The position numbers and the translations under genes were made by a program. Source: Flavobacterium salilacus subsp. salilacus (GTDB taxonomy: Bacteria; Bacteroidota; Bacteroidia; Flavobacteriales; Flavobacteriaceae). Taken from it: a DNA stretch of 64,000 bases. The DNA lies in contig NZ_SKBP01000001.1 in NCBI RefSeq assembly GCF_004634195.1, forward strand, positions 434,001-498,000. Direction: 5' to 3'. Below the pieces are notes generated by a model. The model saw only the letters and a list, made by a program, of their open reading frames with translations. It was not told the DNA's origin and searched no databases. Positions 1-64,000 of the stretch are shown piece after piece. How positions within the stretch are numbered: the first letter of the stretch is position 1; the number at the start of each line of letters is the position of its first letter.

Positions 1-7
1 CATTATT

Positions 8-814
8 ATGAATATTATAAAATTTATAGAGTCATTTACAGATGATAATCTGTATAATGCTAAAGGCTCACGAAGAGAAAGTTTAAGCCAGTTTGGAAAA
101 ATAGGTGCTAACGCTGCAAAAGCGGCAATACCTTTCGGTTTAGCATCGGTATTGTTTTCACAAAAAGCCAATGCGGCAACTGCTGCCTCTATGGCGGCTG
201 TGGCAGACACTCCAACATCGGCATTACAGTTAGCACTTACGCTAGAGTATCTTGAAGACGAGTTTTACGCTATGGCGCTTGATATGAACGGGCTAATTCC
301 TGCTGAAGACAGAGCAATTTTTGAACAAATAGGACAGCATGAGTCGGCACACGTACAGTTCTTGATGTCAGCATTAGGAGATGCAGCTCCCGAAAAACCA
401 AACTTTGATTTTACCGTAGGCGGTGCATTCAATACATTTGGCGACTACCCAACCTTTTTGGCACTATCACAAGCGTTTGAAGATACAGGAGTACGCGCCT
501 ACAAAGGTCAGGCAGGAAACCTTATTACCACCCCCGACTTGCTTACGGCTGCGTTACAAATACACTCTGTAGAAGCACGCCATGCATCGCAAGTAAGAAG
601 ATTAAGAGGATACAAAGGATGGATTGAAGGCAATAACCGCGATGGGCTTCCTGAAGCTGCACAACCGGTATATGACGGTGAAGAAAACATACTACAAGCA
701 GGTTTTAATACCTCAACAGTAAATGGTATCCCATCGGGAGCAGGTTCTGAATCATTTGATGAAATACTGACAGGCGACCAGTCGGTAAGCATTGCAAGCC
801 TGTTTATCGTATAA
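8..814 (+). CDS. Tat-exported ferritin-like domain protein
   Basis: The 268-residue protein starts with a twin-arginine type leader: an SRRESL motif near residue 21, then a hydrophobic stretch ending in an Ala-Asn-Ala cleavage site near residue 55. The mature part is helical and contains LALTLEYLEDEFY and a later QHESAHVQFL segment, the paired Glu/His helices of ferritin-like desiccation-related proteins. This suggests a di-iron four-helix bundle exported folded to the periplasm. Its substrate is unknown. A strong hairpin terminator follows. Such genes often occur in pairs in Bacteroidota, so a partner could lie just outside the window; that is inference. Confidence 0.75.
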   Translation: MNIIKFIESFTDDNLYNAKGSRRESLSQFGKIGANAAKAAIPFGLASVLFSQKANAATAASMAAVADTPTSALQLALTLEYLEDEFYAMALDMNGLIPAEDRAIFEQIGQHESAHVQFLMSALGDAAPEKPNFDFTVGGAFNTFGDYPTFLALSQAFEDTGVRAYKGQAGNLITTPDLLTAALQIHSVEARHASQVRRLRGYKGWIEGNNRDGLPEAAQPVYDGEENILQAGFNTSTVNGIPSGAGSESFDEILTGDQSVSIASLFIV

Positions 815-848
815 AAATATGATTGTCATGTTAAGTTAGGTTAGTCTT

Positions 849-882
849 ACTGCCCGCTGATAGTATCAGCGGGCAGTTTGTT
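849..882 (+). terminator. Intrinsic terminator after ferritin-like gene
   Basis: A 14-bp perfect inverted repeat (849-862 with 864-877) rich in GC is followed by a T-rich run. It lies 35 bases after the stop codon. Confidence 0.85.
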
Positions 883-929
883 TTTATATATACAGTACTA
901 TAAAAACAAATCCTTTTCACTATAATTTG

Positions 930-1001
930 GGTGACTTCGGGGTTCGAACCCTGTTTTCCTCATCCACAATGAGGTGTTTTACCACATAAACTAAAGCCAC
1001 C
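930..1001 (-). tRNA. tRNA-His(GTG), degenerate T-arm
   Basis: The minus strand folds with a 7-bp acceptor, an anticodon stem CCTCA/TGAGG and loop TTGTGGA, giving anticodon GTG. An extra G at position -1 opposite C73 is the histidine hallmark. The T-arm is one base short: a 5-bp stem leaves only a six-base loop and has an A-C mismatch. Last member of the minus-strand array. Confidence 0.8.
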
Positions 1002-1008
1002 ATTTTAG

Positions 1009-1080
1009 AAGACCTGACAGGACTTGAACCTGTACTCCAAGAATCAAAATCTTGTATGCTAACCATTACATTACAGGTCT
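1009..1080 (-). tRNA. tRNA-Gln(TTG)
   Basis: Acceptor AGACCTG/CAGGTCT is perfect, anticodon stem is CAAGA/TCTTG with loop TTTTGAT (anticodon TTG), and the T-arm is ACAGG/CCTGT. The D-arm is weakly paired. No CCA is encoded. Confidence 0.8.
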
Positions 1081-1085
1081 GTTTG

Positions 1086-1159
1086 TACTCCACCTCGGAT
1101 TCGAACCAGGATTACACATGGTTTAAGCCTGATGCCTCTGCCTATTGAACCAGTGGAGC
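1086..1159 (-). tRNA. tRNA-like gene, anticodon TAA, degenerate
   Basis: Acceptor GCTCCAC/GTGGAGT pairs fully (one G-T). The only register consistent with a 74-base class I tRNA puts TAA (leucine) in the anticodon. However, the anticodon stem then has two mismatches, the T-stem has one, and the five-base variable loop is wrong for a leucine tRNA. Isotype is therefore unsure. Confidence 0.55.
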
Positions 1160-1165
1160 TTTTAG

Positions 1166-1239
1166 TACGGGAAGGGAGAGTCGAACTCCCAAAATCTTGG
1201 TTCTAAGCCAAGCGCGTCTGCCGGTTCCGCCATTCCCGC
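1166..1239 (-). tRNA. tRNA-Leu(TAG) variant with short variable loop
   Basis: Acceptor GCGGGAA/TTCCCGT, anticodon stem CTTGG/CCAAG with loop CTTAGAA (anticodon TAG), and T-stem GGGAG/CTCCC are good. The D-arm looks like a normal leucine tRNA, yet the variable region is only ATTTT, where leucine tRNAs carry a long arm. A normal tRNA-Leu(TAG) with its long arm is present at 6908-6989. Confidence 0.7.
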
Positions 1240-1263
1240 GTTTTAATTCATCCTGTAAACTAG

Positions 1264-1336
1264 TCTGGGAAGCAGGACTCGAACCTGCAACCTCCTGCAT
1301 CCAAAGCAGGTAAACTTCCAATTGTTATATTCCCAG
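1264..1336 (-). tRNA. tRNA-Pro(TGG)
   Basis: Acceptor CTGGGAA/TTCCCAG, anticodon stem CCTGC/GCAGG with loop TTTGGAT (anticodon TGG), and T-stem GCAGG/CCTGC. The D-arm is poorly conserved compared with ordinary proline tRNAs. Confidence 0.75.
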
Positions 1337-1341
1337 TTTTG

Positions 1342-1414
1342 CAGTACTGACGGGATTTGAACCCGCAACCTTCCGAGAGACAGTCGGGTGCACTAGCCGT
1401 TGTGCTACAGTACT
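1342..1414 (-). tRNA. tRNA-Asp(GTC), array copy
   Basis: Acceptor AGTACTG/CAGTACT, D-stem GCAC/GTGC, T-stem GCGGG/CCCGT, discriminator G, anticodon loop CTGTCTC (anticodon GTC). The first anticodon-stem pair is a C-A mismatch. A clean tRNA-Asp(GTC) is present at 37514-37587, so this is a divergent second copy. Confidence 0.7.
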
Positions 1415-1428
1415 CTATTTTAATATTG

Positions 1429-1501
1429 AGGCGAGGATGAGATTCGAACTCATGAATAACAGATTTGCAGTCTGCCGCCTTAACCATTCGGCCACCTCGT
1501 C
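1429..1501 (-). tRNA. tRNA-Cys(GCA)
   Basis: Anticodon stem GCAGA/TCTGT with loop CTGCAAA gives GCA. The discriminator is T, as expected for cysteine. The acceptor has an A-C mismatch at pair 2-71. Confidence 0.75.
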
Positions 1502-1508
1502 TTTTTTG

Positions 1509-1595
1509 CGGAGAGCAAAGGAATTGAACCTTCATCACTTTGCAGTGAACTTGCTTAGCAGGCAAGCGTAACAAACCAATATTTACCTACTCTCC
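1509..1595 (-). tRNA. tRNA-Ser(GCT)
   Basis: Acceptor GGAGAGT/GCTCTCC, anticodon stem CTTGC/GCAAG with loop CTGCTAA (anticodon GCT), a long variable hairpin TCACT/AGTGA, and discriminator G identify a serine tRNA. Its D-arm departs strongly from the usual serine consensus. First gene of the array in transcription order. Confidence 0.78.
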
Positions 1596-1612
1596 TTTTT
1601 CAATTTAAACCA

Positions 1613-1644
1613 TAAAAAAAGCATCTCTTTGCGGGAGATGCTTA
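1613..1644 (-). terminator. Terminator between micro-gene and tRNA array
   Basis: Stem AGCATCTC/GAGATGCT with a short loop is followed on the minus strand by a run of seven T. It ends the 1670-1798 transcript just before the first tRNA. No separate promoter is obvious for the array, so read-through may feed it. Confidence 0.75.
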
Positions 1645-1669
1645 TGAATACTATGGTATGCCTATACAT

Positions 1670-1798
1670 TTAGGTCATTACATATATCATCTCCTTTTGG
1701 GTTGAAACAAGTTGCTCGTCACTACATAATAATGCCATGGGCTGCGGCAGACAGAGCTGCTGACTTATATATATACTATGTAGTATTTGATGTTTCAT
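1670..1798 (-). CDS. Micro-gene encoding 42-residue peptide
   Basis: The start codon at 1798 lies a short distance after a TAnnTTTG-like promoter and the stop is just before a terminator, so the reading frame fills a compact transcription unit. The peptide begins MKHQILHSIYISQQLC. It shares the Leu-His-Ser-Ile stretch at residues 6-9, nearby Gln-Gln, and a following Leu-Cys with the peptide at 2110-2220. No known domain is recognised. The unit might act as an RNA instead. The frame could be opened further upstream to 1861, but that would precede the promoter. Confidence 0.4.
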   Translation of the reverse strand: MKHQILHSIYISQQLCLPQPMALLCSDEQLVSTQKEMIYVMT

Positions 1799-1826
1799 TT
1801 TTATAGTATTTGTTGTTGTTTTTACT

Positions 1827-1859
1827 GATGCAAATATTGAACGTTTTTTTGAATTACAC
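1827..1859 (-). promoter_or_regulatory. Promoter of 42-residue micro-gene
   Basis: The minus strand reads AATATTTG as a -7 element (one mismatch to TAnnTTTG) with TTG 20 bases upstream, the normal Bacteroidota arrangement. Confidence 0.5.
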
Positions 1860-2041
1860 AAGAAAAATTTTAATTTATTTTATTGACTATCAGGTATTTA
1901 TGTTTAAATAAAGGCAATAAAATCCCTGTCCGTATTACACGGATATTTGTGATTTGCAACAATCGTCTGTCTCTCAATTGTTTTCTGTTCAATGCTTACT
2001 TTTTATGCTCTTGTTTACTCGGTTTCATATCGTTTAAAAAA

Positions 2042-2075
2042 TTTCATAAAAAAAGCGCCCAATGTTACTTGGACG
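2042..2075 (-). terminator. Terminator of second micro-gene
   Basis: Stem AGCGCCCAA/TTGGACGCT (one mismatch) is followed on the minus strand by seven T. It closes a unit that starts near 2225. Confidence 0.75.
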
Positions 2076-2109
2076 CTTAAATTGTATATAGATATTTTAG
2101 TTATTACCT

Positions 2110-2220
2110 CTAAAAATCATTTAAAATTACCACATAGCGTCCACCACGCTCAATATCTGAGCGAGAAATACAGAGACTTAGTCTCGGCTGTTGAATGCTA
2201 TGTAATCTGTTTGAATTCAT
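2110..2220 (-). CDS. Micro-gene encoding 36-residue peptide
   Basis: This short frame runs from an ATG at 2220 to a stop at 2110. It begins MNSNRLHSIQQPRLSLC and ends with a basic then hydrophobic tail (residues 25-36). The Leu-His-Ser-Ile motif falls at residues 6-9, the same place as in the 1670-1798 peptide, and a Leu-Cys follows in both. Promoter, frame and terminator together occupy about 200 bases, and this layout is repeated by its neighbour. It has no recognised family. It could be a dual-function small RNA, since two short hairpins (near 2143-2161 and 2170-2187) lie inside it. Confidence 0.4.
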   Translation of the reverse strand: MNSNRLHSIQQPRLSLCISRSDIERGGRYVVILNDF

Positions 2221-2224
2221 TTCG

Positions 2225-2242
2225 ATTGCAAATATTATAATT
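2225..2242 (-). promoter_or_regulatory. Promoter-like element of second micro-gene
   Basis: The minus strand reads TATAATATTTGCAATC just before the ATG at 2220, matching the -7 box except for one base. The transcript would have almost no leader. Confidence 0.4.
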
Positions 2243-2263
2243 TTTTTCAGTTATATTGCCTGA

Positions 2264-4033
2264 TTATAAAATTTTTAAATCATTTTCTGTAAAAACTTTT
2301 ATAAAGCTGTCTTTCTCTAAGTTATTTAAAGAAAAGTTATAATCAGCCTTGTCCTCTTCGGTAATTATTTCTCCACCTAATAATTCAATAATGTTATTAA
2401 ACATTAAAGGGTTATGCCATTGCTGGTATAATGCCTGTGTGGCAAGTAAATACACTTCTGAATTACCGGAAACCCTCGCATTACCCGAACCAAAGTTCAA
2501 CAATACAAAACTTTGTCGTTTACCTTCGGGTATTAGCATACCTAATACGGTTCCTCTTTCTACAGACTGGCATTTAACCTCTGCAAAAAGTTTATTAGGA
2601 TCCATCATATAGTTATAGTTTACACTATCGCCCTTACCAACAACTATTTTATACTCACAATTACCGGAACCTGAAAACACATTACTCATAATAAGCGTTG
2701 GCATACTCAAGCCCTTATTAGCATACAGGTATTCTACCGCTCCATTAGGTGCACTGGTAATATCACCTGAATATAACAAATTGTTTGCTTGATTATAAGC
2801 TGAATTCCAGCCTACTTTTCCGCCAATATTTAAGCCTGATAAGTCTATATCATGAGCTCCCCATGCGTTTTCCCAATATACACCAACTGCCAGAGCATCG
2901 CCATAAAACTTAGTACCCGTAGGAATGTTTCCTATATACATTTTCTCAGAAGTTGGTAAAGCAAACTGTACATCATTTGGTATAAAAAATGTTTTACCTG
3001 CTATATCAAACCTTGTTTTTATATAATTTTCCAGGAATTGATAATTATTCCAAACGACATGCTTTGCGTCTCCTTTTTTAACGAAGGATTTACCATTTCT
3101 TATACGGTACAAAAATGCATCCTGACCATTCATCCTTGTATAACAGGCTGAAATAGCTTTGAACAATGCAAAAGGGGTGGCATTATCTAACCAATACATA
3201 TCTGTTTTTGACAAGAGCATACTGGTAACATAGTTAAGCGGATTTACAACTAATGGTTTATGATGTGTTTTAGACAGCTTAGTTATTTTATTAATTGTTT
3301 TACCGCACTTAGGCTTAAACGCTAAAAACAAAGGTTTGAAACGGTTAAATATCTCTGCCATTTTTTCTAAACCAAACTGTTCTAACTGAACTGCCGGATT
3401 ATAATTGGACGCTGCAATAGCTGTTATCGTTTCATCATTTTTAATCAATAATGATTCACCGGTAGCCCTGTAAATAATATAGCGGAAAAACTCCATCGTA
3501 TCTGTAGGTAACACACCATACATATCGGCAAGTTTTATTACTGCCTCTTTATTTTTAATGTTCTCGTTACCTGTAAATTTAAAACCAAGTTCATCTACTA
3601 AAACAGATAAAATATCATTTACGGTTTCCTCTTTTAAAGCAATGCCCGACTGCAATAACGCTAAGCTTTTACTAGTCATTTCTGCTTTTGTGTAAGCTTT
3701 AACTACTTTAAAAGTAACTTTAAGTCCCGGTACGTTTAGTACCTCTTCCGGTATATAAATTTCACTTTGAAAGTTACTGCCGTAAGTAGAGACATAATGT
3801 GTTATTTGCTCCATTAACAAACTCTCACGAGAACTGAATAAAATTTTGCTCCAGGATTTATGAAATGTTTTGTTTAAGCCATAACCATCAAGCTTTTCAT
3901 CCTTATAAAAGTTAATAATTTCTTTTTTAGCCCATAGCGCACTTGGTTCTATTATAAAACCTTGTTGAGATACAAACGGCTTTTGTGTTGATTCTTTAGC
4001 AACAACGGCATTGAATAATTTTAATGTTTTCAT
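2264..4033 (-). CDS. RtcB-associated conserved protein, function unknown
   Basis: A 589-residue soluble protein with no signal peptide or membrane segment. The N-terminal ~250 residues are mostly helical and include a NKTFHKSWSKI segment near residue 55; the C-terminal third is more beta-like, with a DIDLSGL motif near residue 391 and a GDITSAPNGAVEYLYA segment shortly after. I do not recognise a named domain. It lacks a von Willebrand A metal site (DxSxS), so it is not an obvious Ro60/TROVE protein, although it occupies the position Ro60 has in rsr-Y RNA-rtcB operons. It lies downstream of rtcB on the same strand, after the structured RNA region. A role in RNA repair or RNA binding is inferred from position only. 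Confidence 0.75.
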   Translation of the reverse strand: MKTLKLFNAVVAKESTQKPFVSQQGFIIEPSALWAKKEIINFYKDEKLDGYGLNKTFHKSWSKILFSSRESLLMEQITHYVSTYGSNFQSEIYIPEEVLNVPGLKVTFKVVKAYTKAEMTSKSLALLQSGIALKEETVNDILSVLVDELGFKFTGNENIKNKEAVIKLADMYGVLPTDTMEFFRYIIYRATGESLLIKNDETITAIAASNYNPAVQLEQFGLEKMAEIFNRFKPLFLAFKPKCGKTINKITKLSKTHHKPLVVNPLNYVTSMLLSKTDMYWLDNATPFALFKAISACYTRMNGQDAFLYRIRNGKSFVKKGDAKHVVWNNYQFLENYIKTRFDIAGKTFFIPNDVQFALPTSEKMYIGNIPTGTKFYGDALAVGVYWENAWGAHDIDLSGLNIGGKVGWNSAYNQANNLLYSGDITSAPNGAVEYLYANKGLSMPTLIMSNVFSGSGNCEYKIVVGKGDSVNYNYMMDPNKLFAEVKCQSVERGTVLGMLIPEGKRQSFVLLNFGSGNARVSGNSEVYLLATQALYQQWHNPLMFNNIIELLGGEIITEEDKADYNFSLNNLEKDSFIKVFTENDLKIL

Positions 4034-4049
4034 TTTTATAAAAAATAAG

Positions 4050-4240
4050 TGGGAAGTATGTCAAGTAAGAGTTGATAAATAGGAACTTCCTTTACCTATT
4101 TTAAAAAGACGAAGAGTAAAATCAACCACGACTCTTTCGAGCACTGGAGTCGAACCAGTATATAGGAACTCTTTCTGTCTTTTATTTATCAGCGGGAAGT
4201 AATCGTGGAAAATAAATAGGAACTTCCTTTGCCGATTTTT
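4050..4240 (-). ncRNA. Structured RNA with tRNA-like T-arm (Y-RNA-like)
   Basis: Between rtcB and the 589-residue gene the minus strand holds an exact T-arm mimic at 4143-4159: stem ACTGG/CCAGT around the seven-base loop TTCGACT. It is flanked by two related hairpin units (4053-4090 and 4194-4227), each pairing GGAAGT with ACTTCC and each containing the direct repeat AGGAACTTCCTTT (4081-4093 and 4218-4230). A GAAA-capped small hairpin follows the T-arm. Bacterial Y RNAs of the YrlA type carry a tRNA-like module and are encoded beside rtcB and Ro60, so a functional analogue is likely. It could also be a processed 5' leader of the downstream gene. Confidence 0.6.
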
Positions 4241-4263
4241 ACTATGTTTTTTTAATTACACTT

Positions 4264-4300
4264 CAAAAGTATAGTTGTTGTGCGCGGTCATTTTGCGCAG
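4264..4300 (-). promoter_or_regulatory. Promoter and operator upstream of the structured RNA
   Basis: The minus strand has a perfect -7 box TACTTTTG (plus 4264-4271). Eight bases upstream is a palindrome-like site with arms TGCGC and GCGCA (4280-4300). A very similar site sits at the same distance from the rtcB promoter at 5791-5829, suggesting one shared regulator. Confidence 0.5.
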
Positions 4301-4311
4301 TATAAAATTTT

Positions 4312-5703
<1,392 letters not shown>

Positions 5704-5790
5704 TTAATCCTTTTTGTGAAGCTCCGCCGACTCCCCGTTCGACGGAGCACTACTGTTTAATCTTTTGTATAGATTGTTTTGATTCCGATA

Positions 5791-5829
5791 CAAATATTTT
5801 AACCCAACTGCGCATTCTTTTTGCGTAGT
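5791..5829 (-). promoter_or_regulatory. rtcB promoter with operator-like palindrome
   Basis: The minus strand reads AATATTTG (near-consensus -7 box, plus 5791-5798). Nine bases upstream is CTGCGCA-N6-TTGCGTAG (5808-5828), an inverted repeat with one mismatch that matches the site at 4280-4300. It lies in the divergent rtcB/WYL intergenic space. Confidence 0.5.
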
Positions 5830-5865
5830 AAAAAATAATGTCTATTTTTCCTGAAATTTTATACT

Positions 5866-6876
5866 ATGGCTCTTAATAAAAATGCTTTAATTCGCTATAA
5901 AACCATTGATAAATGCCTGCAAAACAATTACAGGGAATGGACTTTAGATGATTTGATTGAAGCCTGTTCCAATGCATTATACGAATATGAAGGCAGGGAG
6001 GTAAACGTGAGCAAACGTACCATTCAGCTAGACATACAAATGATGCGCAGTGACAAACTGGGCTATAATGCCCCTATTGTAGTGTATGATAAAAAATTTT
6101 ACCAGTATGAAGACCCTGCTTATTCTATAACCGACATCCCCCTGAATGAAAATGACATGAGTGTGCTTACCGAAACGGTAGAAATGCTGAAACAGTTTAA
6201 AGATTTTTCGCTGTTTTCGGAATTGGGGGGTATCATTCAGCGACTGGAAGACAAAGTATATACCGAAAAAACAAAGCGGTCAGCAATAATACATCTCGAC
6301 AAAAATGAAAATTTAAAAGGATTAGAACATCTTGATACGCTCTATCAGGCCATACTTAAAAAAATAGTATTACACATTACCTATAAATCATTTAAAGCGC
6401 GAAAGGCTTCAGAGGTGGTTTTTCATCCTTTTATTTTAAAAGAGTTTAATAACAGATGGTTTTTGGTGGGTAAAACTTCTGAAAAAAAACCAATTGCTAC
6501 TTTTGCTTTAGACAGAATAGAGAAAGTAGATTATGATTTAAACATTCCCTACTTAGACATCGATTTTAATGGTGAAGAATACTATAAAAATACTATTGGA
6601 GTAACTGTATTAAACGAAGAACATGTACAGGAAATCCATTTAAAAGTAGATAAAAGCAATGCTCCTTATGTACTTACCAAACCTTTACACCACACTCAGG
6701 AAATTACAGAAAAGCTGAATGATGGAAGCATTATAATAAAACTGGATGTACATATAAATTTTGAACTGGAAAGAGTAATTTTAGGCTTTGGTGAATGTAT
6801 CGAAGTTATCAAGCCCCGACTATTGCGAAAAAGAGTCAAAAAAAATCTGCAAAACGCTGTTAAGCTATACAAATAA
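5866..6876 (+). CDS. WYL-domain transcriptional regulator
   Basis: The 336-residue protein has an N-terminal winged helix-turn-helix (residues ~1-75, with VSKRTIQLDIQMMR as recognition helix region) and a WYL sensor domain from about residue 150, including FHPFILKEFNNRWFLVGK and a FALDRIEKV strand. WYL domains bind nucleic acid or nucleotide ligands and often control damage-response and phage-defence genes. It is divergently transcribed from rtcB across 165 bases that contain an operator-like palindrome, so it is the best candidate regulator of the RNA-repair locus. It ends at a bidirectional terminator. Confidence 0.88.
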   Translation: MALNKNALIRYKTIDKCLQNNYREWTLDDLIEACSNALYEYEGREVNVSKRTIQLDIQMMRSDKLGYNAPIVVYDKKFYQYEDPAYSITDIPLNENDMSVLTETVEMLKQFKDFSLFSELGGIIQRLEDKVYTEKTKRSAIIHLDKNENLKGLEHLDTLYQAILKKIVLHITYKSFKARKASEVVFHPFILKEFNNRWFLVGKTSEKKPIATFALDRIEKVDYDLNIPYLDIDFNGEEYYKNTIGVTVLNEEHVQEIHLKVDKSNAPYVLTKPLHHTQEITEKLNDGSIIIKLDVHINFELERVILGFGECIEVIKPRLLRKRVKKNLQNAVKLYK

Positions 6877-6907
6877 AAAGGCCTCTGATTTTCAGAGGCT
6901 TTTTTTG
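6877..6907 (+). terminator. Bidirectional terminator
   Basis: GCCTCTGA/TCAGAGGC stem with A-run to the left and T-run to the right. It can end both the WYL gene (plus) and tRNA-Leu (minus). Confidence 0.85.
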
Positions 6908-6989
6908 TGCGGGTGATAGGACTCGAACCTACACACCGTGAGGCACCAGATCCTAAGTCTGGCGTGTCTACCAATTTCACCACACCCGC
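6908..6989 (-). tRNA. tRNA-Leu(TAG)
   Basis: Acceptor GCGGGTG/CACCCGC, anticodon stem CCAGA/TCTGG with loop CTTAGGA (anticodon TAG), a long variable arm, and T-loop TTCGAGT. This is a canonical class II leucine tRNA, in contrast to the array copy at 1166-1239. Confidence 0.95.
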
Positions 6990-7131
6990 AGGTAATAACA
7001 AACTTGATATGTGTTTCATTATTGTGGGTGCAAATATACGCATAGTTTGATATAATGCAAGAAAAAAATTGAAAAAAATAATAAATATTTTTATGTAATT
7101 TTGACTGTAAACCTATATCATTAATTTTAAA

Positions 7132-8520
7132 ATGGATAACATAAAAAGCTACGTAGCGGAGCATAAAGAGCGATTTATAAACGAGCTTATAGAATTATTA
7201 AAAATACCTTCGGTAAGTGCCGACAGCGCCTACTCTCAGGATGTAATAAATACTGCCGAAGCCGTAAAAGAAAGCCTTGAAAAAGCAGGCTGCGACTTAG
7301 TGGAGATTTGCGAAACTCCGGGCTACCCCATAGTATATGGCGAAAAAACAATAGATAAAAACCTGCCTACGGTTTTGGTTTACGGACACTATGATGTGCA
7401 ACCTGCCGATCCGGTTGAGCTTTGGACATCGCCACCATTTGAGCCGGTTATTAAACCTACCGAGATTCATCCTGAAGGAGCTATTTTTGCGCGTGGTGCC
7501 TGTGACGATAAAGGACAAATGTATATGCACGTAAAGGCATTGGAATATATGGTTAAAAATAACACCCTGCCCTGTAATGTGAAATTTATGATTGAGGGTG
7601 AAGAAGAGGTAGGATCGCCAAGCCTTGGCTGGTTTGTAGAACGTAACCAGGAAAAACTTAAAAACGATGTGATATTAATTTCCGATACAGGAATGATATC
7701 TAACTCACAACCTTCTATCACCACAGGACTAAGAGGACTTAGCTATGTAGAAGTAGAGGTTACAGGTCCTAACCGCGACCTGCATTCAGGTTTATACGGA
7801 GGTGCAGTTGCCAATCCTATAAATATATTGGCAAAAATGATAGGGCAGCTTCATGACGAGAATAACCATATAACCATACCCGGATTTTATGATAAAGTAG
7901 AGGAGCTTTCGCGTGAAGAACGTGATGAAATGGCAAAAGCGCCTTTCTCGCTTGAAGCATATAAAAAAGCATTAAATATTGAGGACGTATATGGCGAAGC
8001 TACTTATACTACAAACGAGCGCAACTCTATCCGCCCAACGCTTGATGTAAACGGTATATGGGGCGGTTATATAGGCGAAGGAGCTAAAACTGTTATTGCC
8101 AGTAAGGCGTACGCCAAAATATCGATGCGTCTTGTTCCTGACCAGGACTGGAAAGAAGTTACTGAATTATTTACTAAACATTTTGAGAGTATTGCTCCTA
8201 AAGGCGTTAAAGTAAAAGTAACACCGCATCATGGTGGGCAGGCTTATGTTACCCCTATAGACAGCATTGGTTACCGGGCAGCAGCAAGTGCTTACGAAGA
8301 AAGCTTTGGTATTAAGCCAATACCGGTACGTTCAGGTGGTAGTATTCCTATTGTAGCATTGTTTGAAAAAGAACTCAAAAGCAAAACTATAATGATGGGC
8401 TTTGGGTTGGATAGCGATGCCATCCACTCCCCTAACGAGCATTTCGGGATATTCAATTACCTGAAAGGAATCGAAACCATCCCGTTATTCTATAAGTATT
8501 TTACTGAAATGATTAAATAA
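7132..8520 (+). CDS. M20-family dipeptidase (CNDP-like)
   Basis: The 462-residue cytosolic metallohydrolase matches the M20 dipeptidase family, which cleaves dipeptides with a two-zinc centre. Metal and catalytic motifs are YGHYDVQPA near residue 83, GACDDKG near residue 125, EGEEEVGS near residue 155, and a C-terminal HSPNEHFG near residue 432. The lid or dimerisation domain begins around residue 200 (DLHSGLYGG). Length is normal and the start is supported by the conserved N-terminus. It is a single gene between tRNA-Leu and its own terminator. Confidence 0.92.
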   Translation: MDNIKSYVAEHKERFINELIELLKIPSVSADSAYSQDVINTAEAVKESLEKAGCDLVEICETPGYPIVYGEKTIDKNLPTVLVYGHYDVQPADPVELWTSPPFEPVIKPTEIHPEGAIFARGACDDKGQMYMHVKALEYMVKNNTLPCNVKFMIEGEEEVGSPSLGWFVERNQEKLKNDVILISDTGMISNSQPSITTGLRGLSYVEVEVTGPNRDLHSGLYGGAVANPINILAKMIGQLHDENNHITIPGFYDKVEELSREERDEMAKAPFSLEAYKKALNIEDVYGEATYTTNERNSIRPTLDVNGIWGGYIGEGAKTVIASKAYAKISMRLVPDQDWKEVTELFTKHFESIAPKGVKVKVTPHHGGQAYVTPIDSIGYRAAASAYEESFGIKPIPVRSGGSIPIVALFEKELKSKTIMMGFGLDSDAIHSPNEHFGIFNYLKGIETIPLFYKYFTEMIK

Positions 8521-8581
8521 AAATATCGGCCTAAACCCTTTGTATTTGGGATTTTAAGATATAACATATTATAAAACAGTT

Positions 8582-8611
8582 AAATCCGCCTATAATAGGC
8601 GGATTTTTTTA
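8582..8611 (+). terminator. Terminator after dipeptidase gene
   Basis: Stem AATCCGCCTA/TAGGCGGATT with a three-base loop is followed by seven T. Confidence 0.9.
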
Positions 8612-8640
8612 TTCCAAAAATTTGCACGTTTAAATTTTTA

Positions 8641-8676
8641 TTCTACATTTGTAGAAACAAATCTATTTTTGTAGAA
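8641..8676 (+). promoter_or_regulatory. BlaI operator overlapping the -7 box
   Basis: TTCTAC-N4-GTAGAA (8641-8656) is an inverted repeat like BlaI/MecI operators and includes TACATTTG, a perfect -7 box. A second half site TTGTAG lies at 8669-8674, just before the ATG. Binding here would block RNA polymerase, implying autoregulation. Confidence 0.6.
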
Positions 8677-9048
8677 ATGAAATTAACAAAAACCGAAGAA
8701 CAGCTAATGCAATTACTGTGGAAACAGGAAAAAGCATTTATGAAAGATTTGCTCGAGTTATTCCCGGAGCCCAAGCCTGCCCCTTCTACCGTAGCTACAT
8801 TACTGAAACGAATGGCAGACAAAGGCTTTGTAGGGTATAAAGAGTACGGCAATTCAAGGGAATACTACCCTTTGGTAGAAAAATCGGATTACTTCTCAAA
8901 AGAAGTAAACGGAATGATAAAAAGTTTCTTCAACAATTCGGCGGCACAGTTTGCTTCTTTCTTTACGCAGGAAACCAACATGACTGCAGCAGAACTGGAA
9001 GAACTGCGAAAAGTGATTGACAAAGAAATTCAAAAGAAAAAGCAATGA
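8677..9048 (+). CDS. BlaI/MecI-family transcriptional repressor
   Basis: The 123-residue protein shows the BlaI/CopY winged helix: LTKTEEQLMQLLWKQEKAFMKDLLELF, then APSTVATLLKRMADKGFVGY as recognition helix and wing. The C-terminal helices (residues ~85-123) form the dimer region cleaved in BlaI relatives. It overlaps the downstream M56 peptidase gene by four bases (ATGA), the standard sensor-repressor pairing. No beta-lactamase gene is nearby, so this is more likely a general envelope or stress switch, as is common in Bacteroidota. Confidence 0.92.
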   Translation: MKLTKTEEQLMQLLWKQEKAFMKDLLELFPEPKPAPSTVATLLKRMADKGFVGYKEYGNSREYYPLVEKSDYFSKEVNGMIKSFFNNSAAQFASFFTQETNMTAAELEELRKVIDKEIQKKKQ

Positions 9049-10757
9049 TTGCATTTTTAATAAAATCAGCCATAAGTATGGGTGTACTACTGGGAGTATA
9101 TCATCTTTTTTTGGAGCGCGAAAAAATGCACCGTTTCAACAGGTTCTATTTGTTGTTTAGTATTGCCTTCTCATTGGTGTTGCCCCTCATCATCATCCCG
9201 ATATATGTAGAAGCGGAACCCATACAGGAAGTGATGTATAACACCATACCCGCTACGGGGGATACTGCTGCGCCTGTTGTACAGCCCATTAATTATTTAC
9301 CTGCAATCCTCTGGTCATTATACGGACTTTTTACCGCTGCTTTTCTATTCAGATTTATAAGAAACTTATTGCTTTTTAAGCAGAAAATCAATTCCGGTAA
9401 AATAATTCGGTATGAGAATACCAATCTTGTATTGATAGCCGAAAAAACGTTACCCCACACTTTCCTGAACTATATTTTTATAAATGAACAGGATTACGAA
9501 GCAAAAAGTATAGAGAGTGAGCTTTTTACGCACGAACTTACTCACGTAAAACAAAAACATACACTTGATGTTTTATTTATAGAAACGCTTAAAACCATCT
9601 TTTGGTTTAACCCATTGTTGTACTTGTACGGGCAGTCCATCCGGCTTAACCACGAATTTTTGGCAGACGAAAAAGTAGTAGGCACAACACAAAATGTAAT
9701 TTCCTATCAAACTATTTTACTACAAAAAACATCAGGGTTAATTCCCGCATTTGCCAGCAACCTGAATTTTTCTTTAACTAAAAAACGATTACTCATGATG
9801 ACAAAAACCACCTCCCGAACCAAAGCATTGCTTTTGCAAATAGCAGTTACACCTGTTATGGCAATTCTATTAATGTTGCTTTGCACAGAAGAAATTATTG
9901 CACAGGAAACTAATTCCCTTAAAGACATCCCGGCGAATAACATTAGGGGTATAGAAATCAGAAAGGACATATCACAATTTCAAATCGACTCTTTAAAAAA
10001 AATTGACCCTGTAAAATACCGTAATTTAAACACAAAGGATTACTATATTATGAAAATAACCTATGTGGATGAAAATGGTAAAACTGCTGTAAAAAGAAGT
10101 TTTGAACCAAACCCTGCTCAGGCAGAACTGACAAAATTATCAGATTCGATTAAAGAGGCTAATACGATAGACCCGCTCAAAATAAGAAAAATAGAATATG
10201 TAACAATAGAAGGTGAAGAATTAGCCAAACTTAAACAAGATGTACCATTACTCTTTAAAGATCCTAATACTAAATATCGTAAAAAGATAATAACCTATGT
10301 TGCAGAAGACGGCTCTGTGAAAGTAAAAACAACTTTCGAAAATGTTAATGGCGAAACTACAACCCTGCCAATGAAACTGGGACCTCTACAGCCTCCCTTT
10401 GAAATAGAGCAAATCACAAATACAGAAGAGGATGTTGTTTACAATTCATCGAAATTAACAAAAATGTCGGAGTATAGCGAGGGAGGTATGAGTGGTTTTT
10501 ATAACTACATCAATCAAAACTTTAAAATTCCTGAAACAAAAGAAGATATTACTGCCAGAATATATGTTTCCTTCATAGTTGAAAAAGATGGCTCTATGTC
10601 GAACATAAAAATACTGAGAGACCCCGGACATGGTTTGGGCGACGAAGCTCTGCGAGTGCTTAAAACAATGGATAAAAAATGGATTCCGGGAGAGATGGAC
10701 GGTAAACCAGTACGTGCCAGCTATAACCTTCCTATAACCATAAATATTAAAAATTAA
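9045..10757 (+). CDS. M56-family membrane peptidase with TonB-like C-terminus
   Basis: The 570-residue inner-membrane protein has N-terminal membrane helices (residues ~1-20, 33-53, 85-105), a cytosolic zinc-peptidase loop with HELTH near residue 164 (HExxH), and a further helix near residues 262-285 ending near a CTEEIIAQ segment. A long periplasmic region follows, and the last ~90 residues (ITARIYVSFIVEKDGSMSN to the end) match the TonB C-terminal fold. The peptidase is expected to cleave the BlaI partner upon a periplasmic signal. The signal is unknown. Confidence 0.88.
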   Translation: MIAFLIKSAISMGVLLGVYHLFLEREKMHRFNRFYLLFSIAFSLVLPLIIIPIYVEAEPIQEVMYNTIPATGDTAAPVVQPINYLPAILWSLYGLFTAAFLFRFIRNLLLFKQKINSGKIIRYENTNLVLIAEKTLPHTFLNYIFINEQDYEAKSIESELFTHELTHVKQKHTLDVLFIETLKTIFWFNPLLYLYGQSIRLNHEFLADEKVVGTTQNVISYQTILLQKTSGLIPAFASNLNFSLTKKRLLMMTKTTSRTKALLLQIAVTPVMAILLMLLCTEEIIAQETNSLKDIPANNIRGIEIRKDISQFQIDSLKKIDPVKYRNLNTKDYYIMKITYVDENGKTAVKRSFEPNPAQAELTKLSDSIKEANTIDPLKIRKIEYVTIEGEELAKLKQDVPLLFKDPNTKYRKKIITYVAEDGSVKVKTTFENVNGETTTLPMKLGPLQPPFEIEQITNTEEDVVYNSSKLTKMSEYSEGGMSGFYNYINQNFKIPETKEDITARIYVSFIVEKDGSMSNIKILRDPGHGLGDEALRVLKTMDKKWIPGEMDGKPVRASYNLPITINIKN

Positions 10758-10779
10758 ATTGCATAATTTGTTGTTTATA

Positions 10780-10808
10780 AAAGTCCGTCCCTTGTGGCGG
10801 ACTTTTTC
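10780..10808 (+). terminator. Terminator after M56 gene
   Basis: AAAGTCCG/CGGACTTT stem with a ten-base loop is followed by T residues. Confidence 0.8.
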
Positions 10809-10894
10809 TATTAAAACCAGACGTATCAGCCATTTATAACATTGTAGCAAAAAACACGTTATCTTTGTAATCATCATCAATCAAATCAATCATC

Positions 10895-11995
10895 ATGTTA
10901 AAACGTTTTTTCATTACCTGTTCAGGGGCAGACAAAGCCATCATCTACAGTTGCTCCAATGGTGAGCAAAACAAATATGCCGGCATCGGGGCTACTGTTT
11001 TCTTTACCGCCCTCCTGGCATGGATTGCTGCTTCATACGCACTTTATACCGTATTCGATACTATTTATGCCGCTGCCTTTTTCGGGCTGATATGGGGATT
11101 ACTTATTTTTAACCTCGACCGTTTTATTGTATCTACCATCCGCAAGCGCGATCGTTTCAGTCAGGAATTATTACAGGCAACTCCGCGTATCGTTCTTGCC
11201 ATTATAATTGCCATAGTAATATCAAAGCCTCTGGAAATTAAAATTTTTGAAAAGGAAATTGACACCGTACTGGTTAAAGAAAAAAATGAAATGGCGCTTG
11301 CCAATAAAAAACAGGTAGCCGACTATTATGCAGGCGACCTGAGCAAAAATAAGGCTTCGATAGACAGCTTAAAATCTGAAATTGCGCAGAAAGAAAAAGA
11401 AGTAAACGCCCTTTATGCCACTTACATTACCGAAGCCGAAGGGACAAGCGGTACACTAAAACTGGGCAAAGGCCCTGTATATAAAGAAAAGCGTGAAAAA
11501 CACGATGCTGCACTGGCACAACTGGACACGCTGCGAAAAAACAATATGGCAAAAATTGCCGCGAAAGAGACAGCAGCAGCAGATTTACAAACAGATCTTG
11601 ACAAAAAAATTGCCGATACCCAACCCGTAATTGACAACTTTGACGGACTTATGGCGCGCATCAACGCTTTGGGAAAATTACCTTTACTGCCATCGCTGTT
11701 CATCATGTTGCTGTTTTTGGCAATAGAAACCTCCCCCATTATAGCCAAATTGCTTTCGCCAAAAGGGGAATATGACTTTAAACTGGAGGAAGGCGAAATG
11801 GCGGTAAAAACCGGTCTTACCCAAAACAATTATCAGCGCGAACTGATGCGCACTACCGATGCAGCCATTTATGATGATGTATATGGCGAGATAAGACAAG
11901 ATAAAGAACTGTACAATTACAAAAAGAAAAAAGCTATCGAACTGCTGGAAATGCAAGCCGACAGTTTCTCGAACAAACAGAAAAACGCTATGTAA
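10895..11995 (+). CDS. DUF4407 domain membrane protein
   Basis: The 366-residue protein matches DUF4407, found in many Bacteroidota. Membrane helices lie at about residues 30-52, 57-75, 95-112 and 265-282. A long charged coiled coil (residues ~125-245, rich in Lys, Glu and Ala) sits between the third and fourth helix. No catalytic motif is visible and its function is unknown. It is convergent with the yjbR-like gene fragment, overlapping its 3' end by eight bases. Confidence 0.85.
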   Translation: MLKRFFITCSGADKAIIYSCSNGEQNKYAGIGATVFFTALLAWIAASYALYTVFDTIYAAAFFGLIWGLLIFNLDRFIVSTIRKRDRFSQELLQATPRIVLAIIIAIVISKPLEIKIFEKEIDTVLVKEKNEMALANKKQVADYYAGDLSKNKASIDSLKSEIAQKEKEVNALYATYITEAEGTSGTLKLGKGPVYKEKREKHDAALAQLDTLRKNNMAKIAAKETAAADLQTDLDKKIADTQPVIDNFDGLMARINALGKLPLLPSLFIMLLFLAIETSPIIAKLLSPKGEYDFKLEEGEMAVKTGLTQNNYQRELMRTTDAAIYDDVYGEIRQDKELYNYKKKKAIELLEMQADSFSNKQKNAM

Positions 11996-12263
11996 TTTCT
12001 GCCTGTATTTTCTTGGTAAGGCTTTTGAAAACCAATTCGTACGAATGGTCTATCAGCTCTTTTAAAAGCGATAGCGGTACATCGCTGTTTACTGATACGG
12101 TATTCCAATGCACTTTACTCATGTGATATCCGGGGGTTATGCCCTCATATTCCACGCGAAGTTCCATAGCTCTCTCCGGGTCGCATTTCAGGTTGATGGA
12201 AGGCTCGTTCTTTTCCCACTGCGAAAGCGAGGAAAGAGCAAACATTTTTCCGCCGACTTTAAA
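11988..12263 (-). pseudogene. yjbR-like gene, 3' fragment split by the mobile element
   Basis: This is the C-terminal ~90 residues of an MmcQ/YjbR-family protein (MFALSSLSQWEKNEP onward, ending SLTKKIQAEIT). The 5' part lies 17.9 kb away at 30184-30253. Joining the two across the shared 14-bp repeat restores one frame: the start MDIQNFYDYCLAKKGV runs to DEDTLV and continues into FKVGGKMFALS, giving a family-typical ~118 residues. The longest frame with its own ATG starts at 12245, but that ATG is internal to the ancestral gene. Confidence 0.9.
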
Positions 12264-13914
12264 TACCAGTGTGTCTTTCTAAATCAGGGGGTGTTGGTTC
12301 ACCTTTGATTTTATTATTGATAGTATTAATATTATCCTTCTTCATTTTATGCTCCAAGCTAAAATCACTATTTTCATCTTCATTCAAACGATAATAAACA
12401 GCACCCTCGCTGCTGTGATGCTGAGCATAAATGTTACTTGGGATATCAATTGTATAATGTATCTCAATATAATACTCCTGCCAATGACTATCATACTCAA
12501 CCATTATCTTCTTAATCATCTTAGTAATAATTGACCTCTTTTCCTCAAAAGATGTTTCCTCAGAAAACTTTTCAAACAAAGAAGTATATTGTTTTACCAA
12601 GTCAGTATTGCTTGTGATGAATGAGAGCATCTTTTCAGATTCATCCAAACTTTTCTTATACTTCTTAATCTTCCTGTCAATAGAAGCTAGCTGAACAGCA
12701 ATATCATCTTCTGTTAATGTACCTTTAATTACAAGTGATATAGCCCTGCTTCTTTCTTTTTGAAGTGTTGCCAGTTCATCTTGCAATGTATCAACTTTGC
12801 ATTCATATTTCTCAACTTCCTTTTGCTTATCCTCAAAAGCAAAGTGTTGTTCAATATTTTGTTTAAGACCATCATTTAAAAATAAATGTTCCCAAATAAA
12901 AGCATCAAGCTTACTAATATTGATTCCTTTATTATCACAGCCTTCTCCCTTATACCGTTTACTACTGCACAAATAACTATTCTCACTTTTTTTCTCATTA
13001 CGCCTCCCATACATCCTACTAACCTTATTGCGTTGTACAGCACAACGATTACAATACAGCACATTTGAAAGCAGGAAACGATGTGATATTTTCTTACCGT
13101 CACTATTTGCATTGAGAGGTAAATGGTCATTAACCTGTTGCCAAACAATAGGGTCAATTATCGCAGGTACAACAAGTTTTTCACCGTTATAAATCCGCTC
13201 TCCTTTATAGAAAGTATTAACTATAAGATTTCTAATGCTGCTGGGTGACCATCTGTATTTATTATTAAGCCCCTTTTCTTTTGCTTTTCGGGAATAAACA
13301 GTTGGAATGTTATTTTCATTGAAGTAATGCGATATACCGTTGCATCCCATGCCATCATTGGATAACTGATAAGCCTTTTTTACATGGTGTGCTTCTTCTT
13401 CATTTATAATAATATACCCCTTATTATCCATCTTATAACCAAAAGGCAATGTACCCTTACCCTTACCCTCCTTGGCTCTCATGGTTAAAGCACTTTTCAC
13501 CTTTATTTTGGTAGTGGTTACATGGTACTTATTTATAACAGAAAGCAAATCACCAAAGAACTCCTGCTGAGGGTCATGCAAATCAACCTGACCATCTAAA
13601 TGCGTAAAGTATTTAATGTTATGCTTTTTAAATAGGTCTAATATCACAAATCTTATTTGCGGATTACGCTCAAAGCGTGATTGGTCATAAGCATACACAT
13701 GGGTAAGTTTACCGATGCTCACATCAGCAATGAAACGTTGAAATTCTGGTCTGTCTTCAATCTTTTCACTTGCACCTGATAATCCCTCATCAATGTAAAG
13801 TTGATAGCTTAAACCCAAAGCTTTTGCTTTTGCCACCCCCTTTTGCTTTTGGTCTTCTATCGATAAATCGTTGCCATCTTTTATTCTGCTTATCCTGCAA
13901 TATATACCAATCAT
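12259..13914 (-). CDS. Large serine recombinase (element integrase)
   Basis: The 551-residue protein has an N-terminal resolvase domain (residues ~1-140: MIGIYCRISRIKDG with the nucleophile Ser at about residue 9, EDRPEFQRFI, YAYDQSRFERN), a recombinase domain (~155-265), a zinc-ribbon region with Cys pairs near residues 303-345, and a coiled coil around 375-450. This fits large serine integrases that act unidirectionally. The gene sits at the left end and its last codons run through the attachment core, the stop lying in host DNA. In the excised circle the frame would instead continue for about 25-30 codons. Its -7 box (TATATTTG) is at 13933-13940. Confidence 0.93.
   Translation of the reverse strand: MIGIYCRISRIKDGNDLSIEDQKQKGVAKAKALGLSYQLYIDEGLSGASEKIEDRPEFQRFIADVSIGKLTHVYAYDQSRFERNPQIRFVILDLFKKHNIKYFTHLDGQVDLHDPQQEFFGDLLSVINKYHVTTTKIKVKSALTMRAKEGKGKGTLPFGYKMDNKGYIIINEEEAHHVKKAYQLSNDGMGCNGISHYFNENNIPTVYSRKAKEKGLNNKYRWSPSSIRNLIVNTFYKGERIYNGEKLVVPAIIDPIVWQQVNDHLPLNANSDGKKISHRFLLSNVLYCNRCAVQRNKVSRMYGRRNEKKSENSYLCSSKRYKGEGCDNKGINISKLDAFIWEHLFLNDGLKQNIEQHFAFEDKQKEVEKYECKVDTLQDELATLQKERSRAISLVIKGTLTEDDIAVQLASIDRKIKKYKKSLDESEKMLSFITSNTDLVKQYTSLFEKFSEETSFEEKRSIITKMIKKIMVEYDSHWQEYYIEIHYTIDIPSNIYAQHHSSEGAVYYRLNEDENSDFSLEHKMKKDNINTINNKIKGEPTPPDLERHTGI
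12264..12277. repeat. Left attachment site (14-bp core)
   Basis: TACCAGTGTGTCTT occurs here and again at 30170-30183 as a perfect direct repeat. The bases immediately outside differ at each end. It lies inside the coding sequence of the yjbR-like gene and inside the 3' end of the recombinase gene. Confidence 0.92.
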
Positions 13915-14089
13915 AAATTCTATATTTTTTTACAAATATATAAATAATATTTAATAACAGTGTCTTTTTTTATGTGGGGGTAAATATTTTTATTTAATAA
14001 TTTATTGATAGATTATAATACTATAAGTATATATACAATATTTTTATAACTATTTTCAATATTTATTTGCAATATAATTAAATAAGACA

Positions 14090-14203
14090 TATATTTGCAT
14101 CATCAAAATAATCAAATCTCTCATTATGACTTCATGCTTGGCAAAGGCATTGGAAGATGGTGAAGCTTTGATTATTTTTTTTATAAACATTTTAAAAGTA
14201 TAA
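14090..14203 (+). ncRNA. Candidate small RNA or attenuator
   Basis: A perfect -7 box TATATTTG (14090-14097) is followed by a perfect 10-bp inverted repeat, AATAATCAAA (14107-14116) with TTTGATTATT (14167-14176), running into eight T. The product would be an RNA of about 75-80 bases. A 25-codon frame (14126-14203, starting MTSCLAKALEDG) overlaps the hairpin and could be a leader peptide for the gene at 14208. The rest of 13915-14207 is AT-rich and has only the divergent recombinase promoter. Confidence 0.45.
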
Positions 14204-14207
14204 GTAT

Positions 14208-14477
14208 ATGAAGATTATTGATTTCAATTGGTTGTGTAACGGTGTAGATTACAAGTATTCTATAAGTATAGAAAATAGGGACACCCATTATAATTTAAAT
14301 TTCCTAGCAGAGGATGAGAGTGTAATAGAAAGCTTCGAAGGTTCGGAACAGGAATGTACAGATAGTATTATGAAAATGCTAAGACATTTTCATGTACAAC
14401 CTGAGAATTTGGTTATCACTGACATTGACCCAAAATTTATTGGATTTGAAAGTTTGATAGTAGCATTAGAAAATTGA
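14208..14477 (+). CDS. Hypothetical protein, element-borne
   Basis: An 89-residue acidic protein, starting MKIIDFNWLCNGVDYKYS. It has alternating beta-type segments followed by a helix (residues ~48-62) and no signal peptide or membrane segment. I recognise no family. It is the first gene after the left-end promoter of the element and begins five bases after a small overlapping frame. Codon use fits its AT-rich neighbours. Confidence 0.6.
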   Translation: MKIIDFNWLCNGVDYKYSISIENRDTHYNLNFLAEDESVIESFEGSEQECTDSIMKMLRHFHVQPENLVITDIDPKFIGFESLIVALEN

Positions 14478-14592
14478 AAATAAATTAGTCTTTTTTCATA
14501 GCTAGATATTTATATTAAACGCTGTTTCCGAAATGGGTAGCCTGGGATGGAATATTTCTAGGATGCCCCTAACAATTTTAAATTTTATACAA

Positions 14593-15144
14593 ATGGAAAC
14601 AAAAAAAATGATTGAGTTTTTTAAGAATAATAAAAATGCCATAAATACATATGAATGGGACTTTATTGGGTCACTAGTAGATTTCTTTGAAAAAAAGGGT
14701 TATCTAACTAGTAAACAAGAATATTACGCTCATTGTAATTTAACAAAAGTACAAGAAAGATTAGATTTTTTACTTGAAGAAAAGAATAAAACAAAAGAAG
14801 TAGATGGTTTTCTTCTTACAAATGATAATGTTACTTTCTTTGAAGATGAGGACGGTCTTACACCATGTTATACAACAAGGGTAAGGCATATAGCCACGGG
14901 TAAAGAGTACGTGTTCCAAACAAGAAAAATTTTCGATTTTGGTCATACTGTTAACCCAGCCTATTCTATTGCGGAGGGAATAGAAGGTGGTTTGTGCTAT
15001 AAAAATAAAGACAATACATGGACATGGAAATCTTTCTCAGAAGATAATGGTTGGTATGAAGTAAGACCAATAAAAGATTTAGAGCTTGAATGTTATTTAA
15101 TTGCTGAAAAACATTCCTTTAGTGATAAAGAAATGGTTATGTAA
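14593..15144 (+). CDS. Hypothetical protein, element-borne
   Basis: A 183-residue soluble protein from the ATG at 14593 (METKKMIEFFKNN). An upstream in-frame ATG at 14533 exists, but the sequence before 14593 looks intergenic. The N-terminal half is helical and charged; the C-terminal half (YTTRVRHIATGKEYVFQTRKI, then a region rich in Trp and Tyr) looks like a beta-rich domain. No family is recognised. A strong terminator follows directly, so it closes the small left-end operon. Confidence 0.65.
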   Translation: METKKMIEFFKNNKNAINTYEWDFIGSLVDFFEKKGYLTSKQEYYAHCNLTKVQERLDFLLEEKNKTKEVDGFLLTNDNVTFFEDEDGLTPCYTTRVRHIATGKEYVFQTRKIFDFGHTVNPAYSIAEGIEGGLCYKNKDNTWTWKSFSEDNGWYEVRPIKDLELECYLIAEKHSFSDKEMVM

Positions 15145-15149
15145 TAATA

Positions 15150-15180
15150 AAAAAAGTATCCATAATGGATACTTTTTTGT
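15150..15180 (+). terminator. Bidirectional terminator
   Basis: AAAAAAGTATCC/GGATACTTTTTT stem. It overlaps an upstream ATG (15165) of the next frame, which argues for the start at 15201. Confidence 0.85.
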
Positions 15181-15200
15181 TTTACAACATATTTATATAT

Positions 15201-15512
15201 ATGAACAATATAGAAACAATGTATTCCGATAGCGGAAAAGAAATATTTAAAATACTCTACAACAATAATCACCAAATAAAAAAGGTTTGGTTAAATGGTC
15301 AACTGGTTATGAGAATAGAATATAATGCCGATGGAAATATAATCAAATATGAAGATAGTAATGGTAATTGGTATGATGAGAAGTTTCTAGATTCCCCTTG
15401 CTACTACCCTATTGATATTATAATAGAAGGTTATAGACATGAAACTGATAAATTACTACGGAAAGAAACGGGAAGGAATGAACAATTAAATAGTTGGGGA
15501 ATTGCTGAATAA
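15201..15512 (+). CDS. Hypothetical protein, element-borne
   Basis: A 103-residue soluble protein from ATG 15201 (MNNIETMYSDSGKEIFKI). The middle part (QLVMRIEYNADGNIIKYEDSNG) resembles a single YD/RHS-like beta-hairpin repeat of the sort found in small orphan proteins. No toxin domain or secretion signal is present. It is convergent with umuC, with only four bases between stops. Confidence 0.6.
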   Translation: MNNIETMYSDSGKEIFKILYNNNHQIKKVWLNGQLVMRIEYNADGNIIKYEDSNGNWYDEKFLDSPCYYPIDIIIEGYRHETDKLLRKETGRNEQLNSWGIAE

Positions 15513-15516
15513 ATTA

Positions 15517-16779
15517 CTATTCAGCTTTCACAGTAATAATTTCATTTATATTGGTGGTAAAGCGTTGACTTAAAAAATCCTGTTTCATCTTCCATTTTCT
15601 GCTCAAATCATTTCTACCAAACTTTATTTTTTCTCCCAGCATCTTTTTATTTACACTGTCAATTACATTCATCAATACCTTATGCTTGGGATTCTCATAT
15701 TCAAACATACTAAGTTGTTTCGTTTCATCCTTGGTAATTCCCATCAGAATAACCCCAGCTTTCTTATAATGATACCCTTCTTTGAAAATCAATTTTAAGG
15801 CTTTCTGAGCGTGTTTGTTTAACTCAAATGTACTTGATGTAGGATAGGGTAATTTTATGCTGTAACCAGTATTATATTGAGCCAAATCGTGCCGATGTCT
15901 GTTGCTCCTAATAAACACATAAATCACCTCGCAATTGCTACCCTGCTTTCTCAACTTTGCTGCTACCGTAGTTGTAAATGTGCTTATACGTTCCTGCATT
16001 AATTCATACTCAGTAATCATATAATCGAATGAACGGGTGCAAGCAATATTTTGTTTGTCTTTTACTTCCTCTTGCTGTATTGTTGGTATTCCTCTAAGGT
16101 CATGCAATAGCCTTAAACCTACAACGCTAAAATATTTTCGGACATAATTATCATTGAGTTGGGTAAAATCATAAGCAGTATTAGCACCGATGCTCATCAG
16201 CTTCTTTGCATGCTGTCTGCCGATACCCCAAACATCTTCTATTTTAGTCCATTTAAGGGCTTTCACACGCTTATCTTCATTATCAATAATATAGTAGTTA
16301 CCTGTATGTTCAGGGTACTTCTTAGCTATCCTATTAGCTATCTTTGAAAGTGCCTTTGTGGGTGCAAAACCAATACTTACGGGTACACCAACCCCTTTTA
16401 ATAAATCTTGATGAATTTGTTTTCCTATATCATATAGTGAAAAATTATCGAACCCCTTAAAATACATAAATGCCTCATCGATACTGTAAACTTCAACATC
16501 GGGAGTATAATTTTCAAGCATAGTCATAAGCCTATTGCTCATATCAGCGTACAGCGTATAGTTGGAGGATAATACACGGATATTATGTTCTTTGATTTTA
16601 TCTTTTATTAGGAAATAAGGTTCACCCATCTTTATACCCAAAGCTTTTGATTCATTGCTTCGGGCAATAACACAACCATCATTATTAGAGAGAACCACTA
16701 CAGGAACATTTTGCAATTTAGGATTGAATACCCTTTCAAATGATGCGTAGCTATTATTACAGTCAACAAGAGCATACAT
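15517..16779 (-). CDS. umuC: Y-family DNA polymerase (UmuC-like)
   Basis: The 420-residue protein is a translesion polymerase of the DNA polymerase V catalytic type. It begins [18 protein letters not shown] with the first metal Asp, has SIDEAFMYF near residue 100 with the catalytic Asp-Glu, and an HhH thumb region near residues 180-200 ([18 protein letters not shown]). The little-finger domain follows. It is one base from the umuD-like gene, with which it forms an operon. Placement in a mobile element suggests SOS-linked mutagenesis carried by the element. Confidence 0.92.
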
Positions 16780-16780
16780 T

Positions 16781-17218
16781 TTATCTTCTTTTTTTACGGT
16801 GATTCTTTAATGTATGTGTTACTATACCCCATATTTCAAAACCTTCATTATCATTAACCAAAATTGGTTTATAATTATCATTTTCAGGCATAAGTAAAAC
16901 ACAGTTTTTTTCAACTCTCAACCTTTTAAGAGTAAAATCATTATTAATAACAGCAACACATATATCACCATCTTGAGCTTTAAGTATTCTGTTGATGGCA
17001 ATTATGTCACCATCTTCGATTCCTGCATTAATCATCGAATTTCCTGACACTTTCGCACAAAATATAGTGCTGGGTGAAGTCCCAAATACCTCCTCATCGA
17101 AACTAATTCTTGTTTCTTCAAAATCCTGTGCAGGTGAAGGGAAACCTGCACTAATAAAAACATCAAAAAATGGGGCTTTCGTAGTTGGATGGAGTTTTTC
17201 AAATTTAAAAAATTCCAT
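16781..17218 (-). CDS. umuD: UmuD-like S24 autoprotease
   Basis: The 145-residue protein carries the S24 LexA/UmuD peptidase fold. It contains [10 protein letters not shown] near residue 28, where the Ala-Gly self-cleavage pair sits, [15 protein letters not shown] with the catalytic Ser near residue 62, and LKRLRVEK with the catalytic Lys near residue 99. After RecA-stimulated cleavage it would activate the UmuC polymerase. A -7 box TATATTTG lies upstream on the minus strand (near 17236-17243), flanked by repeated TTTTCTA motifs that may be an operator. Confidence 0.92.
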
Positions 17219-17277
17219 ACGTAAGATTATTTTCTACAAATATAGTAATATTTTCTAATATGAGGGAAAAAATATTA

Positions 17278-17532
17278 TTACCGTTGGAATAGTTCATTCA
17301 TATCAACATCCAAAGCTTCCGCTATTTTATATAGCTTATCAACACCCATAACGAAATCGCCATTCATGTATTTTCTAAGGGTACTTGGTTCAATATTCAA
17401 TTCCCCAGCGATGATGCGAGTTTTTAAATCCTTCTCAGCGATAATACGTTTGATATTATTCCCAAGCAGTACAGCTATTTCATTCTTATTATCCATATAA
17501 GCAAAGGTAATTTCTGCATTATTGATAATCAA
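17278..17532 (-). CDS. XRE-family repressor
   Basis: An 84-residue protein with a helix-turn-helix in the C-terminal two thirds: DLKTRIIAGELNIEPSTLRKYMNGD reads as helices 2-3, followed by DKLYKIAEALDVDMNELF. It is a small cro/cI-type DNA-binding protein without an oligomerisation or protease domain. It is divergent from two lipoprotein genes across an 80-base region with a perfect 10-bp palindrome, the likely operator. It probably sets the quiescent state of the element, perhaps together with the UmuD-like protein. Confidence 0.82.
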   Translation of the reverse strand: MIINNAEITFAYMDNKNEIAVLLGNNIKRIIAEKDLKTRIIAGELNIEPSTLRKYMNGDFVMGVDKLYKIAEALDVDMNELFQR

Positions 17533-17534
17533 CG

Positions 17535-17587
17535 ATATATATTGCGCTCAAAATATTGCATTCAATATATATTTATTAGTATATTTG
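17535..17587 (+). promoter_or_regulatory. Operator and promoter for the lipoprotein genes
   Basis: ATATATATTG (17535-17544) pairs with CAATATATAT (17563-17572) and encloses another ATATTGCA. A perfect -7 box TATATTTG lies at 17580-17587, directed to the genes at 17613 and 18021. Confidence 0.6.
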
Positions 17588-17612
17588 CACTATAACATAT
17601 AAATACTTTACA

Positions 17613-18017
17613 ATGAAAAAATTACTATTACTATTTATTGGAATGAGCTTATTATCATGCTCAAGCGATGATTCATCAACAGTTCAACCTCCAACTGAAC
17701 AACAGTACATACCAGATAATATTTTATATTTCTATGCTGATGAAAATGCATTACATGGAAACTATAAAATGCAATTTAATGGAGCTGAAATTGATGGTTA
17801 CTTAACCACAAGTACGACAGGCTTTTATAAAATAATCAATGCTGACCTCATTACTCATCTTGATATACAAGCGCACAATGATTCCCCGCTTTCAATGAAA
17901 TTCAATCGTTCAAATATTAATGTTGAAGGAGGTATATATGCAGGTAAGCACTATCTAATAACATTTACAACAGACCAAGATGGTTATAAAATACTTGACC
18001 AAATAAACGAATTATAA
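17613..18017 (+). CDS. Putative surface lipoprotein
   Basis: The 134-residue protein has a type II signal peptide, MKKLLLLFIGMSLLSC, with the lipid-bearing Cys near residue 16. The Cys is followed by SSDDSS, which resembles the negatively charged export signal that sends Bacteroidota lipoproteins to the cell surface. The rest is a small beta-rich domain of unknown family. It is in tandem with a second lipoprotein, three bases away, directly under the element repressor's operator. A role in superinfection exclusion is possible but is inference. Confidence 0.72.
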   Translation: MKKLLLLFIGMSLLSCSSDDSSTVQPPTEQQYIPDNILYFYADENALHGNYKMQFNGAEIDGYLTTSTTGFYKIINADLITHLDIQAHNDSPLSMKFNRSNINVEGGIYAGKHYLITFTTDQDGYKILDQINEL

Positions 18018-18020
18018 AAA

Positions 18021-18506
18021 ATGAATATGAGAAAAATAATACTATCACTTAGCTTGGCTCTAATGAGCCTATACGGTTGCTCAAATGATGATTCAGCAAC
18101 ATTAACAGAAAATAACAACATACCCAGTGAGGAAATAGTTGATACCGTACAACAGCCGATTGATTATAAAATGTGGTTGGATAGTAGCATAAATAGAGAT
18201 GATTTGCTGGTAAGAAAAAAGACGGGTAATGAAAGCTGGATAGAAATAAACAGAAACCAATTAAGCCGTTATACTATTAAAAATAATGATAGCATTTGGA
18301 TAACTGCCAATGTTACGGTACAAGGAAATAATTATGTTCGTGGTTATGTTCATAACAGGGCGCACTATTTACAAGGTGAACTTAATAACTATACATTTTA
18401 TTATTCAGTTGGTAATAATAGGCTAGAATTCAAAAAGAAATTGGAATTTGAGGAAGTTGAAAATCCACCAAAATGGAATGAGGATGGCACACCCATCTTT
18501 GAATAA
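18021..18506 (+). CDS. Putative surface lipoprotein
   Basis: A 161-residue lipoprotein with leader MRKIILSLSLALMSLYGC and the lipid-bearing Cys near residue 20, followed by SNDDSA as an export-like signal. The body (residues ~55-150) appears beta-rich with several Trp and Tyr. No family is recognised. ATG 18021 begins MNMRKII; the second Met (18027) is an equally good start. It is co-transcribed with the preceding lipoprotein and ends before a double-hairpin terminator. Confidence 0.72.
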   Translation: MNMRKIILSLSLALMSLYGCSNDDSATLTENNNIPSEEIVDTVQQPIDYKMWLDSSINRDDLLVRKKTGNESWIEINRNQLSRYTIKNNDSIWITANVTVQGNNYVRGYVHNRAHYLQGELNNYTFYYSVGNNRLEFKKKLEFEEVENPPKWNEDGTPIFE

Positions 18507-18551
18507 AGAAACAGGTTGGATGAAGTGAGTGAATTTTATTCACTCAAAATT

Positions 18552-18580
18552 AAGGATAGCTTTTATGCTATCCTTTTTTT
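18552..18580 (+). terminator. Terminator after lipoprotein operon
   Basis: AAGGATAGC/GCTATCCTT stem followed by T-run. A second hairpin, GAGTGAA/TTCACTC, lies just upstream (18528-18545). Confidence 0.85.
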
Positions 18581-18619
18581 ATTTACATTAGCAGTCATTC
18601 AATTAATAACTAAAAAATT

Positions 18620-18943
18620 ATGAACACAGTAACTACTATTACCTACGATGTATTAATTAAAGATACTCAAGAAGATAAAGAACAAACAATCCTAATCGAA
18701 CTACCTTATCTTGGTAAGTATATTATTGAACTTAAATCTGAAAACTTAGACCGTATAGGAGTTAATTTAATTTTAGGAAGTGGAAATTATACCCAAACAT
18801 TAAAGAGTATAAAAGAAGCCATCCAAAAAGATGGCTACGAAATAATAGAAATACGGGAAAGAGTTGACTCATACCCTTCTAAACATGACCCTGATTGGGT
18901 TAAAAAAATAAAAGAGCAAATCACCCCCCTAGAGAATGATTGA
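18620..18943 (+). CDS. Hypothetical protein paired with HEPN-like gene
   Basis: A 107-residue acidic protein with an N-terminal beta-type part (residues ~1-60) and a helical C-terminus (KSIKEAIQKDGYEIIEIRERV onward). No domain is recognised. Its 3' end overlaps the start of the HEPN-like gene by eight bases, so the two are translationally coupled. That layout resembles toxin-antitoxin or small defence pairs, in which case this would be the partner or antitoxin; this is inference from arrangement only. Confidence 0.6.
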   Translation: MNTVTTITYDVLIKDTQEDKEQTILIELPYLGKYIIELKSENLDRIGVNLILGSGNYTQTLKSIKEAIQKDGYEIIEIRERVDSYPSKHDPDWVKKIKEQITPLEND

Positions 18944-19565
18944 AATAACTCAACAAGATAGTTTATTGATGATAGTAAGAGTACATCAATACTATCGATG
19001 TAAGACTTCTTTTAACAACTTTGCAGAAGCAACAATACAACTTAATAGAAATCATAATACAGAATTACGTATAATTTGTTTTGAACATTATAGCAGTTTT
19101 TTATCTCATCTATATGAATACTATTTAAGCTTTATTGAGCAAAGTGACCAATTCAAAAGAAAAGGTAGGTATGTTGATTACCCAAGTGAAAAACCACATA
19201 TCGTTTCAGATAGGATGTTTAATGAAGAAGTTAACAAGTTGTGTCGGAATCACAAAGCTTCCATTGAAAGAGGTGAAAAGTCTGCTCAGGGATATACAGC
19301 CGAATACTATGATTGTACAGTACCAGTAAATTTTGGTGAACATTTCAGAGCAATAAGAAATAGAACAAATCATACTAGTATAAAGAGAGTTTCCTCAACC
19401 GATATAAGTTTAAGCAAATTCTTTAAAGAGTATCATAAGTTCATACTAATATTATACTATCAAGCAGGTTATTTATGGAATGTTAATGTAGAGACATTCT
19501 GCTGGTTGGAAGTTAAAGATTTTGCTGATGAAGTAAATTCATATATAAATTCAAAAATCACTTAA
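18936..19565 (+). CDS. HEPN-like protein with Rx4H motif
   Basis: A 209-residue, mostly helical cytosolic protein. The segment FRAIRNRTNHTSIKRV (near residue 143) contains Arg-Asn-x3-His, the Rx4-6H pattern that forms the RNase site of HEPN domains, in the expected place after a long helix and before the last helices (FFKEYHKFILILYYQAGYLW). HEPN proteins are frequent toxins and anti-phage effectors. The family match is not certain, since the motif alone is short. It is coupled with the upstream 107-residue gene and lies between the lipoproteins and the resolvase as element cargo. Confidence 0.55.
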   Translation: MIEITQQDSLLMIVRVHQYYRCKTSFNNFAEATIQLNRNHNTELRIICFEHYSSFLSHLYEYYLSFIEQSDQFKRKGRYVDYPSEKPHIVSDRMFNEEVNKLCRNHKASIERGEKSAQGYTAEYYDCTVPVNFGEHFRAIRNRTNHTSIKRVSSTDISLSKFFKEYHKFILILYYQAGYLWNVNVETFCWLEVKDFADEVNSYINSKIT

Positions 19566-19574
19566 ACAATTTTA

Positions 19575-20168
19575 TTACTCTAAGATTTTCTTTACCCTCT
19601 GTACGGTGCTAACTGAGACATCACAAAGCTTTGCAGTTTTCCTGATACTTGTACCACCCCTTAACTCCTTTACAACCGCCTTATGTTTGGATAAGAATTC
19701 ATTATCTGACAATGTTGTACCCTTTGCCCTACCCTTAAACTTACCTTGTGCTTTAGCTATTTTAATGCCCTGCTCTTGAGATTCCCTTATACTATCCCTC
19801 TGCATTTCCGCTACATTTGCAAGTACTGCCGTAATCATTTTAAATGTGGGTGAGGGCTTTCCTCCTACTAAGCTTTCGATACCAAGATTATCAATCTTTA
19901 ATATTACTCCCATCTTATTAAAGTACTCACAGGTCTCAATAATATTGAAACTATCACGTCCCAATCTATCCAGTTGCGAGGTGCTTATATAATCGATTTC
20001 CTTGGCTTCTACTGCATCAATTAATGCTTTGCCTTGCTCGCGTTCATTGAAGGGTACTGCACCGCTTACAACGTCTATAAATACCCTTTCATCGGGGTGT
20101 GCTTTTTCAAGCTGTCTAATGTTGTTTTGAGTTGCTGATGAAACTCTTATATACCTGGCTTTTTTCAT
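19575..20168 (-). CDS. Small serine recombinase (resolvase/invertase type)
   Basis: The 197-residue protein has a resolvase catalytic domain: ARYIRVSSATQNNIRQLE with the nucleophile Ser at about residue 9-10, STSQLDRLGRD near residue 62, and the long E helix (FKMITAVLANVAEMQRDSIRESQEQGI). It ends in a helix-turn-helix (SIRKTAKLCDVSVSTVQRVKK). It is distinct from the large integrase of the element and could resolve dimers or invert a segment. A cluster of inverted TGTATTC repeats at 20688-20842 is a candidate target site. Confidence 0.93.
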   Translation of the reverse strand: MKKARYIRVSSATQNNIRQLEKAHPDERVFIDVVSGAVPFNEREQGKALIDAVEAKEIDYISTSQLDRLGRDSFNIIETCEYFNKMGVILKIDNLGIESLVGGKPSPTFKMITAVLANVAEMQRDSIRESQEQGIKIAKAQGKFKGRAKGTTLSDNEFLSKHKAVVKELRGGTSIRKTAKLCDVSVSTVQRVKKILE

Positions 20169-20250
20169 AGTCTTAAAACGCTTTAAAATGAATATTATAT
20201 TGATATAACCACCAGCACCAAAGCACTAGATTAGAACCGTTTGTTAATAT

Positions 20251-20592
20251 TTAAAATTCGTAATTATCTAATTTCTCTATCTTATCATCAATGGCTTTTA
20301 AAAGCTGGTCAAAGTATAACCCTTTAATCTCATCTTTTATCTTTTCATCTTCAAATAAATACACATCGTAAAGGTCACTAAATGAAAGGCTAATCAATAG
20401 CCAGCCTGTATGCCTATGAGCATTGACTTTTAAAAGCAATCCCATATTCTTATAATTCAATTTCAATTCAACACCCCAACTCCAAAATATGGAAGGGGTT
20501 GGTTGATGAAGTAACATTAGTGTTTCCGCAACATCGAATGTTCGGCAACAAAGCGTATCCAAGTTTGGATAAATTTTTATTACATTTGTCAT
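20251..20592 (-). CDS. Hypothetical protein, element-borne
   Basis: A 113-residue protein beginning MTNVIKIYPNLDTLCCRTF. It contains a Trp- and Leu-rich centre (HTGWLLISLSFSDLYDVYLF) and a charged helical tail, with no membrane helix long enough to be convincing. No family is recognised. A good promoter (TATATTTG with TTG 20 bases upstream, plus 20713-20745) would give a leader of about 110 bases containing two hairpins. Confidence 0.6.
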   Translation of the reverse strand: MTNVIKIYPNLDTLCCRTFDVAETLMLLHQPTPSIFWSWGVELKLNYKNMGLLLKVNAHRHTGWLLISLSFSDLYDVYLFEDEKIKDEIKGLYFDQLLKAIDDKIEKLDNYEF

Positions 20593-20594
20593 AA

Positions 20595-20659
20595 CTAAAT
20601 AGTATTAGAGGTTCGCTTCTAATGCTTTGGAAGGGATGTTGGTAGCATCCCTTTTTTTA
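20595..20659. other. Twin hairpins with T-run in leader of the 20251-20592 gene
   Basis: ATTAGA/TCTAAT (about 20604-20623) and GGGATG/CATCCC (20633-20651) form two adjacent hairpins, with seven T on the plus strand after the second. On the plus strand a TACATTTG box (20581-20588) could drive a terminated RNA of about 65 bases, antisense to the leader. On the minus strand the same hairpins lie in the 5' leader. Confidence 0.4.
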
Positions 20660-20687
20660 TTGGTGGTAATCTCAATATTTCAATGTA

Positions 20688-20842
20688 CTTGTATTCCTTC
20701 TTTTGAACAAGACAAATATACAAAATAGTTTTAATGTATTCAAAATAAAGTATAGTTATTTTTGAATACAATTATAATTTTTTTCTTAACCTATTCATTG
20801 AGCTACAAGTGTATTCTTTAATGGGTGTCTAAAATGAATACA
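20688..20842. other. Cluster of inverted TGTATTC repeats (candidate res site or operator)
   Basis: Three inverted pairs follow one another: CTTGTATTC with GAACAAG (20688-20711), a perfect 11-bp TGTATTCAAAA with TTTTGAATACA (20735-20770), and TGTATTC with GAATACA (20810-20842). Three dimer sites of unequal spacing are typical of resolvase res sites. The middle pair also overlaps the promoter of the 20251-20592 gene, so an operator is equally possible. Confidence 0.5.
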
Positions 20843-21154
20843 TTAATCGGTACTGGTTTAATGTGAGGTTGTAAGATTGGTGGTTATCTTTGGGGTGAAA
20901 TTGGGAGGTCTGTTTTGTTATAGTATTTATCTATAATAAATATTTTTATAATAAATAATATTGATTGTTTTTAGTGGGGATGTTTTTATGCGTGATTCAT
21001 ACTATTTGGACTATTTCGGATATTATTATGAAGATTATTTGGACTATTTCGAATATACTATTTGAAGATTATTTGATAATATTTATTGGATGAAATAAAT
21101 AGTAATAATCTATATAAAAACATTAAACCATCAATATTATTGATGGTTTAATTA
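20843..21154. other. AT-rich gap with short tandem repeats
   Basis: Between the repeat cluster and the next gene there is no convincing protein gene. At 20988-21065 a 25-codon frame (starting MRDSYYLDYFGYYYED, ten Tyr in 25) is made of imperfect repeats of GATTATTTGGACTATTTCG. It may be a repeat tract rather than a gene. Next to the end of the following gene, a weak hairpin CCATCAATA/TATTGATGG (21128-21146) could terminate minus-strand transcripts. Confidence 0.4.
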
Positions 21155-21385
21155 TTAGGTAGTTACCCTGTTCATTTGGTATATTATCCTCTCTATTGTT
21201 TTTTCTGAAAGGTCAAATTCTTCACTCAATATAATATATTTTAGTTGGTTATTATTTACATCATCCAACTCATTATACCTTTCATATATACTTATATCTC
21301 TTATAGCTTGATAAGAGAGTATTCCGTTTTTTACGAATTGGAATATTATATCTTCATTGTTTTTTAGTAGTTGGTATCTATTCAT
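21155..21385 (-). CDS. Hypothetical small protein, HTH-like
   Basis: A 76-residue charged helical protein (MNRYQLLKNNEDIIFQF). The C-terminal part, EFDLSEKTIERIIYQMNR, resembles a helix-turn-helix recognition region, so a transcription regulator of late element genes is possible. It overlaps the upstream 74-residue gene by four bases (ATGA) and is probably in the same operon as the sigma factor. Confidence 0.55.
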   Translation of the reverse strand: MNRYQLLKNNEDIIFQFVKNGILSYQAIRDISIYERYNELDDVNNNQLKYIILSEEFDLSEKTIERIIYQMNRVTT

Positions 21386-21606
21386 TTCGCATTATTTATT
21401 CTTAGAGTAAATTCATCAACAGATAAATGTAAATAACTTATTAATTGGGATAATAAATTTGTTTGCCTTATAATAAACTTATCTTCGCTTACTCTTTGAT
21501 AGTATTCATATTTATATACATTTTCATTCTTGTATAAAATATTATATTTATTATTTGTGAAGTATTTTTCGGTTAATAACACTTCATCTTTAAATTTATA
21601 TTTCAT
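21382..21606 (-). CDS. Hypothetical small protein, element-borne
   Basis: A 74-residue protein (MKYKFKDEVLLTEKYFTNN) rich in Tyr, Asn and Lys, with no recognised family. It is translationally coupled by four bases to the following 76-residue gene and lies 46 bases after the sigma-factor gene on the same strand. Confidence 0.55.
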   Translation of the reverse strand: MKYKFKDEVLLTEKYFTNNKYNILYKNENVYKYEYYQRVSEDKFIIRQTNLLSQLISYLHLSVDEFTLRINNAK

Positions 21607-21652
21607 TGTCTTTTTTCCCTCGGCTTTTGTTATTTTTTGATGAATGCCAGCA

Positions 21653-22378
21653 TTATGGCTTATTAGCCAGCAATTTCTTTATTTTATTGAGAGCTTTATA
21701 TTTCACTTGCCCTACCCTTTGTTTTGTTATCCCCAGCTTTTCAGCCAGTTCGAGCATTGTTAGCTTTTCCTTATCATCCAACTCATAAAAGTGTTCAATA
21801 ATAGCCCTCTCATTCTTATTCAGATGTGGTAAGCATGCCTTTATCTTTTCCAATTGTTCTTCATCATAATTATAATCATCCTCATCGGCAGGATTGAAAT
21901 ATTCTGGAAATCTTTCTGTTGTTGTTTTATTAAAATAGTGTTGTACTTCATCCTCTGTAAATAGTCCCGATTCTACAACATCATCTTCACTTATTTCAGT
22001 CATCATTTCACCTTCCAACTGCTCTATAAGCTTGTGTATTTTGTAATCGCTTTGCATTTTATGAAACGGGCTTCTTATCAAGTTAACATTAGCTAGTATA
22101 AAGTCCATCAGGCTTCTTTTCATGGCGTGTGCTGCATAATATTTGAAAACTGTTCCCCTATCCTCATCATAGCTTTCAATTGCCTTTAGAAGCCCTGTAT
22201 TAGCTGCTGATATAAGGTCATCCAGTTCAATCATTGGATGGTTCTGTAGGCTGTTGTAATACTTCCTAGCATAGTATCCAACAAGTGGCTGATAACTGAT
22301 TACAAGGGTGTTTTTTGCCCTGTGTTTGCCCTGCTTATATTCATTTATAAGCAGGAGGGCTTGCTCGTTGGTAATCAT
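21653..22378 (-). CDS. Sigma-70 family RNA polymerase sigma factor
   Basis: The 241-residue protein has region 2 (residues ~20-95: LVISYQPLVGYYARKYYN, MIELDDLISAANTGLLKAIESYDEDRG, then FKYYAAHAMKRSLMDFI) and region 4 at the C-terminus (LTMLELAEKLGITKQRVGQVKYKALNKIKKLL). A linker rich in acidic residues replaces a clear region 3. It is shaped like the group of alternative sigma factors with an intact core-binding helix, and it probably directs expression of element genes. It directly abuts the upstream HNH gene (stop and start adjacent). Confidence 0.9.
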   Translation of the reverse strand: MITNEQALLLINEYKQGKHRAKNTLVISYQPLVGYYARKYYNSLQNHPMIELDDLISAANTGLLKAIESYDEDRGTVFKYYAAHAMKRSLMDFILANVNLIRSPFHKMQSDYKIHKLIEQLEGEMMTEISEDDVVESGLFTEDEVQHYFNKTTTERFPEYFNPADEDDYNYDEEQLEKIKACLPHLNKNERAIIEHFYELDDKEKLTMLELAEKLGITKQRVGQVKYKALNKIKKLLANKP

Positions 22379-22915
22379 TTAGATATGCGCCCATGTTTTT
22401 CTTCTTATTATGCTGCTGATGCTTGAAGCTGATACTTCAAACATTGCAGCTAATTTCTTTTGAGTACCAACATCATCCTTATGTTCTGCCAGTAAAGCCC
22501 TAATTAATTTGACCTTGGAATTTGATAGCTTTGATTTTGGATGAGCTTCACCCTTGTGTGAACGGTTCTCACTCTTTAAAACCCATCTAAGGTTATCGAT
22601 AGTGTTATTTTTAGGGTCGTTATCGATATGGTCACACTCATATTCTGATGATGGTCTTTTACATTGGAATGTGAATAACACTAGGTGATGTACATATATC
22701 TTTACATCATTTATTATATAGAATAAATACTTTCTTTTACCTCCATTTGAGGATGGCTTAATTATTTTGGTATTACCATTTTTATAGGTATGTCTTAACC
22801 TTCCAAGGCTACTTATCTCATAGTTGTTATTCATCTTTACAGCTAGCCATATTTCATTTTTAAGTTGGTCTTCTGTAATGGCTAATTCTCTTTTTTCATT
22901 GTTTTTTGTTTTCAT
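22379..22915 (-). CDS. NUMOD4/HNH homing-type endonuclease
   Basis: The 178-residue protein has a NUMOD4 DNA-binding motif (NNYEISSLGRLRHTYKNG, residues ~30-48), an HNH nuclease core (VHHLVLFTF, then ECDHIDNDPKNNTIDNLRWV, residues ~88-125), and a C-terminal helix-turn-helix (KKLAAMFEVSASSISSIIRRKTW). This order is typical of free-standing phage homing endonucleases. The neighbouring genes appear uninterrupted, so it may have inserted between genes. It sits immediately before the sigma-factor gene. Confidence 0.9.
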   Translation of the reverse strand: MKTKNNEKRELAITEDQLKNEIWLAVKMNNNYEISSLGRLRHTYKNGNTKIIKPSSNGGKRKYLFYIINDVKIYVHHLVLFTFQCKRPSSEYECDHIDNDPKNNTIDNLRWVLKSENRSHKGEAHPKSKLSNSKVKLIRALLAEHKDDVGTQKKLAAMFEVSASSISSIIRRKTWAHI

Positions 22916-22947
22916 TTTTAATTTTCTTTTAACTACTCTTGTACTTT

Positions 22948-23136
22948 TCAGTACTTATTATTCTTCTTCCCCGCGCTTTCATCTTTTAGTGGCGGGTAAT
23001 GTAATAGGCATTGTAGCCATGCGGGAAACGAGTTCTTTTTATTTAACTCCCTCAATGCTCGTTTCTTTAGTTGGTAACATTGGAAAAGGAAATCTGTTAG
23101 TTCCTCATCCAAATGTTCTTCTTTATTGTCTTTCAT
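22948..23136 (-). CDS. Hypothetical small protein
   Basis: A 62-residue charged protein (MKDNKEEHLDEELTDFLFQC) with a helical N-terminus and a Pro-rich end. It lies just upstream of the HNH gene on the same strand. There is no recognised family, and its reality rests on position and codon pattern. Confidence 0.45.
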   Translation of the reverse strand: MKDNKEEHLDEELTDFLFQCYQLKKRALRELNKKNSFPAWLQCLLHYPPLKDESAGKKNNKY

Positions 23137-23204
23137 ATTGTCCGTTTATTATAAATATCATCAAGTTTTGAAAAAGACCATTTTTATTGAAAAAAAATTG
23201 ATAT

Positions 23205-23236
23205 AAAATGAAAAACCCCAGCAATTGCTGGGGTTC
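23205..23236 (-). terminator. Bidirectional terminator after tape-measure gene
   Basis: AACCCCAGCAA/TTGCTGGGGTT is an 11-bp perfect palindrome followed by five T on the minus strand. Confidence 0.9.
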
Positions 23237-23256
23237 TCATGTGAAAAAAAATAATA

Positions 23257-25926
23257 TTAAAGTGATGCTCCTTCTACTATTCTGCTATTTGAAGCCTGAG
23301 CTGTAGTAATGTCATCTAATACAGTTATCGGTGCTGGCAGGTTGAGATTAGCTTTTCCAACGCTCTCTCCAATTTTTTCTGCTAATAAATCATAATCTAT
23401 ATTCCTATTCATATTATTGATGTTACTTATTGATGCTCCTACCAATCCACCGCCTGCGAAGCCTGGTACGCCAATGCTTCTAAAAAACCTGGCTCCACCT
23501 GCTCGTTGCTGTTGGTCTTTGTTAAGGATAACTTCACCCTGACCAACATACGCCAGCGTGTCGTCACCGTTTGAAAGCGGTATAGAAAGGTTAGCACCGT
23601 TGTTAATTATACCACTAGAAAGCCTTGGGATTTGCCCACCTTCTGCTGCTCGTGGAATAGATATACCAGTTATTTTTTTAACAGCACCAAGTCCACTTGC
23701 AATAACAACACCAGTATTCACACCCTTTGCAATAGTAGCAAATGGTTCGGGTAAAACACTTTCAGCAGCCCAAACTTGTGACACCCCTAGGAACGTATTT
23801 ATCGTTGCTTGGGCAATCGCTGCTGCTTTTCCTGCTGCTGTGTTTTCACCAAGGAGTGTAGCTATATTTCCGAACATATTTGCATAAGCTGATAACTTAG
23901 CATTCAGATAAGCGTTTTCAATTTTCTCCTGATTCTTCTTATGTTTTTCTTCTATTAATGATAGGTCAGCCCCATTTTTTTCTGCTGCTTTTTTCTCAGC
24001 TTCATACCTATCATTTTCTCTTGACATCTGTAACTCAAAATCATTGGCAAACTTTTCCTCATCCAATATTTTTTTATTCTCAAGGTCAATTGCTTCCTGC
24101 TCTTTCTTTGCTTCATCCCTCCTTTTTTGGGCTTCCTCATTGGCTATCCTATTGGCATCATTCAGGGCATTTACAGCATCATTATACTGCTGTTGGTTGA
24201 TAACTCCTTGCTCTTTTTGAAGTAGAGCAAAATCCAATTCCTTCTTTAAAAGAGCATCATTTTCAGCTACCTTATTATTTAGCTTTTCCTGAGTGAAAAA
24301 TGAATCATCTGCTTTCTTTTGTTCAAGCGTTTTTTTATAATTTTCAAGTTCTGTTTCCGCAATGGCAACGGTGGCTTCTGCTTGTTTTTTTAAGTAAGTA
24401 TTTGTTATATTATTTTTATCCGTTTCATATTCGGTGTTGCTCTTTTTCTTTTTTCTATATTCTAGTTCGTTAAGTGCCAACCTTTTTTCCATTATTTGTT
24501 TTTCAAAGGCAAGCTGGTCTTGGATACTTTTTTTCTTAAAATCTTGCTGGCTTATGAAAAGGTCAATTTCCTCTTGATGTTTTTTAATAAGGGCGTCAAC
24601 AGCTTTAGCCTGTTTTTCCAGTGCTTTTTTTGTTTTCTCGGCAGCATTCGGGTCAACATCAGCTACAATATTTCTCTGCTCATTCGTTGTTGATGTATCA
24701 ACATTTGTTGTTTTTGTACTGGCTTCAACCTCAACGCTTTTTGATTTAAGACTGTCAAGTGATTTATTAATGGCTTCGACATTACCACCAAAGAAATCAA
24801 TCAATGGCGCAACATTTTCCAATACCGTTTTTATCCCGTCAATAATAGTATTCTTTATTTTCCCGAATACATCATTAACGATATTTAATAAGCCAACAAA
24901 ACCGACTTTTAAAGCATCAATAGCACCTTGGAAGTCTCCCTCAAATATTTTTTTGAAGAAGTTAACAAATGTGCTGATAGTGTTTGTTATTATCTTAAAC
25001 TGACCTGTGATAAATTGGAACACAACACCTATTGTTGTTTTGAGCTGAACCCAAGCATTTGCCAGCACAACGCCAACAAAATCAATTAGCGGTTCTAAAT
25101 CTTCCTTAACCTCATTTATGTACTCAAGCATTGAAACTAATGCTTCGGTAGAAACGATTTTAATATTTGTCCATATATCTCCAAATTTCTCTACATCAAA
25201 CAGTTCAGCTTGTGCTTTATTAAGTTTTTCTGTTGCTTCAACAAGTTCCAATTGTTTTTTGGCTGTATCATCCAACTGTTTATTACTTGCTTTATTAACA
25301 GCCTCAAAAATTTTCAAAGCCCCTCCAGCATCCTCACCAGCACCTTTAAATAAATCTGCCGTTAATTGCGCTTGTTGCTGCTGAGTAAGTTGGGCTTCTG
25401 TACTTTTTTGAGCTATTGCATTTAGGGCTTCACTCGTTGTTTTTTCTCCCGTTCTTACCTGTTTTAAAATTTCATTCGTGAATGTTGCACCGAAGGCATT
25501 TATAAGTGCATCCCTTGTTGCCTTCCCTTGTTCCTTTAATGCCAAATCAGCTTCTTTGATAGCATCGGGCAACTTATCTGAATATATACCAAGTTCATAC
25601 CCCTGATTAACTATATTCACAAACTCTTGAGCCGAATATCCAGCATTGGCAAATAGCTGGTCATACTCTCCAATGCTGTCAAGGAACTCTTCATTTTGCG
25701 CCCCACCTGCTGCAAGACCCTCGGCTATTATCCTATTGGCTTCACTTATTGAAATTCCATAACTTTTTGATAGGGAATTTGCTTTATTAGCTATATCAGT
25801 GAACTCTTTATCAAATGTATCAGCCGTAGCTGTTATTTCACTTCTAACACCAGAAAGAGCCCTTTCGTTCAAAATAACCCGTTGTATCTTCTGCGGAAGC
25901 GGGATATATGGGTTCATCAAAGGCAA
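23257..25926 (-). CDS. Phage tail tape-measure protein, 5'-truncated
   Basis: The frame encodes up to 889 residues. From about residue 24 the sequence is tape-measure-like (LSGVRSEITATADTFDKEFTDIANKANSLSKSYG in two parts around residue 24-55), with hydrophobic central segments (~280-370), a long Lys/Glu/Gln coiled coil (~440-700) and a Gly-rich C-terminus. The first ~24 codons instead overlap the spanin-like gene in another frame, and the only upstream start is TTG, so the natural N-terminus is missing. No other tail or head genes are nearby. The likely cause is a deletion that removed structural genes. Confidence 0.8.
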   Translation of the reverse strand: MPLMNPYIPLPQKIQRVILNERALSGVRSEITATADTFDKEFTDIANKANSLSKSYGISISEANRIIAEGLAAGGAQNEEFLDSIGEYDQLFANAGYSAQEFVNIVNQGYELGIYSDKLPDAIKEADLALKEQGKATRDALINAFGATFTNEILKQVRTGEKTTSEALNAIAQKSTEAQLTQQQQAQLTADLFKGAGEDAGGALKIFEAVNKASNKQLDDTAKKQLELVEATEKLNKAQAELFDVEKFGDIWTNIKIVSTEALVSMLEYINEVKEDLEPLIDFVGVVLANAWVQLKTTIGVVFQFITGQFKIITNTISTFVNFFKKIFEGDFQGAIDALKVGFVGLLNIVNDVFGKIKNTIIDGIKTVLENVAPLIDFFGGNVEAINKSLDSLKSKSVEVEASTKTTNVDTSTTNEQRNIVADVDPNAAEKTKKALEKQAKAVDALIKKHQEEIDLFISQQDFKKKSIQDQLAFEKQIMEKRLALNELEYRKKKKSNTEYETDKNNITNTYLKKQAEATVAIAETELENYKKTLEQKKADDSFFTQEKLNNKVAENDALLKKELDFALLQKEQGVINQQQYNDAVNALNDANRIANEEAQKRRDEAKKEQEAIDLENKKILDEEKFANDFELQMSRENDRYEAEKKAAEKNGADLSLIEEKHKKNQEKIENAYLNAKLSAYANMFGNIATLLGENTAAGKAAAIAQATINTFLGVSQVWAAESVLPEPFATIAKGVNTGVVIASGLGAVKKITGISIPRAAEGGQIPRLSSGIINNGANLSIPLSNGDDTLAYVGQGEVILNKDQQQRAGGARFFRSIGVPGFAGGGLVGASISNINNMNRNIDYDLLAEKIGESVGKANLNLPAPITVLDDITTAQASNSRIVEGASL

Positions 25927-26248
25927 AACTAACAGGCTCTAATTGTATATTGCTTGTAAAGCGGGTTAGGCTTTTTACGGTTTTAAACTCGGCTGCCAAT
26001 GCAGCCAGTTCGGCATCTTTTTCAATAAGTTCCTTTTGTAGTTGCTGTTCCGTTAGCTGTAAGGTTTTTATGCTTGCCGTTACCGTGCCTAGTTTGTTTT
26101 TATAATGTTTTACACTGTCGGCTAACGCTTCTTCGTTTTGCTTGGCAATGTTTCTATCATAGTTATTCTTTTCGCATTGTAAAAACAGAGCCACGATAAG
26201 GAATATAATAACTCCGTACGGTAAATATTTTTTTATAAAGAAACCCAT
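25844..26248 (-). CDS. Spanin/Rz-like lysis protein
   Basis: The 134-residue protein has one N-terminal membrane helix (YGVIIFLIVALFLQC, residues ~11-26) followed by a coiled coil (residues ~35-95, NEEALADSVKHYKNKLG to ELAALAAEFKTV). This is the topology of inner-membrane spanins and of a common small phage lysis protein in Bacteroidota. It overlaps the endolysin gene by 16 bases. Its last residues run into the tape-measure sequence, so its own 3' end is probably replaced at a deletion junction near 25855-25865. Confidence 0.65.
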   Translation of the reverse strand: MGFFIKKYLPYGVIIFLIVALFLQCEKNNYDRNIAKQNEEALADSVKHYKNKLGTVTASIKTLQLTEQQLQKELIEKDAELAALAAEFKTVKSLTRFTSNIQLEPVSFAFDEPIYPASAEDTTGYFERKGSFWC

Positions 26249-26784
26249 TTGTAAGTTACACCATCTATTACTTCTTCAAAGGTTTCACCCTTGTTATACT
26301 TAGCTTGGAGTGTTCTCCACGTATGACCAAATGTCTTCTCAAAATGTGGTCTATCTTTAAAGCTAGTCCAATCACCTCCCCATGTCCATCCCTTTGACTT
26401 GAAATAGTTGGTTACTTCCATCCAATCGGCAGTACCGTCTTTATCAAAGTCAGCTTTAGTGTCCCATGATGCAGCCTCAAATATTCCATCACCGTTTTTG
26501 TCTAATAGTAGAACAATGTCAAGAGCAAGACCATAGTTGTGTATGGACTGACCACCCTTAGCATTGGTCACCTTACCAAGCCTTTTACCGTTATTATCAA
26601 ATAGTTTGGTTCTACCTTGAGCATAAAGCTCATCTTGTTCTTTGGTAGTTCTAAGAGTATATGCGAATCTCAGCCTTACACCCTTGCCTAATAGTTTATT
26701 ATTGGCATAGGTGTACATATCCAGTACTTCATCCCTTACTTTGGGATGAAGTAATTTGATTCTATCTAAAGTTATATTATCCAT
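26233..26784 (-). CDS. M15-family peptidoglycan endopeptidase (endolysin)
   Basis: The 183-residue protein matches the M15 L-alanyl-D-glutamate endopeptidase family. It has a zinc-binding SIHNYGLALDI segment near residue 82 (His and Asp ligands), WGGDWTSFKDRPHFEK near residues 135-150 with the third ligand His, and an N-terminal LLHPKVRDEVLDMY. There is no signal peptide, so export would need a holin, which I do not see unless the neighbouring membrane protein serves. Together the two genes form a lysis cassette. Confidence 0.9.
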   Translation of the reverse strand: MDNITLDRIKLLHPKVRDEVLDMYTYANNKLLGKGVRLRFAYTLRTTKEQDELYAQGRTKLFDNNGKRLGKVTNAKGGQSIHNYGLALDIVLLLDKNGDGIFEAASWDTKADFDKDGTADWMEVTNYFKSKGWTWGGDWTSFKDRPHFEKTFGHTWRTLQAKYNKGETFEEVIDGVTYKWVSL

Positions 26785-26842
26785 AAATAATATATACCGG
26801 TGACAGATAATAATGTAAAGGGGTATTTTAATTATTTTTATG

Positions 26843-27035
26843 TGCGGAATTTATAAATCTCTGTTAACCTCTGTATTTACTGGTGTTATAGAGTATTATT
26901 TTCATAAAACATACAGATATGACACCGTGAGGTTGATTTACCCAAGGCAAGCCTGTCATATCTGTATGTTTTCATTAATTTATCTCTGTAAAGCCTTGAA
27001 TTTACTATGCTTTACAGATATTTATAAATTCCGCA
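26843..27035. repeat. 193-bp multi-hairpin element
   Basis: An outer 16-bp perfect inverted repeat (TGCGGAATTTATAAAT at 26843-26858 with its complement at 27020-27035) encloses three hairpins. These are an imperfect one at 26859-26893, a perfect 19-bp stem (26906-26924 with 26954-26972, loop of 29), and a perfect 10-bp stem TCTGTAAAGC/GCTTTACAGA (26985-26994 with 27009-27018). The first and third hairpins share CTCTGT and ATTTACT and look like divergent copies. It contains no gene and lies between the endolysin and polymerase genes. A replication origin or folded RNA is possible. Confidence 0.7.
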
Positions 27036-27241
27036 TTGTATAAAATATACAATTAGTTATTACATTAACCAGAAGGTTAGGTTCATTTTGCCCCTATGCT
27101 ACTAAAATATATCAAATTGAAAACTTGCAACTAGCCAAAAAAATGTGTATTTTTACCTTATTACCACCCATCATAAAAAAAGTTGAAAATATTTTTCAAA
27201 AAAAGTTCACTTTTTGAATAATTAGACTATTTATAGATAAC

Positions 27242-27370
27242 AAGGTCAGCATAGACCTTTAAAAAGCCTCGGTTTCCTTTAGGGTAGCTCCCTAAAGGTT
27301 TCTGTACCGAGTAAAAAAAACAGAAATAATTATCTCTATCGTGGGATAAAGGGCAAAAACAGAAATAATT
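27242..27370 (+). promoter_or_regulatory. Structured leader of the polymerase gene
   Basis: Before the polymerase gene are hairpins AAGGTC/GACCTT (27242-27259) and a compound stem with CTCGGT/ACCGAG outside and CCTTTAGGG/CCCTAAAGG inside (27268-27311). Then comes a direct repeat of AAAACAGAAATAATT (about 27317-27331 and 27356-27370), whose second copy reaches the TTG start. The stem ending at 27311 is followed by eight A, not T, so it is not a plus-strand terminator. Confidence 0.5.
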
Positions 27371-28811
27371 GAAAAGCCTTAAAAATGAGAAAAGGTACAT
27401 ACCACAACCTTTAAAAGAATTACTACTAAATAGCCAATACAAGAGAAAAGATGACTTGTATTGCATTATTGACCTTATTTACAGAAAACAAGTTTACTTT
27501 AAAAATGACCTTCAAAAACAATATGGATATTGTGAGATTGCAAGAGCATCATTTTTAAAATTTATTCCCGACCCACATAACGTTAAAGCTGCCATTGATT
27601 ACCTTGTAGAGCAAGGTTATATAATGCGTAATGACTTCTTTGTATATGGTGTGAAAGCGAAAGGTTATAAGGTATCTAAAGAATACCTTGGAACTAAGGT
27701 AGCGGTTGAAATAACAGACCCTAAAATGAATATTAGAATTAAAAAAGAAAAATTATCATTGCGAAAAAAGAGGGTTACGAATCTTGAATTTCAAAAAAGT
27801 AGATATTATAAAACATTCAAGATAAATGAAAATGAAGCCCTACAAGCTGCTAAAGATAAAGCGATGGGTCAAATCAAAACATTGCTTTTAAACATCAAAT
27901 ATAGGCTCTCAGATAGTCAAATAAGTGATGTTATTGATTGTAAAGGGAATCACATTAAAAGTAGAAATATGATTCTTCAATGTGAGGGTGGTAACCAACT
28001 TCATTCTATATTGCACCGCTTGATGATTCACCAACAACAAATATATGCTATTGCTGACGGTTGGTTATACTTCAAAAGGAACAGCACTAACGGACGTTTG
28101 GATAGCAATCTAACATCATTACCATCTTACTTGAGAAAGTTCATTATAAGCGATGAAACGCTTTATAACATTGATATAAAGAACTCTCAACCTTACTTTT
28201 TATACACTAGATTAAGGAATGAGCCAACAGTTGATAAAAACGAGGTTGAACATTACGGTGAACTTGCTGTAAGTGGTCAATTATATGAATATATAGCTGA
28301 TAAATTTAAAGATATAACAGGTAAAACAAAGGATAGAGAGCAGACAAAAAGAATGCTATTTAAAATATTCTACTCAAAAATAACCAGCTTTCAATCCTAT
28401 AAAAATGTTTTCAGAAATATATTCCCTTCAATAATGGAATATATTGATACCACCAATACTGATAAGCATAATACATTAGCCGTAGCTATGCAAACAATGG
28501 AAAGTCACGCTATATTGGATGTTGTTATGCCAGCCTGTAAAGCAGTTGGAATTACACCTCTGACAATTCATGATAGTTTTATAGTAGCAGAAAGTGAAGC
28601 ATCAACGGTAAGGGATATTTTTGAAAATGAATTTAAAAAGATGTTTGGATTAGTTCCAGCATTGCATTATCAAAATATTTTTGAAACAGAAAACGATGAT
28701 TGTGAAGACGATATTGATTTTGAGGATATTTTAAGTGATTTTGATGATAAACACGACAATAACGAGATAATTGAAACTATTTATTTAGATGATAGACAAA
28801 AGAGTGCATAA
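27369..28811 (+). CDS. Family-A-like primase/polymerase of TV-Pol type
   Basis: The 480-residue protein has an N-terminal winged-helix-like region (residues ~25-105) and a minimal palm resembling family A polymerases. Landmarks: STNGRLDSNLTSLP near residue 245; motif A LYNIDIKNSQPYFL with Asp near residue 269; a motif B-like TKRMLFKIFYSK near residues 327-337; motif C TIHDSFIV with His-Asp near residues 401-402. No exonuclease domain is present. This fits TV-Pol proteins of mobile elements and small DNA viruses, proposed to act as primase-polymerases. The start is TTG at 27369; the first in-frame ATG is more than 80 codons later. It follows a multi-hairpin region that may be its origin. Confidence 0.72.
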   Translation: MKSLKNEKRYIPQPLKELLLNSQYKRKDDLYCIIDLIYRKQVYFKNDLQKQYGYCEIARASFLKFIPDPHNVKAAIDYLVEQGYIMRNDFFVYGVKAKGYKVSKEYLGTKVAVEITDPKMNIRIKKEKLSLRKKRVTNLEFQKSRYYKTFKINENEALQAAKDKAMGQIKTLLLNIKYRLSDSQISDVIDCKGNHIKSRNMILQCEGGNQLHSILHRLMIHQQQIYAIADGWLYFKRNSTNGRLDSNLTSLPSYLRKFIISDETLYNIDIKNSQPYFLYTRLRNEPTVDKNEVEHYGELAVSGQLYEYIADKFKDITGKTKDREQTKRMLFKIFYSKITSFQSYKNVFRNIFPSIMEYIDTTNTDKHNTLAVAMQTMESHAILDVVMPACKAVGITPLTIHDSFIVAESEASTVRDIFENEFKKMFGLVPALHYQNIFETENDDCEDDIDFEDILSDFDDKHDNNEIIETIYLDDRQKSA

Positions 28812-29328
28812 GCATTTAAAGAATAGTAAAAAAGCTCACACTCTTTATCTGGTAGCATTACAACACCCAATTACAAAAGAGATATTCTGCAAAGTGGGTA
28901 TCACAGCGTATTCGATTCAAATGAGATTTATTGATTGTGACTATGAAATAAAATACAGTAAGGAATACCCCTTTTCTAATGGCATTGAGGCGAGAGGTTG
29001 GGAAAGCCTTTTACTTGAAAAGATTATACCTTATGATTGGCACTATTATCCAAAGCTTAAAAGCTTTGCAGGAAAAACAGAATGTTATGAGTTAACGAAA
29101 ATAAGGCAAATTGAAAGCCTTATGGATGATGTCCTTATTCCAAAAAAGAGAGGTAGGAAAAGTAAAAAAAATAAAACTTCAATTGTTCTAAAAAGCATAC
29201 CCAGCTATAAAAGTATGGTAATAGATTATGGAATTGCAATTGAGTATATTGATAATAATGATGAGTACGATTGTGTACCTGAATTAACTGAAAAACTCAT
29301 CCTTTGGGGTGATGAATGGGAAATATGA
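28789..29328 (+). CDS. GIY-YIG-like (T5orf172-type) nuclease domain protein
   Basis: The 179-residue protein has an N-terminal HTLYLVALQHPITKEIFCKVGITAYSIQMRF segment, split here as TLYLVALQHP and KVGITAYSIQMRF, matching the LYxx...KVGxTxxxxxR pattern of T5orf172/GIY-YIG nucleases. A Glu in a later helix (GWESLLLEKI, near residue 67) could be the metal ligand. A basic KKRGRKSKKNK tract near residue 118 may bind DNA. It overlaps the polymerase gene by 23 bases and so is in the same operon. Confidence 0.68.
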   Translation: MIDKRVHKHLKNSKKAHTLYLVALQHPITKEIFCKVGITAYSIQMRFIDCDYEIKYSKEYPFSNGIEARGWESLLLEKIIPYDWHYYPKLKSFAGKTECYELTKIRQIESLMDDVLIPKKRGRKSKKNKTSIVLKSIPSYKSMVIDYGIAIEYIDNNDEYDCVPELTEKLILWGDEWEI

Positions 29329-29732
29329 AAGAAAAAATATCTAAAAATAAACTTACTACAGTTCACAAATGGGTGTACAATGAACGGAAAATGACAATTG
29401 AACAATATAAGCACGCGCCCGACTATATTACATTTTTTGGTGGTGTGTATGTTCCTGTTGAAAAAGCTGAATATTCCCTTACCAAAATTAGCCGATTGCA
29501 GAAACAACTGAGACAAATGTTGTATAATTATCTATGTGGAAATGGATTGGATAGTGATAATTATATACTTAAAATAGACGCTCCTGTGAAGCCAACTAAG
29601 GAAAAGGTGTACTTAGAGGTGGGGATGACATTTAAACCCCTTAAAACGGATGATTTGGCTTCATTTGAGGGGCTTTGCGAAATGTTTATGGGTGAAATAG
29701 AAGAAGGGGTGAATCAAATCACCCCTTCTTGA
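29316..29732 (+). CDS. Hypothetical protein in polymerase operon
   Basis: A 138-residue protein (MGNMKEKISKNKLTTVHKW) with mixed helix and strand. The third-codon-region Met at 29325 is an alternative start. It overlaps the GIY-YIG-like gene by 13 bases. Its family is not recognised. Its place in the polymerase operon suggests an accessory role in element replication, by position only. Confidence 0.6.
   Translation: MGNMKEKISKNKLTTVHKWVYNERKMTIEQYKHAPDYITFFGGVYVPVEKAEYSLTKISRLQKQLRQMLYNYLCGNGLDSDNYILKIDAPVKPTKEKVYLEVGMTFKPLKTDDLASFEGLCEMFMGEIEEGVNQITPS
29702..29731. terminator. Hairpin at end of polymerase operon
   Basis: AAGGGGTGA/TCACCCCTT overlaps the stop codon region and lies between convergent genes. 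The T-run is weak, so termination is only probable. Confidence 0.5.
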
Positions 29733-29736
29733 TACT

Positions 29737-30018
29737 TCATAGTTCAGTATATGGAAAATATAATGCTCCTTTTAGCCTTATCGAAATATGTTGCCAGTAC
29801 TTAGATTCAAAAGTCCACCCATTACTCCTTAAATATAGTGCTATTGAATGTAAAGAAGTTACTTTTTCAAATCCATCAGCGGGTTCTTCTAAAAATTGAA
29901 TATATGGTTTATGTTTTTTATTTACAAGAACATAAAGAGGATGTTCCCTGAGATTCCAATAATCTTCAAATTCGATTCCTCCGAAAAGTTTTATATCGTA
30001 ACTCTTTTTCTCCATCAT
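29737..30018 (-). CDS. Hypothetical protein near right end of element
   Basis: A 93-residue protein (MMEKKSYDIKLFGGIEFED) with Trp/Tyr-rich amphipathic segments and no recognised family. It is convergent with the polymerase operon and is the last gene before the right attachment site. The 150 bases between it and the site encode, on the minus strand, the tail that the recombinase would gain after excision. Confidence 0.55.
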   Translation of the reverse strand: MMEKKSYDIKLFGGIEFEDYWNLREHPLYVLVNKKHKPYIQFLEEPADGFEKVTSLHSIALYLRSNGWTFESKYWQHISIRLKGALYFPYTEL

Positions 30019-30148
30019 AAAGTGTCTGTCATGTTATAATATTTAGAAATAAATGTATAAAAAATAACTACTAATAAGCTTAATTAGGTTCTAGCCACCT
30101 TTGGTTCTTTCTTTGGTAATCTCAGTTTCATTTTGAGGTCGAGATTCA

Positions 30149-30253
30149 TTACCCCCGAATTGTAAAAGTTACCAGTGTGTCTTCATCAAAAGGAAAATGT
30201 TCGGTAACGCCTTTTTTGGCAAGGCAGTAATCATAAAAGTTTTGTATATCCAT
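30149..30253 (-). pseudogene. yjbR-like gene, 5' fragment
   Basis: The frame starts at ATG 30253 with MDIQNFYDYCLAKKGV and reaches DEDTLV at the 14-bp repeat, then reads a few element codons to a stop at 30149. Combined with 11988-12263 it reconstitutes a complete YjbR-family protein. As integrated, the host gene is disrupted. Confidence 0.88.
30170..30183. repeat. Right attachment site (14-bp core)
   Basis: Perfect copy of TACCAGTGTGTCTT at 12264-12277. Host DNA on the right encodes the start of the yjbR-like gene. Confidence 0.92.
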
Positions 30254-30259
30254 GATATA

Positions 30260-30622
30260 TTAATTTCCCGATTGTTTATCCAAATTTCCTAAATGGGTAA
30301 ATTTAAAGCCCTTTTCATATTTTAGTCCGTAGCCGGCAAGCCTATCCATTCGGGAATGAGAGAATAGTATTACCCCCGCTAACTGAACTATTTGATTATT
30401 TAAATAAACACCCGCTAAATATACCGCTATGGCAACACCGGTATGATGAAAAAAGTTATAACTCCACGCACCTGCTTTGTTACCCAGCGCATAACCCAAC
30501 ATACTAACATCAGGCGCAAGGATGAGCACTAAAAACCACCACCAGTCAAAACCGAGCAGGCTGAAAAGATATATTCCCAGCCCGAATAATGCTAACTCTT
30601 CAAGTTTTAATAATAGTTTCAT
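30260..30622 (-). CDS. DUF4260 membrane protein
   Basis: A 120-residue membrane protein matching DUF4260: several hydrophobic segments (residues ~8-40, 62-90) with conserved Asp in LILAPDVSMLGY and HHTGVA, and SHSRMDRLAGYGLKY near residue 89. Its function is unknown. It overlaps the cyclase-family gene by four bases and is in the same operon. The disrupted yjbR-like gene follows six bases downstream, so the three were probably co-transcribed before the insertion. Confidence 0.85.
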   Translation of the reverse strand: MKLLLKLEELALFGLGIYLFSLLGFDWWWFLVLILAPDVSMLGYALGNKAGAWSYNFFHHTGVAIAVYLAGVYLNNQIVQLAGVILFSHSRMDRLAGYGLKYEKGFKFTHLGNLDKQSGN

Positions 30623-31383
30623 TGTATTACATATAAAACAGGTTTACTTGGCGAAGCATCATTTACAAATGATGCTATTTGAAGGTTAAGCAAATACATA
30701 CCATCAGTAACCGAATCAGGCACAAAAACCATTTCGGTTATAGTAGCATCATGTCGCGCATCTGTATTCAGGTTGTTTACATCTTTTACATTCCAAAATG
30801 CCTTGTGTGCTAACAGCTTGCCTTCGTCTTCTTCCTTATCCACGCTCGGCAAGTCTATCAGTAAGTGCTTAATACCGCATTCACGTATGTGCAATGCTGC
30901 TGCTGCTTCAAGATAAGGCGGATTGCTGTTACTATAGTTTTTGGATTGTTTTGCAGTATCATTAGGTAAGGTTCGAATTACTATTGCTTCGGGCGTTTTA
31001 CCGTTTAAAGCATTTTCAATTTGCGATTGGGTTATAACCAAATCCTCTCCCTGCGCCTCCGGTATTACGGAAATTAGTTCGGCTATAAAAAAGAATTTTT
31101 TTAGCGCATCATTTATACTGTAAAAATCTTTTGTAATATGCCCCAAACATTCGGTGTGCGTACCGTGACCGTGCGGGTTAAAGCTGATATTGTTAAAGTT
31201 GGTAGATGAGCCTTTGCCTACCTTACCTACCCAGTCGCCCATCGTTACAGGTTCGATAACAGGTTTATCAATGTACCACGCAATCGGGTTGTTATCATCT
31301 GCCGAAAGCGGAATGGAAATATCTATAGGATTGGAAAAATCGGTGGTATAGGTAACGCCGTTGTGCGTTATAGTAGTTTTCAT
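30619..31383 (-). CDS. Cyclase-family (kynurenine formamidase-like) metal hydrolase
   Basis: The 254-residue cytosolic protein belongs to the cyclase family, which uses the HxGTHxD/E metal motif. Here it reads NPHGHGTHTECLGHI near residue 63. Other conserved parts are VIRTLPN near residue 135 and HLLIDLPSVDKEEDEG near residue 175. Substrates in this family range from formylkynurenine to polyketides, and no kynurenine pathway gene is adjacent, so the substrate is unknown. Confidence 0.85.
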   Translation of the reverse strand: MKTTITHNGVTYTTDFSNPIDISIPLSADDNNPIAWYIDKPVIEPVTMGDWVGKVGKGSSTNFNNISFNPHGHGTHTECLGHITKDFYSINDALKKFFFIAELISVIPEAQGEDLVITQSQIENALNGKTPEAIVIRTLPNDTAKQSKNYSNSNPPYLEAAAALHIRECGIKHLLIDLPSVDKEEDEGKLLAHKAFWNVKDVNNLNTDARHDATITEMVFVPDSVTDGMYLLNLQIASFVNDASPSKPVLYVIQ

Positions 31384-31420
31384 GTGTTGCTGCGTTATAC
31401 CGCCAAAGCGGAATTGGTTG

Positions 31421-32614
31421 TTATTCCAAATTTATGAAAAACAAATCGCTGGCAATGCCATCGGCTAAAAATTTACCTTTTCGGGTAGTTTTTATAATAC
31501 CCTGCTCAAAAGACAACAGTCCGTTATCTGTAAACACTGTCATTTCTTTAAGAAGATGGTTATAATACACCTCGCCAAACTCCTGCTGTACGCGCTCTGC
31601 CGAAACGCCCCAAATGGTGCGTAAACCTGTCATGATATACTCATTATATCGGTCGGTTATGGTAAGTTCTTCTCGTTCCAATGGCAATTCATTATTCCCA
31701 ATAGCTTTTAAGTATAAAGCATTGTTAGCAATATTCCAGCTCCGGCTGATACCATTATAACTATGCGCCGAAGGACCTATGCCCAAGTATTTTTTACCCA
31801 GCCAATAGGCAGTATTATTTTGCGAAAAATAACCCGTTTTACCAAAATTAGAAAGTTCATAATGTACAAAACCATTGGCTTCGAGGGTATCAACTAACAA
31901 TAAAAAATGTTGTTGGGCAACCTCATCATTAGGCTGAGCAATAATTCCTTTTTGTATAAAAGTGTGCAATGCTGTTTTGGGTTCTACCGTAAGGGCGTAA
32001 CTGGAAATGTGCGGTACTCCGAATGCCAATGCTTTTTTTATATTTTGCTGCCAGCGCTCATTAGTCATTCCGGGAATACCGTATATCAAATCGATGGAAA
32101 TATTATCGAAATGTTTAATGGCTTCAGCAATACACTCGGCTGCCTCTTGGGCATTGTGCGCACGATTCATCAGCTTTAAATCTTCTTCAAAAAAGGATTG
32201 TACCCCAATACTCAATCTGTTGATCGGGCTTTTGGATAATTCGATTATTCGGTTGCCTGATAAATCATCAGGATTAGCCTCTAAAGTAATTTCAGGATTG
32301 GGAGCAATAGTGAAGTTTGCATAAACGGCATCGATAATGCGCTGTATTTCAACATTTGATAGAACCGAAGGCGTGCCTCCGCCAAAATAGATGGTTTGTA
32401 TAACCTCATCCCCCAATTCATTTTTACGGATGCTAATTTCATTGGCAATAGCCGCAATCATTTCATCTTTCTTTTTTAGTGAAGTAGAAAAATGAAAATC
32501 GCAATAATGGCATGCCTGTTTGCAAAAGGGTATGTGGATGTAGATACCTGCTCCTTTTTTGTTGAGCAAAAAGGATAAAGCATCATGAGCGGTATGTAAA
32601 GACTTAGCTGTCAT
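31421..32614 (-). CDS. hemW: Radical SAM HemW-like heme chaperone
   Basis: The 397-residue protein has the radical SAM cluster motif CKQACHYCDFHF near residues 32-42 (CxxxCxxC) and YIHIPFC immediately before it. YFGGGTPSVLS near residue 74 and the HemW-type C-terminal domain follow. It was once called oxygen-independent coproporphyrinogen oxidase-like but lacks the extra residues of HemN, so a heme-insertion role is more likely. Its ATG overlaps the ruvC stop. The first ~24 residues may be an extension, since the family often starts right before YIHIPFC. Confidence 0.92.
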   Translation of the reverse strand: MTAKSLHTAHDALSFLLNKKGAGIYIHIPFCKQACHYCDFHFSTSLKKKDEMIAAIANEISIRKNELGDEVIQTIYFGGGTPSVLSNVEIQRIIDAVYANFTIAPNPEITLEANPDDLSGNRIIELSKSPINRLSIGVQSFFEEDLKLMNRAHNAQEAAECIAEAIKHFDNISIDLIYGIPGMTNERWQQNIKKALAFGVPHISSYALTVEPKTALHTFIQKGIIAQPNDEVAQQHFLLLVDTLEANGFVHYELSNFGKTGYFSQNNTAYWLGKKYLGIGPSAHSYNGISRSWNIANNALYLKAIGNNELPLEREELTITDRYNEYIMTGLRTIWGVSAERVQQEFGEVYYNHLLKEMTVFTDNGLLSFEQGIIKTTRKGKFLADGIASDLFFINLE

Positions 32615-33168
32615 TATTTTGAAACCCTGCCTTCATTTTGTTTTATAAAAGCATCCCAACCTGTATAGCTTTTGCCTACTGTTGTTTTATTGGAATTGAA
32701 AAAATGGCATACGGCTGCTGCCAATCCATCAGTACTATCGAGGTTTTTGGGTAATTCGCCAATATCTAATAGCTGTTGCAGCATTTTTGCCACTTGCTCT
32801 TTGCTGGCATTACCGTTACCGGTAATAGCCATTTTTATCTTTTTGGGTTCATACTCGGTAATGGGTATCTGGCGCGACAGTCCTGCTGCCATAGCCACAC
32901 CCTGCGCCCTCCCCAGCTTGAGCATCGACTGTACGTTTTTACCAAAAAACGGGGCTTCTATAGCAATCTCATCAGGATGGTGGGTATCTATAAGCTCGAT
33001 GGTGCGCTCAAAAATTATCTTGAGTTTAAGGTAGTGATCGTCATATTTTTTAAGTTGCAGCTCGTTGAGTTGTATAAACTCCATCTTTTTATTTACCACC
33101 TTTATAAGCCCAAAACCCATAATGGTAGTACCGGGGTCGATACCTAATATAATACGTTCGTTTGCCAA
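32614..33168 (-). CDS. ruvC: Holliday junction endonuclease RuvC
   Basis: The 184-residue RNase H-fold resolvase starts with ILGIDPGTTIMGFGLI (first catalytic Asp near residue 9). It has EIAIEAPFFGKNVQSMLKLGRAQG near residues 66-90 (split: EIAIEAPFFG and QSMLKLGRAQG) and DSTDGLAAAVCHF near residue 145 with the last acidic residues. It cleaves four-way junctions with RuvAB. The ruvC stop and hemW start overlap. Confidence 0.96.
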   Translation of the reverse strand: MANERIILGIDPGTTIMGFGLIKVVNKKMEFIQLNELQLKKYDDHYLKLKIIFERTIELIDTHHPDEIAIEAPFFGKNVQSMLKLGRAQGVAMAAGLSRQIPITEYEPKKIKMAITGNGNASKEQVAKMLQQLLDIGELPKNLDSTDGLAAAVCHFFNSNKTTVGKSYTGWDAFIKQNEGRVSK

Positions 33169-33233
33169 TGTAATTTCTTTGTTTTACGCAATACGCAAAG
33201 CTAAACAATTCCGAACGGTTTTTGGGCAGATTG

Positions 33234-33710
33234 CTACTCTACATTAATAATAACAGGAAGTATAAATTTTGTGGTAACAGGTATTCCTTCTTTCTGTGCC
33301 GATTCGATTTCAGGAAAATCAACTAATCGGCTTTTCAATATACTGTCTATGGCAATACTTGCAGGGCTGAGGCTGTCCTGTTCAAATTGCGGCTTAAATT
33401 CCAGATGAGAATCGGCAAACACGGTAACCTCAACATTAATAGTATCTATTTGCGGGTATAGTATTGCTATGGTATCGGCATCCAGTTTTTCCTGTACCAG
33501 TCTTGCCATGGTTTCGAAAAAGCATTCTTTGCGCTGTTGCTTGTCAGTTATCGCCTCGCACCCTGCTATGGATGGATAGCTGGTTACTTCTTTCCAATCA
33601 ATCTCTTCCAATCGTTTATCTACCAGCTCTTGTTTATCGGGTACTTGCCCGCCAAACCACCGGCAGGAGCTTATAAGAAACAACGAGAATATAATAATTA
33701 CTTTTTTCAT
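33234..33710 (-). CDS. Lipoprotein with TonB-like C-terminal region
   Basis: From the ATG at 33710 the protein starts MKKVIIIFSLFLISSC, a type II signal peptide with the lipid-bearing Cys near residue 16 (the longer frame to 33743 would bury the signal). The mature part has several paired Cys. The C-terminal half (TINVEVTVFADSHLEF to GIPVTTKFILPVIINVE) resembles the TonB C-terminal domain seen in many Bacteroidota envelope proteins. Its function is unknown. It lies 65 bases upstream of ruvC on the same strand. Confidence 0.75.
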   Translation of the reverse strand: MKKVIIIFSLFLISSCRWFGGQVPDKQELVDKRLEEIDWKEVTSYPSIAGCEAITDKQQRKECFFETMARLVQEKLDADTIAILYPQIDTINVEVTVFADSHLEFKPQFEQDSLSPASIAIDSILKSRLVDFPEIESAQKEGIPVTTKFILPVIINVE

Positions 33711-33932
33711 TACCGAAAGGCAGGCTATGCTATTGACTGCCAAAAGTAAGGAAAAAATAAATGACGGTAAGAATATGAAAAGGTTAAATCAAAACCTTAA
33801 TAACCCTTTACTACTATGGGTTTTCTTTTATTTAAGGCTTTATGTAATTTTTGAATTCCTGTTAAAAAAAACTTACACACCTGATTTTAAGCATTTTTTG
33901 ACCTAAAAAAAACATTCATATTGTTTTTTTCT

Positions 33933-33940
33933 TACATTTG
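33933..33940 (+). promoter_or_regulatory. -7 box of the adhesin-like gene
   Basis: TACATTTG is a perfect TAnnTTTG match 38 bases before the ATG. No clear -33 TTG lies at the usual spacing. Confidence 0.55.
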
Positions 33941-33978
33941 CCGATAAATATTTATTTTTTAAATAAACCACCCTCAAT

Positions 33979-36900
33979 ATGCTTAAAAAATTACCTCAAA
34001 TTACGCTTGCTATTATAGCGTTTTTACTGTTATCCAACAGCTCTGCTTACTGTCAGAGTCCCACAAATCCTGCCCTTGGGTTTAATGTTTTTGCCAAAAA
34101 TAATTTAAAATTAGTAACCAACGAATCTGAAGGACCTGTTGCCTGTGGCGGAGACCTTACGATTGCAGGTAACTACCAGGCAGCTATAGGCGATGCGGGT
34201 ACATTTACGGTAAACAATGTTAAAATAGGTCTTTTGGTAGGCGGAAAAGTAAATTACCAGTCCGGTAATGCTTTACAGATCAATCAAAATGCTTATGTAA
34301 AAATAGGAAACGGTAGCGGTTCCTACGTTTGGTATTATGACCAAAATAATGCTGCCTCACCTATCAGGATTACACCAAGTTCAGATTACAACTCATCGCC
34401 CAGAATTATGCTTCAGGCTAATGCTAACCAATTGGGTGTTGGTGTAAATAACAACCCTGTTATTCAGAGTAATTTAATTGATTTTGCAAGTGCATTTCAA
34501 ACTATGGAAGCTTCTTCTTTAAGCATCTCGCAATGTACCGGTAATGCACAATTAACTAACGCAAATGGGCAAACTATACCAAATACCGGTTTGCCAAATC
34601 AGGTTAAAATCAACTTGCAGAATGGTATCAACTACCTGAATGTAACAGGAGCGGACATGAACAACGTACAGACGTTTACATACAACCAGCAGCCAAGCGC
34701 ATCAAAAATTCTGGTAATTAATGTAGATGCTCCCGGTACTTTTGTTTGGAATGTTTGGAATCAGTCAGGGGTAGGTTTTAGCCAGTGCCCGTACATATTA
34801 TATAATTTTTACAATACTACAGAGTTAAAAATTGAAGGAAGCTCAACTATTGAGGGAACTGTTTATGCTCCTTTTGCCGATATTATTAAAACTGTTAACC
34901 AATCGAACATTGAAGGTCAGGTTATCGGTAAGTCGTTTTATCAAAGTGGCGGAGAAGTGCACTATGCCATTTTCACGCCAAGTCTTACAGGTTGTGCTCC
35001 TGTGGCAGGTGTACCCCCTACAGCAGGGTTTAATATAAATGATATTGCCCAGTGTTTGGCTAATAACGAATTTGTTTTTGGCAATACATCAAACACAGGT
35101 AGCGCGGTACAGCCCGAAGCGCCGTTAAGCTACTCATGGGATTTTGGCGACAGTACAACCAGTACTGATATGAACCCTGTTAAAGTTTATACTGCGGCAG
35201 GAACGTATGATGTAACGCTTACTACTACAAACACCTACGGTTCGGACACCGAAACTATACAGGTTATGGTTTACCCTTCGGTTGATGCAATAGTTAATCA
35301 ATCCACTCTAAGTTCAGGTTCAGGCTCCATTACCAAGCAATTTACATTGACTAACAGTGCTGATTTTACAAGTTACTCATGGGCTTTATCAGGAGGTGGT
35401 TCCGGTTTATTTGCAAATCAAAATACAGTAAACTTTGAGTTTACCCAAGCAGGTTATTATGAAGTTACCGTTACAACTGTTGATGCTAACGGATGCGAAA
35501 ACACTATTGTTATTCCTGTAGTAATTGCTTCGGAAGATGTAAATACAGGTAACGACGGAGGCTTGGAAAGCGAGAGCTTAGGCGATGCGGTATCTAAAAG
35601 ATATGTTCAGCGAAAAATGAAGAGCGTTCGTACAGCCTTTATTAAAACCGATGCCCTGCTGTATAACAAAACCGGTAACGAGTTTATGGCACGTTCTTCA
35701 AGCGGACAGACGCTTGCAGATATGTTCCCTGCCCAGTTAGTATCGGGTAATGTGGCTCACGTTACTTCTCCTACCGATATTTTAGATTATACCGTTGCAG
35801 AAGAAGTACTGAGTGTTGACTTTTCATTAGAGGAAAAAACTAAGGCGGTTGTATTAGGTGTCAGGACATCCAATAAAGTTTATAACCACACCAAAGCATC
35901 TTGCGACAGGCTTCGCGGTGCGGAAATACTGAATGTGAAAACAATTGAGATTAATGGCTACAACTTCCTGATACAGGCTATAAAACAACGAAACGGAGTG
36001 GTAGAATATGCTATATCTTTTGCTGTTGGTAAAAATAACAACGAACATAAATATTCGCTGCAAACCAACTGGTTCGTAAAAGAATATACTCCGGCAAACG
36101 ATGTATATAACTTTCAGGTTTGGGCTACCACACCGGAAGATACTCAAAAACTGGTAAAAGATATTTTGAACAATCTTAACTCGTATGCTCCTTTGCAGCA
36201 AACAGAGGTACAGAAAATGCCAAAAACTTATGCTGCAAAAGTATGGAGAGAGGGCATTGATATGGTACTGAAACTGAGAAGCACTAAAGAGGCAAAAAGT
36301 ATAGAGATTTCTATGGACGAGGTTTACAGCGAAACTAACGGTTTTGCCCTACGCTATAACCCATTTATTCCTGAGGCAGAACAAACCGTAAGGCTGGAAA
36401 TAAAAGACGGCTATGAGTATGACGGAATAATCAGAGTAAATGGTGAAATTCAGGATGTTTTCTATCATGCTGATGGTAACTGGGGCTTGGATTATGATGC
36501 TGCCTATACAACCATAAACAAATATGTAGTTTCTAACAATTTTGACAGAGTTTATGAAGATGACGAGATGCCCGTTCACAGAAATGTGCAGTTGCAAGCG
36601 CATAGCGAATATGACTATTTAACGCTATATAAATCGTTATTACCGGGCAACCTGCCTGCCGATTATACCGAATACGGGTTCTTGTCCTTTAAAGCCAAAG
36701 GAAGCGGTTTACTGGAGTTGGGCTTGGTAAAATCATCCGTAGAAGAATGGAAACATCAATACAGAGCCATTATTAATGTAGGAGAAGAAGAACAAACCTA
36801 CTACGTTCCTTTTGATTTCTTTACATCAACAGGCACAAATAAGAAAATTACTGCTGATGATTTGTCTATGATTACTTTTACTTTCTTGCCTGTAGAGGCA

Positions 36901-37239
36901 GGCACTAACGACTTGGATTTAACCATTGAGAATGTACGATTTACTAAATCTGCTCCCGAAGGTTATAAAGAGTTGTTAAACACTATGAAAAACGAGTTTA
37001 TGGTATATCCTAATCCGTCTATTGGCAATGTAAACTGCCTGCTCTATAGTGATACCGCTACACCTGCTACGGTAACACTTTATGACATTACAGGAAAAGT
37101 AATTTACACTGCTCCTGTTAGCCTGGAAGAAGGCAGAAACGAATTGAATTTTAATTTTAATGTTCCTTCAGGGTTAATGTTCCTTAACGTTACAAGCCCT
37201 ACAATGGATTTCGGAACTTCTAAAATTATTTTCCAATAA
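33979..37239 (+). CDS. Choice-of-anchor A protein with PKD domain and T9SS sorting domain
   Basis: The 1086-residue secreted protein has a signal peptide (residues 1-26, ending SAYCQS) and an N-terminal choice-of-anchor A domain (ALGFNVFAKNNLKLV, AVGG-like GGDLTIAGNY, residues ~30-340). A PKD domain follows (YSWDFGDSTTSTDMNPV near residue 395) and then a second PKD-like region to ~510. A large unassigned region (550-980) precedes a C-terminal type IX sorting domain (FMVYPNPSIGNVNCLL to SKIIFQ). It is expected to be moved across the outer membrane by T9SS and attached at the surface. An adhesive role is inferred. Confidence 0.88.
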   Translation: MLKKLPQITLAIIAFLLLSNSSAYCQSPTNPALGFNVFAKNNLKLVTNESEGPVACGGDLTIAGNYQAAIGDAGTFTVNNVKIGLLVGGKVNYQSGNALQINQNAYVKIGNGSGSYVWYYDQNNAASPIRITPSSDYNSSPRIMLQANANQLGVGVNNNPVIQSNLIDFASAFQTMEASSLSISQCTGNAQLTNANGQTIPNTGLPNQVKINLQNGINYLNVTGADMNNVQTFTYNQQPSASKILVINVDAPGTFVWNVWNQSGVGFSQCPYILYNFYNTTELKIEGSSTIEGTVYAPFADIIKTVNQSNIEGQVIGKSFYQSGGEVHYAIFTPSLTGCAPVAGVPPTAGFNINDIAQCLANNEFVFGNTSNTGSAVQPEAPLSYSWDFGDSTTSTDMNPVKVYTAAGTYDVTLTTTNTYGSDTETIQVMVYPSVDAIVNQSTLSSGSGSITKQFTLTNSADFTSYSWALSGGGSGLFANQNTVNFEFTQAGYYEVTVTTVDANGCENTIVIPVVIASEDVNTGNDGGLESESLGDAVSKRYVQRKMKSVRTAFIKTDALLYNKTGNEFMARSSSGQTLADMFPAQLVSGNVAHVTSPTDILDYTVAEEVLSVDFSLEEKTKAVVLGVRTSNKVYNHTKASCDRLRGAEILNVKTIEINGYNFLIQAIKQRNGVVEYAISFAVGKNNNEHKYSLQTNWFVKEYTPANDVYNFQVWATTPEDTQKLVKDILNNLNSYAPLQQTEVQKMPKTYAAKVWREGIDMVLKLRSTKEAKSIEISMDEVYSETNGFALRYNPFIPEAEQTVRLEIKDGYEYDGIIRVNGEIQDVFYHADGNWGLDYDAAYTTINKYVVSNNFDRVYEDDEMPVHRNVQLQAHSEYDYLTLYKSLLPGNLPADYTEYGFLSFKAKGSGLLELGLVKSSVEEWKHQYRAIINVGEEEQTYYVPFDFFTSTGTNKKITADDLSMITFTFLPVEAGTNDLDLTIENVRFTKSAPEGYKELLNTMKNEFMVYPNPSIGNVNCLLYSDTATPATVTLYDITGKVIYTAPVSLEEGRNELNFNFNVPSGLMFLNVTSPTMDFGTSKIIFQ

Positions 37240-37262
37240 AACAAACACCATACTTTAGTTGT

Positions 37263-37290
37263 AAAGAGCTACCCATAGGTAGCTCTTTTT
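37263..37290 (+). terminator. Terminator after adhesin-like gene
   Basis: AAAGAGCTACC/GGTAGCTCTTT stem with a four-base loop and T-run. Confidence 0.9.
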
Positions 37291-37462
37291 ATTTCCATTA
37301 ACCTCAGCTTTTTCATACAAACGTGAAGTAAGAACAAGTTTCAAATAAAGTATATAAATCAAAAAAGCCCTCCAAATAAATGGAAAGCTTTTCATTGGTC
37401 TAACTACTAAACCTACCGCTCTCGCGGCATAAACAACACAACTAATCTTAAATATTTTTCGG

Positions 37463-37496
37463 CGAAAAAAGCCTTTCGTTTTTTATCGAAAGGCTT
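37463..37496 (-). terminator. Terminator after tRNA-Asp
   Basis: AAGCCTTTCG/CGAAAGGCTT stem followed on the minus strand by T residues. The stretch 37291-37462 holds no gene; a weaker hairpin near 37366-37393 could be a second minus-strand terminator. Confidence 0.75.
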
Positions 37497-37513
37497 CCTC
37501 AACTTTTAACTGG

Positions 37514-37587
37514 CGGTCTGGACGGGACTCGAACCCGCGACCCCATGCGTGACAGGCATGTATTCTAACCAACTGAACTACCAAACC
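37514..37587 (-). tRNA. tRNA-Asp(GTC)
   Basis: Acceptor GGTTTGG/CCAGACC, anticodon stem CATGC/GCATG with loop CTGTCAC (anticodon GTC), T-stem GCGGG/CCCGT, discriminator G. This is the canonical aspartate tRNA, unlike the array copy at 1342-1414. Confidence 0.95.
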
Positions 37588-37673
37588 AGTGCTTTATTGC
37601 GGTTGCAAATATACAACAGATTTTGATTTCACCAAATATTTCAACATGAAAAAATAAAAAAATTTTATACACA

Positions 37674-38600
37674 TCACCCAAACTTTTGTTTCTCAACAAG
37701 GTAGGTTGTCAAAATTTTTTCAAATTTTTCATCAACCGAAACAGGCACATATTTAATTCTGTATTGCATACAGGTTTCGGCAACCTTTTTAAAATATAAA
37801 TCTACCTGTTTCTCGTACTCTTCTTTTACATTTTCGGCAAAAAGGTTTACTTCCTCTCCTGTTTCCACATCTATAAATTTTCTCGGGGCATTATCAAAAT
37901 CAAAGCTAAACTCTGTTTTTTTATCTGTTACATGAAAAAGTACTACTTTATGTTTATCATGTTTTAAATGTTGTAATGCATTAAACAATTCAGTAGTATC
38001 GCCTAATTGAAACATATCTGTAAACAGAATAATCATCGAACGGCGATGCATCTTTTGCGCTATTTGGTGTAAAAAGGTGGTGGTATCTGTTTGCTTTGCC
38101 GTTTTGGATGCCGTAAGAGTACCTTCCAGCTTATTTAAAAGCATTCTGTGATGCCTGCCACTGCCTTTTTCAGGCGCATAGAACTCATAACTGTCCGAAT
38201 ATATACTTAACCCTGCCGCATCGCGCTGTTTCTTTAATAGCTCCATTAATACTGCCGATGCAAGTACTGAAAAGCCTATTTTATTTTCATAAAACTGTTG
38301 CCCCTCTTTCAGCTTGGGGTAATGCATCGATGATGAGTTATCGAGTATTATATGGCAACGCATGTTTGTTTCTTCTTCAAATCGCTTTGTGTACAGCCTG
38401 TCTGTCTTTGCATACAGCTTCCAGTCTATATGCTTAGTACTTTCGCCCTGATTATATAGTCTGTGTTCGGCAAATTCAGCCGAAAATCCATGAAAAGGGC
38501 TTTTGTGCATACCTGATATAAAACCCTCTACTATTTGGTTAGCCAACAATTCTAAATGCGAAAACGCCGATATTTTTTCTAACTGATTCTCTATCTTCAT
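37674..38600 (-). CDS. DUF58 domain protein
   Basis: From the ATG at 38600 (MKIENQLEKISAFSHLELLA) the protein is about 308 residues and matches DUF58, with the characteristic GESTKHIDWKLYAKTDRLYTKRF split as GESTKHIDWKLYAKT and DRLYTKRFEEE near residues 60-80. A von Willebrand A-like fold follows: IILDNSSSMHYP near residue 93 is its metal-site motif. DUF58 proteins usually work with MoxR ATPases and other vWA proteins in envelope or stress functions; no MoxR gene is seen next to it. The frame is open to 38648, but that overlaps a strong terminator. Confidence 0.85.
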   Translation of the reverse strand: MKIENQLEKISAFSHLELLANQIVEGFISGMHKSPFHGFSAEFAEHRLYNQGESTKHIDWKLYAKTDRLYTKRFEEETNMRCHIILDNSSSMHYPKLKEGQQFYENKIGFSVLASAVLMELLKKQRDAAGLSIYSDSYEFYAPEKGSGRHHRMLLNKLEGTLTASKTAKQTDTTTFLHQIAQKMHRRSMIILFTDMFQLGDTTELFNALQHLKHDKHKVVLFHVTDKKTEFSFDFDNAPRKFIDVETGEEVNLFAENVKEEYEKQVDLYFKKVAETCMQYRIKYVPVSVDEKFEKILTTYLVEKQKFG

Positions 38601-38633
38601 ACTTTCAAATGTAGGGAAAATGTAATTATAAAT

Positions 38634-38666
38634 AAAAAGCCCTGACAATTATTGTCAGGGCTTTTT
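38634..38666 (-). terminator. Terminator after trxA (bidirectional)
   Basis: AAGCCCTGACAAT pairs with ATTGTCAGGGCTT with T-runs on both strands. Confidence 0.9.
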
Positions 38667-38690
38667 ATTTATATAAGTATAAATTGTTGG

Positions 38691-39008
38691 TTATAGTAAT
38701 GCATCAATAGCATCAGTATATGTTTTTTTCTGAGCAACACCTACTTGCCTACCCACAACTTCTCCATTTTGGAAAACTAATACTGTAGGTATATTTCTGA
38801 TGCCATATTTTGAGGCAAATTCTTGGTTAGCATCTACATCTACCTTGCCCACTACAGCCTTGCCTTCATATTCATTACCTATTTCTTCAATGATAGGTCC
38901 TACCATACGACAAGGACCGCACCATGCTGCCCAAAAATCTACTAATACCGGTTTATCTGATTTTAATACTACTTCTTCAAAAGTAGCGTCTGTTATTTCC
39001 TGTGCCAT
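38691..39008 (-). CDS. trxA: Thioredoxin
   Basis: The 105-residue protein is a standard thioredoxin. It contains VDFWAAWCGPCRMVGP with the redox pair WCGPC near residues 31-35, the cis-Pro in GIRNIPTVLVF near residue 74, and the usual length. It reduces protein disulfides in the cytosol. A perfect -7 box TAAATTTG lies 28 bases upstream, so it is transcribed as a single gene. Confidence 0.97.
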   Translation of the reverse strand: MAQEITDATFEEVVLKSDKPVLVDFWAAWCGPCRMVGPIIEEIGNEYEGKAVVGKVDVDANQEFASKYGIRNIPTVLVFQNGEVVGRQVGVAQKKTYTDAIDALL

Positions 39009-39035
39009 AGTTATGTATTCTTTTAATTATGATAA

Positions 39036-39043
39036 CAAATTTA
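39036..39043 (-). promoter_or_regulatory. -7 box of trxA
   Basis: The minus strand reads TAAATTTG, a perfect match to TAnnTTTG, 28 bases before the trxA ATG. Confidence 0.55.
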
Positions 39044-39119
39044 GGTATTAAATTTTAATTGTACTCTTAAAGATATATTAGATTTAGTTATACATCTATA
39101 AAGAAATCTTATAGTAATG

Positions 39120-42100
39120 TTAATTCAGCTTGAAATTGAGTTGCAAACGCTCAAGTTCCTGGAGCAACTCGTTAGATATTTTTATTTTAAGTTTACGGCT
39201 CGGCATCGTTAGTTTTGTTACTACCTGTACATCTTCTACACTGGTTACTACAGTTTCCGCAATTTCCTGCTCTGTATCAGCATCTCCGTATGCCACAGTA
39301 GGTTCATTTACCATACCTGCACTTATTTCGACCTGCTTGGTTACTTTTTCTAACTCCATAACTTCAAACATAACTGCATGGTCACCTTTGTTACTACGGA
39401 ATAAATGCTGTAACCCACCAATAACATTCTCTTTTAAGTCGCTTACGCTAAACTGAATAACTATTTTTTTAGCAAAGGTGGTAAGTACATCCTGCAAATA
39501 TTGTATCGCTATAAACTGCAATCTGGGTTCTCCCCGCTTGCCTTCCTGGTTTACCCAACCTTCACGTACCGTTACCTTCATATAAGTAAAGTTATTAGCT
39601 ATCAAAAAGTGCCTGAATTTTAAATATTCTTCTCCATATATCCTAAATTCATGGCTTTCATCATACCCTTCAAGCACGAAAGATGCCCATCCTTTACCAT
39701 TTTTGGCAACTCTGTGCTGTACATCAGTTATAATGCCCCCAAAGGAGAGGTTTTTACCTACATGCTGTTCTAAGTTCTTAAGTGCATCAAGTTTTGAATT
39801 ACAGAAATATTTCATTTCAAATTTATAATCATCCAGCGGATGCCCTGATATGTATATACCTACAACCTCTTTTTCTTTAGCCAGCTTTTCCATAGTGCTC
39901 CACTCTTCGCAAGGGGGTACTACGGGTTCGGGTATTTGTACTTCGCTGGCTTCTCCAAACAGGCTAACTTGTGATGAGTTTTCGTTTTCCTGAAACTTAG
40001 CACCGTAACGAATTGCTTTTTCTAAAAAAGTACTATTCTCCCCATCGTCATAAAAATATTGTGCCCTGTGGGTATCATTAAAACAATCGAACCCTCCTGC
40101 CAAAGCAAGGTTTTCAAATGCTTTTTTATTTGCAGCCCTAAGGTCTATGCGTTTGGCAAGGTCAAATATTGATTTATATCTTCCTGTTTTTCTTCCTTCT
40201 ACAATGGTTTTTACTGCTCCTGAACCTACTCCTTTAACCGCTCCCATACCAAAACGTACCGCATTTTGGTCGTTAACTGTAAATTTATAGAACGACTCAT
40301 TTACATCTGGCCCTAATACTTCCAATCCCATACGTTTACATTCTTCCATAAAGAAAGTTACCTGTTTAATATCGTTCATATTGTTCGATAGTACTGCCGC
40401 CATGTATTCGGCAGGATAGTGTGCTTTCAGATAGGCTGTTTGATAGGCTATCCATGCATAACAGGTAGAGTGCGATTTATTAAAAGCATAACTTGCAAAA
40501 GCCTCCCAGTCTTTCCATATTTTTTCTAAAACGGTAGCATCATGCCCTTTTTGGGCTGCTTGTTCTATAAATTTGGGTTTCATTTTGTCCAGTACATCCT
40601 TCTGCTTCTTACCCATTGCTTTTCGCAACACATCGGCTTCACCTTTAGTAAAGTCTGCCAGTTTTTGCGACAGTAGCATCACCTGCTCCTGATATACTGT
40701 AATACCGTAGGTTTCTTTCAGATATTCTTCACAGGCATCGAGGTCATATTTTATTTCTTCTTCACCGTTTTTCCTGCGAATAAAGCTTGGTATATACTCC
40801 AGTGGTCCGGGTCTATACAGCGCGTTCATAGCAATAAGGTCTGCAAATACAGTAGGCTTCAAGTCCTTCATGTATTTTTGCATACCGGGCGACTCGTATT
40901 GGAATATCCCTACCGTTTCACCTCGCTGGAAAAGCTCGTATGTTTTAATGTCATCTATCGGGAAATTGTCAGGATCCAGGTCAATACCTTTTTTATACTT
41001 TACAAGCTTTACCGTATCTTTTATCAAGGTAAGTGTTTTAAGCCCCAAAAAGTCCATTTTAAGCAATCCTGCGCTTTCTACTACCGAGTTATCAAATTGT
41101 GTAACATAGAGGTCAGAATCTTTTGCTACCGATACCGGTACAAAATTGGTAATATCATCAGGAGTAATAATAACCCCGCAGGCATGTATGCCTGTGTTCC
41201 GAAGAGAGCCTTCGAGCACTTTTGCCTGTTGAATGGTTTCCGACTCAAGGTTAGTACCTTCTGCAATTGATAGTAACTCCTGAACTTTTTCAAACTCTTC
41301 AGAGCGCAAAGCACCCCTGAGCGCATTGACATCCATATTGAATATTTTTGCCAATTTCATATTTGGGATAAGCTTAGCTATCTTGTCGGCTTCAAACAAC
41401 GGCAAATCGAGCACTCTGGCGGTATCTCGTATAGATGATTTTGCCGCCATGGTACCATAGGTAATAATTTGCGCTACTTGGCTGGCTCCATACTTATTAA
41501 TGACGTAATCCATAACACGTCCACGACCCTCATCATCAAAATCAATATCAATATCGGGCATAGACACACGATCGGGGTTTAGGAAGCGCTCAAAAAGTAA
41601 GTCATAAGCAATAGGGTCTATATTGGTAATTCCTAAGCAATATGCCACAGCAGAGCCTGCTGCGGAACCACGCCCCGGTCCTACCGAAACATCCAGATTT
41701 CTGGCCTCGGCAATAAAGTCTTGCACAATAAGAAAATAACCCGGATATCCTGTGTTTTCTATCGTTTTAAGTTCAAAATCGAGTCGTTCTTTAATGGCAT
41801 CGGTTATTTCTCCATAACGTCGCTTAGCTCCTTCATAGGTAAGATGCCTCAGGTAGTTATTTTCACCTCGCTTGCCTCCGTCTTCATCATCTTCAGATAC
41901 TAAAAACTCTTCGGGAATAGTAAACTTAGGAAGTAATACATTACGATACAGAGAATATATCTCTATTTTATCTACAATTTCTTGAATGTTTACAATAGCA
42001 TCGGGGGTATCCTCAAAAAGAGATTTCATCTCATCTCCCGACTTAAAATAATATTCTTGATTGGGTAAACCGTATCGAAACCCACGTCCTCGACCTTTTG

Positions 42101-43619
42101 GGGTTGCTAATTTCTCACCATCTTTTACACACAATAAAATATCATGGGCATGAGCATTTTCCTTATGTATATAATATGTATTGTTTGTAGCTACCAGCTT
42201 TACCTGATGTTTCCTTGCCAGTGAGATTAGTGATTGATTTACCCTATCTTCATCTTCCTGCCCATGCCGCATTAATTCTATATAAAAATCTTCGCCAAAG
42301 GTTTCTTTCCACCACAATAGTGCTTCCTCTGCTTGGTTTTCTCCTATATTAAGTACTTTACTGGGTATTTCTCCATAAAGGTTGCCCGATAGTACTATAA
42401 TATCATCTTTATATTGCTCTATTACTTTTCTGTCTATTCTTGGCACATAATAAAACCCTGCAGTATATGCTATAGAAGACATCTTGGCAAGGTTATGATA
42501 TCCGTTTTTATTTTTAGCTAAAAGAACTATTTGATAACCGTTATCCTTTCGGGATTTATCTTTATGATTTTCACATACAAAAAACTCACAGCCAACAATA
42601 GGTTTTATAATAACCTCCTGCGGTTCTTCTCCGTTTTCAACAGCCTCTTTATTTTTAGCTTCGGCAGCCTTATTATGATTAAGAACATTACTCACAAAAT
42701 GAAAAGCTCCCATCATATTGGCATGATCAGTCATGGCAACAGCAGGCATTTTGTATTGAGCGGCAGCCTTAACTAAGTCAGGAACAGAAATAGTAGATTG
42801 TAATACCGAAAACTGAGTATGATTATGCAGATGAACAAAATCAACTTCTTTAAGCTCCTCCTTTATCTTTTGCGAAGGTATTTCGGGTACATCGACTTGC
42901 TTTAACTTATCCAGGCGCTTACGTATGGCATCCGAAGCGGCTTTTAGATTTATGTGTTTAAGACCTATAAGCTGAATCGTCTGCGGGTTGCTTTCTCTAA
43001 AATTATGAAAGTAAGTTGGCGGTACGTCTAATTCTTCATGGGTATAAACTTCGCGCTTTACAAGCTCCAAAAAACAACGTGTTGTAGCCTCTACGTCTGC
43101 CGTTGCGTTATGAGCTTCTGCAAAAGGTTCTCCAAAAAGGTACTCATGCAACTCTGTAAGTGTAGGTAATTTAAATTTACCTCCTCGCCCCCCCGGCAAC
43201 TGTAACATTTCGGCAGTAGTCTCTGTACAGGTATCCAGCACCCTCATTGATGCTAATGGGCTTTGAATACCGTAACGATGAAATTCGGATCCTATGATAT
43301 TTATATCAAATCCTACATTTTGACCAACTATAAATTTGGATTTGGCGAGTGCTGTATTAAATTTTTCAAGTGCTTCTTGTATAGAAATACCTTCTTCAAT
43401 GGCGAGTTCTGTAGATATACCATGAATACGCTCTGCATCATACGGAATATTAAATCCATCGGGGTTTATAATATAATCCTGATGCTCTATCAGCCTGCCC
43501 ATCTCGTCATGAAGTTGCCATGCTATTTGTATGCATCGCGGCCAGTTATCAGTATCGGTTACAGGAGCATCCCACCGTTTGGGTAATCCGGTTGTTTCAG
43601 TGTCAAATATCAGGTACAT
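39120..43619 (-). CDS. dnaE: DNA polymerase III alpha subunit with fused exonuclease domain
   Basis: The 1499-residue replicative polymerase starts with a DEDDh proofreading-type exonuclease domain ([21 protein letters not shown] near residue 100, [14 protein letters not shown] near residue 162). A PHP domain follows from about residue 255 ([13 protein letters not shown]), then the C-family polymerase core with catalytic [14 protein letters not shown] near residue 692 and [11 protein letters not shown] near 648. A helix-hairpin-helix, an OB fold (FGGIITDV near 1290) and a C-terminal region complete it. The N-terminal fusion is typical for Flavobacteria. It is a monocistronic-looking gene. Confidence 0.95.
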
Positions 43620-43716
43620 AACAAGCTATGGATTTGGAAATTAAGGTTGCATGGCAACAAAAGTGTATTTACCAAAAATACAATATTTTTACTCTTTTAC
43701 TAAAACCTTTTATTAA

Positions 43717-43742
43717 CAAAAAAACCACCCGAAGGTGGTTTT
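43717..43742 (-). terminator. Terminator after RRM protein gene
   Basis: AAACCACC/GGTGGTTT stem capped by CGAA, followed on the minus strand by T residues. Confidence 0.88.
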
Positions 43743-43768
43743 ATAAATTTTTCTGCCGATAGTATATC

Positions 43769-44122
43769 TTAGTATCCGCCACGGTTGTTACCTCCACGGT
43801 AACCACCTCCGCCACCACCTCTGTTATTGTCTCTGCTAAAATTACGATTGCCGCCTCCAGCACTTCTCCTGTCACCTTCCGGTTTCGGTTCAGATTTGTT
43901 AACAACTATTGTTCTTCCCATAACAGTGGCTCCATTTAGTTCATCGATAGCCTTTTGGGCTTCGCTGTCATTTGGCATCTCTACGAAACCAAAACCTTTA
44001 CTTCTACCTGTAAACTTATCTGTAATAATTTTTACAGAATCAACTGGTCCATAAGCCTCAAAAGACTCTCTTAAATCTGCCTCCTCTATACTAAACGGAA
44101 GGCTTCCAACAAATATATTCAT
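43769..44122 (-). CDS. RNA-binding protein with one RRM
   Basis: The 117-residue protein has a single RNA recognition motif (residues 1-78): RNP2 is NIFVGSLPF at the very start and RNP1 is RSKGFGFVEM near residue 44. A Gly/Arg/Asn-rich tail follows, with RGGGGGGYRGG repeats. Such small RRM proteins act as RNA chaperones and post-transcriptional regulators in Bacteroidota. A strong terminator on each side marks it as a single-gene unit. Confidence 0.93.
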   Translation of the reverse strand: MNIFVGSLPFSIEEADLRESFEAYGPVDSVKIITDKFTGRSKGFGFVEMPNDSEAQKAIDELNGATVMGRTIVVNKSEPKPEGDRRSAGGGNRNFSRDNNRGGGGGGYRGGNNRGGY

Positions 44123-44237
44123 AAAAAAAGTTTGAATGCAATTGTAATTGCATTGATGTTACCGTACAAATGTAGTCTTATTTATCTACAAAAAACTGTT
44201 TTATTGATAATTAATGTAATAGTAATATTAAACAAAC

Positions 44238-44263
44238 AAAAAAGCCCTGCTTTTACAGGGCTT
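44238..44263 (-). terminator. Terminator after DUF6252-like gene
   Basis: AAGCCCTG/CAGGGCTT stem with a six-base loop, then T residues on the minus strand. Confidence 0.85.
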
Positions 44264-44286
44264 ATATATTTTGTAAGTAAATCTTT

Positions 44287-44763
44287 TTATGGGGCTATTT
44301 GAATAGGAACTTTATAGAAAAAACCATTTTGAAAGTTTACTACCTCGCCCGACTCATCTAATGCATTAAAGCGGAAAGTTCCTGAAATGAAACCTCTTGT
44401 TATATCTGTCTCGTCAGGATTATCACTAATCTCAATAAGCCCATCGCCTAAATCAGTGCCTGTTTGGTATTCGAATGATATACCGTCAGCATCCAATGAA
44501 TAGGTAGCCTTATTACTTTCATTTTCTCCTAATTGGAAAGACATACCCGGTGTTGAGGATGCTGTTCTTAATACTACAGTCTCAAAACCATTGGTGGCCT
44601 CTATAATAAGAGAACCGCCGCCGCCCAATATAGCTTTATATTCTGTCGCTTTCCATAATTCATTATCTTTTAAACCTTGAACTGCCGGAGTGTTGAATTG
44701 TATATCTTCTTCACATGAGCTTAAACCCACCAACAACACTAAAAGTGATAAAAATTTTTTCAT
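44287..44763 (-). CDS. Lipoprotein, probably DUF6252
   Basis: The 158-residue protein has a type II signal MKKFLSLLVLLVGLSSC with the lipid-bearing Cys near residue 17, followed by EEDIQF. The rest is beta-rich (NELWKATEYKAILGGGGSLIIEA, RGFISGTFRFNALDESGEVVNF in parts), resembling DUF6252 of Flavobacteria. Its function is unknown. It has its own terminator and is divergent from rpsP. Confidence 0.7.
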   Translation of the reverse strand: MKKFLSLLVLLVGLSSCEEDIQFNTPAVQGLKDNELWKATEYKAILGGGGSLIIEATNGFETVVLRTASSTPGMSFQLGENESNKATYSLDADGISFEYQTGTDLGDGLIEISDNPDETDITRGFISGTFRFNALDESGEVVNFQNGFFYKVPIQIAP

Positions 44764-44938
44764 TATTATATAGTTAGAAAAAGGTAAACCAAATTTTTAC
44801 AACGACAAAAATAGTTTTTTATGGAATATATCCTAATATAAATAATAGAAATCATAACAAAAATTAATAATCAGGCATATTCAAAACATAAAAAATATTA
44901 AATTCTTTCATTTAAAACGCAAGTATAATAAACTTTCT

Positions 44939-44946
44939 TATATTTG
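44939..44946 (+). promoter_or_regulatory. -7 box of the rpsP operon
   Basis: TATATTTG, a perfect TAnnTTTG match, 49 bases before the rpsP ATG. Confidence 0.6.
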
Positions 44947-44995
44947 CAGCCTTAATTAACAGAGGTCGGGTACCTCAAAATTTAATCTAAAGATT

Positions 44996-45553
44996 ATGCC
45001 TGTAAAAATCAGATTGCAAAGACACGGTAAAAAAGGTAAACCTTTTTACTGGGTAGTAGCGGCAGACAGCCGTTCTAAAAGAGATGGTAAATTCCTTGAA
45101 AAATTAGGAACTTACAACCCTAACACTAATCCTGCAACTATAGACTTAAACCTTGAAACTACTGTACAGTGGTTACACAATGGTGCACAGCCTACAGATA
45201 CTGCAAGAGCTATCCTTTCTTACAAAGGCGCGCTACTAAAACATCACCTTGACGGCGGTGTACGTAAAGGCGCAATTACACAAGAACAGGCTGACGCTAA
45301 ACTTACTGCATGGATGGAAGAGAAAGCAGCCAAGGTAAATGCTAAGAAAGAAGGTCTTACTAATGTACAGGCTGAAGAAAAAGCAAAAGCACTTGCTGCT
45401 GAGAAAAAAGTTAACGAAGAGCGTATTGCTGCTGCCAAACAAGCAGAAGCTGACGCTATTGCTGCCGAAGCACCAGCTGCTGAAGGAGAAGAAGAGGCTG
45501 CTGCTGAAGAACCAACAGCTACAGAAGAGAACAACGAGGAAACTCAAGCTTAA
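44996..45553 (+). CDS. rpsP: 30S ribosomal protein S16 with long acidic tail
   Basis: The first ~85 residues (MPVKIRLQRHGKKGKPFYWVV, SKRDGKFLEKLGTYNPN) are the S16 fold that binds 16S rRNA in the 30S body. The protein is 185 residues, about twice the common bacterial length, because of a C-terminal extension rich in Ala, Glu and Lys (residues ~100-185). Such tails are usual in Bacteroidota S16. It is the first gene of an rpsP-rimM operon with a 14-base gap. Confidence 0.96.
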   Translation: MPVKIRLQRHGKKGKPFYWVVAADSRSKRDGKFLEKLGTYNPNTNPATIDLNLETTVQWLHNGAQPTDTARAILSYKGALLKHHLDGGVRKGAITQEQADAKLTAWMEEKAAKVNAKKEGLTNVQAEEKAKALAAEKKVNEERIAAAKQAEADAIAAEAPAAEGEEEAAAEEPTATEENNEETQA

Positions 45554-45567
45554 TTTAAATTAGCGAT

Positions 45568-46098
45568 ATGCGTAAAGAAGATTGCTTCTATTTAGGTAAA
45601 ATCGCTAAAAAATTCAGCTACAAGGGCGAAGTTCTGGCTTATTTAGACACAGACGAACCCGAATTGTATGAAAACATGGAATCAGTGTTTGTTGAAATAG
45701 ACAAACACTTGGTTCCATTTTTTATTGTAAGCAGTTCTTTGCATAAAAATGACTTTTTACGAGTTCGTTTTGAAGATATCGATAACGAAGAGGAAGCCGA
45801 CAAAATAATGGGATGTGAATTATATCTCCCTTTATCCCAATTACCCAAACTGGAAGGAAACCAGTTTTATTTTCACGAAATTATTGGTTTTATAGCCGAA
45901 GATGAGCGCTTAGGCAACATCGGTAATATTACAGGTATAAACGACAGTTCGGCACAACCGCTTTTCGAAATAAAAAAAGGCGATATCGAAATATTAGTAC
46001 CCATGATAGACGATTTTATTGTAAAAATAGATCGCGAAAACAAAAAAGTACTCCTAAATACTCCCGAAGGACTTGTTGACCTTTATTTAAATGAATAG
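45568..46098 (+). CDS. rimM: Ribosome maturation factor RimM
   Basis: The 176-residue protein has the RimM N-terminal barrel (FYLGKIAKKFSYKGEVLAYLDTD near residues 6-28, shown here as one family hallmark) and the C-terminal PRC-barrel (GFIAEDERLGNIGNI, then LVPMIDDFIVKID). It assists S19 binding and 30S head assembly. Gene order rpsP-rimM is conserved. Confidence 0.93.
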   Translation: MRKEDCFYLGKIAKKFSYKGEVLAYLDTDEPELYENMESVFVEIDKHLVPFFIVSSSLHKNDFLRVRFEDIDNEEEADKIMGCELYLPLSQLPKLEGNQFYFHEIIGFIAEDERLGNIGNITGINDSSAQPLFEIKKGDIEILVPMIDDFIVKIDRENKKVLLNTPEGLVDLYLNE

Positions 46099-46169
46099 CT
46101 ATTGAGTTTAGGGTTTTAACGTTTATGTAATCCTAAAATACAATCTTCCAAAAAATTTAATAATCTGAA

Positions 46170-46886
46170 ATGTCTAATTTCCAATTCAAACAGTTCAGCA
46201 TCCAACAAGATAAGTGCGCTATGAAGGTAGGGACAGATGGTGTATTGCTTGGCGCATGGGCAACTTTGGAAAATAATCCTGAAAGCATATTAGACATTGG
46301 GGCAGGCACAGGTATTATTGCCCTTATGCTGGCACAACGCAGTAATGCAGGGCAAATAGACGCATTAGAAATTGATGATGACGCTTATGAACAGGCGGTA
46401 GATAATTTTGAAAACAGTCCCTGGGGCGATAGACTTTTTTGCTATCATGCAGGACTGGATGAATTTGTTGAAGAAATGCAGGATGAGGAATATGATTTGA
46501 TAGTGTCGAACCCTCCTTTTTACAGCGAAGATTATACTACCGGAAACAAGCAAAGAGACAAAGCTAGATTTATTGATGCGATGCCTTTTGAAGAGCTCGC
46601 AGAAGCCGCTTCATTACTATTGCATTCACATGGTATTTTTGCCGTAATACTACCTTATAAAGAGGAGCAAAATTTTATTACTATTGCTAATAAATTTTCG
46701 CTGTTTCCGTGCAGAATAACTCGTGTAAAAGGCATGCCTGAAACAGCAATTAAACGCAGCCTCATAGCTTTTAAAAAACAGGCTGCTGAAAAACCTGTTA
46801 TAGATGAATTAATCATAGAAACCGCTCGCCATCAGTACACTCCCGAATATATTGCTTTAACAAAAGATTTTTACTTGAAGATGTAG
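46170..46886 (+). CDS. tRNA1(Val) adenine-37 N6-methyltransferase (TrmN6-like)
   Basis: The 238-residue protein is a class I SAM-dependent methyltransferase. SAM-binding motif I is ILDIGAGTGIIALMLAQ near residue 40, and the catalytic NPPFY near residue 110 is the N6-adenine signature of this family. The N-terminus FQFKQFSIQQDKCAMKVGTDGVLLGAW is typical of TrmN6/YfiC. It is co-directional with rimM and probably co-transcribed. Confidence 0.88.
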   Translation: MSNFQFKQFSIQQDKCAMKVGTDGVLLGAWATLENNPESILDIGAGTGIIALMLAQRSNAGQIDALEIDDDAYEQAVDNFENSPWGDRLFCYHAGLDEFVEEMQDEEYDLIVSNPPFYSEDYTTGNKQRDKARFIDAMPFEELAEAASLLLHSHGIFAVILPYKEEQNFITIANKFSLFPCRITRVKGMPETAIKRSLIAFKKQAAEKPVIDELIIETARHQYTPEYIALTKDFYLKM

Positions 46887-46988
46887 TTTTATACCCGCCT
46901 CTTACACTATTGCTAAAAAATACAACAAATTTTTATTGATTTGTTAGTTTTCTTCTTTACTTTTGTTGCTACTAAAATCAAAAATAAT

Positions 46989-48167
46989 ATGAAACCCGAC
47001 TTATTTCAGGCACCTGACTATTACCTTTTAGACGAGTTACTAACTGATGAGCACAAAATGGTGCGCGACGCTGCCCGCGAATGGGTTAAGCGTGAAGTTT
47101 CTCCCATTATAGAAGATTATGCCCAAAAGGCTGAATTTCCAACACAAATAATCAAAGGACTTGCCGATATTGGTGCATTTGGTCCATACATACCCGAAGA
47201 ATATGGCGGAGCAGGTCTTGACCAAATTTCTTACGGACTTATTATGCAGGAAATAGAACGAGGCGACAGTGGCGTGCGTTCTACCGCATCGGTACAATCG
47301 TCATTAGTAATGTATCCTATTTGGAAATATGGTAATGAAGAGCAACGCATGAAATATTTACCAAAACTGGCTTCGGGCGAATTTATGGGCTGCTTTGGTC
47401 TTACCGAGCCTGATTATGGGTCAAATCCCGGTGGTATGGTTACCAACTTTAAAGACATGGGCGACCATTACCTGCTTAATGGTGCTAAAATGTGGATAAG
47501 CAATGCCCCATTTGCAGATATTGCCGTAGTATGGGCAAAAAATGAAGAAGGCAGAATATACGGGCTTATTGTAGAGCGTGGCATGGAAGGCTTTACAACA
47601 CCTGAAACTCATAATAAATGGTCGTTAAGAGCTTCTGCTACAGGAGAGCTTATTTTTGATAATGTAAAAGTTCCTAAAGAAAATCTATTACCAAATAAAT
47701 CAGGTCTCGGAGCACCGCTTGGTTGTCTGGACTCTGCCCGTTACGGTATTGCATGGGGAGCCATTGGTGCTGCTATGGATTGTTATGACACGGCACTGCG
47801 TTATGCACAAGAGCGCATACAGTTTGATAAGCCTATTGCCGCTACACAGTTACAGCAGAAAAAACTTGCCGAGATGATAACCGAAATTACCAAAGCACAA
47901 TTACTTACCTGGAGGCTGGGTGTATTAAGGAATGAAGGTAAAGCTACAACGGCACAAATATCTATGGCGAAAAGAAACAATGTGGATATGGCTATAAATA
48001 TAGCTCGCGAAGCACGCCAGATATTGGGTGGTATGGGTATTACGGGCGAATATTCTATAATGCGCCACATGATGAATTTAGAAAGTGTTATTACTTATGA
48101 AGGCACTCACGATATTCACTTGCTTATAACAGGTATGGATATCACCGGGCATGCCGCCTTTAAATAG
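46989..48167 (+). CDS. Acyl-CoA dehydrogenase, glutaryl-CoA dehydrogenase-like
   Basis: From ATG 46989 (MKPDLFQAPDYYLLDELLTDEH) the protein is 392 residues. It has the acyl-CoA dehydrogenase fold with FAD-binding segments CFGLTEPDYGSNPGGM near residue 135 and QFDKPIAATQLQQKKLAEM near residue 280. YEGTHDIHLLITG near residue 370 contains the catalytic Glu. The RYGIAWGAIGAAMDCYDTALRY stretch is characteristic of glutaryl-CoA dehydrogenases (lysine and tryptophan breakdown). The open frame begins at 46941, but that extension lacks family similarity. Confidence 0.9.
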   Translation: MKPDLFQAPDYYLLDELLTDEHKMVRDAAREWVKREVSPIIEDYAQKAEFPTQIIKGLADIGAFGPYIPEEYGGAGLDQISYGLIMQEIERGDSGVRSTASVQSSLVMYPIWKYGNEEQRMKYLPKLASGEFMGCFGLTEPDYGSNPGGMVTNFKDMGDHYLLNGAKMWISNAPFADIAVVWAKNEEGRIYGLIVERGMEGFTTPETHNKWSLRASATGELIFDNVKVPKENLLPNKSGLGAPLGCLDSARYGIAWGAIGAAMDCYDTALRYAQERIQFDKPIAATQLQQKKLAEMITEITKAQLLTWRLGVLRNEGKATTAQISMAKRNNVDMAINIAREARQILGGMGITGEYSIMRHMMNLESVITYEGTHDIHLLITGMDITGHAAFK

Positions 48168-48193
48168 TATCTTACTGTATAAACCACAATGTA

Positions 48194-48226
48194 AATCCCG
48201 ACACACAACATGTCGGGATTTTTTTT
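48194..48226 (+). terminator. Terminator after acyl-CoA dehydrogenase gene
   Basis: AATCCCGACA/TGTCGGGATT stem with a seven-base loop and eight T. The next ~180 bases are AT-rich intergenic sequence. Confidence 0.9.
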
Positions 48227-48405
48227 GTAATAAAATTATAATATCGTAAACCAATAACAACATTTTTTACGTTTATTTACTATATAGCATAATTGATAAA
48301 GCAATTATACAGGAAACAACAGGCATTATTATTGTATAGATAAAAACAATATGAAAACAGCCTTTTAACAAGATAGCTTTTTTAATTTTGTAAAAAATAA
48401 ATGCG

Positions 48406-49191
48406 ATGAATACGGAAACTATTAACAAGAGCATTCTGCCACAAAAAGAAGACTTATTACAACACTCACTTTACGCAAAAGTGAAAACTGTGGATGACCT
48501 AAAGTGTTTTCTGCAAGGTCATGTATATGCCGTGTGGGATTTTATGTCGCTGCTAAAAGCGTTGCAAACGAAACTTACATGTACTACTACCCCATGGATG
48601 CCTACAGGAAATGCAGAAACAAGGTATTTAATTAACGAAATTGTACTTGGCGAAGAAACCGATATTGATGCCGAAGGTAAAAGAATGAGCCACTTTGAAA
48701 TGTATATAGAGGCTATGGAAGCCTGTGGTGCTGACACATCGGAAATTAAAAATTTTTTGGATAATGTAGTAACCACACAAAATATTTTTGTATCCATAAA
48801 ACAGAGCAACCTGCATGAGGATATTAAGGCTTTTCTTGACTTTACCTTCAGGATTATAGAGCAGGGCAAACCCCATGAAATAGCTGCTGCCTTCACCTTT
48901 GGTCGTGAGGATTTAATTCCGGAAATGTTTACCGAGATTATAAGGAATTTTCAGGAAAGTTTTCCCGGAATCAATCTTGACAAACTGATATACTACTTTG
49001 AAAGGCATATAGAGCTTGATGCTGATGAACATGGCCCTATGGCAATGAAAATGATTACCGAGCTTTGTGGTAATGATGAGGAAAAATGGACAGAGGTAGA
49101 AGAGGTTTCAAAAATGGCATTAGAGAAACGATTAGGTCTGTGGAATGCGATTGAAGAAAATATACTACACCTTGACATGGCTTCTATATAA
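48406..49191 (+). CDS. DUF3050 (heme oxygenase-like fold) protein
   Basis: The 261-residue protein matches DUF3050. It contains FLQGHVYAVWDFMSLLKALQTKL near residue 34 (in part), NEIVLGEETDIDAEG near residue 78, AFTFGREDLIPEMFTEI near residue 165 and ELDADEHGPMAMKM near residue 208. The spacing of His and Glu residues suggests a heme-oxygenase-like di-metal or cofactor site. No function is established. It stands alone between two terminators. Confidence 0.88.
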   Translation: MNTETINKSILPQKEDLLQHSLYAKVKTVDDLKCFLQGHVYAVWDFMSLLKALQTKLTCTTTPWMPTGNAETRYLINEIVLGEETDIDAEGKRMSHFEMYIEAMEACGADTSEIKNFLDNVVTTQNIFVSIKQSNLHEDIKAFLDFTFRIIEQGKPHEIAAAFTFGREDLIPEMFTEIIRNFQESFPGINLDKLIYYFERHIELDADEHGPMAMKMITELCGNDEEKWTEVEEVSKMALEKRLGLWNAIEENILHLDMASI

Positions 49192-49216
49192 ATAAAGTCT
49201 GCAAAAATTTAACGCA

Positions 49217-49246
49217 AAAGCCCTTATAAATCAGGGCTTTTTTTAT
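49217..49246 (+). terminator. Terminator after DUF3050 gene
   Basis: AAGCCCT/AGGGCTT stem with an eight-base loop and T-run. Confidence 0.82.
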
Positions 49247-49302
49247 TTCTAATATCAAATAATTGATTACTTTCGGGGCATTAAAATTATTAATCACGAC
49301 TA

Positions 49303-51366
49303 ATGAAAAAAATTATAACTAAGGCTGCATTTTCATTTATTGCCCTAACTTTTGCATTTATCGGTAATGCACAGGAAAAGCAAGGCAAAAAAGCACGAAT
49401 ATTCGGTAAAGGTATAACCGAAGTTAAACGATGCGGTACAACGGAGTATGAAGCTCTTTTACAACAAAAGTATCCTAAACGCGCTACAACTGAAAAATTT
49501 GAGCAATGGCTTGCTCCAAAAGTAAATGCTATAAAAACACAACGCTTGGCTTCGTCGGGGGTAACACCGCCATCTACCAATGTTGTTGTAACCATACCTG
49601 TTGTAGTACACGTTATACACAACGGAGATCCTATTGGTACTGATGAAAACCTTGCAACAGCACAAATACTTTCGCAAATTACAGTATTAAATCAAGACTT
49701 CAGAAGAAAGATTAATACTCCCGGATACAATACTAACCCTGTAGGGGCAGACATGGAAATAGAGTTTTGCCTGGCGCAACGCGACCCTGACGGAATTGCA
49801 ACAACCGGTATAGTGCGTTATAACCTTGGCGGAAATGACGGATGGGATATAGAAGATATCGAATCGACATTAAAGCCACAAACGCAATGGGATCCTGAAC
49901 AATATTTAAATATCTGGATAGTAGATTACATGTACGTTTTTGGAGGCGAGCTTGCCGGCTATGCACAGTTTCCTACCAACTCCGGGCTTGAAGGTATTGA
50001 CGGACTCGGTCAGGCTGATGCCGCAGAAACAGACGGTGTAGTAGTAGGTCACAGATACTTTGGGTCAAGCGATATTTACCCTGAAGGAACTTATGATAGC
50101 GAAGGCAGAGATAAAGGTCGTACTTCATCTCATGAAATAGGACACTTTTTCGGTCTAAGACATATTTGGGGCGATGGTGATTGTAGTGCGGACGATTTTT
50201 GTGCTGATACCCCTGTTGCAGCAGGACCTAATCAAGGTTGTCCTTCCGGCACGGACTCTTGCCCGTCATCTCCCGGTAATGATATGATTGAAAATTATAT
50301 GGATTATACTGATGATGTATGTCAAAACATCTTTACTGTAAACCAGAAAGACAGAATGGCAGCAGTATTGCTTAATTCACCCAGAAGAGTGTCACTAATA
50401 ACCTCTTTAGGTTGCGTTCCCGGTATGGTTTATGAGCTTGACGGTTCGCTTGACATGAACGGCATACAAAACACAGCCTGTAACAACATTATTACTCCTT
50501 CGGTAATATTAACCAATACGGGTAATGCCCCTATAACTTCGGCTACAATATCTTATAATATGGATAACGAAGAGACCGCTGAATATAACTGGGAAGGTAA
50601 CCTTGCCAATAATGAGGATGTGACTATAGAGCTGCCTGCCTATACGCTTACTTCGGGACAGCATACATTTACCGCTACGTTAACAGCCGTAAATGAAACT
50701 ACTGATGATATAAACACTAATAATACAGCTACGGGTAGTTTTGATATAGCCAACAGCTTTGATACTGAGCAAATAATAGTAACGGTAATGACTGATGGAT
50801 TTGGTGATGAAACTGTATGGGCTTTACTGGATAGTAATGATGAACCTATTGTTAGTAACATTAATTTAAACGATCCTTTTAACTCCGAATTTTATGGCAA
50901 TAATCAATTATATACACAAACTATAAATGTTGAAAATAATCAATGCTATTCTTTCGCGATATTGGATTTTGAAGGAGACGGAATATGCTGCGAGTATGGA
51001 AACGGTTATTATACCGTAACAACCCCAAATGGTGATATTATAGCACAAGGCGGCGATTTTACCGACAGTGAAACAACTCCTTTTGGTATTAATACAATTT
51101 TATCTGATAATACCCCTGTAAATAGTGCAAAAACAATAAAGCTATATCCTAACCCTGCTAACAGTGTAATTAATATTGCTGTATCTGAAAGTGCTTCTTT
51201 ACCGGAAAGCTATTCGATATATAACAGTTTAGGACAACTTGTAGGCAATGGTATAATTACATCTGCCAACACGAATGTTAACATATCAAACTACGCTGAT
51301 GGTATGTACTTTATAAAAGTTAATAAAGGCAGTACCGAAACAACTTTACGATTTATAAAATACTAA
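49303..51366 (+). CDS. Secreted M43 (pappalysin-type) metalloprotease with T9SS domain
   Basis: The 687-residue protein has a signal peptide ending near residue 23 (FIGNAQE), a propeptide, and an M43 catalytic domain with the zinc motif SHEIGHFFGLRHIWGDG near residue 276 (HExxHxxGxxH) and a downstream NYMDYTDDVC Met-turn near residue 329. Then come a CARDB-like domain (residues ~385-480), a beta-sandwich with paired Cys, and a C-terminal type IX sorting domain (KLYPNPANSVINIAV near residue 608). It is expected to be an extracellular protease. It is a longer paralogue of the 52409-53782 protein. Confidence 0.92.
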   Translation: MKKIITKAAFSFIALTFAFIGNAQEKQGKKARIFGKGITEVKRCGTTEYEALLQQKYPKRATTEKFEQWLAPKVNAIKTQRLASSGVTPPSTNVVVTIPVVVHVIHNGDPIGTDENLATAQILSQITVLNQDFRRKINTPGYNTNPVGADMEIEFCLAQRDPDGIATTGIVRYNLGGNDGWDIEDIESTLKPQTQWDPEQYLNIWIVDYMYVFGGELAGYAQFPTNSGLEGIDGLGQADAAETDGVVVGHRYFGSSDIYPEGTYDSEGRDKGRTSSHEIGHFFGLRHIWGDGDCSADDFCADTPVAAGPNQGCPSGTDSCPSSPGNDMIENYMDYTDDVCQNIFTVNQKDRMAAVLLNSPRRVSLITSLGCVPGMVYELDGSLDMNGIQNTACNNIITPSVILTNTGNAPITSATISYNMDNEETAEYNWEGNLANNEDVTIELPAYTLTSGQHTFTATLTAVNETTDDINTNNTATGSFDIANSFDTEQIIVTVMTDGFGDETVWALLDSNDEPIVSNINLNDPFNSEFYGNNQLYTQTINVENNQCYSFAILDFEGDGICCEYGNGYYTVTTPNGDIIAQGGDFTDSETTPFGINTILSDNTPVNSAKTIKLYPNPANSVINIAVSESASLPESYSIYNSLGQLVGNGIITSANTNVNISNYADGMYFIKVNKGSTETTLRFIKY

Positions 51367-51387
51367 ACAGGTAACTTCTTTATACAA

Positions 51388-51422
51388 AATAGTCCTTGCA
51401 AAATGTAAGGACTATTTTTTTT
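51388..51422 (+). terminator. Terminator after first M43 gene
   Basis: AGTCCTT/AAGGACT stem with a nine-base loop and eight T. Confidence 0.85.
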
Positions 51423-51552
51423 AGGATATAAACGATAGGACTACAGGGCTATGTGTTTCTAAAAGCGGGTTAATCTATAATTAAAAAAGCAGATAATTGC
51501 TTATATTTGATGCTGTGGAGCCTGTTACAAAAAATCAATCGCCATAACCATA

Positions 51553-52233
51553 ATGATAAAAGCTGTTGCCATAGACGACGAACCCCTTGCTCTAAAAGTA
51601 ATTGAACATTTTTGTGAGCAAACAGAAAATATTGTACTGGAAAAGGCTTTTACTAAAACCGAAGAAGGAATAAAATACTTAAGAAAGTTCCCTGTAGATC
51701 TTTTATTTCTGGACATACAAATGCCCGGTAAAAACGGTATTGATTTTTACAAGTCGCTTAGTACCGATGTAATGGTAATTTTTACTACTGCCTATAGCGA
51801 ATATGCTGTAGAAGGTTTTAACCTTAATGCAACCGACTACTTGTTAAAACCAATATCATATGAGCGTTTCATAACGGCGGTAGAAAAAGTACAAAAAGAA
51901 AAATCGCTCAGAATTGCAGACCCCGAAAATAAATACCTCATGATTAGGGCAGATTATAAGTTGCATCGAATAGAATATGATAACATATTACTTATAGAAG
52001 GGCTTGACGACTATATACGAATACACCTGAAAGATAAAAACGCCATTGTTACCCGCCTGTCTATGAAAGGTATATTAGAAAAACTCCCTTCCACTGCCTT
52101 TATTCGTGTGCACCGCTCCTATATTGTGCCTGTTGGTAAAATAAAAACAGTTCAGAATAAGACAATCACTATCGAAGAGTTTGTTATTCCCGTAGGCGAT
52201 GTTTTTAAAGAAGAACTCAACAAACACCTATAG
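51553..52233 (+). CDS. LytTR-family response regulator
   Basis: The 226-residue protein has a receiver domain (residues 1-120: AVAIDDEPLALKVIEHF, phospho-acceptor Asp in DLLFLDIQMPGKNG near residue 55) and a LytTR DNA-binding domain (residues ~130-226, with FIRVHRSYIVPVGKI). It has no adjacent histidine kinase. It sits between two M43 protease genes and may control one or both; this is inferred from location. Confidence 0.93.
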   Translation: MIKAVAIDDEPLALKVIEHFCEQTENIVLEKAFTKTEEGIKYLRKFPVDLLFLDIQMPGKNGIDFYKSLSTDVMVIFTTAYSEYAVEGFNLNATDYLLKPISYERFITAVEKVQKEKSLRIADPENKYLMIRADYKLHRIEYDNILLIEGLDDYIRIHLKDKNAIVTRLSMKGILEKLPSTAFIRVHRSYIVPVGKIKTVQNKTITIEEFVIPVGDVFKEELNKHL

Positions 52234-52408
52234 AAATTCTGTTTACCGCAGTTATTCTGTTATTTACCTATATTTTTTTTATTAAAAATAACATGTTTAT
52301 ACTTTTATACTCACAGATTAGAAATCTGGAGTGTAAAAGAGCATACCACTAATGTTAATTTTAAAACTGTTTCACTAATAGCTATTTCTTAAATCGCCCC
52401 TAACTACT

Positions 52409-53782
52409 ATGAAATATATAAATACAAAAACACTATTTTTCACTGCATCCTTACTTTTAGGAGTTATTGCGGTAAATGCACAACAATCACCAAAAGTATT
52501 TGGAAAAACTATCAGCGAAGCTGCAATAAACAGTGAAACAGGCACCATACGTTGTGTTACCACCGAGTATGAGGAATATTTGAAAGAAAAATTTCCGCAA
52601 AGAGCAACCAATAAAGAATTTGAAAACTGGATTGCACAAAAAATACTTAGTAATAAAACTAAAAGTAATGCTTCGGCACAAAACACAACCCAAGTAATAA
52701 CGATACCCGTTGTAGTACACGTTATACATAACGGAGATTTTATAGGTAACAACGAGAATATAGCCGATGAACAGGTAGAGTCGCAAATTACAGTACTTAA
52801 CCAAGATTACAGAAGAATGCTGGGCACTCCCGGCTATAACACAAATGATGTTGGTGCGGACGTTGAAATAGAATTTTGTTTAGCACAGACAGACCCCGAC
52901 GGTTTGCCTACAAACGGCATTGACAGGGTTGATTTAGGACAGGCAAGCTGGGGCGAAAGTGATATTGAAAACACATTAAAACCTTCTACGATTTGGGATC
53001 CTGCACAGTATTTCAATATCTGGGTGTGCAACTTCGGGTCTGACCTTTCGGGTGTATTAGGGTATGCACAATTTCCGTCAGCATCAAGTCTTGACGGGCT
53101 AAATAACAACGAGGGCAGTGCCGATACCGATGGTGTTATTATTGGCTATGAATATTTCGGCTCTATTAACATATACCCGCAAGGAAACTACTCCTACCCC
53201 TACGATGAAGGAAGAACCACTACCCATGAAATAGGGCATGCATTGGGGTTATTGCACATTTGGGGCAACAGCTACAATAATAACTCTTGCAGCTATAGTG
53301 ATTATTGTGATGATACACCGGCTTCAAACGGACCTAACTCTTCTTGCTCATCTCATTATAGCTGTACAAGCTATGATATGATTGAAAACTATATGGATTA
53401 TACTAACGATGCTTGTATGAATATTTTTACGCAAGATCAAAAAGAAAGAATACTTGCCGTAATGGAAAACTCTCCTCGAAGAGCTTCTTTAAAAACATCG
53501 ACTGTATGTCAAGTAACAGCCGGAAGAGAAGATTTTGAATTATTAAACGGCATTAACCTGTACCCTAACCCTGCACAGGAGGTACTGAATATAGCAACTA
53601 CAAATAATGAGTTGCCCGATAGTTACATTATTTACAATAGTCTTGGGCAAACTATGGCTGCCACAAAAGTAAATACTGCGGCGAACCTTAGCATAAATAT
53701 ATCAGCCTACAGCAGTGGTATTTATTTTGTAAGTATCGAGAAAGGCAGCGAGTCCAAAGTGCTTAAATTCATTAAAAAGTAA
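52409..53782 (+). CDS. Secreted M43 metalloprotease with T9SS domain
   Basis: The 457-residue protein has a signal peptide (residues 1-24, ending VNAQQ), a propeptide, an M43 catalytic domain with THEIGHALGLLHIWGNS near residue 273, and an NYMDYTNDAC Met-turn near residue 328. A type IX sorting domain (NLYPNPAQEVLNIAT near residue 385) follows directly. It is clearly paralogous to the 49303-51366 protease but lacks the middle beta domains. The two are separated by the LytTR regulator gene. Confidence 0.92.
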   Translation: MKYINTKTLFFTASLLLGVIAVNAQQSPKVFGKTISEAAINSETGTIRCVTTEYEEYLKEKFPQRATNKEFENWIAQKILSNKTKSNASAQNTTQVITIPVVVHVIHNGDFIGNNENIADEQVESQITVLNQDYRRMLGTPGYNTNDVGADVEIEFCLAQTDPDGLPTNGIDRVDLGQASWGESDIENTLKPSTIWDPAQYFNIWVCNFGSDLSGVLGYAQFPSASSLDGLNNNEGSADTDGVIIGYEYFGSINIYPQGNYSYPYDEGRTTTHEIGHALGLLHIWGNSYNNNSCSYSDYCDDTPASNGPNSSCSSHYSCTSYDMIENYMDYTNDACMNIFTQDQKERILAVMENSPRRASLKTSTVCQVTAGREDFELLNGINLYPNPAQEVLNIATTNNELPDSYIIYNSLGQTMAATKVNTAANLSINISAYSSGIYFVSIEKGSESKVLKFIKK

Positions 53783-53835
53783 TTCCTTCCTTTTTTATAA
53801 ATCATAAGAAATAAGCCCCCGCTTTCTTATGATCA

Positions 53836-53869
53836 ACAAAGCCCGTAAATAATGCGGGCTTTGTTTTTT
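53836..53869 (+). terminator. Terminator after second M43 gene
   Basis: AAAGCCCG/CGGGCTTT stem followed by T-run. A second hairpin, CATAAGAAA with TTTCTTATG, lies just upstream. It separates convergent genes. Confidence 0.85.
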
Positions 53870-54201
53870 TATGATTCAGGAGCAAGCTCAATTTCAAGCC
53901 CGTCCAACGCTTCGGTTATAGGTATCTGGCATCCCAGCCTACTATTGGGTTTTACATGAAAAGCTTCAGAGAGCATCGCCTCTTCATCTGCCTCCATATC
54001 CGGCAAAGGCACATCATTCAGTACATAGCACTGGCAGGAAGCACACATAGCCATACCTCCGCAAATACCTATAGTGCCTTCGGGTGCTAATTCATAAGAT
54101 CGGCAAAGCTCCATAATATTCATAGCCATATCAGTAGGCGCCTGCACCTCGTGCATTACCCCTTCCCTGTCGGTTATTTTTATGGTTATATCCTGTGCCA
54201 T
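53869..54201 (-). CDS. 2Fe-2S ferredoxin
   Basis: The 110-residue adrenodoxin-type ferredoxin has cluster ligands in CGGMAMCASCQCYVL near residues 47-60 and a C-terminal RLGCQIP near residue 93 with the last Cys. It is one base from the adjacent reductase gene, so the two form an electron-transfer pair feeding an unidentified monooxygenase or reductase. Confidence 0.9.
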   Translation of the reverse strand: MAQDITIKITDREGVMHEVQAPTDMAMNIMELCRSYELAPEGTIGICGGMAMCASCQCYVLNDVPLPDMEADEEAMLSEAFHVKPNSRLGCQIPITEALDGLEIELAPES

Positions 54202-54202
54202 A

Positions 54203-55255
54203 TTACTCTATTGCTTTTACTACCTGTTTTTCGGCTTCTTTGCGCGTACCGTCAAAACCATCTACACCGCTCACGGTAGTATATTTAAGCACATATTTTT
54301 TACCGGGATTAAGGCGGTTATATACACTTTGGCACATAAGGGTAGCTTCGTGAAAACCGCATAAAATCAATTTTAATTTCCCGGGATAGGTATTAACATC
54401 GCCAATGGCATATATACCCTCTATATTGGTTTGATAATCCAACGCATTATTAACCTTAATGGCATTTTTTTCTATCTCCAACCCCCAATCGGCAATAGGG
54501 CCAAGTTTTGGCGTAAGCCCGAAAAGCGGTATAAAATAATCTGTTTCTATAGTTCTGTGTCCGCCCTCTTGTTGTATATCCAGAGCTTCCACATGTTCAG
54601 CACCTCGAATACCTGTTACCTCAGCAGGAGTTATCAGGTTTATTTTGCCTAATTTCTTTAATTCCTGCACTTTCTCTACAGAATCCAGTGCACCTCTAAA
54701 CTCATTTCTCCTGTGTACCAGTGTCACCTCTGAAGCAACATCAGAAAGGAAAATACTCCAGTCTAATGCCGAGTCGCCTCCTCCGGCAATTACAATTCTT
54801 TTATTTCTAAAAAGTTCAGGATCTTTCACAAAATACTCTATCCCTTTATCTTCATAAAAAGTAATTCCCTCTATCAACGGTTTACGGGGTTCAAAACTGC
54901 CCAGCCCTCCGGCTATTGCCACAGCTTTTGCGTGGTGTTTTGTTCCTTTATTGGTAGTAACTATAAATGTACCGTCTTCCAACTTGTCTATTGTTTCGGC
55001 TCTTTCGTTAAGGGTAAAACCCGGTTGGAACTGTTTTATCTGTTCCATAAGGTTATCCACGAGTTCACCTGCCATTACTGATGGAAAACCGGGTATGTCG
55101 AATATTGGTTTTTTAGGATATAATTCTGCAAGTTGCCCGCCTTGTTGTGGCAAGGCGTCTATAATATGGCATTTTAGTTTTAATAGTCCTGCTTCAAAAA
55201 CGGCAAAAAGCCCTGTTGGGCCTGCGCCTATTATAAGTATATCTGTTGTAATCAT
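54203..55255 (-). CDS. Ferredoxin-NAD(P)+ reductase, thioredoxin-reductase-like
   Basis: The 350-residue flavoprotein has an FAD dinucleotide-binding motif at the start (DILIIGAGPTGLFAVFEAG) and a NAD(P)-binding motif near residue 150 (RIVIAGGGDSALDWSIFL). It lacks the CxxC of thioredoxin reductase, so it fits the TrxR-like ferredoxin-NADP reductases. A GIYAIGDVNTYPGKLKLI segment near residue 280 is the second FAD motif. It lies upstream of the ferredoxin gene. Confidence 0.92.
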   Translation of the reverse strand: MITTDILIIGAGPTGLFAVFEAGLLKLKCHIIDALPQQGGQLAELYPKKPIFDIPGFPSVMAGELVDNLMEQIKQFQPGFTLNERAETIDKLEDGTFIVTTNKGTKHHAKAVAIAGGLGSFEPRKPLIEGITFYEDKGIEYFVKDPELFRNKRIVIAGGGDSALDWSIFLSDVASEVTLVHRRNEFRGALDSVEKVQELKKLGKINLITPAEVTGIRGAEHVEALDIQQEGGHRTIETDYFIPLFGLTPKLGPIADWGLEIEKNAIKVNNALDYQTNIEGIYAIGDVNTYPGKLKLILCGFHEATLMCQSVYNRLNPGKKYVLKYTTVSGVDGFDGTRKEAEKQVVKAIE

Positions 55256-55371
55256 TTTTCTCGTATGTTAAAAAACAGTTTCAGGGACAAAATTCCTTAA
55301 AACTGTTCTTTATTTCTATGATAATTGTCAGCAAATATATCCTGACAAAAATTATTCTGCTGTTGTAGCTG

Positions 55372-55611
55372 TTATGCTACATTTATTACTGTTTCTATTT
55401 GCGGAACGTATTTTTTAATCGTTGTTTCTACGCCGGCTTTCAAAGTCATCTGGTTTACACTGCAGCCCACACAAGCCCCTTCAAGACGCACTTTTACATG
55501 CTTATCTTCGTCTATAGCTATTAATGAAATATTCCCGCCGTCAGATTCAAGAAAAGGGCGAATCTCGTCGAGTGCCTTTTCTATGTTCAGTCTAATTTCT
55601 TCTGTTGTCAT
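55372..55611 (-). CDS. NifU-like Fe-S scaffold protein
   Basis: The 79-residue protein is a NifU C-terminal (Nfu) domain. LRPFLESDGGN-like IRPFLESDGGNISL lies near residue 17 and the cluster-binding EGACVGCSVNQMTLK near residue 45 has CxxC. It carries and delivers Fe-S clusters. It is directly next to the Mrp-type carrier gene (one base), a functional pairing. Confidence 0.93.
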   Translation of the reverse strand: MTTEEIRLNIEKALDEIRPFLESDGGNISLIAIDEDKHVKVRLEGACVGCSVNQMTLKAGVETTIKKYVPQIETVINVA

Positions 55612-55612
55612 G

Positions 55613-56743
55613 TTATTTCTTTTTAACTGCTGAGCAGCCAGCCATTGTTGTTATTTTAATTGCCTCCGTAGGCGGTAAATTATCATTTCTGTTCACAGTT
55701 TCCTGTACTACAGAGCGTGCCAGCTCTTCAAAAGCAGCTTCCAGCGGGGTTGCTGTTTGCAATGCTGCCGGACGACCGTAATCGCCTGCCTCGCGTATGC
55801 TTTGTACTAATGGTACTTCGCCAAGAAAAGGTACATCTAAATCTTCTGCTAAGTTTCTTGCACCTTCTTTACCAAAGATATAGTATTTATTATCAGGTAG
55901 CTCTTCGGGTGTAAAATAAGCCATATTTTCTATAATACCCAATACCGGTACATTAATACTCTCCTGACGGAACATTGCTACACCTTTTTTGGCATCTGCC
56001 AGTGCAACAGCCTGTGGCGTGCTTACTACCACAGCTCCCGTTACGGGCAGCGACTGCATTATTGAAAGGTGAATATCTCCTGTTCCGGGAGGGAGATCTA
56101 CCAACATAAAATCAAGCTCTCCCCAGTCGGCATCAAATATCATTTGGTTCAATGCTTTAGATGCCATCGGTCCTCTCCATATAACAGCCTGCTCCGGGGT
56201 GGTAAAAAAGCCTATGGATAGTATTTGGACGCCATAGCTTAATATCGGTTTCATTTTCGACTTGCCATCTACTTCTACCGATATGGGTCGTTCTCTTTCC
56301 ACATCAAACATTATGGGCATAGAGGGTCCGTAAATATCGGCATCGAGTATGCCTACTTTAAAGCCCATTTTTGCCAATGCTACGGCAAGGTTTGCGGTAA
56401 TGGTAGATTTACCCACGCCTCCTTTGCCTGATGATACGGCAATTACATTGCTTATGCCGGGTATTCCTTTACCTTTTATTTCAGGTTTTTCGGGAGTCTC
56501 CAGCTTAATATTTACTTTAACCTTAGCTTCGGGAGCTATAGTATCGTGTATGGTTTTTACAATATCGGCTTCCGCGCGTTTACGAATGTGCATTGCCGGA
56601 TTGTGCATTACCAGCTCTACAACAACTTCGTCGCCAAAGGTAAGCACATTGCGTACTGCTCCGCTATCTACCATGTTTTTGCCTTCTCCGGCTAATGTTA
56701 TGGTTTCAAGAGCTTTCAGTATTTCTTTTCTATCGAGTTTCAT
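55613..56743 (-). CDS. Mrp/ApbC-family Fe-S carrier ATPase
   Basis: From ATG 56743 (MKLDRKEILKALETI) the protein is 376 residues, with an N-terminal MIP18-like domain (residues ~1-85) and a deviant Walker A, SSGKGGVGKSTITANLA, near residue 105. DADIYGPSMP near 142 and DLPPGTGD near 215 follow. The CxxC usually seen after IENMAYF is absent here (the sequence reads IENMAYFTPEELPD), a variant common in Bacteroidota. The frame is open to 56890, but the extra residues are unlike the family. Confidence 0.92.
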   Translation of the reverse strand: MKLDRKEILKALETITLAGEGKNMVDSGAVRNVLTFGDEVVVELVMHNPAMHIRKRAEADIVKTIHDTIAPEAKVKVNIKLETPEKPEIKGKGIPGISNVIAVSSGKGGVGKSTITANLAVALAKMGFKVGILDADIYGPSMPIMFDVERERPISVEVDGKSKMKPILSYGVQILSIGFFTTPEQAVIWRGPMASKALNQMIFDADWGELDFMLVDLPPGTGDIHLSIMQSLPVTGAVVVSTPQAVALADAKKGVAMFRQESINVPVLGIIENMAYFTPEELPDNKYYIFGKEGARNLAEDLDVPFLGEVPLVQSIREAGDYGRPAALQTATPLEAAFEELARSVVQETVNRNDNLPPTEAIKITTMAGCSAVKKK

Positions 56744-56859
56744 AGGTATTATTACTTTGTTTTTCAGCCTTTTAAATAAGGTTGCTTTTAAATTACAAAG
56801 ATAGTGTGAAAAGCTGATATCTAAAAGTTTTGATTTGCTTAAAAGCTCTCTTGATTTTT

Positions 56860-57195
56860 TTATAAATCTAACTCTTTTGCAGGATCCCAAAGGTGTTTTT
56901 CAAAATCTATTATTTTGTTTTCTTTTACTTTTATACCCTCGCTTTCAAGAAGCTGCTGCATGAGGCTTGTGCCTTCAAAGTGGTGCTTGCCTGTTAGCAG
57001 CCCAACGCGGTTTACTACTCTGTGTGCCGGTACATCGTCAATACCATGGCTGGCATTCATAGCCCAGCCTACCATTCGGGCAGACCGCCCTGCTCCTATA
57101 AACTTTGCAACAGCACCATAGGTTGTTACCCTGCCGTAGGGCACCTGCCTTACTACCTGATATACCCGCTCAAAAAAACTATCGTTGTTTGCCAT
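56860..57195 (-). CDS. Alkyltransferase-like (ATL) DNA-repair protein
   Basis: The 111-residue protein has the MGMT C-terminal DNA-binding fold: VYQVVRQVPYGRVTTYGAVAKF, ARMVGWAMNA and the active-site region VPAHRVVNRVG near residue 55. The reactive Cys of the PCHRV motif is replaced by Ala, so it cannot accept alkyl groups. ATL proteins bind O6-alkylguanine and recruit nucleotide excision repair. Confidence 0.9.
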   Translation of the reverse strand: MANNDSFFERVYQVVRQVPYGRVTTYGAVAKFIGAGRSARMVGWAMNASHGIDDVPAHRVVNRVGLLTGKHHFEGTSLMQQLLESEGIKVKENKIIDFEKHLWDPAKELDL

Positions 57196-57208
57196 GACAG
57201 AAGTTTTT

Positions 57209-57841
57209 TTAGTTCCTCATCATTTTTATAATGGTAATGATACACACCACTCCTGTTATACCTCCCATAAAGTAATTAATGTTACAAAGAAAAAAAGCTG
57301 CTTTATGCTCAAATTTTTTAAACGATATGATGTACAGATAAAAAACAGAAAATGAGCCTATAACTGCCCCCATAACAAACAGGAATATAAATAAGGGATT
57401 AAAATAAAAGTATTCATGCTTAGAGAGTGTAACGCTCATAAACACATAATAGGGCACCGGAAAAAAGTTTAATGCGGAAAGCAAGACCCCGAGAAAAAAT
57501 TTACTTTTTCGGCTTTTAAGACTGGTTACCGCAACCCCGTTTTTCGGTTTTGGCTTTTTGGCAAAAAACAGGAAATAAATGGTAAGCACAGCAAATATTC
57601 CCAAGCCCATTTCTTCGAGCAGGTATATTATATCCGGTCTGCTGTTTATAAATTTTGCAAAAGAAACGGCAATATAGGTTTGCACAAAAATGATGCTTGT
57701 AGCTCCAAGTGCAAAAATTACTGCCCTTTGCCTGCCCTCGTTAAGACTGATTTTTGCAGCGGTAATGTTTAAAAGACCGGGCAGTGATATACCTGCCGCA
57801 GCTAAAACAATACCTAATACAACGGGCAGGACTAACTCCAT
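57209..57841 (-). CDS. LysE-type membrane transporter
   Basis: The 210-residue membrane protein has about six hydrophobic helices (residues ~3-25, 40-62, 72-92, 108-130, 145-170, 185-205). The N-terminal GISLPGLLNITAAKISLNEG resembles the PGP...G region of LysE/RhtB exporters. It is two bases from trmB. Its substrate is unknown. Confidence 0.7.
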   Translation of the reverse strand: MELVLPVVLGIVLAAAGISLPGLLNITAAKISLNEGRQRAVIFALGATSIIFVQTYIAVSFAKFINSRPDIIYLLEEMGLGIFAVLTIYFLFFAKKPKPKNGVAVTSLKSRKSKFFLGVLLSALNFFPVPYYVFMSVTLSKHEYFYFNPLFIFLFVMGAVIGSFSVFYLYIISFKKFEHKAAFFLCNINYFMGGITGVVCIITIIKMMRN

Positions 57842-57842
57842 A

Positions 57843-58517
57843 TTATTTTATTTTAAACTGTATATAGGTAATAGGTTTTTCTTTTTCCAAATATTGCTGT
57901 TCATAAAATGTTTGTATAGCCGTAACAATTTCCGGAGAACCGGCATTATGATATACATTATGGTTAGCATATATAACCTCGTGTCCTTCGCCATGCAGCA
58001 ACCCCAGCGTATAGCCATGCATAAACTCACTATCCGTTTTTAGGTTTACCACACCATCGGGCGCAAGTATTTTTTTATAACGTTGCAAAAACTCCGAATT
58101 GGTTAAACGATGTTTTGTGCGTTTATACTTTATTTGCGGATCCGGAAACGTTATCCATATCTCGGCGACTTCGCCGGGAGCAAAAAAATATTCAATAAGT
58201 TCTATCTGCGTTCGTAAAAAAGCCACATTATCAATATTATTTTCTATTGCTGTTTTTGCACCACGCCAAAAACGCGCTCCTTTAATATCAATGCCTATAA
58301 AGTTTTTATCCGGATAGCGTTGTGCCATACCTATACTGTACTCGCCTTTACCGCATCCAAGCTCCAGTATGATAGGGTTTTGATTTTTAAAAAAAGTACT
58401 CCCCCAGTTTCCTTTTAACGAAAAATTGTCCGATACTGCGTCTTCTCTTTCGGGCTGTATAACGTTTATAAAGGTTTCGTTTTCCTTAAATCGTTTTAAT
58501 TTATTTTTGCTTCCCAC
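57843..58517 (-). CDS. trmB: tRNA (guanine-46-N7)-methyltransferase
   Basis: With a GTG start at 58517 the protein begins MGSKNKLKRFKENETF, the normal N-terminus of flavobacterial TrmB (about 224 residues). The longer frame with ATG at 58583 has no similarity in its first 22 residues. SAM motif ILELGCGKGEYSIGMAQ lies near residue 50, and the catalytic WITFPDPQIKYKRTKHRL follows near residue 125. It methylates G46 of tRNA. It is likely co-transcribed with the LysE-type gene. Confidence 0.92.
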   Translation of the reverse strand: MGSKNKLKRFKENETFINVIQPEREDAVSDNFSLKGNWGSTFFKNQNPIILELGCGKGEYSIGMAQRYPDKNFIGIDIKGARFWRGAKTAIENNIDNVAFLRTQIELIEYFFAPGEVAEIWITFPDPQIKYKRTKHRLTNSEFLQRYKKILAPDGVVNLKTDSEFMHGYTLGLLHGEGHEVIYANHNVYHNAGSPEIVTAIQTFYEQQYLEKEKPITYIQFKIK

Positions 58518-58612
58518 GACTAAACTTAAAATTTTGGTAAAATTAGGGAAATATACGAAACCTGAAATAGTTTTAGATTGCACTTATTAAATAGTTATCA
58601 AAAAACCACGTT

Positions 58613-59674
58613 TTGCAAAACAGGAAAAGAATTTTGGTGGCTCCTTTAAACTGGGGCCTGGGTCATGCTACACGCTGCATACCCATTATTGAGGCATTGG
58701 AAAATCATGGTTTTGAACCTGTAATTGCATCAGACGGCATTGCGCTTGCATTATTAAAAAAAGAGTTTCCTGCCCTTACTGCTATAGAACTTCCGCCATA
58801 CCAAATAGAGTATGCAAAAAATGGTGCATTTTTCAAACTAAAGCTCATTACACAGATTCCTAACATGATCAAGGCCGTAAGGCGTGAAAACAGTATGGTT
58901 CAGGAGCTTATTGAAAAACACAACATCCAAGGCATTATATCAGACAATCGATTGGGGGTTTATTCTAAGAAGCTGCCTTGTGTGTTTGTTACCCATCAGC
59001 TTAATGTGCTTACCGGCAACACCACCTGGTTTACCTCCAAGATACACCAGATGTTTATCAGAAAGTATAATGAATGTTGGGTTCCTGATGTACAAACCAC
59101 GCCTAACTTATCGGGCAAACTGGGACATATTGACGGCAACAGCCTTAAGGTGAAATATATTGGCCCTTTAAGCCGACTACACAGGAAACCTATGGAAAAG
59201 AAGTATGACTTAATGGCAATACTATCCGGACCCGAACCGCAGCGCACCATGCTGGAAGAAAAGCTAAGCGACGAGCTTAAACGTTATAAAGGCAAAGTAA
59301 TTTTTGTAAAAGGAGTGGTAGAGCCGGAAGAAAAAATAACCGTAAAGGATAACATTACTTATTACAATTTTATGAATACTGCGGCATTGGAACAGGCTTT
59401 TAACGAAAGTGATAAAGTATTGTGCCGCTCAGGATATACTACAATAATGGATTTGGCTCAGTTAGGCAAAAAAGCCTTTTTTATACCTACTCCGGGACAA
59501 TATGAGCAGGAATATTTGGCTCATAAATTAAAGAAAACGGGGCTGGTGCCTTATGCACGCCAACACAGTTTTAAAGTGGAAGATTTAGAAAAAATATCTT
59601 TGTATAAGGGGCTTAAAAACTTGGGTAGCGATATGCGGTGGAAAGATTTATTTAGTCTTTTCAAGGGTGAATGA
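58613..59674 (+). CDS. GT-B glycosyltransferase (MurG/UGT-like)
   Basis: The 353-residue cytosolic or membrane-associated protein has a GT28-type N-terminus (RILVAPLNWGLGHATRCIPIIEAL) and a C-terminal nucleotide-sugar domain (LCRSGYTTIMDLAQLGKKAFFIPTPGQYEQEY near residue 270, partly). It resembles MurG-like transferases of unknown acceptor common in Bacteroidota. The start is TTG at 58613; no better ATG is seen near the conserved N-terminus. It overlaps the sensor kinase gene end to end by 27 bases. Confidence 0.82.
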   Translation: MQNRKRILVAPLNWGLGHATRCIPIIEALENHGFEPVIASDGIALALLKKEFPALTAIELPPYQIEYAKNGAFFKLKLITQIPNMIKAVRRENSMVQELIEKHNIQGIISDNRLGVYSKKLPCVFVTHQLNVLTGNTTWFTSKIHQMFIRKYNECWVPDVQTTPNLSGKLGHIDGNSLKVKYIGPLSRLHRKPMEKKYDLMAILSGPEPQRTMLEEKLSDELKRYKGKVIFVKGVVEPEEKITVKDNITYYNFMNTAALEQAFNESDKVLCRSGYTTIMDLAQLGKKAFFIPTPGQYEQEYLAHKLKKTGLVPYARQHSFKVEDLEKISLYKGLKNLGSDMRWKDLFSLFKGE

Positions 59675-60691
59675 AAATTCTGAACCTTCGCCAAACTTGC
59701 TTTCTACATATATTTTTTCGTCATGCCCTTCTATGATGTGTTTCACGATAGCAAGCCCCAGTCCTGAACCGCCTTCGGAGCGGGCACCGCTTTTATCTAC
59801 TCTGTAAAAACGCTCAAAAAGGCGTGGTATGTGCTTTTGCTCTATACCCTCGCCGTTATCTTTTACTCTTACAATAATTTTATTGTTAACAAGATCTTCT
59901 ATGCTCACTTCGGTAGTACCGTCTTCTTTGCCATACTTTATGGAGTTAACAACAAGATTGGTTACTACTTGCTGAATTTTATCCCTGTCAGCATAAACCA
60001 TTATAGGCTTCAGGTATTTCATCTCAAACATGAGTATGATGCCTTTTTTATCTGCCCTCATCTCCAGCATATCAAAAACATTCTGTACCACTTCAATTAT
60101 ATTAAACTTGGTATAGTTAAGGTTAAGGTCGCCCAGTTCAAATTTAGAAATCATGTCTAAATCCTGTACGATATAAATAAGGCGTTCAACTCCTTTTTCG
60201 GCACGTTGCAAGTATTTTTTACGCAATGTTTTATCATTCATTGCACCATCAAGCAGCGTTAGTAAATAACCTTGTACTGTAAATAAGGGTGTTTTTAGCT
60301 CATGAGATACATTACCCATAAACTCACGTCGATATTCTTCACGAACTTTAAGGGTTTCAATCTCTATTTTTTTATCACGGGCAAATTTTTGCACTTCGCG
60401 GGTAAGGGTTGCCATATCAGTAGTGATGGGCTTGTTTCTGAGGGATGCTGATTCGAGCAGCGAAACATCGTCATAGATCTTTTTTACACGCCTGTATATA
60501 AAGTGTTCTACCCTGTATTGCAGTACAAAAAAGGAAAAAACAAAAAAGGATGTAGAGAATATAAAAATAAACAGGAGGTTTATTTCAGCAAAATAATATA
60601 GCAGCACCGTTATTAAAATAGCGGAGAAAACAGTGATGTATGAAGCTGATTTTACAGCAAACCGATATGATTTCTTAAAATTTATTGCCAC
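59648..60691 (-). CDS. Sensor histidine kinase (PhoR-like)
   Basis: The 347-residue inner-membrane kinase has two close N-terminal helices (residues ~12-33, 36-58), a short linker, and the HisKA dimerisation domain with phospho-acceptor FMGNVSHELKTPLFTVQGYL near residue 130. An HATPase domain follows (NLVVNSIKYGKEDG near 245, RLFERFYRVDK and GSGLGLAIVKHII near 300). The lack of a large periplasmic domain fits Bacteroidota PhoR-type kinases. It shares one base with the response regulator gene. Confidence 0.92.
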   Translation of the reverse strand: MAINFKKSYRFAVKSASYITVFSAILITVLLYYFAEINLLFIFIFSTSFFVFSFFVLQYRVEHFIYRRVKKIYDDVSLLESASLRNKPITTDMATLTREVQKFARDKKIEIETLKVREEYRREFMGNVSHELKTPLFTVQGYLLTLLDGAMNDKTLRKKYLQRAEKGVERLIYIVQDLDMISKFELGDLNLNYTKFNIIEVVQNVFDMLEMRADKKGIILMFEMKYLKPIMVYADRDKIQQVVTNLVVNSIKYGKEDGTTEVSIEDLVNNKIIVRVKDNGEGIEQKHIPRLFERFYRVDKSGARSEGGSGLGLAIVKHIIEGHDEKIYVESKFGEGSEFSFTLEKTK

Positions 60692-61374
60692 TAAATTTCG
60701 AGCTTATAGCCTACTCCCTTTATAGTTTTAAAAAGTTCGTCACCTATTTTTTCGCGTAGTTTTCTTATATGAACATCTATTGTTCTGCCGCCTACTACTA
60801 CTTCGTTACCCCAAACTTTATCAAGTATTTCTTCTCTCTTAAACACTTTTCCTGGTTTGGAAGCTAACAAATAAAAGAGTTCAAACTCTTTTCTTGGCAG
60901 CACTATCTCGCGATCTTCAAGTACAATTTTATACTCTTCGCGGTTAATTTCTATATTACCTACTCTAAGTACATCACCTTTTGCCTCATCATCCTTAAGC
61001 CTTCTAAGCAATGCTTTTACTTTGCTTACAAGTAGTTTCGGCTTAATAGGTTTTGCAATATAATCATCAGCCCCTGCGTCAAAACCTGCAACTTGAGAAT
61101 AGTCTTCATTGCGGGCTGTAAGGAATGTGATTATTACATTGCTTAGCTCCGGGAGTTTTCTGATGTTTTCACAAGCTTCCATACCATCCATTTCAGGCAT
61201 CATTACATCCATAATAATAAGGTGCGGAAGTTCTTTTTTAGCTTTAGCTATGGCGTCTCTTCCATTGCTTGCAGTAATGACATGATAGCCCTCCTGGCTT
61301 AGGTTGTAACCTACGATTTCCAGAATATCCTGTTCATCATCAACCAGTAAAATCTTAATGTCTTTTTTTTTCAT
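60691..61374 (-). CDS. OmpR/PhoB-family response regulator
   Basis: The 227-residue protein has a receiver domain (ILLVDDEQDILEIVGYNLS, phospho-acceptor in LIIMDVMMPEMDG near residue 55) and a winged-helix output domain (residues ~130-227, ending FKTIKGVGYKLEI). It is the upstream gene of the regulator-kinase operon. Phosphate control is plausible but not shown. Confidence 0.93.
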   Translation of the reverse strand: MKKKDIKILLVDDEQDILEIVGYNLSQEGYHVITASNGRDAIAKAKKELPHLIIMDVMMPEMDGMEACENIRKLPELSNVIITFLTARNEDYSQVAGFDAGADDYIAKPIKPKLLVSKVKALLRRLKDDEAKGDVLRVGNIEINREEYKIVLEDREIVLPRKEFELFYLLASKPGKVFKREEILDKVWGNEVVVGGRTIDVHIRKLREKIGDELFKTIKGVGYKLEI

Positions 61375-61568
61375 AATGACAGCTCACATGTTGTTTAACG
61401 GTTGTAAAGGTAAAGATAATACAAAACCCGTAAACACATTAACTGTAATTTAATCTATTAACAATTTTGTAACATAAACCAAATACAAAAGTAACGTTTT
61501 GATAACATGGCTTTTGAAAGGTTGAGGTTTCTTTGCATGAAAAATAAACAACACACAAACAACACACA

Positions 61569-64000
61569 ATGAGAATTAAATTTCTACTTATCTCTCTGTT
61601 TATCTTTACGTTAGGTTTTTCGCAAAATACTGCAACCATAACCGGAACTGTAACTGATAAAGACATGAACAATGAAACACTGCCATTTGCCAGTGTAGCC
61701 ATTAAAGGAACAAATATTGGTACAAATACCGATGAGAACGGTAAATACACCCTAAAAGTTCCTGCCGGAAGTCACACTTTAGTATTCGGGTTTTTAGGAT
61801 ATGAAAATATCGAAGTTCCTGTTACTATAGCTGCGGGTGAGACTAAAACTATAAACAAAGCAATGTCATCTACAAGTGTGCAACTTCAGGATGTAGTTAT
61901 AGAACAGCAAATAAATCGTGAAAAAGAGTCGGCATTACTTGTTGAACAGAAGAAAGCTGTAGAAATTAAGCAAAGTATAGGTGCTCAGGAACTAAGCAGA
62001 AAAGCAACTACTACTGTAGAGCAGGGGTTAACGAAGATATCGGGTATTACTAATGTAAAAGATCGTGGTATATTTGTGAGAGGACTGGATGACAGATATA
62101 ACTATCTGCTCATTAATGGTCTTCCTGTAGCCTCTCCTGATCCGGATAAAAAAATTATTCCACTTAACTATATATCAACCAGTATAGTTGAGTCTATAGA
62201 TGTTTTCAAGACCTTCAACAGTAACCTTTACCAAGACTTTGCAGGAGCTACTTTTCAAATAAATACCAGAAAAACGCCTTCAAAATCTACAACAGTTCTT
62301 AGTTATGGTGTTGGATACAATACCAATACTACGTTTAATGATTTTTATACTGACGATGCAGGATCCGGATTTCAGAATTTTGCAGGATATACAGGGAATA
62401 GCAGGGAAATACCTAATGTATATTCTAAAGATAATCGCTTAGCTTACAGTGCAACACCTGAAGAATCAGCAAATTTATTTGAAACTTCTTGGACTCCTAA
62501 AAAAACCAATGCACCACTTAACACTAAGTTTGGCATAAGCCACGGTCAAAGAATAAAAGAATGGGACAAAGGAAACTTAGGTGTGTTTTTGAGTTTGAAT
62601 TACAACAATTCATACCTTTTCCAGTCAGGACAAGAAAGAAGGCTTAGCTCAGAAGGAAATGCGCAGCAAGACTTTGAATCGAAACAATATGATTTTTCAA
62701 CACAAAAATCCGGTTTATTTGCCCTTAACTACAAAATATATGACAAGTTAGATTTAACTTTTAATACTATATACCTACAAAACAGTAGTAACACTATTGC
62801 TGAAGGTTTGGGGCTTAATAATTCATATACCCAACTTAATGAGACTCCGTTTTTTATAAGAGATACTAAATATACTGAAAACAGGGTAGCAGTTTTTCAA
62901 GTTTTAGGCGATTATGAATGGATGAACAAGAAACACGTGCTACATTTCGGGACATCTTATTCTGATGGTAAAAATAATGTGCCCGACAGGAGAGTTTTAG
63001 TTACTGCAGACAGCGGAGAGAATGCAGAATATATTACTACAAACGGGATAAACCCATTTAAGTTCTATCAGGAACTGGATAATTCAAATATTAACGCTCT
63101 TGTAGAATACAAATTAGGTTTTGACCATAATGAAGAGAATGACCGATATCAGTCAAATATAAGAATTGGCTATAATGCAGATTTGATTGATTATGAATTT
63201 TTTAACAGAACAATATCTGCCAGTTTTGACGGTACACCCGATCAAACTATTATAAATACCAATGATCCTGAAGCATTTTTCCAAAATGGTTTTGCAAACG
63301 GATTTTTAAGATATAGAAATACACCTGACCCAACAATGGACAGTTATATAAACCAGCTTATTAATGCATCCTATATTAATTATACTAAGCAATGGGAAAA
63401 GCTTTTAATAGAGGCAGGCATCAGGGCTGAATATGCCGTAAGAGAAATAGAATATCGATTACAAACTGATAATATATTTTCTCCTCATCGTGTAGAGAAA
63501 TATGACCCTTTCGACCTTAGCCCGGCATTAAATATAAAATACAACCTAAACGATGATACAAACCTGCGTTTTGCAGCGTCAAAAACTACAACCAGACCAA
63601 GACTAAGGGAAATTCTTCCAACAGTATATCAAGGCGGAGATGGTAACCAAACTGTGGGTAACCGATTGTTGGAAAACTCAACTAATTATAATGTTGACTT
63701 AAAGTACGAAGTGTTCCCCAGCAATTCAGAAGTACTGGCAATAGCTGCATTTGGTAAATTAATACAAAATCCGATAGAGAGAATTTTCCGCAGTACATCG
63801 GTAGGTTATCTTGAAAGTTTCGGTAATTTCGATGAGGCGTATTTATATGGTATAGAATTGGAAGGAAAGCTGAATATAGGCAGTGTTTTTAAAGCTGATG
63901 CTCTTAACGATTTTTCCTTAGGATTTAACGGTATCCTTATGCAGTCAGAATCTAAAACAGATAATGAAAGCGGTGAATTTGGACAAGTTACCAATAAGAA
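61569..64000 (+). CDS. TonB-dependent receptor with carboxypeptidase-like domain, partial
   Basis: The frame begins at ATG 61569 (MRIKFLLISLFIFTLGFSQ signal peptide) and runs off the window after about 810 residues. An N-terminal carboxypeptidase-regulatory-like domain (ITGTVTDKDMNNETLPFASV, residues ~25-110) precedes a plug domain (GITNVKDRGIFVRGLDDRYN near residue 158, with NGLPVASPDPDKKIIP). The outer-membrane barrel follows from about residue 235. It imports an unknown ligand across the outer membrane. Next to a PhoR/PhoB-like pair, it may respond to that system. Confidence 0.92.
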   Translation, partial: MRIKFLLISLFIFTLGFSQNTATITGTVTDKDMNNETLPFASVAIKGTNIGTNTDENGKYTLKVPAGSHTLVFGFLGYENIEVPVTIAAGETKTINKAMSSTSVQLQDVVIEQQINREKESALLVEQKKAVEIKQSIGAQELSRKATTTVEQGLTKISGITNVKDRGIFVRGLDDRYNYLLINGLPVASPDPDKKIIPLNYISTSIVESIDVFKTFNSNLYQDFAGATFQINTRKTPSKSTTVLSYGVGYNTNTTFNDFYTDDAGSGFQNFAGYTGNSREIPNVYSKDNRLAYSATPEESANLFETSWTPKKTNAPLNTKFGISHGQRIKEWDKGNLGVFLSLNYNNSYLFQSGQERRLSSEGNAQQDFESKQYDFSTQKSGLFALNYKIYDKLDLTFNTIYLQNSSNTIAEGLGLNNSYTQLNETPFFIRDTKYTENRVAVFQVLGDYEWMNKKHVLHFGTSYSDGKNNVPDRRVLVTADSGENAEYITTNGINPFKFYQELDNSNINALVEYKLGFDHNEENDRYQSNIRIGYNADLIDYEFFNRTISASFDGTPDQTIINTNDPEAFFQNGFANGFLRYRNTPDPTMDSYINQLINASYINYTKQWEKLLIEAGIRAEYAVREIEYRLQTDNIFSPHRVEKYDPFDLSPALNIKYNLNDDTNLRFAASKTTTRPRLREILPTVYQGGDGNQTVGNRLLENSTNYNVDLKYEVFPSNSEVLAIAAFGKLIQNPIERIFRSTSVGYLESFGNFDEAYLYGIELEGKLNIGSVFKADALNDFSLGFNGILMQSESKTDNESGEFGQVTNK

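What the first reader, a model, noticed from the sequence alone, without database searches (positions are those of the whole stretch)
26843..27035. Nested 193-bp multi-hairpin structure beside the element polymerase
A 16-bp perfect outer inverted repeat closes around three internal hairpins, one with a perfect 19-bp stem. This four-stem cloverleaf-like layout in non-coding DNA recalls foldback replication origins, single-strand recombination sites or highly structured RNAs. It sits between the lysis genes and a TV-Pol-type polymerase, so it could be the origin that the polymerase recognises.
Basis: partly seen in the sequence, partly recalled or inferred. Interest (0 to 1): 0.72.

Follow-up and report, generated by a model that had tools for sequence, protein, structure and literature searches.

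The report
Conserved foldback DNA beside phage polymerase
A 193-base stretch of non-coding DNA in a prophage-like element, likely of a Flavobacterium, can fold back into nested hairpins, and nine of ten related elements compared carry a matching hairpin at the same spot next to the same kind of polymerase gene; it is likely the site where that polymerase starts copying the element's DNA, which would show how this little-studied polymerase family begins its work.

Summary
26843-27035 holds a perfect 16-bp outer inverted repeat around a perfect 19-bp central hairpin, a 10-bp right hairpin and a weak left one (fold z about -9.7). It lies in a 17.9-kb integrated element, upstream of a family-A, TV-Pol-type polymerase gene. 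Of 11 clade loci examined, 10 have a perfect 13-22 bp central hairpin 5' of the polymerase; 5 also have a perfect 14-18 bp outer repeat around 149-165 nt. A nested-repeat detector found 7 cases in 951 kb, all at this place; 22 distant polymerase genes lack the hairpin. Pairing shows no RNA-strand bias and the likely polymerase promoter is downstream, so I read it as a DNA element: likely a foldback priming site/origin used by the polymerase, working like the pRN1 stem-loop. Function is untested; one clade member lacks it and the outer stem is clear in under half. Not in the finding: a leader pseudoknot (27268-27365) whose pairing covaries in 12 of 12 loci tested.

The parts
26843..27035 (.). 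foldback element (nested inverted repeats)
26843..26858 (.). outer stem, 5' arm (P1)
27020..27035 (.). outer stem, 3' arm (P1')
26859..26893 (.). left hairpin (P2), weak; carries loop motif copy CCTCTGTATTTACTGGTGTTAT (26868-26889)
26906..26972 (.). central hairpin (P3), 19-bp perfect stem, 29-nt loop; counterpart in 10 of 11 clade loci (window included)
26985..27018 (.). right hairpin (P4), 10-bp stem; carries loop motif copy GCCTTGAATTTACTATGCTTTA (26993-27014)
27125..27153 (+). possible sigma-70-type promoter of the polymerase, TTGCAA-N17-TATTTT (predicted, by analogy with L068)
   Evidence: seen by eye; coordinates; the automatic search did not choose it and its best window site is at chance level
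27268..27311 (+). leader hairpin 5' of the polymerase start: outer stem CTCGGT/ACCGAG, inner stem 27276-27284/27290-27298
27299..27305 (+). leader bulge TTTCTGT, complementary to two downstream repeats (predicted pseudoknot)
27320..27326 (+). repeat R1 ACAGAAA
27359..27365 (+). repeat R2 ACAGAAA, ending 3 nt before the TTG start codon
27369..28811 (+). TV-Pol-type family-A DNA polymerase (480 aa)
26233..26784 (-). endolysin (M15 peptidase family), diverging from the polymerase
12264..12276 (.). left att core TACCAGTGTGTCT
30170..30182 (.). right att core TACCAGTGTGTCT; the element (about 12264-30182) splits a conserved host gene
12259..13914 (-). large serine integrase of the element

Best explanation
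The 193-bp stretch is a foldback DNA element whose central hairpin is conserved 5' of TV-Pol-type polymerase genes in phage and prophage-like elements of Bacteroidota, and it likely works as a single-strand priming site or origin that the adjacent polymerase uses to start replication. Shown here: perfect nested stems; a perfect central hairpin at the same place in 10 of 11 clade loci, with changed but still paired arms; no such nested layout elsewhere in the DNA scanned; no RNA-strand bias of wobble pairs. Inferred: when the region becomes single-stranded (excised, supercoiled or partly unwound DNA) the hairpins fold, the polymerase or a partner reads the side-hairpin loops and primes there, and host replication proteins extend. 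Also inferred: the leader pseudoknot between the element and the polymerase start tunes polymerase translation and so the initiation rate.
For: (1) Structure kept while sequence changes: central stems 13-22 bp, perfect, in 10 of 11 clade loci; outer stems 14-18 bp, perfect, in 5 of 11 (window, L068, L077, L079, L090) with 149-165 nt inside and partly unrelated arms (0 of 300 shuffles reach the nested score in each of the 10 loci). (2) Place: always 5' of the polymerase (outer 3' arm, where 9 bp or more and not AT-only, about 170-335 nt before it), although the left neighbour differs: endolysin (window), lysozyme-like (L083), cytosine methylase (L077), sigma factor (L082), proteins without a family match (L078, L079, L081). 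(3) Specificity: 7 distinct hits in 951 kb, all at this place. The hairpin pattern of sub-group L077-L081 hits 1 of 338 genus genomes, at the polymerase locus, and no viral contig; the pattern of the other sub-group hits one viral contig, that of L068. (4) Strand-neutral: G-U pairs 44 of 603 (+) and 41 of 605 (-) in folds of 10 loci; central loops vary 14-35 nt, which suits a hairpin better than two phased protein sites. (5) The polymerase model matches family A and keeps RxxxK and two aspartates. A TV-Pol, CCPol with MP, is a template-dependent primase whose preferred start maps to its putative origin (passages of PMC7581432 and PMC10061031). (6) Precedent: pRN1 needs a 100-nt stem-loop, low in sequence but high in structure conservation, beside its prim-pol gene (passages of PMC4234260). 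(7) Of 20 distinct element proteins scanned against PHROGs (10 of them also Pfam), none matches another primase, Rep or replicative helicase.
Against: No replication data. One clade member (L069, 42% identity) has neither stem. The outer stem is clear in only 5 of 11 loci: L080 has 9 bp, L082 an AT-only 9 bp, L081 8, L078 7, L083 and L069 6. GC-skew minima follow gene orientation and lie near the foldback in only 2 of 10 loci. No D5 helicase, the usual partner of TV-Pols, was found. No DnaA-box-like site in 26501-27500 by my pattern. No plasmid relying on this polymerase was found (one distant match). Sequence kept within sub-groups (GGAYACTATAAG; ACATAARGA) also fits a protein operator. The wobble test has low power. 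The promoter beats shuffles clearly in only 4 of 10 loci and not in the window.
Confidence: 0.5

Rival explanations
1. A regulatory DNA element: the inverted arms are paired operator sites for a phage repressor or for the polymerase itself, setting the promoters of the polymerase and of the gene on the other side.
For: By ORF calls it lies between divergent genes in the window and five more loci (L068, L079, L080, L082, L083); arm sequences recur within sub-groups; the polymerase promoter likely lies just downstream; a gene with a phage-repressor match is at 17278-17532.
Against: In L077, L078 and L081 the gene on the left runs the same way as the polymerase, yet the central hairpin is there; arms differ between sub-groups but stay perfectly paired; loop lengths of 14-35 nt are not helically phased; an operator does not need three nested stems.
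Confidence: 0.22
2. A structured non-coding RNA made from the region (retron-like or antisense to the leader), working with the polymerase.
For: Nested repeats around hairpins next to a polymerase gene recall retron msr-msd loci (recalled, not tested); strong RNA fold on both strands.
Against: No Rfam match at gathering score, only four sub-threshold ones; wobble pairs show no strand bias (low power); the polymerase model matches family A, not reverse transcriptases, in the 50 matches shown; likely promoter downstream of the element.
Confidence: 0.12
3. A site for another DNA transaction of the phage (packaging start, resolution or strand transfer) that is merely linked to the polymerase gene.
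For: Perfect palindromic arms are common at such sites (general knowledge); small resolvases are coded in the window element (19575-20168) and in L079.
Against: It goes with the polymerase across different neighbourhoods; no head or terminase gene was detected in the window element among 20 proteins scanned, yet the foldback is kept; integration uses distant att cores.
Confidence: 0.1
4. A decayed mobile repeat (MITE-like insertion) or chance palindrome.
For: Terminal inverted repeats with internal hairpins.
Against: Single copy in its genome; same place in 10 of 11 loci and 0 of 300 shuffles; no other such layout in 951 kb.
Confidence: 0.03

Closest known systems
pRN1-type stem-loop origin (crenarchaeal plasmids; proposed for phage BIP-1), PMC4234260
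   Same: About 100-nt foldback beside a prim-pol gene; low sequence but high structure conservation; stem integrity needed for replication there (abstract and passages seen).
   Different: pRN1 has one stem-loop downstream of a gene for an AEP primase with SF3 helicase; here nested stems with side hairpins lie upstream of a family-A TV-Pol-type gene and no helicase was found.
RSF1010 ssiA/ssiB single-strand initiation sites, PMC4434180
   Same: Dedicated hairpin read as single strand by an element-coded primase (passages seen).
   Different: 40-nt sites, one per strand, with separate iterons and a RepA helicase; AEP-type primase RepB'.
SCCmec CCPol-MP and its putative origin (a TV-Pol), PMC7581432
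   Same: TV-Pol with primase activity and a preferred start at a putative origin holding direct repeats and inverted repeats (passages seen).
   Different: That origin is downstream of a Cch2 helicase operon and the helicase reads its direct repeats; no large conserved foldback in the 12 passages I saw.
repZ leader pseudoknot of IncI-alpha plasmids (as told in PMC8383071)
   Same: Pseudoknot in the leader of a replication gene controlling translation (passage seen).
   Different: Here the bulge can pair with a repeat ending 3-17 nt before the start codon and often with a second one; no antisense RNA known.

Membership tests
TV-Pol family (Iyer 2008, PMC2579912) | family-A polymerase catalytic core | tested here: met
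   AlphaFold model (mean pLDDT 80.5); the 50 PDB matches shown are family-A DNA polymerases (Pol I, Taq, theta, nu, T7), best E 9e-7, though TM-scores are only 0.29-0.40
TV-Pol family (Iyer 2008, PMC2579912) | two palm aspartates and a fingers RxxxK motif | tested here: met
   D269, D402, R323 and K327 invariant in 27 of 27 aligned sequences; the assignment to motifs is mine
TV-Pol family (Iyer 2008, PMC2579912) | linked D5-like helicase or N-terminal helical domain | tested here: inconclusive
   no helicase among the element proteins scanned; the N-terminal part is mostly helical in the model but was not compared with the paper's domain
pRN1-type stem-loop origin | conserved foldback beside the prim-pol gene despite sequence change | tested here: met
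   10 of 11 clade loci for the central hairpin, 5 of 11 for the outer stem
pRN1-type stem-loop origin | AEP primase with SF3 helicase | tested here: not met
   polymerase is family A, no helicase match; so it may work like, but is not a member
pRN1-type stem-loop origin | stem-loop needed for replication | not testable with these tools
   needs genetics
Retron | reverse transcriptase gene next to msr-msd | tested here: not met
   family-A matches, no reverse transcriptase among the 50 of 677 matches shown
Rolling-circle (HUH) origin | HUH Rep gene in the element | tested here: inconclusive
   none among 20 element proteins scanned against PHROGs, 10 of them also Pfam; several short ORFs were not scanned
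Described RNA family | Rfam match at gathering score | tested here: not met
   none here at gathering score; sub-threshold only

The most novel reading that the evidence does not exclude
This is a new class of replication start site: a foldback origin in which pairing more than sequence is what selection keeps, dedicated to phage TV-Pol primase-polymerases, and coupled to a covarying leader pseudoknot with two possible partners that meters the polymerase; together they would form a compact replicon control region for a polymerase family whose phage members have no described cis-site in the papers I could search.
Probability: 0.4. Interest if true: 0.78.

Novelty: new variant of a known kind. 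Interest (0 to 1): 0.62.

Why it matters
TV-Pols occur in many mobile elements and viruses but, by a statement in PMC7581432 (passage), none besides CCPol was known to be biochemically characterised in 2020. A defined 193-bp candidate template with natural variants in nine relatives makes the open question of how phage TV-Pols begin synthesis directly testable in vitro. The leader pseudoknot gives a second, independent handle on control of the polymerase.

Tried and rejected
Phage and plasmid records gave no DNA match to the region; by protein the polymerase finds six uncultured phage records of 595-735 kb at 27-31% identity and one plasmid at 23%. The 16-bp arm as a pattern hits 39 viral contigs, used only as background. 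Single-sequence locus searches found no relatives; alignments did. A crude 200-nt fold scan gave best z of -8 to -11 in L077, L081, L082, L083 but only about -4 to -6 in the window, L068, L078-L080 and also in L069, L070, L072, L076, so it does not separate the groups; I rely. GC skew as origin evidence: rejected, it follows gene strand. DnaA boxes: none by my pattern. A motif model for the side-hairpin loops was trained on the sequences it scored, so its scores are biased; two copies lie 125-129 bp apart in 5 of 10 loci (window, L068, L080, L082, L083; second copy reversed in L082), not in the other 5. Promoter search: 3 of 300 shuffles or fewer in L077, L079, L080, L090; 27-60 of 300 in L068, L078, L081, L082, L083; 198 of 300 in the window. 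Pairwise stem changes in one sub-group of four: 13 two-sided, 5 one-sided (arm ends set by hand).

Upstream DNA was 423-600 bases. Window distances to the start were counted from 27387, not the real start 27369, so they are 18 nt too large.

Claims that nothing is in print rest only.

Full report
What is there. The repeats described are in the sequence at the stated coordinates. The fold is far stronger than shuffles on either strand, and the nested-repeat score of 35 was not reached in 300 dinucleotide shuffles of the region (maximum 21). The left internal hairpin is weak. The plus-strand minimum-energy fold pairs left and right segments with each other; the minus-strand fold is the cloverleaf.

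Where it is. The window's genome is of the same genus as G971 and G982, whose contigs have the lengths of those of L077 (Flavobacterium zhairuonense) and L082 (Flavobacterium sp.), so it is inferred to be Flavobacterium. An element of about 17.9 kb (12264-30182) with a large serine integrase splits a conserved host gene that is whole in 4 of the 5 relatives I looked at (the fifth was not resolved); both junctions carry TACCAGTGTGTCT. Inside are a UmuD-like gene beside a phage polymerase-family gene (UmuC-like, my reading), a repressor, a resolvase, a sigma factor, a tape-measure protein, an endolysin and the polymerase. No head, portal or terminase gene was found among the 20 element proteins scanned against PHROGs, whereas relatives L068 and L083 have head maturation proteases.

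The polymerase. It has no Pfam or PHROG match. An AlphaFold model from a 27-row alignment matches family-A DNA polymerases, E down to 9e-7, with low TM-scores of 0.29-0.40 in the 50 rows shown. Invariant D269, D402 and R323-x3-K327 fit the TV-Pol description that I saw (one section and passages of PMC2579912). The protein search gave 166 relatives, 120 listed, most of whose contigs could not be reached here.

Comparative test. I compared 11 loci of the polymerase clade (window, L068, L069, L077-L083, L090; omissions are told under Tried and rejected). A perfect central hairpin of 13-22 bp, loop 14-35 nt, is present in 10 of 11; L069 lacks it. A perfect outer repeat of 14-18 bp with 149-165 nt inside is present in 5 of 11 (window, L068, L077, L079, L090). 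L080 has 9 bp, L082 an AT-only 9 bp, L081 8, L078 7, L083 and L069 6. Outer arms share TGCG[AG]AA in window, L068 and L090 but are unrelated in L077 and L079. In all 10 loci with the hairpin 0 of 300 shuffles reach the nested score; L069 is at chance (168 of 300), as are or nearly are the distant L070, L072 and L076 (12, 13, 201 of 300). Upstream of 22 distant polymerase genes and L069 no perfect hairpin exceeds 11 bp. A detector for the nested layout over all 105 loci then held (951 kb, partly redundant) gave 7 distinct hits (window, L068, L077, L079, L080, L082, G352), all 5' of clade polymerases. A pattern for the hairpin of sub-group L077-L081 hit 1 of 338 genus genomes, at the polymerase locus of G971, and no viral contig.

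DNA or RNA. In folds of the 10 loci, G-U pairs are 44 of 603 on the plus and 41 of 605 on the minus strand; an RNA read from one strand would be expected to show bias, although power is low. Rfam gives nothing at its own threshold. A sigma-70-like promoter can be seen by eye between foldback and polymerase in all 10, but beats shuffles clearly only in 4 of 10 and not in the window. I therefore favour, without proof, a DNA element outside the polymerase transcript.

The leader pseudoknot. Just 5' of the polymerase start, a hairpin leaves a bulge that is exactly complementary (7-9 bp) to a repeat ending 3-17 nt before the start codon, in 12 of 12 loci tested (the 11 clade loci and L076; loci and hairpin arms picked by eye). 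All 12 bulge stretches differ; swapping partners between loci gives 7 bp or more in 5 of 132 pairs, and 0 of 20000 permutations reach the observed mean of 7.5. A second site of 5-8 bp lies further upstream in 10 of the 12 (not in L068 and L078; the 5-bp ones may be chance), so the bulge may choose between two partners (inferred). An automatic version of the test on 22 distant loci finds it in L076 and an AT-rich match in L073 only. A translation switch as in repZ (passage of PMC8383071) is the likely role.

Mechanism. The working model is a foldback single-strand start site: hairpins form when the region is unwound, the polymerase or a partner reads the side loops (a repeated motif there is suggestive and biased by training), primes, and host proteins extend. 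Precedents seen as passages: pRN1 stem-loop origin (PMC4234260), RSF1010 ssiA (PMC4434180), primase activity of a TV-Pol, CCPol with MP (PMC7581432, PMC10061031). Against it: no replication data, one clade member without stems, outer stem clear in under half the loci, no helicase found, no skew or plasmid support. I put the origin reading at 0.5 and the statement that this is a conserved cis element of this polymerase clade much higher.

Novelty. A search for TV-Pol papers (5 found) and searches for the polymerase family and for Flavobacterium phage stem-loop, cruciform or hairpin origins listed no paper whose title or abstract describes this element; of the TV-Pol papers I saw passages of four and none describes it there. 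Subscription papers are outside the library.

Noticed in passing
window 27268-27365: Covarying pseudoknot in the polymerase leader with one or two partner repeats before the start codon; possible translation switch, a finding in its own right.
   Followed up: yes
window 12264-12276 and 30170-30182: Element inserted in a conserved host gene (YjbR/MmcQ-like by recalled resemblance); 13-bp shared core; the integrase reading frame runs through the left core and ends on the host side.
   Followed up: partly
window 12264-30182: Element has tape-measure, lysis, sigma and integrase genes but no head, portal or terminase gene among 20 proteins scanned: a decayed prophage or a satellite.
   Followed up: partly
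L025 (own genome, contig C12): A second, distant family-A polymerase relative in the same genome, with terminator-like hairpins directly upstream and no foldback.
   Followed up: partly
L082 right side hairpin: Loop motif of the right side hairpin is in reversed orientation compared with L083, as if the hairpin had been flipped.
   Followed up: no
L077, L078, L080, L081 polymerase starts: An out-of-frame ATG lies exactly 7 nt upstream of the polymerase start codon in these four loci.
   Followed up: no
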